Shown here in pieces: positions 1 through 22,298 of a stretch of DNA of 22,298 bases. The translations under genes were made by a program, and so were the position numbers. This DNA comes from a virus, in IMG/VR virus record IMGVR_UViG_3300042691_017633, positions 1 through 22,298 of that record. One strand, given 5' to 3'. The notes beneath the pieces were generated by a model. That model ran no database searches. It was not told the DNA's origin and worked only from the letters and a program-made list of their open reading frames with translations. Each line of letters starts with the position of its first letter. The stretch's first letter is position 1.

Positions 1-403
1 TATAAATACCAATTGGCGTATTCCTAAAATAACTTTTAATCAACTCAGCGAACTTTTGCCAGTTCGTTTCCCCGCCATACGCGCCGCCATACGATTCTTC
101 AAGGTCAATCCATAATCCCAATTCGGGCAAATCGTTTCCAATCTTCGACCGCCATATGTCCGCCTGCTGTTGCGGAGTTGAGCGGCTGTCATAAAACCAA
201 TAACTCCCGCGCTTCAAGCCCGCCGCTTTTGCCGCCTGCCAGTTGTAAGCAAAATCTTCGTCCGCCCATGTGTTTTGACCGGCGCGAATAATCACGCCGT
301 CAACCTGCTTTTTCATTTGCACAAAATCCACGCCGCGCGCGGTTGTGTTTTTATCCTGCCAAAAAGATATATCGGGGATTGTTTTTAACGGGATGAAGTT
401 CAT
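1..403 (-). CDS. GH25 muramidase endolysin, N-terminal part (cut by window edge)
   Basis: The first 134 residues of a glycosyl hydrolase family 25 lysozyme, the enzyme that cuts the N-acetylmuramic acid-beta-1,4-N-acetylglucosamine bond of peptidoglycan to release progeny phage. Visible family signatures are PDISFWQ at residues 10-16 (first catalytic-site Asp, D11), VIIRAG at 37-42, SYWFYDSRST at 67-76, and LWIDLEE at 97-103, where D100 and E102 form the DxE catalytic motif. The ATG at 403-401 overlaps the TGA of the preceding gene (ATGA), so translation is probably coupled to the small membrane protein upstream. GH25 catalytic domains usually run about 190-200 residues, so the end of the domain and any wall-binding domain lie beyond the left edge. 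No signal peptide is visible, which fits holin-dependent export. The family assignment is from motif recognition and I consider it secure. Confidence 0.93.
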   Translation of the reverse strand, partial: MNFIPLKTIPDISFWQDKNTTARGVDFVQMKKQVDGVIIRAGQNTWADEDFAYNWQAAKAAGLKRGSYWFYDSRSTPQQQADIWRSKIGNDLPELGLWIDLEESYGGAYGGETNWQKFAELIKSYFRNTPIGIY

Positions 404-690
404 AACCCACCCAATACCCAACCGACAACCAATAAAATCACAGACTGGAATATTCCCCATACTCTAGGTTCCCAGCGGTTATCGTTATTTTTCATTTGCA
501 TAACATACGGATATATCTCTCTTAATTTTTTCTGGTCATTCTCCAAAAAAATAATTACATACTGTAATACTGTCAATACCGCCCTCGTCTCTTGCGCCAG
601 TTTTTTCTTTTTTAATTGCGTTGCTATGGTCTCTTTTGTTTTTTCTAAAACATCCTCAGTGATGCCCTCGTTTCCGTTTATATATTGCAT
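400..690 (-). CDS. Small lysis-region protein with helical body and C-terminal membrane anchor
   Basis: A 96-residue protein. Residues 10-70 are charged and likely helical, and residues about 77-96 (VWGIFQSVILLVVGWVLGGL) form one hydrophobic segment ending at the C-terminus. This topology, a cytoplasmic coiled-coil-like domain plus a C-terminal anchor, resembles XhlA-like haemolysin/holin accessory proteins. I see no diagnostic motif, so this is an analogy and not a family call. It lies between the putative holin and the endolysin and overlaps the endolysin start by four bases, which ties it to lysis. A weak GGAG lies about 8 bases before the ATG. An alternative is a second holin or antiholin. 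Confidence 0.75.
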   Translation of the reverse strand: MQYINGNEGITEDVLEKTKETIATQLKKKKLAQETRAVLTVLQYVIIFLENDQKKLREIYPYVMQMKNNDNRWEPRVWGIFQSVILLVVGWVLGGL

Positions 691-713
691 GACGCTCGCT
701 CCGATGAATAGGT

Positions 714-770
714 CGCCCGCCTGCTCCCGCGCTCTTTTGAGTCAAGCCAGTGGGAGGGTTTCGGCGGGCG
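714..770 (-). other. GC-rich hairpin between two lysis genes
   Basis: CGCCCGCC (714-721) pairs perfectly with GGCGGGCG (763-770). Inside it CTCCC (724-728) pairs with GGGAG (752-756), leaving a loop of about 23 bases. The structure fills most of the 100-base gap between the holin-like gene and the next gene. No T-tract follows it on the minus strand, so a Rho-independent terminator is unlikely. RNA processing, transcript stabilisation or translation control of the lysis genes is possible. Confidence 0.6.
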
Positions 771-778
771 ATAGGTGG

Positions 779-787
779 ATTATATCA
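779..787 (-). promoter_or_regulatory. Extended -10-like element TGATATAAT (copy 2)
   Basis: The minus strand reads TGATATAAT here, an exact match to an extended -10 (TGn plus TATAAT), just after the holin-like gene and before the hairpin at 714-770. The same 9-mer recurs at 1009-1017 and 9098-9106. I see no convincing -35 hexamer at 16-18 bases upstream. Transcription from here would produce a leader that starts inside the hairpin region. Confidence 0.45.
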
Positions 788-790
788 CTA

Positions 791-979
791 TCACTTAAAC
801 AACGATGGATATGATTTGTTTGCGGCTTTTCCGCCAGCCAACGCAAGCAGGGCGGATACAATCGCAACGACCAACGCGTTGAATGTTTCCGCGTCAACCG
901 GCACGCCAAGCCAATCAAGCGTGAATTTCATTACAGAACCTACCAGAACCACCAATACAGACTCAAGTAATTCAAGCAT
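791..979 (-). CDS. Holin-like small membrane protein
   Basis: A 62-residue protein, mostly hydrophobic. A first segment spans roughly residues 1-25 (LLESVLVVLVGSVMKFTLDWLGV) and a second roughly 33-50 (FNALVVAIVSALLALAGG). The C-terminus is basic (KAANKSYPSLFK). Small size, two membrane segments, a charged tail and a position two genes before the endolysin are typical of phage holins, which form the membrane lesion that lets the endolysin out. A good ribosome site (AAAGGAG, 8 bases before the ATG) supports this start. The holin call rests on topology and context, because holin sequences are too diverse for a motif test by eye. Confidence 0.75.
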   Translation of the reverse strand: MLELLESVLVVLVGSVMKFTLDWLGVPVDAETFNALVVAIVSALLALAGGKAANKSYPSLFK

Positions 980-1008
980 TTTTTATTCTCCTTTAATTAG
1001 TTTCGATT

Positions 1009-1017
1009 ATTATATCA
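1009..1017 (-). promoter_or_regulatory. Extended -10-like element TGATATAAT (copy 1), candidate lysis promoter
   Basis: TGATATAAT on the minus strand lies 30 bases before the holin-like start codon, in the 51-base gap after the preceding gene. It is a perfect extended -10 and is followed by a strong ribosome site. The bases 17 upstream do not resemble TTGACA. It is one of three identical 9-mers in the window, all close to gene starts or gaps. Confidence 0.55.
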
Positions 1018-1030
1018 TGACGAAAGGATT

Positions 1031-1438
1031 CTAACCTTTACGCCGTCTACTCAATTCAACAGATAACGGATGCTCATTACACGCGATGTTGGAGCGCACC
1101 CACGCAATAAGTCTATCAACTTCGGCATTATGTTTGTCTGCCCCACAGGTGCAACCTTCTTGGCTGTCATCGCAACAACCTTCATCCGACTTAGGACATG
1201 AATACCAGCAATCTTCACAGGTATCATGACCGACTTTCAAACCTTCCAACTTTTCGATAAGTTCATCAATTTGCTCACACGTACAGCCGTCCACCGCAAA
1301 ACTTTGTTGGGTGGCTTTTGCTTGCCAGCCATTCCAAAAAAAACCAAACATTTCTAGCCATTCACGATCAAGACTGTTTTCGTCGTGAGGCGGACATATT
1401 TTCTTGAACTCTTGCAAAGCCAAATCAGCTTCTGACAT
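1031..1438 (-). CDS. Cysteine-rich small protein, unknown function
   Basis: A 135-residue protein from the ATG at 1438, chosen because GGAGGT lies just before it. A TTG at 1468 would add ten residues without a ribosome site. The N-terminal third contains a patch rich in aromatics (MFGFFWNGWQAKA). The centre and C-terminal half carry many cysteines (CTCEQ, CEDCWYSC, GCC, GCTCG) and then HN, which could bind one or two zinc ions. I do not recognise a family. It sits between a lipoprotein gene and the holin-like gene, so it may be a late accessory gene. Confidence 0.7.
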   Translation of the reverse strand: MSEADLALQEFKKICPPHDENSLDREWLEMFGFFWNGWQAKATQQSFAVDGCTCEQIDELIEKLEGLKVGHDTCEDCWYSCPKSDEGCCDDSQEGCTCGADKHNAEVDRLIAWVRSNIACNEHPLSVELSRRRKG

Positions 1439-1494
1439 ATTACCTCCGTGTTGAGCAAGTCCGCCCAACTATGTGATATGCGGAATGTTCACCA

Positions 1495-1872
1495 TTACTG
1501 GCATACATCCGCGCCACCAACCGCACGATTACAAATGTATTCGCCGTTGGCTAATTCGAGATACCCATTCGCCGCCCAGCCGATATACTCGACCGTCCCG
1601 CCGCATTGCGAGCGGATGATATTACTCCCGTCGCTCAAAAAATTCGGTGTCGAGCGGATATACCAGCAACCGTCGCCAAGAATATCAAGGTGTTTTTGCG
1701 TAACCACCTTAGTTTCATCCGTCGCGGCGATAGCAGACGGACTGTAGCGCGTCTGCGTGGCGACGGGCATTGTAGCGGTAGCAGACGGCGTGCTATTCGT
1801 CATTGCGCCTGCTACCGAACAGGCAAGTATCAGCGGGACTGATACGATGGGGATGATATATCGCAAGTTCAT
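1495..1872 (-). CDS. Putative lipoprotein with SH3-like C-terminal domain
   Basis: A 125-residue protein. Residues 1-18 form a lipoprotein signal (basic start NLRY, hydrophobic core, then ILAC with the lipidated Cys at 18). A Ser/Thr/Ala-rich linker runs to about residue 60. The C-terminal part (GCWYIRSTPNF near 69-79, VEYIGW, GYLELANGEYIC) resembles a bacterial SH3-type beta-barrel with cysteines that may pair. The start at 1872 was chosen because its ATG overlaps the TGA of the upstream mini-gene (ATGA). An ATG at 1995 in the same frame would only add residues that overlap that gene. A lipoprotein near the lysis genes could be an outer spanin or a superinfection-exclusion protein. Neither can be proven here. 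Confidence 0.72.
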   Translation of the reverse strand: MNLRYIIPIVSVPLILACSVAGAMTNSTPSATATMPVATQTRYSPSAIAATDETKVVTQKHLDILGDGCWYIRSTPNFLSDGSNIIRSQCGGTVEYIGWAANGYLELANGEYICNRAVGGADVCQ

Positions 1873-2015
1873 GAATTGACATCCGTTATAAACTCCGCCA
1901 TTGACACGGCGATTAAAAACAACGACAAAAACACATAACCAAACACATACAACAAAAACGCTAATAGCAAAAACAGCCAACCAAGCCAAACACATCGCGA
2001 ATTATCTGGTTTCAT
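1869..2015 (-). CDS. 48-residue single-span membrane protein
   Basis: A short gene beginning MKPDNSRCVWLGW, followed by a long hydrophobic stretch (residues about 9-38, rich in Leu, Phe and Val) and a polar end. Its TGA overlaps the ATG of the lipoprotein gene (ATGA), and its own ATG overlaps the TGA of the open frame upstream. These interlocking overlaps are the main evidence that it is real. AGGAG is present upstream but about 14 bases away, so coupled translation is likely. A small membrane protein directly upstream of a lipoprotein recalls inner-membrane/lipoprotein pairs such as spanins, but the order and size do not prove it. Confidence 0.6.
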   Translation of the reverse strand: MKPDNSRCVWLGWLFLLLAFLLYVFGYVFLSLFLIAVSMAEFITDVNS

Positions 2016-2386
2016 AATTTTTTCAATTCTCCTAGTTTCTGTCGCTTGCCGCCATTAGCAAGCCGCCGTCGCTTGTACTCTGCTATTATCGGTTGCCACT
2101 CAGGATATAACGAATGATCTCTGCTAATGGTAGCAACGTAATTTTTTTGACCTTTGACCTTGCTACCGCAACGCATGATAATTATTTTGTCGCCGTGCGG
2201 TTCCCATCGCAGTCTGCTACCGGCTTCCAGTTGCGCCGCCTGCTGTTGTAGCAGGGCGTTACCGATGTCTTTCAGGTTGCTATCAGCCGTAACCGCCGCC
2301 GCTATTGCTCGCGGGGCGGGAGCGGAGGGTTTACCTGTTTCGTTTCTGATGCAAACGCTCGCGCGGGGCGAAAAGTTACAGCCTGT
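2012..2386 (-). CDS. Start-less open frame, probable -1 continuation of the 2302-3018 membrane protein
   Basis: From 2386 to the TGA at 2014-2012 there are 124 codons without a stop. The first ATG is only at 2176, and there is no GTG or TTG before it. The translation looks coding throughout: KDIGNALLQQQAAQLEAG, then RWEPHGDKIIIMRCG, YVATISRDH, and a basic end KRRRLANGGKRQKL. Its stop overlaps the start of the next gene by ATGA, as elsewhere in this genome. It is in the -1 frame relative to the membrane protein whose 3' end it overlaps at 2302-2386. It may therefore be that protein's C-terminal domain reached by frameshift, or it may be separated from it by a point indel (real or assembly). 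A 54-residue product from the ATG at 2176 is the fallback. Confidence 0.6.
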   Translation of the reverse strand, partial: TGCNFSPRASVCIRNETGKPSAPAPRAIAAAVTADSNLKDIGNALLQQQAAQLEAGSRLRWEPHGDKIIIMRCGSKVKGQKNYVATISRDHSLYPEWQPIIAEYKRRRLANGGKRQKLGELKKL

Positions 2387-3018
2387 TTATTTTCAGATTT
2401 TTTAGCCGTTCGTCCCTGTACAATTGACAAAATCTTCTCGACCTCTTCGGGGTCATATTGGCTATTCAAGCGCTCAATAGTTTGTAGCAACCCATCGCCT
2501 TGACGAAGTAACTCCTCTGCTACCTGTGCGTTTATGCGTTGGTCTTCCATGCTCGCCAACGCCTGCGCCTTGTGGCGACGCCGCGCTACATCGGGATCAT
2601 TGTAATAATACAAAAACCCAACGACCGTATGAATACCCGTCAACACAACAACGCCGCCCAAAAGAATTGAAGTCCAACGCTCGCCTTGAAATTGAAGATA
2701 ATCAGCAACGCCCAAAAAAACGCTTGTGGCAAACGCTAGTCCCGCCATAAATAATGAGCCTTTACGCCACGCCTCAGTCGTGTGATTATATTGCCAGCCA
2801 ATCTCCCACAACACGAACGGGATAGCGCACGCAAGGGAGGCAGATAATGCCTTCCAAATAGATTCGGTCAATCCGTAAACCACATCATAAGCCCGCACAT
2901 CGGCAATAATAACAACGATGTTTGAGAACCACGCCATAATGACAGGCGCATTATTTACAATCTCAGCCCACTTGCCACTTGATTCGTCTGTCAATAACTC
3001 TGATATTTTTTTGCTCAT
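2302..3018 (-). CDS. Four-span membrane protein with coiled-coil tail, unknown
   Basis: A 238-residue protein. Hydrophobic segments lie at about residues 27-45 (VIMAWFSNIVVIIADV), 57-74, 88-107 (LFMAGLAFATSVFLGVADYL) and 115-137 (ILLGGVVVLTGIHTVVGFLYYY). A cytoplasmic tail rich in Glu/Gln/Arg (ASMEDQRINAQVAEELLRQGDG) looks like a coiled coil. I do not recognise the family. The ATG overlaps the TGA of the 38-residue gene upstream. The reading frame stops at 2302, but the -1 frame stays open for another 290 bases, so the annotated C-terminus (PPLPPREQ) may be the product of a frameshift or may be bypassed by one. Confidence 0.75.
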   Translation of the reverse strand: MSKKISELLTDESSGKWAEIVNNAPVIMAWFSNIVVIIADVRAYDVVYGLTESIWKALSASLACAIPFVLWEIGWQYNHTTEAWRKGSLFMAGLAFATSVFLGVADYLQFQGERWTSILLGGVVVLTGIHTVVGFLYYYNDPDVARRRHKAQALASMEDQRINAQVAEELLRQGDGLLQTIERLNSQYDPEEVEKILSIVQGRTAKKSENKQAVTFRPARAFASETKQVNPPLPPREQ

Positions 3019-3131
3019 TTGGGTTTCCTCATTTCATAACGGGGCGGATATAAATACTCATACACGTCTTTGATGACCGGAATGAGTATCAACGATAGGG
3101 CGGCGGCTAGTAACCAGATTATTTTTTTCAT
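3015..3131 (-). CDS. 38-residue single-span membrane protein
   Basis: It begins MKKIIWLLAAALSLILIPVI, a basic start and one hydrophobic segment resembling a signal anchor, followed by a short polar tail (KDVYEYLYPPRYEMRKPK). Its TGA overlaps the ATG of the next gene (ATGA). It starts 8 bases after the recombination core of the attC-like site at 3133-3244, the position where a cassette-borne or cassette-adjacent gene is expected. The ribosome site is weak (AGGT close to the ATG). The function is unknown. Confidence 0.6.
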   Translation of the reverse strand: MKKIIWLLAAALSLILIPVIKDVYEYLYPPRYEMRKPK

Positions 3132-3132
3132 G

Positions 3133-3244
3133 ACCTAACGGTTTGCGTGAGCGGCTTTACGCTGGCTCACGATTTTCAACTACCACGACTTCGGCGGGCA
3201 AGTCGCGCCCGCTTTCAACAAGTCCGCTCCACGCTTTGTTAGAA
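3133..3244 (-). repeat. attC: attC-like integron recombination site A
   Basis: Read on the minus strand. The R'' box TTCTAAC (3244-3238) pairs with the R' box GTTAGGT (3139-3133), which matches the consensus GTTRRRY. Between them lie an unpaired spacer (AAA against AAACC) and an L''/L' helix. The left arm (3234-3220) reads GCGT-G-GAGCGG-A-CTT and the right arm (3145-3157) pairs as GCGT-GAGCGG-CTT. Two left-arm bases, G3230 and A3223, therefore have no partner. Extrahelical bases of this kind define strand choice in attC sites. The terminal region 3158-3219 folds further (GCGGGC with GCCCGC). The 15 bases 3134-3148 are identical to 4706-4720 of site B. The HNH stop codon lies inside the site. 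Confidence 0.88.
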
Positions 3245-3630
3245 GGCGCTTTATGCGGGCAGTAACCATAAAAACCCAAAGACGAATTGCAATTATGACA
3301 CAACACTCTATAACCATTTGGATAATTATTATTTCTAAGCCAGTAGTAAAAATGCGAGCCTGCTGTAATATCTAACCGCCTCCTTTCTTGTGCTCCATCT
3401 CCGTTTATATGATCTATTGATAAAAATTCAATTCTATTTTCTCCGCAACACTGACAATTGACACCATACTTTTTTAACACTTCAAGTTTTAGTGTTTTGA
3501 GTGTTTTTTTACCAATTTCGTTTTTGCAGGACTTACAATAAACATGCAAGCCGTCTTTTCTGCTGTTGTCTTTGCAGAACTCAAACACACTTTTTTCTTT
3601 TTTACACCGCTGGCAAAGTTTCTTGTTCAT
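3157..3630 (-). CDS. HNH endonuclease with zinc-binding N-terminus
   Basis: A 157-residue protein from the ATG at 3630 (AAGG 7 bases before). An ATG at 3702 in the same frame overlaps the previous gene and lacks a ribosome site. Residues 6-35 hold two CxxC pairs (C6/C9 and C32/C35), a small zinc finger. The HNH core follows: CQCCG at 59-63, SIDHINGDG at 71-79 with the D73-H74 pair, and LCHNCNSSLGFYGYC at 110-124, with H112 and N115 as the later H/N positions. Such enzymes cut DNA and include homing, packaging-associated and restriction-like nucleases. Residues from about 129 onward (PSNKAWSGLVESGRD...) are encoded by the attC-like site and probably add nothing to the fold. It is the last gene of the multigene cassette-like interval. 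Confidence 0.85.
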   Translation of the reverse strand: MNKKLCQRCKKEKSVFEFCKDNSRKDGLHVYCKSCKNEIGKKTLKTLKLEVLKKYGVNCQCCGENRIEFLSIDHINGDGAQERRRLDITAGSHFYYWLRNNNYPNGYRVLCHNCNSSLGFYGYCPHKAPSNKAWSGLVESGRDLPAEVVVVENREPA

Positions 3631-3676
3631 CAAGAGCCTTCTAAGAATTAGACTGCGAGGTATACACTCGCTCAAT

Positions 3677-3952
3677 CTATAAACCGTTATACGGTTGTAC
3701 ATGTATCATCCATTTATACGGCGCAAGGTGGGTGAAGCACACATACCCGCCCGCGTGAGAGATTTCAACGTTTCGTATATCGTTGTGACTGTAACAATGA
3801 TACACATACACGGGATAACCGTTATCGTCAATTGACTCATTGAGTAGTTCCGGCGGAAACCATTCGCGCCGTCCAGTCAACCAAGAATCAACGCGGACGC
3901 CATGCGCGTTTTGTACCGCTATCATTTCTTTTGCCCGTTCAAATATATTCAT
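3677..3952 (-). CDS. Unknown 91-residue protein
   Basis: It starts MNIFERAKEMIAVQNAHG at the ATG at 3952, which overlaps the TGA of the small membrane protein upstream (ATGA). A longer same-frame start at 4045 would run across that gene and was not used. The C-terminal half is rich in His and aromatics (YPVYVYHCYSHNDIRN, HAGGYVCFTHLAPYKW) and could bind a metal, but I see no recognised motif. It lies in the cassette-like interval between RusA and HNH. Confidence 0.65.
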   Translation of the reverse strand: MNIFERAKEMIAVQNAHGVRVDSWLTGRREWFPPELLNESIDDNGYPVYVYHCYSHNDIRNVEISHAGGYVCFTHLAPYKWMIHVQPYNGL

Positions 3953-4083
3953 GGCACAAAAAAGAGATAAACCATCGGCGCGGCGACTAGGCAGGTTAGC
4001 GCGAAGATGGCAATCCATATCCACAGAATCGCGCCGCTGTTGCATTCAATTTTTTCACGATAATCTTCGTCTGGTAAGTTCAT
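3949..4083 (-). CDS. 44-residue single-span membrane protein
   Basis: It begins MNLPDEDYREKIECN, a charged N-terminus, followed by a hydrophobic segment at residues about 18-42 (AILWIWIAIFALTCLVAAP...). It is 1 base after the stop of the 49-residue gene and overlaps the next gene by ATGA. This interlocked arrangement is the main support. The topology suggests a bitopic membrane protein. The function is unknown. Confidence 0.6.
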   Translation of the reverse strand: MNLPDEDYREKIECNSGAILWIWIAIFALTCLVAAPMVYLFFVP

Positions 4084-4084
4084 G

Positions 4085-4234
4085 TTATTCACCTTGTACA
4101 TATTTCACATGCAAGCAAATCAGTTTCATGCCATGCCCCTGATCAAATATCACCCGCTCGCCGTCGCGCTCGTAACTGTACGCATGGATGTATTCGGTAG
4201 AGTTATCTTCGTAGATTACAAAATAATTTGTCAT
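4085..4234 (-). CDS. 49-residue protein, unknown
   Basis: It runs from MTNYFVIYEDNSTEYIHAY to a C-terminus LHVKYVQGE. GAGG lies 6 bases before the ATG, and the gene sits 6 bases after the RusA stop. The alternation of polar and hydrophobic residues suggests a small beta-rich protein. No family is recognised. Confidence 0.62.
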   Translation of the reverse strand: MTNYFVIYEDNSTEYIHAYSYERDGERVIFDQGHGMKLICLHVKYVQGE

Positions 4235-4240
4235 ATCGCC

Positions 4241-4576
4241 TCATATTTCATAAACCAAAAACTCAACTCGTGGATTTAATTTATCATCCTCACGGAATGA
4301 ATGTATCTCTATGACCTGACTATCATCCAACCATACCAAACCTTTGAGGGCGTCAAACATAACTTTTGTATAATTATCCAAGTCGCCGCGCCGTTGCGGT
4401 CGAAAGACCGTAAAATTAACTCCGACATTCTGTCTCAGCGGTTCGTATTCACGCAACTGAATAAATACCTGTTTCTTATAATCTGACGCCTCAGGCGTCA
4501 CAATTATTCGGTTATTTGCAACCATCCAGTAACGATTAGCGGACGGCGGAACCGGCAAAATAAAACTATATTCCAC
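4241..4576 (-). CDS. rusA: RusA-family Holliday junction resolvase
   Basis: A 111-residue protein if started at the GTG at 4576; a TTG at 4600 is the longer option. The N-terminus YSFILPVPPSANRYW (residues 3-17) matches the family's opening strand and PPxxNRxW motif. The catalytic acidic cluster is RGDLDNYTK at 63-71 (D65, D67) followed by FDALKG and WLDDSQV at 82-88 (D84/D85). RusA dimers bind four-way junctions and cut symmetrically near CC dinucleotides, resolving recombination or replication intermediates in phage DNA before packaging. Length is close to the 120 residues of the E. coli protein. It overlaps the end of a 43-residue ORF. It lies inside the cassette-like interval bounded by attC-like sites A and B, an unusual place for a core phage enzyme. 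Confidence 0.92.
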   Translation of the reverse strand: MEYSFILPVPPSANRYWMVANNRIIVTPEASDYKKQVFIQLREYEPLRQNVGVNFTVFRPQRRGDLDNYTKVMFDALKGLVWLDDSQVIEIHSFREDDKLNPRVEFLVYEI

Positions 4577-4697
4577 GCGGCATCGCCTTCGCTTTGTCAA
4601 GATATTCGCGCGCCATTGTCAACCATTGCTCATCCATTGTCAACCAATAACGCTCCTCAGCGCGTGCCGATTTGTTTAATAAGATACGCCAGTTCAT
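4566..4697 (-). CDS. 43-residue ORF at the head of the multigene cassette
   Basis: It starts MNWRILLNKSARAEERYW, 13 bases after the core of attC-like site B, and ends inside the start region of rusA. It contains an internal duplication: a 13-base sequence at 4613-4625 recurs at 4634-4646, 21 bases apart and in frame, giving WLTM twice (YWLTMDEQWLTMAREY). No ribosome site is obvious. It may be a leader ORF whose translation is coupled to rusA, or a real small protein. Confidence 0.45.
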   Translation of the reverse strand: MNWRILLNKSARAEERYWLTMDEQWLTMAREYLDKAKAMPRGI

Positions 4698-4704
4698 ACA
4701 ATCA

Positions 4705-4833
4705 ACCTAACGGTTTGCGTAACCCGCAAAAGGGCGGGCTAGGACAAACCTTCTAAGTCGAATAAAAATTCAGGCTGGGAAAATGCCTGAGACGGGGACG
4801 AATCCCTTTTGTCGGGTTCACGCGATGTTAGAC
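4705..4833 (-). repeat. attC: attC-like integron recombination site B (clearest copy)
   Basis: On the minus strand the R'' box GTCTAAC (4833-4827, matching RYYYAAC) pairs with the R' box GTTAGGT (4711-4705, matching GTTRRRY). After the unpaired spacer (ATC against AAACC) the L''/L' helix is 18 bp. The left arm 4823-4804 reads GCGT-G-AACCCG-A-CAAAAGGG, and the right arm 4717-4734 supplies the complement of GCGT-AACCCG-CAAAAGGG. G4819 and A4812 are therefore extrahelical, six pairs apart, exactly as in site A. The terminal part contains a further hairpin (CAGGC with GCCTG). The methyltransferase stop codon lies within the site. Length of 129 bp is within the usual attC range. Confidence 0.92.
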
Positions 4834-5620
4834 CCCGCCCTTGCCCGAAGAGTGGGACATTGGTTGCAAGTAACCTTTTCTCTGCAAGCATGACATATTC
4901 AGGGCTTATCTCAATTCCGAGATAATGACGGTTTAGCATTTTTGCCATTTTCAAAGTTGTGCCTGAACCAGTGAAACAATCAAGGACGGTATCACCTTCG
5001 TTTGACCATGAAAGAATATGGTCTTTTGCGAGTGCTTCGGGAAATTGCGCTGGATGGTTGTAGTCTCTATCAATTCCATTTGCTGCGTCAACAATCCAGA
5101 CATTATTTCTAATGCCGTATTCTTTGCGAACCTGAACACGCAAATCTTTTTTATCACCTGTTTCGTGACGATGACCACCTGTCCACATTACGCGCTGTGC
5201 TTTCTTGATATTCTTTCTATCTGCAATCAGATTGTGAGTTTTTGGTAGCCCTTTTGAAAGGATAAACATATACTCAAACGATTGCCAATATAAATTATTT
5301 GAACCCGTTGCGCCTGCTACTTTGTGATAAATCATCGTTTCAACATTGAAGCCACACTCACGAAAATATAAAGCCTGTTTGAAACTGGTTAGCGTTTCGC
5401 TTCCGTTTATGGTTGCGTCACCGACCACCCACACCACAACCCCGCCCGCTTTTGTGACCCTGAACAACTCGCGGGCGATAGTTTCAAAATCGAAAGTAAA
5501 GCCGTTATAGGTTCGGAGATTGTCGTAAGGCGGGGATGTGACAGTAATATCAATGCAATCGGGCGGGAATGATTGCAAGACTACTGCGCTATCACCTGTG
5601 ATTATTTTATCGAGTTCCAT
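4739..5620 (-). CDS. DNA methyltransferase, N4-cytosine/N6-adenine type, beta-class motif order
   Basis: A 293-residue protein. Motif IV TSPPY lies at residues 28-32 (catalytic loop that flips out the target base), followed by FETIARELFRVTKAGG and VWVVGD. Motif I DCFTGSGTT lies at 214-222 with LGIEISPEY at 234-242, forming the S-adenosylmethionine pocket. Motif IV before motif I is the beta order. TSPPY is found in both N4-C and N6-A enzymes, so the target base is not decided. No restriction enzyme gene is adjacent, so it is probably a solitary methylase that protects phage DNA from host restriction or alters regulation. Residues 263-293 are encoded by attC-like site B and are probably a non-conserved tail. 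The start lies about 20 bases after site C, so the gene is the whole content of a 0.93-kb cassette. Confidence 0.93.
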   Translation of the reverse strand: MELDKIITGDSAVVLQSFPPDCIDITVTSPPYDNLRTYNGFTFDFETIARELFRVTKAGGVVVWVVGDATINGSETLTSFKQALYFRECGFNVETMIYHKVAGATGSNNLYWQSFEYMFILSKGLPKTHNLIADRKNIKKAQRVMWTGGHRHETGDKKDLRVQVRKEYGIRNNVWIVDAANGIDRDYNHPAQFPEALAKDHILSWSNEGDTVLDCFTGSGTTLKMAKMLNRHYLGIEISPEYVMLAEKRLLATNVPLFGQGRGLTSREPDKRDSSPSQAFSQPEFLFDLEGLS

Positions 5621-5637
5621 GCTACTCTCACGAAGGG

Positions 5638-5760
5638 GGCTAACGGCTTGCGTTACCTGCCGCCGACTTTGGCAAGTAACTCTCGAATAAAATTTACAAA
5701 CATAGCAAGGCGCACTAGCATACCCGCGCCGAAGGCGGTCAGGTGCGCGCTTTGTTCGGC
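5638..5760 (-). repeat. attC: attC-like integron recombination site C (more degenerate)
   Basis: On the minus strand the R'' box GCCGAAC (5760-5754) faces the R' box GTTAGCC (5644-5638), with five of seven positions pairing. The L'' arm 5750-5734 reads GCGC-G-CACCTG-A-CCGCC, and the L' arm 5650-5664 complements GCGT-TACCTG-CCGCC. The extrahelical G and A are again six pairs apart. The 3' core CGCAAGCCGTTAG differs from sites A and B at one position. An alternative local hairpin exists: 5652-5661 with 5671-5680, ten bp with one G-T pair. The stop codon of the unknown 120-aa gene lies inside. Confidence 0.8.
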
Positions 5761-6015
5761 GGCACTTCTGACAAACTGATACCGCCTTATGAGATTACGT
5801 TCATCTTCGCCAAAACCAATCCATGACGCAGGCTTTATGCACAAGACTTCAAGCGTTCCCCACTCAAAATCAATGTTGGTTATAACCTGCTCATCATCGC
5901 CAGCGCGAGTAACAATATCGCCAACCGCAAAGGCTTGCTGAGAAAACGATAACTCAAACAAGCCTGGGTTATCTTCTTTCACGTTTGACGAATTTCCTGA
6001 TTGTAAAAGATTCAT
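5653..6015 (-). CDS. Unknown protein with small beta-barrel-like core, ending in attC-encoded tail
   Basis: 120 residues from the ATG at 6015; a TTG at 6039 would add eight residues but has no ribosome site. The core at residues 29-82 (FAVGDIVTRAGDDEQVI, then LEVLCIKP, and DERNLIRRYQFV) has the look of a KOW/SH3-type small barrel. Proteins with a VGDIVTR...NLxRRY pattern occur as short hypothetical proteins in phages and environmental DNA; that is from memory and not checked. Residues 86-120 (AEQSAHLTAFGAGML...KVGGR) are the translation of attC-like site C and so are probably not part of the fold. The function is unknown. Confidence 0.7.
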   Translation of the reverse strand: MNLLQSGNSSNVKEDNPGLFELSFSQQAFAVGDIVTRAGDDEQVITNIDFEWGTLEVLCIKPASWIGFGEDERNLIRRYQFVRSAAEQSAHLTAFGAGMLVRLAMFVNFIRELLAKVGGR

Positions 6016-6067
6016 TTTTTCTCGCTTCTTCGGTAGCAAGGAAGCCGCCGAACTAGCGGATATACAG

Positions 6068-6084
6068 ATTGTACACTATACAAT
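6068..6084. promoter_or_regulatory. Palindrome ATTGTA-N5-TACAAT, operator candidate
   Basis: Perfect 6-bp arms with a 5-base spacer cover the stop codon of the winged-helix gene and precede the next gene (start 6015). The flanking TACAG (6063-6067) and CTGTA (6086-6090) extend the symmetry with one extra base. The arm and spacer geometry equals that of the palindrome at 6284-6300, upstream of the same regulator gene, so both may be its binding sites. Confidence 0.5.
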
Positions 6085-6282
6085 CCTGTACCGATATTGC
6101 TTGCCGACGCGCTCTTTTATTGCGCGCCCTTCGCGCACAAGTTCGCTCAGATATTTTTGGACAGTTGACCTGCCAATGCGACCGAGCCACATGTCAAATA
6201 ATTCAAAGGTCGGGTAGGGCGTCAATCGTTCCTGACGCTCTTTCCAAATCTGGTACGCAGTGTCTTTTGTGATTTTATTCAT
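6076..6282 (-). CDS. Small winged-helix DNA-binding protein
   Basis: 68 residues. Residues about 8-60 fit a winged helix: TAYQIWKERQERLTPYPTF, then a recognition-helix candidate RSTVQKYLSELVREGRAI at 38-55, then a wing KERVGKQYRYRIV. The pattern TVQKYLSELVREG is typical of helix-turn-helix domains that recognise DNA with a small wing. It is likely a phage transcription regulator. It is flanked by palindromes with identical 6-5-6 geometry, one directly before its start codon, which suggests autoregulation. No ligand-binding domain is present. Confidence 0.8.
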   Translation of the reverse strand: MNKITKDTAYQIWKERQERLTPYPTFELFDMWLGRIGRSTVQKYLSELVREGRAIKERVGKQYRYRIV

Positions 6283-6283
6283 C

Positions 6284-6300
6284 TGGTATGATTTATACCA
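6284..6300. promoter_or_regulatory. Palindrome TGGTAT-N5-ATACCA, operator candidate
   Basis: It has perfect 6-bp arms with a 5-base spacer and ends 2 bases before the start codon of the winged-helix gene. On the minus strand it contains TATAAA, so a -10 element and operator could coincide. The gene has no clear Shine-Dalgarno sequence in this short gap, so the site may also influence initiation on the mRNA. Confidence 0.5.
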
Positions 6301-6303
6301 TCA

Positions 6304-6552
6304 TTAAAGTTTTATGTCAAGATTCAATTTCGGCACACGCTCGCCAGCAATCGCTTTGTCATAGCAAGCGCGTGTATTTGACTTTGGATAAGCGCCTGAA
6401 TTGCGCCAATCCCTATACATGACAATCCGTTTCACCCTCGCCCAAAAGCGCGGGACTTCGGACAACCGCAAGCCGATAAACATGTGATGCGCCGCAAATT
6501 CGTTCTTGGCAAATTTGCGTTTTACCATCCATTGATTTATGTCTTTATTCAT
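6304..6552 (-). CDS. Unknown 82-residue basic protein
   Basis: It starts at the ATG at 6552 because GGGAG lies 8 bases upstream; an ATG at 6567 in the same frame lacks a ribosome site. The sequence is basic and aromatic (WMVKRKFAKNEFAAHHMFIGLRLSEVPRFWARVKRIVMYRDW), followed by AYPKSNTRACYDKAIAGE. It may bind nucleic acid, but no family is recognised. It follows the helicase gene after an 98-base gap in which I see no other gene. Confidence 0.7.
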   Translation of the reverse strand: MNKDINQWMVKRKFAKNEFAAHHMFIGLRLSEVPRFWARVKRIVMYRDWRNSGAYPKSNTRACYDKAIAGERVPKLNLDIKL

Positions 6553-6650
6553 TCCCAAAACTCCCATAACGATTTGACGAGTAATAGATTGCTACGCTTT
6601 GCGCGCCGACACCATGATTCATATATGGCGGTGGGGGTGAGGGTCATTCT

Positions 6651-7955
6651 CTATTCGCTTTCTGCGGCAAAGCCGCGCATAAGATTTTCAAATCTTGTAA
6701 ACTCTTTTCTGAATATCACATCCACGCCACCGGTTGCGCCGTTGCGATGTTTGGCTGTAATCAATTCAACTGATGAACTTTTTTCATCCGCCTTATGAAT
6801 AAAAATAATATTGTCGCAGTCTTGCTCAATCGCTCCGCTCTCGCGTAAATCACTCAGTACTGGACGCTTCTCGCTTCTCTGCTCAATCGCTCTTGATAAT
6901 TGCGCGCCCGCAATAACAGGCACATTAAATTCTTTTGCCATTGCCTTCAATCCACGCGACACGCTCGCTACTTCCGCCTCGCGTGTTTGATACTTTCCGT
7001 CCGCCCCTTGTAATTGTAAATAATCCACTACAATAAAATCAATGCGCCCATGTTTGGCGCTCTCACGAATATAATTCTGCCTGATGCCATTTACGGTAAT
7101 GGACGGCATGTCATTAAAATGCAGTGGCATTTTTTCCATATCCTCAACAACCGCATTTATTTTTATCCATTCATCGCGCGTGAGTTTACCTGTAATCAAT
7201 GCGCCGTATGATATACCGGTCTCCATGCTAATCAAGCGCATAATGACCTGCTCGTTACTCATTTCAAGACTTTCAAATAATCCCCGTTTGTTTTTATCAG
7301 CGGCATATTTGGCAATGGATAACATCAGCGAAGTTTTTCCGGTTCCTGGTCTCCCTGCTATCACTGTTAAATCCGACGGTAAAAAACCGCCATAAAATAA
7401 TTTATCCAAATCATATAAACCGGTTGGCAAAAAGTCGGCGCGCCCGTTGCTTATTTTGTCATAGGCGCTTGACAGCCCGTCTGACATAGTAACCGTGTGA
7501 GCGTCAAGATTATTATTCGGCGTTCGTATGTCGGTTAATCGGCGGATAATGTCCGCGCGCATTGTCCAAGAGTCGCGCCCATTACTTCCCCACGTTGCCA
7601 ACAACCCGCCCGCCTCAACCATGTGACGCTTCGCAGAATAATCTAGTACTTTTGCCGCGTAACTCTCCGGCGCATCACCCCTAAAATTTTCTCTTACCCT
7701 CTGCAACGCCAACCGCCCACCCCATTCATCAAGATGATTATGTCGTTCCAGTTCGTCGCCAACCGTAACGGTATCAATAGTCATTCCATTATCGCGCAAT
7801 GCCAGCATTGACTCATAACACCAACGCGCTTTTACAAGCCATATATCATCAGGTACGATAATCTCTTTTACATAATCCAACTTGGACGGGTCTTTGAGTA
7901 ACGCGCCGATTAAATTTAATTCTTGCTCTTGCGCCAGTTCGCGTGAATCAGCCAT
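6651..7955 (-). CDS. dnaB: DnaB-type replicative DNA helicase
   Basis: 434 residues, close to the usual length of 430-470. Residues 1-110 are the N-terminal DnaB domain (QELNLIGALLKDPSKL...). The RecA-like motor follows, with Walker A GRPGTGKTS at 201-209, Walker B FIVVDYLQLQ at 307-316 (D311), the H3 segment SRGLKAMAKEFNVPVIAGAQLSR at 333-355, and SDLRESGAIEQDCDNI at 368-383 with the R370 finger-region pattern. The hexamer unwinds DNA at the phage replication fork. It overlaps the upstream small gene by 8 bases and has GGGAG 7 bases before its ATG. The upstream neighbour but one is a DnaD-type initiator, a standard phage replication pair. One odd feature is LFESLEMS where LFFSLEMS is usual (F to E). 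Confidence 0.96.
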   Translation of the reverse strand: MADSRELAQEQELNLIGALLKDPSKLDYVKEIIVPDDIWLVKARWCYESMLALRDNGMTIDTVTVGDELERHNHLDEWGGRLALQRVRENFRGDAPESYAAKVLDYSAKRHMVEAGGLLATWGSNGRDSWTMRADIIRRLTDIRTPNNNLDAHTVTMSDGLSSAYDKISNGRADFLPTGLYDLDKLFYGGFLPSDLTVIAGRPGTGKTSLMLSIAKYAADKNKRGLFESLEMSNEQVIMRLISMETGISYGALITGKLTRDEWIKINAVVEDMEKMPLHFNDMPSITVNGIRQNYIRESAKHGRIDFIVVDYLQLQGADGKYQTREAEVASVSRGLKAMAKEFNVPVIAGAQLSRAIEQRSEKRPVLSDLRESGAIEQDCDNIIFIHKADEKSSSVELITAKHRNGATGGVDVIFRKEFTRFENLMRGFAAESE

Positions 7956-8169
7956 GATACCATCTCCCTATAATGTAGTCTGCTATTGCGTCAATATCTG
8001 TTTTTAATGGCTTGACAGTCGCCGTCTTTTCAAGCCGTTCCAGTTCGTCAATATACGCGCTCACCAATTCCGCCGCCTCCGCTACGTCGCGCTCGGTAGT
8101 CTGATACCCATCTGATAATACGCGATCAATTAATTCATGCTTGCGTTTGGTGATTTGTGTCATGTTCAT
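7948..8169 (-). CDS. Small helical protein between initiator and helicase
   Basis: 73 residues, strongly helical and charged (KRKHELIDRVLSDGYQTTERDVAEAAELVSAYIDELERLEKTA), then DIDAIADYIIGRWYHG. It overlaps the upstream initiator gene by ATGA and the helicase by 8 bases, so the three are co-translated. The position is where helicase loaders or accessory factors occur, but at 73 residues it lacks an ATPase domain. I do not assign a function. Confidence 0.75.
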   Translation of the reverse strand: MNMTQITKRKHELIDRVLSDGYQTTERDVAEAAELVSAYIDELERLEKTATVKPLKTDIDAIADYIIGRWYHG

Positions 8170-8957
8170 TTTTTAGCCTTTGGGTTGGGAACAAAATCTA
8201 ATCCTTCGCGCGGGTCAACGTAGCGCTTATATTCTGGTCGTTCCTCGTCTGTCTTGCGATACATTTTACCCGCTTCATACTCAGGATAACCCGTATCAAT
8301 AAAGGCTTGCGGGTTCTCCCTGATTTTTTTATTGCTAAACGCCTTATACTTTCCTTCCCCTTCGCGCCATTTGACATAATCGCTAAACCACCCCGCTGGC
8401 GCTTGACTGATTATCCACCGTGTAAATTTATCCCACACAGTATTTGACCGCCACGGCAATTGACCAAACCCAAAAGTGCGCTCAAAATCGTGTAACGCTT
8501 CATCCGTGTTATCGGTATCTTTTACGGTGACGGTTTCTCCGTGTGCGATTTTCCATTCAAGCGGCATAGTTTCTCTATGTGTAGTCTCTGATTCATTTAA
8601 AGAGGATACCAATTTGGGGTCATCGAGTACCTCCAATTTGGGGTAGTCGATCCTGTAATATTTGGTACGGTCGTACCTGCTTTTCATTGGCTGAATTGAT
8701 ATTAATAACCCCATATCTTCAAGACTGGCAAACGTTCGTTGTACTGTGTTCTCGCTCCAAAAGGGAAAGTTATTCTCCCGCCATTCTGCGTATGTATTCC
8801 ATACCCACTTGAATCCATCCTGTTCGTAGCCTTTGTTTTTTGTGTTCGTTATCCAATAGTGGACTTGTTGCAACACAATTGCTTCGTTCAATCCAATGGC
8901 TACCGCTAATGACGGCTGAAATGTTAGCGGCGATTCGTTGATTAGTAACTTACTCAT
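8166..8957 (-). CDS. DnaD-type phage replication initiator (replisome organiser)
   Basis: 263 residues from the ATG at 8957. This start is chosen because MSKLLINESPLTFQPSLAVAIGLNEAIVLQQVHYWI is the characteristic opening of phage replisome-organiser proteins, and AGAGG lies 9 bases before it. A start at 9092 would add 45 atypical residues. Residues 1-125 form a winged-helix DNA-binding domain (SENTVQRTFASLEDMGLLIS is the recognition region). Residues about 175-245 (LHDFERTFGFGQLPW...WFSDYVKW...NKKIRENPQAFID) resemble the DnaD-like helical C-terminal domain. It should bind the phage origin and load the helicase encoded just downstream. Iterated origin sequences inside the gene are not obvious by eye. 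Confidence 0.82.
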   Translation of the reverse strand: MSKLLINESPLTFQPSLAVAIGLNEAIVLQQVHYWITNTKNKGYEQDGFKWVWNTYAEWRENNFPFWSENTVQRTFASLEDMGLLISIQPMKSRYDRTKYYRIDYPKLEVLDDPKLVSSLNESETTHRETMPLEWKIAHGETVTVKDTDNTDEALHDFERTFGFGQLPWRSNTVWDKFTRWIISQAPAGWFSDYVKWREGEGKYKAFSNKKIRENPQAFIDTGYPEYEAGKMYRKTDEERPEYKRYVDPREGLDFVPNPKAKK

Positions 8958-9049
8958 AACAAAAAACCTCTTTTCTGGAGTCTTGCGCCTTGTCACGGTT
9001 GCTATGTACGGCTTAGCAAAGGCAACAAAACGCCAGAAAAAAGGCTTTT

Positions 9050-9060
9050 TGTACCGTACA
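9050..9060. promoter_or_regulatory. Palindrome TGTAC-N-GTACA in the leader of the initiator gene
   Basis: A perfect 5-bp inverted repeat around one base lies in the 141-base gap between 8957 and 9099. TGTACGG recurs on the plus strand at 9005-9011. The gap also contains CGGG/CCCG half-sites at about 9065-9080. These could be an operator for replication genes or part of the origin. There is no gene in this gap. Confidence 0.35.
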
Positions 9061-9097
9061 TTATCGGGTCGTGACTCCCGTTTAGTTGTCAACGCTC

Positions 9098-9106
9098 ATT
9101 ATATCA
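9098..9106 (-). promoter_or_regulatory. Extended -10-like element TGATATAAT (copy 3), candidate replication promoter
   Basis: It is identical to the 9-mers at 1009-1017 and 779-787. It overlaps the stop codon of the 9099-9377 gene and lies about 140 bases before the replication initiator start, giving a leader of about 130 bases. No good -35 is present. A TTGACA at 9092-9087 lies downstream of it, but has no -10 at proper spacing. Confidence 0.5.
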
Positions 9107-9377
9107 CAGATTCGCTAAGTCTATCCATGTACTCTGAAATATCTTCGCCGTCGTCACTGTACCAATCACACCATTCGCCATCCTCAAATACTTCCAACCC
9201 TGACACATTGCTATAATCATCCTTGATGTTTTCCTCATACTGGAAGTTATCATAATCCCATAAGATATTTAAGATTATGATTGCTACCTCAGGGTTAGGA
9301 ACCGGCACGATAAACGGCTTGCCTGGAACTTGTGGAATATGCCACACTCTCAAATCACCTTCGTTGTTCTTATTCAT
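9099..9377 (-). CDS. Small phage protein of the WHIPQVPGKPF family, unknown (sometimes labelled superinfection exclusion)
   Basis: 92 residues, very acidic in the second half. The pattern LRVWHIPQVPGKPFIVPV at 9-26, then LWDYDNFQYEENIKDDYSN, LEVFEDGEWCDWYSDDGEDI, is one I recognise from short conserved proteins in many phages. These carry the label superinfection exclusion protein in some annotations, a label I cannot verify. There is no signal peptide or membrane segment, so a membrane-based exclusion mechanism is not evident. AAAGGATG lies before the ATG, which overlaps the upstream stop (ATGA). The sequence is well conserved in pattern, so the gene itself is near certain. Confidence 0.82.
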   Translation of the reverse strand: MNKNNEGDLRVWHIPQVPGKPFIVPVPNPEVAIIILNILWDYDNFQYEENIKDDYSNVSGLEVFEDGEWCDWYSDDGEDISEYMDRLSESVI

Positions 9378-9679
9378 TCTGTCATCCTTTCTTTTACTTT
9401 CTTAATTACATACGTCCAGTAATTCGAGAAGCGCTCCATCCAACGCTGACGATCATTGCTTGGATAGTATCCCAACTCAATCATCCGGTACAATAACATC
9501 GCCGCCTGCAAGCGCCCGAAGTTTTGCCCGCCCAAATCTTTGACGCGCCGCTCAATCTGGTCAAGCATTGAGTCCAGCCAAATCTCGCGCTGTTCATCGC
9601 CGCGCACAAACTCACGCTGTAAAAATTCTAAACACTCGCCCTCTAACATCGGGCGCAGGGGTTGGTAATATGACTGCAT
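9374..9679 (-). CDS. Unknown 101-residue helical protein
   Basis: It is charged and helical (LEGECLEFLQREFVRGDEQREIWLDSMLDQIERRVKDLGG, then RLQAAMLLYRMIELGYYPS). Its start codon shares one base with the stop of the pentapeptide gene (TAATG), and its stop overlaps the next start, so it belongs to the same transcript. It is not recognised. The helix pattern suggests a small DNA- or protein-binding adaptor. Confidence 0.75.
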   Translation of the reverse strand: MQSYYQPLRPMLEGECLEFLQREFVRGDEQREIWLDSMLDQIERRVKDLGGQNFGRLQAAMLLYRMIELGYYPSNDRQRWMERFSNYWTYVIKKVKERMTE

Positions 9680-10425
9680 TATGTCACCTCTCTAACCTGC
9701 AACGCCCGCGCGCACCGCGCCTTGCCGGTTGTGTTGTATGGCACAACGATACCAGCCGCATCTTCCCACGGCACGAGCAATTCAAAATAACGAGCGTCTG
9801 GATAATTATTTCTTACCCATTCAAGCGTGCCGATATTTACGCCGCATCCACAATCATCTTGACGGTTTGGATTAACAACCTCTTCCAGCCACTCTCCAAT
9901 AACGCCAAGTTTCCAGTATGACGGGGCGCTGTAACTCGTGTTGCCAATGGCTTTGTATACGATGTATCCAAGTTCATTGTGCAGAAAATTTTCTTTCATC
10001 CATTTTGCCGCATCTCTCAAACCCTGCGCGCCGCTCAAGTTCGCGCCGCGCAAGTCTGCGCCGCGCAAGTCTGCGCCGCGCAAGTCTGCGCCGCGCAAGT
10101 CCGCGCCGCTCAAGTCCGCGCCGCTCAAGTTTGCGACGCCCAAGTCCGCGCCGCTCAAGTCCGCGCCGCGCAAGTTCGCGCTGCCCAAGTTCGCGCCGCC
10201 CAAGTCCGCGCCGCTCAAGTTCGCGCCGCGCAAGTCCGCGCCGCTCAAGTTCGCGCCGCTCAAGTTCGCGCCGCTCAAGTTTGCGACGCTCAAGTCCGCG
10301 CCGCTCAAGTCCGCGCCGCTCAAGTCCGCAACGCTCAAGTCCGCAACTTGCTTTTTGTTGTATTCCAGCCACTCAATAACGGTCTTGCCGTTGTGTACAA
10401 TATTTTTAGGTTCTCGCAGTTTCAT
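9679..10425 (-). CDS. Pentapeptide-repeat protein with C-terminal globular domain (DUF5758-like)
   Basis: 248 residues. An N-terminal 26-residue lead-in ([11 protein letters not shown]) precedes 21 uninterrupted pentapeptides of A(D/N)LxX type at residues 27-131 ([15 protein letters not shown]), which build a right-handed quadrilateral beta-helix about five turns long. Residues 132-248 form a separate domain ([10 protein letters not shown] near 152, [24 protein letters not shown], then [10 protein letters not shown]) that resembles the DUF5758 domain often attached to phage pentapeptide repeats; this is from memory. Some pentapeptide proteins mimic DNA and inhibit gyrase. Whether this one does is unknown. 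The ribosome site is weak (GAAAGAAG), and the hairpin at 10447-10482 lies just upstream of the start, so translation may be limited. Confidence 0.9.
10033..10347 (-). repeat. 21 tandem 15-bp units encoding pentapeptides
   Basis: Unit consensus on the plus strand is CGCGCCGCTCAAGTC with frequent variants (GCGC or GCCC for CGCT, TTC or TCC before CGC). The array is exactly 315 bp, 21 units, with no frame break. Because the unit is a multiple of three and lacks stops in most frames, long spurious frames appear on both strands across it. Confidence 0.95.
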
Positions 10426-10446
10426 GATTGCTTCTTTCGTTTTATT

Positions 10447-10482
10447 CCCGCCCCGCGCGGAGGAGAAGAGACGCGGGGCGGG
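10447..10482 (-). other. Perfect 11-bp GC hairpin before the pentapeptide gene
   Basis: CCCGCCCCGCG (10447-10457) is the exact reverse complement of 10472-10482, with a 14-base loop. It fills the gap between the ssDNA-binding-like gene and the pentapeptide gene. No T-tract follows on the minus strand, so it is not a typical intrinsic terminator. The 12-mer CGCGGGGCGGGA of its arm recurs at 2310-2321, and an 11-base version is in the hairpin at 11106-11130. Confidence 0.75.
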
Positions 10483-10493
10483 ATGGGGGAGGG

Positions 10494-11072
10494 TTATTGA
10501 CCGAATGGAAAATCGTCCTCATTCGGGAGCGGGGCTTCATCATCAACACTTTTCGCTTGCGATTGTTTTTCGATAACCCACTTTGGCGGGGCTTCGTCTT
10601 GTTTGCGAACGGGGGTTAGTTTCTCCATGCCTTTGGTTGGCGGGAGAATGGCGGACACATTCGCAAACATTTTGCTGGCGTCCTTAAACCCCTGCTGGTG
10701 TGTAACTCCAATCAGGCAGTTAATCCCGTACAGTTGTTCGACATTGAATCCGGCTTTGATTTCGTCCGCTGTAAACGCCTTGCCGCGCCACGATTCCAAA
10801 TCCTTTTTCAGGGCGGCATTTTCATACAGTGAGAGAGTGTAAGTCTTGGAGAGCATGTAAGGCTTGCCGTGATATTCATTCTCAGGCGCGTTAATCAGTT
10901 CGGCAAGTTCCCATGCAATCACAATCTTGTGGCGCAATTTCGTTTCCCCGTTGTAGGTTGATTCTTGCATCCCTAAATCCCACACGCCACAACAAACGGC
11001 TTGCACGGTTCCGGCTTCGGGTAACGGGATATGATCAAATTCTTTTTCACTGGCTTTCGCAATAATGGACAT
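10494..11072 (-). CDS. Phage ssDNA-binding-like replication/recombination protein
   Basis: 192 residues. The body matches a widespread phage family with an OB-fold-like core. It opens with [23 protein letters not shown], continues with [52 protein letters not shown], and ends with [23 protein letters not shown]. The tail is acidic and ends [15 protein letters not shown], the acidic DDxPF-type tip by which SSB proteins recruit partners. It likely coats single-stranded DNA during phage replication. I infer this from pattern and place in the early operon; another reading is an unknown replication accessory. AAGGA lies 8 bases before the ATG. Confidence 0.78.
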
Positions 11073-11105
11073 TGCATTTTCCTTTTCTGTGATTTTCGAT
11101 TGTAT

Positions 11106-11130
11106 CCCCTCCCACTATCGCGGGGCGGGG
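11106..11130 (-). other. GC-rich hairpin before the ssDNA-binding-like gene
   Basis: CCCC (11106-11109) pairs with GGGG (11127-11130), and CCC (11111-11113) pairs with GGG (11123-11125), across one mismatch. The loop is 9 bases. It lies in the 86-base gap before the start at 11072, 34 bases from the ATG. It shares the CGCGGGGCGGG core with the hairpin at 10447-10482. Confidence 0.55.
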
Positions 11131-11158
11131 CGTTGCGGGTCGCCTTGCTACGGCAGGG

Positions 11159-11623
11159 TTAGCGGTTTATTTCAACCTCCTGCGCCCCAAAATAATCCAT
11201 GTAATCCTGTGCATTGTCACTGTGAAAGTTGGCAAAAGATTTACATACTATCATTTTTCCGACAATACCTTTTTTTGTTCGTGGCTTACGCGGGATTTTT
11301 TCGCCGCGTTGTACTGGCGATAAATCCACCTCACCATACGCCGCGTTGACCTGTACCTCGGTCGCCTGCCAGTCAAGTGACGTATTGATAATGTGTAATG
11401 GGTCGGTCGCGCATAGGACTAACGCATCGTGTAATGCCCGCGCCTCCGTGTCGCTCAATTCCCCGTAGACTTCGCAAACAACCTGAGCCGCAAGCCATTC
11501 CTGATAGTCATCGGATTGGCTATGTTCGCATCCATGTGTCAGCCTGATATTACATACCGGACAAATACCGATTGCATAATCATTCGGGGTTATGGTTGCA
11601 AGGTAATTGTATCTGCGTGGCAT
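11159..11623 (-). CDS. Unknown 154-residue protein with N-terminal CxxC
   Basis: Residues 20-32 hold ICPVCNIRLTHGCEH, which could bind one zinc ion. The middle is acidic and helical (SDDYQEWLAAQVVCEVYGELSDTEARALHDAL). A basic linker (GEKIPRKPRTKKG) precedes a short C-terminal part. GAGG lies 5 bases before the ATG. No family is recognised. It is in the early operon just before the ssDNA-binding-like gene, so a replication or host-takeover role is plausible but unproven. Confidence 0.75.
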   Translation of the reverse strand: MPRRYNYLATITPNDYAIGICPVCNIRLTHGCEHSQSDDYQEWLAAQVVCEVYGELSDTEARALHDALVLCATDPLHIINTSLDWQATEVQVNAAYGEVDLSPVQRGEKIPRKPRTKKGIVGKMIVCKSFANFHSDNAQDYMDYFGAQEVEINR

Positions 11624-11659
11624 ATATCCTCAATTCTGTTTGATTGTCGTTTTGATTGT

Positions 11660-11709
11660 CCTCCCCGCCGCTCGCTTCCAAGCGCATTTACACTGTTACG
11701 GCGGGGAGG
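11660..11709 (-). other. Perfect 11-bp inverted repeat with internal hairpin
   Basis: CCTCCCCGCCG (11660-11670) is the exact reverse complement of 11699-11709. Inside the loop CGCT (11673-11676) pairs with AGCG (11681-11684). It lies in the 178-base gap before the gene that starts at 11623. There is no gene in this gap, only this structure and the hairpin at 11766-11784. After the stem the minus strand carries ACAATCAAA twice, not a T-tract. Confidence 0.75.
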
Positions 11710-11765
11710 TTGTGTCTGTGTATCAGCGACCTAGTGCAAGACCACATCTCAGACGTTTTGATTCT

Positions 11766-11784
11766 ACTCCGATTTGTTCGGAGT
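11766..11784 (-). other. 7-bp hairpin ACTCCGA-N5-TCGGAGT
   Basis: A perfect short stem-loop lies 18 bases after the stop codon of the metallopeptidase-like gene. It lacks a downstream T-tract. Together with 11660-11709 it makes the gap strongly structured, suggesting transcript processing or attenuation between 11802 and 11623. Confidence 0.5.
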
Positions 11785-11801
11785 GGTATCACACAAAGGT
11801 A

Positions 11802-12224
11802 CTAATGCGCCTTTCGCCATGCTCGCAACATCTTGATTGCATAGGCGTCTGCGTCGCGTTCGCTGAATTGACCGCGCGCCCCCCATACTCGCCAGCCGCG
11901 CGGATGTTTGGCTTGCCATAAATGACGCAGTTCATGAGCCGTGACAAGCACTAATGCTTCCAGCCTTGTGTAGATGTCTATCGCCAAATATCCGCCATGC
12001 GCTTTGACGCGTAACGGATATTTATTATCCTTGCCAATTGACACGATTACAAGCGGGGCGACGGTATCGTGATAAGAGCATCCTTGTGTGTAAGCACGCC
12101 CGCGAAAAGAACCGGCGCAATTTTTGAAACTAATATCAAACTTGCTTACGCCAGCAGGCTTAACAAATCTCACTATGTCTCGAATCAATTCGTTGTCAAA
12201 ATCGGTGTAGTTTTTTATTTTCAT
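11802..12224 (-). CDS. Zinc metallopeptidase-like protein (HExxH)
   Basis: 140 residues. VLVTAHELRHLWQAKHP at 92-108 contains HELRH (97-101), a zincin active-site signature in which two His bind zinc and Glu activates water. SERDADAYAIKML at 121-133 supplies a following acidic residue (E122 or D126), as in compact zincins such as SprT-like or ImmA-like proteins. There is no signal peptide, so it acts in the cytoplasm. Phage-encoded zincins can cleave host repressors or handle DNA-protein crosslinks; which applies here is unknown. The ATG overlaps the upstream stop (ATGA), so the two genes are coupled. Confidence 0.8.
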   Translation of the reverse strand: MKIKNYTDFDNELIRDIVRFVKPAGVSKFDISFKNCAGSFRGRAYTQGCSYHDTVAPLVIVSIGKDNKYPLRVKAHGGYLAIDIYTRLEALVLVTAHELRHLWQAKHPRGWRVWGARGQFSERDADAYAIKMLRAWRKAH

Positions 12225-12640
12225 TTCACACCATCCAGCAGGCGGCGGGCGATGTCTTTGACAATGCGCGTGATAGGCAATTCGCCGCGCAATGTTTCGT
12301 CAATCTCTCGTATACCCGCTTCCAATTCTGCGATGCGCTTCTCGGCGGCGGCAAGTTTATTAAACCTGTTGCAGATTTCATTGTGGATATACTCGGACTC
12401 TTTGGCGCGTGCGGCATTGTCTACCCCGTCCAACAGGGATGATACCGTAGCAATCTCTCTGCCTTCATTATCTAAGATTTTCCGTATGCCAGTCGTGCTA
12501 ATGGTCGGCTGTAATAATGTAATCATCGTTTTATCTCCTTGTAAGTTCCTGATTGCCTGCGCCTTGACCGCGTCAAGGTCGCTAGTATCGTCGTCCACCA
12601 AAAGGCGTGTCATTTCATCGGCTATCTGTTGTTTGTTCAT
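12221..12640 (-). CDS. Unknown 139-residue coiled-coil protein with a second internal start
   Basis: The ATG at 12640 has GGAG 6 bases upstream; a start at 12658 overlaps the previous gene and is less likely. The first 38 residues (MNKQQIADEMTRLLVDDDTSDLDAV...) are helical and acidic. Residues 80-115 (IHNEICNRFNKLAAAEKRIAELEAGIREIDETL) are a probable coiled coil. An in-frame ATG at 12526 is preceded by AAGGAGAT, a stronger ribosome site than the first, so a 101-residue short form (MITLLQPTISTTG...) may be made as well or instead. It is not recognised. Confidence 0.72.
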   Translation of the reverse strand: MNKQQIADEMTRLLVDDDTSDLDAVKAQAIRNLQGDKTMITLLQPTISTTGIRKILDNEGREIATVSSLLDGVDNAARAKESEYIHNEICNRFNKLAAAEKRIAELEAGIREIDETLRGELPITRIVKDIARRLLDGVK

Positions 12641-12647
12641 TGCGCTC

Positions 12648-12893
12648 CTATCTTGCAATCACTGTTGCTAAGTGTTTGAAAAAATCCATTACATCACCGT
12701 TTGCAAAATCTATCTTAACGATAATATCCTTGATTTGTTTTTGCTCTTGCACATTAGCAATTTTTATATGCTCAACAATTACCGCAACAGGGATTATGTT
12801 TATTCCCCATTCTTTGCCTTCAATCTCAAAAGACTGATCCAGGTCAATCCCTTTTTCTTCAATGAATGTGTCAAACCATTTGTTAAAAGTCAT
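12648..12893 (-). CDS. Unknown 81-residue acidic protein, first gene of the early operon
   Basis: It opens MTFNKWFDTFIEEKGIDLDQ and continues EIEGKEWGINIIPVAVIVEHI, then KDIIVKIDFANGDVMDFFKHLA. AGGAG lies 7 bases before the ATG. It follows the control region with palindromes, so it is probably the first gene transcribed early. No family or motif is recognised; the sequence pattern is that of a small soluble alpha/beta protein. Confidence 0.75.
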   Translation of the reverse strand: MTFNKWFDTFIEEKGIDLDQSFEIEGKEWGINIIPVAVIVEHIKIANVQEQKQIKDIIVKIDFANGDVMDFFKHLATVIAR

Positions 12894-12958
12894 TTCGTTG
12901 CTCCTGTTTGGTTTCTATGACCTAATAATAAAACCGCAAGATTAAGAGAACCTTAAAA

Positions 12959-12976
12959 TCAGATTAGAAAATCTGA
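12959..12976. promoter_or_regulatory. Palindrome TCAGATT-N4-AATCTGA, early operator candidate
   Basis: It has perfect 7-bp arms with a 4-base spacer, 66 bases before the first early gene and downstream of an AT-rich stretch. It is a good candidate for a repressor site that controls the early operon, although its half-site differs from those flanking the winged-helix gene. Confidence 0.5.
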
Positions 12977-12992
12977 CCAATTTTTGACGCAG

Positions 12993-13004
12993 ATTATATA
13001 TAAT
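12993..13004 (-). promoter_or_regulatory. AT palindrome ATTATATATAAT with TATAAT, early promoter candidate
   Basis: A 12-bp perfect palindrome contains TATAAT (12998-12993 on the minus strand). AGAAATT and ATCTG flank it. A clear -35 is missing at 16-18 bases, so the promoter may need an activator or a phage-modified polymerase. It lies between the structural-gene terminator and the early operon, where a promoter is required. Confidence 0.45.
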
Positions 13005-13025
13005 TTCTGAGAAAGTTCCCCACCC

Positions 13026-13056
13026 GCAAAACAAAAACCCCGCTTATTCAGCGGGG
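13026..13056 (-). terminator. Intrinsic terminator after the virion module
   Basis: On the minus strand CCCCGCT (13056-13050) and AGCGGGG (13044-13038) form a 7-bp stem with a 5-base loop, followed by TTTTTGTTTT. It is 23 bases after the stop of the fibre-like gene. This is the only textbook Rho-independent terminator in the window and marks the border between virion and early modules. Confidence 0.93.
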
Positions 13057-13078
13057 TAGTGAGCGTAAATTGTAAACG

Positions 13079-13753
13079 CTATGCAATCCAGATTTTAGCG
13101 ACCATCAAAACGCCGGTAGGATTGGTTGACCATGTCGGCGTTACCCATTTCAGCGTGAAATAATCGCCTAGTGCGACCGATACACTCATGGAGGTATTGC
13201 TAAATGAAAACGGGGTTGCGTTGAATACCGCCGCCGATGTGACGGTTGTATCGGTCGTATCGTTGAGGCGGAATGAAATTGTACTGGTTTCCGTGGTTGC
13301 AAGCGTCCCCGTGACAATGCCGTCAATGTAAACGCGCCTTACCACGCCCGCGCGCGGCACTCTGATTTTGTGTTGCGCCGCAACAGTCACCAACCCCTGA
13401 TTTGTAAATGGACTAAAATAATAAGTGGTTGCGTCGGCGGGATTACTGCCAGTACTTGCGCTAAAATGCGCGTCCAAACAATACCCGCCCACATTTTCGC
13501 CTAGCACTTTATACGCCGTTGCATCGCTTGACGAATAGATGGACAGGTAGTCGCTGGTCAATACCGGCGTGCTGGTAACTGTCAAATTATTGATGCGCTT
13601 AAAAATATTAACGCCGCCCGCCGCCGTTGTGCCAATGTCGGTTTCGATTGCGGTAACTTCGTCTTGCAATTCGTTGACGTGCGCGGCTTGTGGATAATCC
13701 ACGCCATCAGTTTTTGACGTATAAGTTTTTACAGTAGTTGGAAAAGATGCCAT
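13079..13753 (-). CDS. Tail fibre/receptor-binding-like protein
   Basis: 224 residues from the ATG at 13753, which has AAAGGAG 8 bases upstream; a start at 13801 would overlap the previous gene. The N-terminus (MASFPTTVKTYTSKTDGVDYPQAAHVNELQDEVTAIETDIG) is the type of leader that attaches phage fibres, with a short helical stretch that may form a trimer. The remainder is Thr/Ser-rich beta structure (FSASTGSNP, RVPRAGVVRRVYIDGIVTG, TISFRLNDTTDT, FTLKWVTPTWSTNPTG) like a jelly-roll tip. It is the last gene of the virion module and probably contacts the host surface. Confidence 0.75.
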   Translation of the reverse strand: MASFPTTVKTYTSKTDGVDYPQAAHVNELQDEVTAIETDIGTTAAGGVNIFKRINNLTVTSTPVLTSDYLSIYSSSDATAYKVLGENVGGYCLDAHFSASTGSNPADATTYYFSPFTNQGLVTVAAQHKIRVPRAGVVRRVYIDGIVTGTLATTETSTISFRLNDTTDTTVTSAAVFNATPFSFSNTSMSVSVALGDYFTLKWVTPTWSTNPTGVLMVAKIWIA

Positions 13754-13766
13754 TTTATAAACTCCT

Positions 13767-15317
13767 TTAAGTTGATACCGGCGATACGTTGACCAACGCA
13801 TGGCGGCACGTCCATTCGGTTTCTATGTCCTGCCCGTTGGCAGACATCCATTTATGACGTATTCGCATAATGCGGTACATATTATCTGTTTGTGATGCGG
13901 TAAATTTTGGTTTTGCGATGGTGAAATAAGTCGGACTATTTATATCCTGCCAAAATTGCTCCGGTTGGTTTCGTAGTTTGACCGTAACGCGACGCGATAG
14001 GTGAGGGTAACCAAGATAAAAGAACTCGTTGTATTTGACTGAATCAGCGTTGTAATTCATATTGTATGGCGTATCTATGGTTAATGTTCGTGCGGGTGTT
14101 TCGCCCCAGTTATCTAATGTGTGCTCAATCATCGTTTTGCGCCAATAGACAACCGTGCCTTTAACTTGTAGCGTTGTAAAATAGCCGCTGTCCGTACTGC
14201 CATTGGTCAATGTCAAGCGTGCGCCGCTTCCCAGTTCCGAAAACGAAACAGAACAAGACGCGGTAATATTCGAACCGCTCCCGTCACTGGAAGTATTAAC
14301 CACATAATCGCCGTCGCTTGACTGCAACGTATTGGCAAACGCTACAAACCTGTCAATCGTCGCGTCGTCATAACGATAGTCAATCAAAAAATTTATAGAC
14401 GAATTTGCGCCAACTGCTATATCGTCCTCTGTTTCCTTGCTCCAGATTACCGTATCAGTCGCGCTGTATGAAAATTTATATACATTCACGTTTAATTTGG
14501 TGAATAGATTTTCCCACGGTTGCGATACAATAATGGGTTTCAGCAAAATACTTTCGTCAAATGTGTTGCTGTCGGTTGCCGAATAATTATTTTCCGAATA
14601 GTCCCAAACTACCTGCCCCGCCGCGTCTACATAAACAAGATTTGTGTCCTCTTGCATTAAATCATGAATCACACGATAGGCGGTATCATTACAAGAGAAA
14701 TACGCAAAGCCAGTTGCTGAACCGCTGTCAATTATATTATAGCCGTCTGTCCAGCCGATATTATCCAACACCTCAATAAACGCTGTTTGACCGGCAGTGT
14801 TAAAATCCGTGTCGCTGAACAGGGCGATATTTGCGACGCGCTCTTGCAATATCTCAACGCCGTCGTGGATGCGTATCGTTGCGGTGTTGTCGGTTGGGTT
14901 GTTGGATATGTCGCGAACGTACCCATAAAAAACTTCGGTGTCTGTGCTTGAATAACCCTCGCGCACGCGTATGCGCGCCTTGCGTCCAGGCAGGTTATCG
15001 GTACTTGGCGAGCCGTCCGTATTCCATAAGTTATAGCGCCCCGTGCTATTGTCGAATTTAAGCGTACACGTCCCCACCATCGGCATACTCATACCGTCCG
15101 CGCCAAATTCGTTCGTGTCAAATTCCTGCAAAAAGCCTCTATCAATATCCATGCCAATGCAATATATCGCCTCATTGCTCCCGTCAAATGCGCCGTCATT
15201 ATCGCGGTCAATTTCGATTGACCATAGCCTCGTGGTAGACGGCGAACCAGGCACGCCGTAAAAGCGCGAGGCGTTGCCATATCGTAAAGAATTGAATCCA
15301 TAACGTTCGTATGTCAT
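13767..15317 (-). CDS. Tail-tip (baseplate/hub) protein
   Basis: 516 residues, beta-rich and acidic. It opens MTYERYGFNSLRYGNASRFYGVPG, followed by LWSIEIDRDNDGAFDGSNEA at 31-50 (a DxDxDGxxD calcium-binding-like loop). Residues 80-180 (TCTLKFDNSTGRYN, GRKARIRVREG, VFYGYVRDI, TIRIHDGVEIL) resemble hub-type beta domains found directly after tape measure genes. The C-terminal YRIMRIRHKW...ETEWTCRH is typical of tail proteins that rotate vector-like strands. Its ATG overlaps the tape measure stop (ATGA). I infer the tail-tip role from position and fold pattern. An exact family is not assigned. Confidence 0.78.
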   Translation of the reverse strand: MTYERYGFNSLRYGNASRFYGVPGSPSTTRLWSIEIDRDNDGAFDGSNEAIYCIGMDIDRGFLQEFDTNEFGADGMSMPMVGTCTLKFDNSTGRYNLWNTDGSPSTDNLPGRKARIRVREGYSSTDTEVFYGYVRDISNNPTDNTATIRIHDGVEILQERVANIALFSDTDFNTAGQTAFIEVLDNIGWTDGYNIIDSGSATGFAYFSCNDTAYRVIHDLMQEDTNLVYVDAAGQVVWDYSENNYSATDSNTFDESILLKPIIVSQPWENLFTKLNVNVYKFSYSATDTVIWSKETEDDIAVGANSSINFLIDYRYDDATIDRFVAFANTLQSSDGDYVVNTSSDGSGSNITASCSVSFSELGSGARLTLTNGSTDSGYFTTLQVKGTVVYWRKTMIEHTLDNWGETPARTLTIDTPYNMNYNADSVKYNEFFYLGYPHLSRRVTVKLRNQPEQFWQDINSPTYFTIAKPKFTASQTDNMYRIMRIRHKWMSANGQDIETEWTCRHALVNVSPVST

Positions 15318-17281
15318 GAGTACCTCTGAGCCTCTTTGACGCCCTGTAAAATGACGGGCAAAAGATGTGCCCGCAGTTCCGCTTCGCTCGCCAGCGATAC
15401 GGCGGGGGCGTATGTCAAATTAACTGTTACGCCGCCATTACTACCAACAGGTGCAAGCATTGCCATTTGATCGCGGGTGAATACGCCTTCAGTACCGTGT
15501 AATAATTCCCAATGTCCGCGATTTGAGCCGGTCGTGATGCCGCCTTTGGCGTGTCCGCTCGCGCCCGTCCCCGTAGTTCCCGTTCCAGAGCCGGTACTCC
15601 CGCCTGTGCCTGTTCCGCCAGGGAATAGATTGCCAATATTAACAACCAAATTAAGAATCTCTGATCGCAATTTTGTGATGATATTTGTAATCAGTCCGTA
15701 AATCGTATTGATTGCGCTTTGGAAGCCCGCCAGAATTTTATCGCCTATCAATTTGCCAAGACTTGATAATGAATTGGCGGCGGATGTAAACGCATCTTTG
15801 AAGCGTTGCACAATCTCACGCGCTTTCGCTTGTATTGCGGATATACGCGATGAAATGGACGCGATAATATTATTAACAATGGTTGCGCCGGTCTCTTTCA
15901 TCGTGGTTATGCCGTTATCTATCGCGCCTTTAATTTTGGTCATCAAGTCGTGCATGGTATTGATAGCGATGGTTTTTGTTTTATCAATACCTTCGCCGAT
16001 TTTTTCGCCGAGTTGTTGCGCCTTTTCTTTTAACACAGGATGCGTGCCATTAATCGCCATGACGAATTGAGTCTCTAGATAATGCCAGCCGATACGCATG
16101 TTTTGTACAACCGTCTGCCATGAGTCGTAACCAAGCAAGCCAGCTAGCAGGTTTTTACCGGCGTATGATAACGACGAAGCGAGCGCGTCCCAGTTAATTT
16201 CGCTCACCATCGTACTCAGCCCATTAAATATATTTATAAATCCCGCCCTGATTTCAAGACCTATTGCCGCCCAATCCATCGTAGCGATTTTATCGGCTAT
16301 CCCCTGACTCATTCCGCTCCAGTCTACGCCGTCCATCCAATCCTCAAACATTTGAGTCAAGTCAACAAAACTTTTACCCTTCAACCCGCCCGCAAAATCA
16401 AGCAAGCCCTTTGTCGCGTTGCCTAACCATTTCCCCATGTTTTCAAGTTTCGCCATACCGTCGCCAGATAGCCACTCGGTAAATTTCGCGACTAATGGCT
16501 GTAACTCGTCAAACATGCCTTTGAATAATGTCCGCAAGCCTTTTTTCTTCAACTCGTCAAGCGTCGACAAAATACCAGACCACGAATTAGCCATGCGCTC
16601 CGCGCTACCGCCCACCGTGCCTTCCAACGTTTTATTGAACGCCTCCATAAACGAATCGGCGTCTACCAATCCTTTACTAACATCGTCTAATGTAAACCCC
16701 ATTCCTTTCAAAATGTCGTTTACAGGCACGCCAGCATACGCTAATTGATTCAGGTTATCGGCGGTGACGCGTCCCTTGCTATTGATTTGACCAAGCGCCA
16801 GCGCGACGCTATTCATCACGGTTGATTCCTGCCCTGTCGCGGCAAGTAAATCCAACGTATTTTCAGTTAACTTTTTCGCTTCATCGCTGGTGAATCCGTA
16901 TGTTAGCGCCGTGCGATATGCCGCTGAAACGCCGGTCTCGTCGAACGGCGATTTCATAGCCAATTCGCTAATCCATTTCAACGTATCTTGCGCCGCCGGC
17001 CTCGCCATAGCCAGCGCCTCGGTCATATCTTTCGCCGCGCCCGCGTTCAAAATTTCACGCGCGGTCAATGCCTGAATACTCGCGCCGAGCCGCTCATATT
17101 CTGCAATAGCGTTCAGCCCCTCTTTCGCCATTTTCGCAAAACCAACCGCAACCGCGCCAACCGCAACCGCGCCGAAGGCAGTCGCGGCTTTGGCGATGCC
17201 TCCAAGCGAAGAGCCAACGCCCTTTATAACGCTTGACGCGTTATCTTTTGCATTGATAATTATTTCAACGGTGTTTGCCAT
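15314..17281 (-). CDS. Tape measure protein
   Basis: 655 residues. The opening VEIIINAKDNASSVIKGVG and a hydrophobic stretch AKAATAFGAVAVGAVAVGFAKM (residues 31-52) are typical of tape measure N-termini. The segment at 95-200 (TLKWISELAMKSPFDETGV, AYRTALTYGF, LLAATGQESTVMNSVALALGQINSKGRVTADNLNQLAYAGVPV) is the conserved tape measure core seen in many siphoviruses. Later residues are amphipathic helices, then a Gly/Thr linker and a C-terminal end (HAKGGITTGSNRGHWELLHGTEGVFT). At about 1.5 angstrom per residue it predicts a tail of roughly 98 nm. It starts 17 bases before the end of the chaperone extension frame and lacks a clear ribosome site, so it may be coupled. Confidence 0.95.
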   Translation of the reverse strand: MANTVEIIINAKDNASSVIKGVGSSLGGIAKAATAFGAVAVGAVAVGFAKMAKEGLNAIAEYERLGASIQALTAREILNAGAAKDMTEALAMARPAAQDTLKWISELAMKSPFDETGVSAAYRTALTYGFTSDEAKKLTENTLDLLAATGQESTVMNSVALALGQINSKGRVTADNLNQLAYAGVPVNDILKGMGFTLDDVSKGLVDADSFMEAFNKTLEGTVGGSAERMANSWSGILSTLDELKKKGLRTLFKGMFDELQPLVAKFTEWLSGDGMAKLENMGKWLGNATKGLLDFAGGLKGKSFVDLTQMFEDWMDGVDWSGMSQGIADKIATMDWAAIGLEIRAGFINIFNGLSTMVSEINWDALASSLSYAGKNLLAGLLGYDSWQTVVQNMRIGWHYLETQFVMAINGTHPVLKEKAQQLGEKIGEGIDKTKTIAINTMHDLMTKIKGAIDNGITTMKETGATIVNNIIASISSRISAIQAKAREIVQRFKDAFTSAANSLSSLGKLIGDKILAGFQSAINTIYGLITNIITKLRSEILNLVVNIGNLFPGGTGTGGSTGSGTGTTGTGASGHAKGGITTGSNRGHWELLHGTEGVFTRDQMAMLAPVGSNGGVTVNLTYAPAVSLASEAELRAHLLPVILQGVKEAQRYS

Positions 17282-17513
17282 GTCTGTGTTTTGCTTTTAA
17301 TAAGCGAGCCTCGCGCTCCGCGCGCAGATTGAATTGACCGACAATGTAATTTGTGCGGATAATCCATTTGATTTTCGTCCACGCCGTTTCCGGTTCGTGC
17401 ATGATGACCCACGGTGGAGTACCCCATTTTTCCGCCGCATTCCACGCGCCAAACCAGACGGGCAACCTACGCCCGCCGCGCTGAATTGCATTATCTATCA
17501 GGCGGCGGTCGGA
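17265..17513 (-). CDS. Tail assembly chaperone extension (T part), reached by -1 frameshift
   Basis: The -1 frame is open from 17528 to the stop at 17265 and looks coding: SDRRLIDNAIQRGG, then PVWFGAWNAAEKWGTPPWVI, IKWIIRTNYIVGQFNLRAE, ending KAKHRHGKHR. It has no ATG suitable as a start; a TTG at 17465 lies in the middle. Joined at 17513 to the first 82 codons of the short chaperone it gives a 164-residue fusion. Position between tail tube and tape measure, and overlap with the tape measure start, match the lambda G/GT arrangement, where a small fraction of ribosomes shifts to produce GT. Confidence 0.75.
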   Translation of the reverse strand, partial: SDRRLIDNAIQRGGRRLPVWFGAWNAAEKWGTPPWVIMHEPETAWTKIKWIIRTNYIVGQFNLRAEREARLLKAKHRHGKHR

Positions 17514-17758
17514 GGGTTTAACGCGTTATCGTTAAGTAACTCTAAAAATCTTGTCAATACGACTTGGATGTCTTTCATTTTCAGCGCGCCTAGTTCTTTC
17601 TTAGCGCGCTCATACGGTACAGGTTGATCGGCGGCGTCCACTACAAAACGGGCGATAACATTTTTACTCGCGCCCATCTTGCCAGACTCTAGCACTTCCA
17701 AATCGTCCCATGTTAAATTCTCTTGCGCCGTGCCGTCAAACTTGAATCGAATCTCCAT
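17498..17758 (-). CDS. Tail assembly chaperone, short (G) form
   Basis: 86 residues: MEIRFKFDGTAQENLTWDDLEVLESGK, then VIARFVVDAADQPVPYERAKKELGALKMKDIQVVLTRFLELLNDNA. The pattern of a small acidic alpha/beta protein between the tail tube and tape measure is that of siphovirus G-type chaperones, which coat the tape measure before tube polymerisation. AAAGG lies about 8 bases before the ATG. Near its end is a heptamer pair suited to -1 slippage (17513-17522). Confidence 0.82.
   Translation of the reverse strand: MEIRFKFDGTAQENLTWDDLEVLESGKMGASKNVIARFVVDAADQPVPYERAKKELGALKMKDIQVVLTRFLELLNDNALNPPTAA
17513..17522 (-). promoter_or_regulatory. Candidate -1 ribosomal frameshift site GTTAAACCCT
   Basis: In the chaperone reading frame the codons are TTA AAC CCT. 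Two overlapping slippery heptamers are present: G_TTA_AAC, the sequence used by equine arteritis virus, and A_AAC_CCT, which fits X_XXY_YYZ exactly. The -1 frame is closed by TAA just upstream (17528-17530) and open downstream, so this is the only window in which slippage can happen. A GC-rich region follows that may form a stimulatory structure. Confidence 0.65.
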
Positions 17759-17769
17759 GCAAAACCTTT

Positions 17770-18783
17770 CTATGGCAACGAGGTTAATTCGTTAACCACA
17801 CTGAATACGGCTTTCTTTGCCGCGCCGCTTGAATAACCTATTCGGAAAGTTCCAGTCACGCGATTATTACCGTCCGCCTCGTCGAGCGTATCAAATTCCG
17901 ACCATTTGCCGTACAGGTCAAGCGTCAATTTCTTTGTGCTATGCGTGCCAGGCGTGCCAAGAGCCGAGCCCGTCCAAATCAGGCGAATAACCCGTTCGGT
18001 TTGCGCGCGCCATGCGGCAATTTCAGCAGTCGCGGTTGAGTCATGCTCAAACGTAATTTGTAGCGTTCCTTCATCGCCCACGCGTTTGACCTGCGAAAAA
18101 TACAGGTTGCCGTCGCCGGTTGGAATTTTTTGCCAGCCAGTTGTCAGCGGCAATTCCATCGAAATCAATGTGCCGCTTTTTTGCGTAGTGCCTGCGGTAT
18201 CCGTTGACGGGTCAATATATAACTTGCCTTTGCTGAATAAGATTGTTTCAACAGTCGGCACGGATAACCCGCTTGTAAAGGTTGTGGTACTAACGGCTTG
18301 ACCTTCCAGCGTCGCTGTTACCATCAACGCCTGTCCCTGTTCACCGCTCAATGTCATCTCGCGCACAAATGCCGAGCGCATGATTTCCGCCTGTTGGTTA
18401 TCGCCCGCCTCAATTACTAAATAAGTAATATCAGATGAGGCGATGGGGTCTGTGTCTGCAAATTGTAGGTTGTACGTCCACAACAAACCCGAACCGGTTG
18501 CATCCGAGGTCGGCGTTGTAACGGTATGAATACCCGCGTTGAATAGGTAGGGCAATTGCTCAAAGGTCGCATCCGCCTCAAGTTCAATTTCACCGCCGGT
18601 CATTGCGATATACGAACGATTAACGCCGCCGATAATGCCCACATATTCATCGGGGAATTGCACCTCGGTTAAATCATCCAAAACGCCAGTCCCGCGCCAG
18701 TAGGTTGTGGGGATGTCGGTCGTTCCGTTCAACGCCGCCATTGCGCCAATTTGTACTCTGTTTAATGCTCTAATTCCAGGCAT
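17770..18783 (-). CDS. Major tail tube protein
   Basis: 337 residues. MPGIRALNRVQIGAMAALNGT opens it, followed by YVGIIGGVNRSYIAMTGGEIELEADATFEQLPYLFNAGIHT (residues 48-88), a pattern characteristic of siphovirus tube proteins. GALWTYNLQF-type strands, VREMTLSGEQGQALMVTATLEGQAV, and a second repeat TLQITFEHDSTATAEIAAWRAQTERVIRLIWTG follow. The tube subunits stack in hexameric rings around the tape measure protein. GAGGAG lies 7 bases before the ATG, at the end of the 59-residue gene. The length is somewhat greater than usual, so a surface domain may be present. Confidence 0.88.
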   Translation of the reverse strand: MPGIRALNRVQIGAMAALNGTTDIPTTYWRGTGVLDDLTEVQFPDEYVGIIGGVNRSYIAMTGGEIELEADATFEQLPYLFNAGIHTVTTPTSDATGSGLLWTYNLQFADTDPIASSDITYLVIEAGDNQQAEIMRSAFVREMTLSGEQGQALMVTATLEGQAVSTTTFTSGLSVPTVETILFSKGKLYIDPSTDTAGTTQKSGTLISMELPLTTGWQKIPTGDGNLYFSQVKRVGDEGTLQITFEHDSTATAEIAAWRAQTERVIRLIWTGSALGTPGTHSTKKLTLDLYGKWSEFDTLDEADGNNRVTGTFRIGYSSGAAKKAVFSVVNELTSLP

Positions 18784-18786
18784 ACG

Positions 18787-18966
18787 TTACTCCTCTGCCT
18801 GTTCAAACACAGGCACATCATTTTCTTTTTTTGCTTTTCGTTCTTTTACTTTTTCATAAAGACCAGATGCAAGCACGCGCTTTTCGCCGTATTGCTTGAC
18901 CTCTTCGTCCGTTAAATCACGAGCGGGAATGCCTTTTACAAATCCTTTTCCGTTGTATTTATACAT
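18787..18966 (-). CDS. 59-residue small virion-module protein
   Basis: It opens MYKYNGKGFVKGIPARDLTDEEVKQYG and continues with a basic C-terminal helix (LYEKVKERKAKKENDVPVFEQAEE). The pattern YxYxGxGFVxGIPARDLTxEE is seen in short phage proteins between head and tail genes, from memory. It starts 8 bases before the stop of the gene upstream and stops 3 bases before the tail tube start, whose ribosome site it encodes. Its role is unknown; it could be a small adaptor or scaffold. Confidence 0.8.
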   Translation of the reverse strand: MYKYNGKGFVKGIPARDLTDEEVKQYGEKRVLASGLYEKVKERKAKKENDVPVFEQAEE

Positions 18967-20116
18967 TGAGCAACACTGCCTCCGATTTACTACCGCCCGC
19001 CGCCTTGATTAGTTTGTCAAGTTTGGCGAGATATGCGCTGTTCTCACTCGCCGCGCCGTTGTATAAGCCAACGTAACAAGAGGCGGTCAAGTATTGACGG
19101 GCGACCTGTAAAAATTCATCTACGGCGCGCTTGCGTTTGACGTAATTTTTCGCCTGAATCGCCTTGTTGAATAAGGCGTTACACGCGCCCGCCGATGTGG
19201 TCGCGGCGTTGATTGCTTTATCGTGTTCGTTGGCAGTTCCCATCAACGCGCCCTCAAATTCTTGACGGCTGAATTGAAACTCACCGGCGTGTTCGGTCAT
19301 TGCCTTTGCCTTGGCAATGTATTTTTCATTCTCTTGCATCGCGCCTGCTAGTTTGTTGATTTCATAGCCAGCCGTGACTTGCGCTTTCAACGCGTCCATT
19401 GTTTCCTGATATTTTTTACCGGTCTTCAAAAACTCGTCAAGCGTTTGGGTGGCGTATAAAGTAATGTCTTTATAGCGCGTCCGTTGTTCTTCGATTAGCG
19501 GCTTAAGTTCGTCAACGCGCTTTTCAAAATCAGACAAATGTAATGTCGCTTCGCCTTCGTAACCATAAAGCGGGAAGTCGAATATCTTGGTATAAGCCTT
19601 GACTTTTACGCCGCGCCCGATTGCAATACCGAGCCAAAAGGTTACGCCGTCACGCTGATATTTATATTCCGTGTCCGTTTCCATCTCCGCGCCGTGTACC
19701 TCAATTGTTTTGTAGCCTTGATGGATACCCAGCGCCAGCGCATAACAGAATGTGCTTGAAAAATATTTGTCGCCCTGTTTGTCCATGCCGTACCATGAAA
19801 AATCTGGAAGCAAGGTTCGGCAAATATCCTGCAATGGATAGCGTACCGATTTTGGGACATCGGGATATACGTCCTGCATATAAATCAATGGCGTCTCGCC
19901 GCTTTTCAACCATGCCGCATGATTTGAATCGTTGCGATTGTGCGGGTTGCGCCAAATCGCCTCGGCGTGCATTTGGAATACGGCGTCTGCTTTTTTAATG
20001 TGCGGTTGAATTGCCAGCGCTTCGTTAAATACCCATATATCGCAATCGGTACGATTAAAATCAAATGTTTCAGCGCCGCGCGGGTGACTTCCAAGAATTA
20101 TCAATACGTCTTTCAT
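18959..20116 (-). CDS. Rossmann-type (GT42/DUF115-like) protein with helical C-terminal half in the virion module
   Basis: 385 residues. The N-terminal 200 residues have a Rossmann look: VLIILGSHPRGAETFDF at 4-20, a Gly-rich turn after a first strand, DIWVFNEALA, AVFQMHAEAIW, and FSSTFCYALALGIHQGYKTIEVHGAEME near 118-146. The last pattern recalls nucleotide-sugar-binding proteins (GT42 sialyltransferases, MptE/DUF115), where the second Gly-rich strand binds a nucleotide. From 200 onward the chain is helical (LHLSDFEKRVDELKPLIEEQRTRYKDI... and VKRKRAVDEFLQVARQYL). Its place between tail terminator and tail tube is odd for an enzyme. AAAGG lies about 9 bases before the ATG. I cannot say whether it modifies virion glycans or is structural. 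Confidence 0.65.
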   Translation of the reverse strand: MKDVLIILGSHPRGAETFDFNRTDCDIWVFNEALAIQPHIKKADAVFQMHAEAIWRNPHNRNDSNHAAWLKSGETPLIYMQDVYPDVPKSVRYPLQDICRTLLPDFSWYGMDKQGDKYFSSTFCYALALGIHQGYKTIEVHGAEMETDTEYKYQRDGVTFWLGIAIGRGVKVKAYTKIFDFPLYGYEGEATLHLSDFEKRVDELKPLIEEQRTRYKDITLYATQTLDEFLKTGKKYQETMDALKAQVTAGYEINKLAGAMQENEKYIAKAKAMTEHAGEFQFSRQEFEGALMGTANEHDKAINAATTSAGACNALFNKAIQAKNYVKRKRAVDEFLQVARQYLTASCYVGLYNGAASENSAYLAKLDKLIKAAGGSKSEAVLLNV

Positions 20117-20128
20117 CCATAAGCCTTT

Positions 20129-20554
20129 CTAGGTCGTGGGGGTCTCCAAAGTTTTTAATGGTACGGTAAACCGAATCATGAGCGTTTGAATCGTGTTGTA
20201 TTCAATCGCTTGCGGTTCTGAAAATGCGACAGGAAAGACAATCGTGTCCACTACATCGCCTAATGTGGGATCGCCTGATAATCGCTTTGCAAAATCAAGC
20301 ACCACCGCGTCAATTTGTCGGTACGCCGTCGCCAATACGCTACGATTGAAATGAAAGTCAACAAACACATTCGGCATGAATTGACAGGTTGTCGCGTTCA
20401 TGGCGGTGAACTCCCCGCCGCCGAAATGAGCGATTGACATCGGCAAGACCGCCGCCGAATCTACGGGGTAATCAGGCGCATATTTGACGCGCCCTTCGCC
20501 GTATGAACAGGCAAGGGCGTGTTCCTGTAATCGTTGAATCGCGTCATCTATCAT
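20129..20554 (-). CDS. Probable tail terminator protein
   Basis: 141 residues: MIDDAIQRLQEHALAC, AAVLPMSIAHFGGGEFT, VFVDFHFNRSVLATAYRQIDAVVLDFAKRLSGDPTLGDVVDTIVFPV, and IQTLMIRFTVPLKTLE. The helix then DPTLGDVVDTI segment and final beta strand match the pattern of gpU-like tail terminators, which cap the tail tube and join it to the head. The gene overlaps the connector by ATGA. The call rests on fold pattern and order, and no strict motif exists. Confidence 0.7.
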   Translation of the reverse strand: MIDDAIQRLQEHALACSYGEGRVKYAPDYPVDSAAVLPMSIAHFGGGEFTAMNATTCQFMPNVFVDFHFNRSVLATAYRQIDAVVLDFAKRLSGDPTLGDVVDTIVFPVAFSEPQAIEYNTIQTLMIRFTVPLKTLETPTT

Positions 20555-21165
20555 TCATCACCCGCGCCGCGTAGTTTATACGCCCATAACAAGCCCGCTA
20601 TTTCGGGGTCAAGGTCGGTAAGGTTAATCGCGCCCTGTTCGCCGCTCCCCGTTTGTGCAAACATCTGCTTTGATTTCATAAACCAGCGTATCGCTTGCAT
20701 CTTGCAAGCCATTGAAACATCGGCGGGCGGGGTAAGGGAGTATCCAAAAAAGGCGGTTACCTTAACCGCTTTGCGATAGGGATACCAGTACAATTTTGAC
20801 CCGTTTAATGTGTCTACAATCAACTCAGACACAGGCGTTTCATTGTATGGTGATGTGATGTAATCGGACGAACTCCAGGCCGTGTAATCGCTTGACGAAA
20901 GCCCGCCCGATTCGCTTACCGCGACGGCGGATATGCTTACGGCGTCATCTATGCCAAGCCTTACCCCGCCATTGCCGTCAAAATAACGAACTGTCGCATC
21001 AGTGGATGGGTAAAAATAATTAGCGGGCTTACCTATCTCTCGGTCAATGGCGCGCGAGGCGGATGTAATCACAGTCGCCAGCATGGAGTCATAATCAAAT
21101 ACGACATTCAAGCCGGATTCAACCGCAAGCGTTTTAACTTCTGTGACCGTACAATAATCAGCCAT
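20551..21165 (-). CDS. Head-tail connector (gp6-like adaptor)
   Basis: 204 residues. MADYCTVTEVKTLAVESGLNVVFDYDSMLATVITSASRAIDREIGK at 1-46 is the opening helix bundle found in head-tail adaptors. Residues 50-150 (RYFDGNGGVRLGIDDAVSISAVAVSESG..., VKVTAFFGYSLTPPADVSMACKMQAIRWFMKSKQMF) match the pattern of connectors that bind the portal. Position after the capsid and decoration genes supports it. It lacks a clear ribosome site, and a 29-base hairpin ends 10 bases before its ATG, so its synthesis may be reduced relative to the capsid genes. Confidence 0.8.
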   Translation of the reverse strand: MADYCTVTEVKTLAVESGLNVVFDYDSMLATVITSASRAIDREIGKPANYFYPSTDATVRYFDGNGGVRLGIDDAVSISAVAVSESGGLSSSDYTAWSSSDYITSPYNETPVSELIVDTLNGSKLYWYPYRKAVKVTAFFGYSLTPPADVSMACKMQAIRWFMKSKQMFAQTGSGEQGAINLTDLDPEIAGLLWAYKLRGAGDE

Positions 21166-21174
21166 AATAAGATG

Positions 21175-21203
21175 CTAGGGGTGAGAAAGTTTCCCACCCC
21201 TAG
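21175..21203 (-). other. Near-perfect 29-base hairpin between head genes
   Basis: CTAGGGGTG (21175-21183) pairs with CACCCCTAG (21195-21203), and GAAA (21185-21188) with TTTC (21190-21193), across one mismatch. It fills the gap after the decoration protein gene and lies 10 bases before the connector start. There is no T-tract on the minus strand, so full termination is unlikely. RNA processing or partial attenuation could keep capsid and decoration proteins in excess over connector. Confidence 0.75.
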
Positions 21204-21213
21204 ATTATTACCG

Positions 21214-21702
21214 CTAGGTAGCGGAGGGGATTGAGTTGCCAGGATAACGCGGCGAAAGAATCGCGACTGCGTTAACCAGAGTTGCGGTTGCGCTGGATGA
21301 AGCGGGCGCAATTTTGACGCGCAAGAAGCGGAAGTCCGCTCCAGGATTGGTCGCCAGCGCGGCGGGGTCAACGTCAATAACAAGCGTCTTATTATCATCG
21401 CTTGTGGTCATTGATACGCCGTCGCTCGTGCCAGCCGTAATCGCGCCCATCGTATCAGTGCCAATGGCGGCGGACAGACGGTAACGGAAAGGCACGGTCG
21501 CTTCGGTTGCATTCGATGACGCGGCGGTAGACGCTTCCACGCTTACCGTGCTGGCGTCACCGGCGATATTCCCAAAACTGACTAGGAATTGCGCCCAATT
21601 GCTGGTTTTCAAGTCCACATATTGTGTGTATGTGGTTGTTTCAGTAATATCTTGCGGCGCAAGAATGGGAAGGACTTTTTGATTCTCTGCAAATTTATTC
21701 AT
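21214..21702 (-). CDS. Probable head decoration protein
   Basis: 162 residues, Thr/Ala/Ser-rich and beta-structured (DITETTTYTQYVDLKTSNWAQFLVSFGNIAGDASTVSVEASTAASSNATEATVPFRYRLSAAIG, then FRFLRVKIAPASSSATATLVNAVAIL). It lies directly after the major capsid gene with GAGGTGAC before the ATG. Small beta-rich proteins in this position usually decorate the capsid. The exact family is not recognised. An alternative is a head fibre subunit. Confidence 0.72.
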   Translation of the reverse strand: MNKFAENQKVLPILAPQDITETTTYTQYVDLKTSNWAQFLVSFGNIAGDASTVSVEASTAASSNATEATVPFRYRLSAAIGTDTMGAITAGTSDGVSMTTSDDNKTLVIDVDPAALATNPGADFRFLRVKIAPASSSATATLVNAVAILSPRYPGNSIPSAT

Positions 21703-21714
21703 TGTGTCACCTCA

Positions 21715-22298
21715 TTACGATGAAGCGGAGAGCGCAACATAGGGAGTCTGAGTAGCAGTACCCTTGAACGGAGTCAAGGCGGACTTCCAAAGCGGCGCGC
21801 CGTCAACGCGATAGATAAAGCGGAACGCCTGTTCAGCGGTAGTAAAGGCAACATGAATTGACGCGGCGGCTTGAATACCGCTCACCTTGTCCACCAATTG
21901 GTATTGCGACGGGCTGAAAAGCACAATATCGCCAGCCGTGCCAAGTGTTGCGGCGTACTCGACTTCAATCACCGGGCGTCCCTTGATTCGCATTGCGCCT
22001 TCGTTGTTATAGTCGATGAAGCGGGGCGGGATAGAGCCAACCGCATCACTCAACATCATTTTGTCAAGCTGTGGATTCACATCTTGATTAATCAGCCAAA
22101 CGTAATCATTTACACCAGCCCATCGGCGCGCCCACATGCCGGTAAGGTCATCAAAGTTAATTTCATTGGCGTCCAGACGAGTTACAGACACAACGGCGGG
22201 GGAATTCATAAAGCCCAAAGGCTTACCAGCACCGTCACCGTTGAAAACTGCATCCTCGGTCAAGAAGCGCAATTCTTCCGGCACGGTTCGATTCAGCC
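21715..22298 (-). CDS. HK97-type major capsid protein, C-terminal part (cut by window edge)
   Basis: The visible 193 residues begin LNRTVPEELRFLTEDAVFNGDGAGKPLGFMNSPAVVSV, the hallmark of the HK97 family's GxGxxxPxG segment. WLINQDVNPQLDKMMLSDAVG, RIKGRPVIEVEYAATLGTAGDIVLFSPSQYQLVDKVSG and FRFIYRVDGAPLWKSALTPFKGT follow, covering the peripheral domain strands and the final axial strand. It assembles the icosahedral shell. The start lies beyond the right edge. The ending TPYVALSASS is usual for the family. Confidence 0.95.
   Translation of the reverse strand, partial: LNRTVPEELRFLTEDAVFNGDGAGKPLGFMNSPAVVSVTRLDANEINFDDLTGMWARRWAGVNDYVWLINQDVNPQLDKMMLSDAVGSIPPRFIDYNNEGAMRIKGRPVIEVEYAATLGTAGDIVLFSPSQYQLVDKVSGIQAAASIHVAFTTAEQAFRFIYRVDGAPLWKSALTPFKGTATQTPYVALSASS

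Follow-up and report, generated by a model that had tools for sequence, protein, structure and literature searches.

The closest described counterparts of the locus reported here are the phage CALINs of Qi et al. (2023; PMC9892861), of which the article text gives 17 among 10,705 genomes (TJE1, P12002L, PH101 and others). The same text counts five methylases in phage cassettes, proposes that these counter restriction, and states that IntI1 recombined five of the six phage attC sites tested. The present locus shares with these elements, as described there, an integrase-free attC array in a phage, cassettes running in one direction and an N6_N4_Mtase cargo. It differs from them, as far as that text describes them, in that copies of one cassette occur in several phages, each preceded by a different attC body, one pair of copies being without a mismatch, and its sites probably represent a further attC type. 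Phage cassette arrays with methylases are already known, and what this locus adds is evidence, of an unusually direct kind, that phages exchange cassettes; no report of a cassette common to several phages was found in the text of Qi et al. (2023) or in literature titles and abstracts.

Three other kinds of element are comparable. Bacterial sedentary chromosomal integrons and CALINs show the same attC anatomy, complementary cassette ends and single-gene cassettes with the gene start 11–36 nt past the core, but the present array sits among phage genes and no copy of its cassette was found in the bacterial loci searched (see below). Phage orphan N4/N6 methyltransferases (PHROG 67; PADLOC oMTase) are likewise solitary, with no cognate endonuclease recognised alongside, whereas the enzyme described here belongs to a mobile cassette, whose own attC encodes the C-terminal tail of the protein. 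Temperate phages with complete integrons (V. anguillarum phages, P1 and Shewanella M16-3, as given in the article text of Qi et al., 2023) similarly show that phages carry integron parts; in contrast, no integrase was found in the fragment analysed here. Integrases of the type found in Virus Rctr41k, discussed below, are 38–46% identical to those of these earlier phage records, and the integrons that contain them sit among phage genes and are not part of any known host integron.

The window, the whole stretch of 22,298 nucleotides that was analysed (IMG/VR virus record IMGVR_UViG_3300042691_017633), contains three attC sites on the minus strand, which is also the strand of its phage genes. In minus-strand order these are site C (5760..5638, core GTTAGCC at 5644..5638), which ends the preceding cassette, site B (4833..4705, core GTTAGGT at 4711..4705), which is the methylase cassette's own, and site A (3244..3133, core GTTAGGT at 3139..3133). 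Cutting cores C and B at G/TT on the minus strand gives a unit of 933 nt (5643..4711), from the TT of core C to the G of core B. The sole long gene within it is that of the methyltransferase (5620..4739), whose ATG lies 23 nt past the cut of core C and whose stop codon lies inside attC B, 28 nt ahead of the next cut; the last ~31 residues of the protein are encoded by attC B. The original prediction, made from the sequence alone, had described a core-to-core interval of about 0.93 kb in the classic single-gene cassette format, with the methyltransferase alone, starting about 20 bases past one core and ending inside the next attC. The measured borders agree with this on each point, with G/TT at both ends and, at the 3′ end of the gene, the unit's own attC. 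With three attC sites within 2.7 kb and no integron integrase in the 22.3 kb fragment, the array is a CALIN.

The attC sites were scored with a two-arm profile in two versions. The training contigs had been found via the methylase, via another window gene or via a pattern modelled on sites of that kind, so that the profile stands for a single attC type and not for attC in general. For that type, the first version, trained on 11 sites that were all from other viral contigs, scored sites A, B and C at 47.9, 52.2 and 48.3, while the highest score in 200 dinucleotide shuffles was 31.0. The larger version, built from 84 training sites with the window left out, scored them at 58.5, 52.0 and 56.9, where 1,000 shuffles reached 20.9 at most, and found no further match scoring 12 or more in the window. 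The arms (R′′/L′′ and L′/R′, one of them carrying an extra base) are pairable as judged by the profile and by covariation, the arm pair 18–25 being 91% paired against 48% when shuffled. The hairpin itself is seen for site B only, the bottom strand of which adopts an attC fold (z −3.9); sites A and C gave no attC hairpin in free folding and have ordinary folding energies. An initial custom hairpin scanner could not distinguish sites A–C from shuffles, and the arm profile took its place. No Rfam family matched in the region.

Cassette starts in these arrays are complementary to the R′′ of their own attC. Over 62 cassettes the mean is 6.65 of 9 positions against 4.12 when shuffled, a value reached by none of 2,000 shuffles; the window methylase cassette has 6 of 9, its copy in L084 has 7 of 9 and the next interval 3 of 9. 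The high profile scores, these complementary starts and the covarying arms are one ground for reading the unit as a cassette. A degenerate attC left-arm pattern also picked out 27 stretches in IMG/VR (L139–L165), nearly all with attC sites, mostly in clusters of 2–9 that all point in one direction.

Upstream of the methylase lies a cassette (5644..6052, minus) that ends in attC C and carries an ORF without assigned function (6039..5653), for which no Pfam or PHROG match was found. Its start, GTTCGGCGGC at 6053, is the reverse complement of the R′′ of site C at 10 of 10 positions. The G of this G/TT (6053..6053, minus) forms the left edge of the array, and upstream of it neither an attC nor a recognisable attI was found. 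Downstream, the interval 4710..3139 (minus) ends in attC A and is not a one-gene cassette but a composite of three genes, namely a RusA-like resolvase (4600..4241), an unknown ORF (4045..3677) and an HNH gene. The last of these probably forms a cassette of its own (3157..3644, minus), which starts with TTAGAAGGC at 3644, has its ATG at ~3630 and encodes an HNH endonuclease (phrog_2255). Except for the leading G, this start matches the reverse complement of the R′′ of site A (GTTAGAAGGC), and an attC between the HNH gene and the preceding genes has probably been lost. Elsewhere in the window, 9679–10425 encodes a pentapeptide-repeat-like protein, with a DNA period of 15 nt and ~19 units, and contig L074, 99.8% identical to 10454–22298, extends the phage ~1.9 kb past the right end of the window.

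The methyltransferase (4739..5620, minus) is a solitary N4/N6 DNA methyltransferase of 293 aa that matches Pfam N6_N4_Mtase (1.7e-38; 133 bits, cut-off 26.7) and phrog_67. Its best PADLOC family is the orphan methylase (5.8e-83), its translation contains the motifs TSPPY and DCFTGSGTT, and its PDB relatives include 2zie and CcrM. No cognate restriction endonuclease was recognised beside it, the neighbours being an unknown ORF and RusA-like and HNH/endonuclease VII-like genes; a weak link between the methylase and the HNH gene may exist. Compared with the homologue in L151, the protein is 93% identical over residues 1–99, 32% over 100–186 and 76% over 187–252, and the corresponding values for the homologue in L002 are 90, 39 and 74%. 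In this class of methyltransferase, target recognition is expected in the central stretch. The central region, presumably the target recognition region, thus differs between versions of the methylase, and together with the protein family this variation points to a probable role in anti-restriction.

Phage orphan methylases can have roles other than anti-restriction. It is possible, though on balance doubtful, that the methylase is a cassette gene but serves chiefly in another process, for example gene expression control, replication or packaging. Such a role would fit the service of some orphan methylases elsewhere, but it accounts poorly for a central region that varies fast while its flanks are conserved. 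The cargo of the arrays also speaks against it, since DNA methylases are the commonest identified function among the 68 cassette ORFs of these contigs, with at least 9 members (by Pfam five C5, three N4/N6 and one D12).

The same methylase directly follows the same core point in three other viral contigs, L002 (contig G001), L034 (G002) and L151 (G019), and starts in each of them 24 nt past the core G. Over the 60 nt from the core onward the copies are 97–100% identical, whereas the attC bodies ahead of the gene are unrelated upstream of a short conserved attC arm (25–30% identity, i.e. none). The same unit therefore stands in different contexts with its junctions at the core, which is the second ground for the cassette reading, and it is close to certain that 5643..4711 is an integron cassette. 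The original prediction would have fallen had the same methylase occupied the same place without attC flanks, or had the borders never coincided with the cores. Neither situation was encountered, as all four copies lie directly behind an attC core and the border of the common segment falls on that core. More distant homologues in viral contigs (43–59% identical, with one short segment at 64%) have no attC flanks; they are not the same cassette.

The closest pair of copies is that of G001 and G002, which share 510 bp at 100% identity; this segment opens 11 nt ahead of the core and continues until contig G002 stops, and beyond it only one 31-nt attC piece matches. The two are different phages: G001 encodes a portal, a maturation protease and major head proteins, and G002 a terminase, a primase-helicase and a major head protein that belongs to a different family. 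As a zero-mismatch copy is present in two different phages, recent movement of this cassette family between phages is well supported by the comparison of sequences. As contig G002 stops within the cassette, its junction may be an artefact of assembly.

These copies bear on whether the array is a fossil, one that entered long ago via a host integron and has since been shaped by vertical inheritance and phage mosaicism, its attC sites no longer recombining. The failure to find an integrase in the fragment, the imperfectly complementary ends, the composite interval and the half attC sites of a relative, L088, would all suit such a history. It is nevertheless unlikely, given the recent movement indicated by the zero-mismatch cassette in two different phages and the intact state of both the gene and the attC arms. 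The relative in question (L088, 1–2200; contig G004) shares window gene 2302–3018 and has full and half attC sites upstream of that gene, with two methylase-like genes among them, one of the C5 type by its motifs. Its half sites suggest decaying cassettes.

No integron integrase or tyrosine recombinase (TIGR02249, PF00589) was found in the 22.3 kb of the window, nor in the related contigs G001, G002, G004 and G005, all of them, like the window, fragments; an intI and attI beside the array, which define a complete integron, were not recognised in the window fragment. Arrays of the same type do lie beside TIGR02249 integrases (cut-off 265 bits) in other phages, with scores of 383 bits in Virus Rctr41k, 401 in G301, 379 in G310 and 376 in G298. 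In Rctr41k (KX853513; L166, 4680–10101) a recombinase annotated as xerD is an integron integrase, accompanied by six attC sites of the window's type and by methylase genes. Its annotated genes include terminase, capsid and tape-measure genes; a literature text search found no paper on this virus, and it is not named in the text of Qi et al. (2023). In the loci L176, L177 and L178 (contigs G301, G310 and G298) an integron integrase gene likewise precedes attC sites of the same type, and terminase genes lie a few kilobases from the arrays in G301 and G310.

A direct comparison is offered by L181 (8001–10897) and Rctr41k (L166, 4680–6767), which are collinear phages with integron integrases 72% identical. 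After intI, Rctr41k reads GATGGATAATTAAA followed at the junction by GTTATGCCCC, and it has no attC there. L181 at this point reads GATGGATAATGATA joined to GTTCGGCGGC, then has two cassettes, and then resumes with GTTATGCCCC. The two extra cassettes of L181, neither of which is the window's cassette, are therefore bounded by junctions that both fall exactly at G/TT. Because arrays of the same type adjoin intI in phages, and because this pair presents an occupied and an unoccupied G/TT junction, exchange from phage to phage by an integrase is likely. An in-frame TAG at a Trp position interrupts the L181 integrase gene; recoding of TAG was considered for it and rejected, as stop usage gives no support.

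The original prediction had also proposed a comparison of related phages for the presence or absence of exactly this interval. For 5643..4711 itself no strict empty site was found among phages closely related to that of the window, and the precise presence or absence at G/TT that was expected is seen instead for the other cassettes of L181 and Rctr41k. In G005 no cassettes lie between the homologues of window genes 6304–6567 and 2302–3018, but the gene order differs. The proposed search for the methylase beside attC sites in bacterial integrons gave no close copy among 39 genome loci, where the homologues were at most 55% identical and none had an attC. A search for the host by attC sequence gave no plasmid match and, in 274 genomes of one class, a single 16-mer match, which is at chance level and like the control.

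An alternative in which no integron integrase takes part, and homologous or illegitimate recombination at the arms of the attC sites exchanges the cassettes, would draw on the conservation of these arms over ~18–20 nt and on the mosaic nature of phages. It would also accommodate the finding that attC B and attC A follow different genes, with breaks at R′′, a pattern that simple cassette movement does not produce. AttC B is ~94.5–94.8% identical to an attC in L087 (16145–16278; contig G005), and attC A is 87.5% identical to one in L162 (3324–3427), each standing behind another gene there. This mode of exchange is nonetheless improbable as the main explanation, as the homology of G001 and G002 to the left of the core extends over 11 nt only, and the L181 and Rctr41k pair has both junctions at G/TT beside intI, the unoccupied phage being without an attC there. 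The recurrence of the attC bodies B (4705–4833) and A (3133–3244) after unrelated genes in other phages, with the common stretch starting at R′′, bears on how attC sites become joined to genes. Finally, that the attC-like elements are chance repeats, terminators or regulatory hairpins, for which the ordinary folding energies of A and C might be cited, is effectively refuted by scores past all shuffles, complementary cassette ends with covarying arms, junctions common to several phages and arrays of the same type beside integron integrases.

The locus is thus very probably a true integron gene cassette in a tailed-phage CALIN, a solitary N4/N6 methylase with its own attC that would be moved by an integrase supplied in trans and would act in anti-restriction. 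Against this weigh the failure to find an integrase in the window and its fragmentary relatives, the ordinary free folding of sites A and C, the imperfect complementary ends of the methylase cassette and of the next interval, and the possible artefact in G002. An integron integrase from the host or from a co-infecting phage may act on the window array in trans, recombining the folded single-stranded attC at G/TT so that the cassette would move between phages. From the sequence comparisons, an integrase is the likely mover of the cassette. The methylase gene would be transcribed along with the other minus-strand genes of the phage, and its product would modify the phage DNA and so guard it against host restriction. 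New target specificities could arise when the central region changes or is exchanged.

A broader reading, for and against which the balance is about even, is that of an integron system resident in phages and common to them. Phages of many unrelated kinds would trade methylases and other small genes via one attC type, some of them with their own integrase among replication and packaging genes, and the window phage would belong to this pool, with the integrase acting in trans. Integrons have been known chiefly as a means by which bacteria capture genes, and here the same system serves to carry solitary methylases in phages. The sequence pairs that were found allow direct tests of phage cassette exchange by site-specific recombination, and of how counter-restriction specificity evolves through cassettes. 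Genes with a likely anti-restriction role appear to pass from phage to phage as prefabricated modules.
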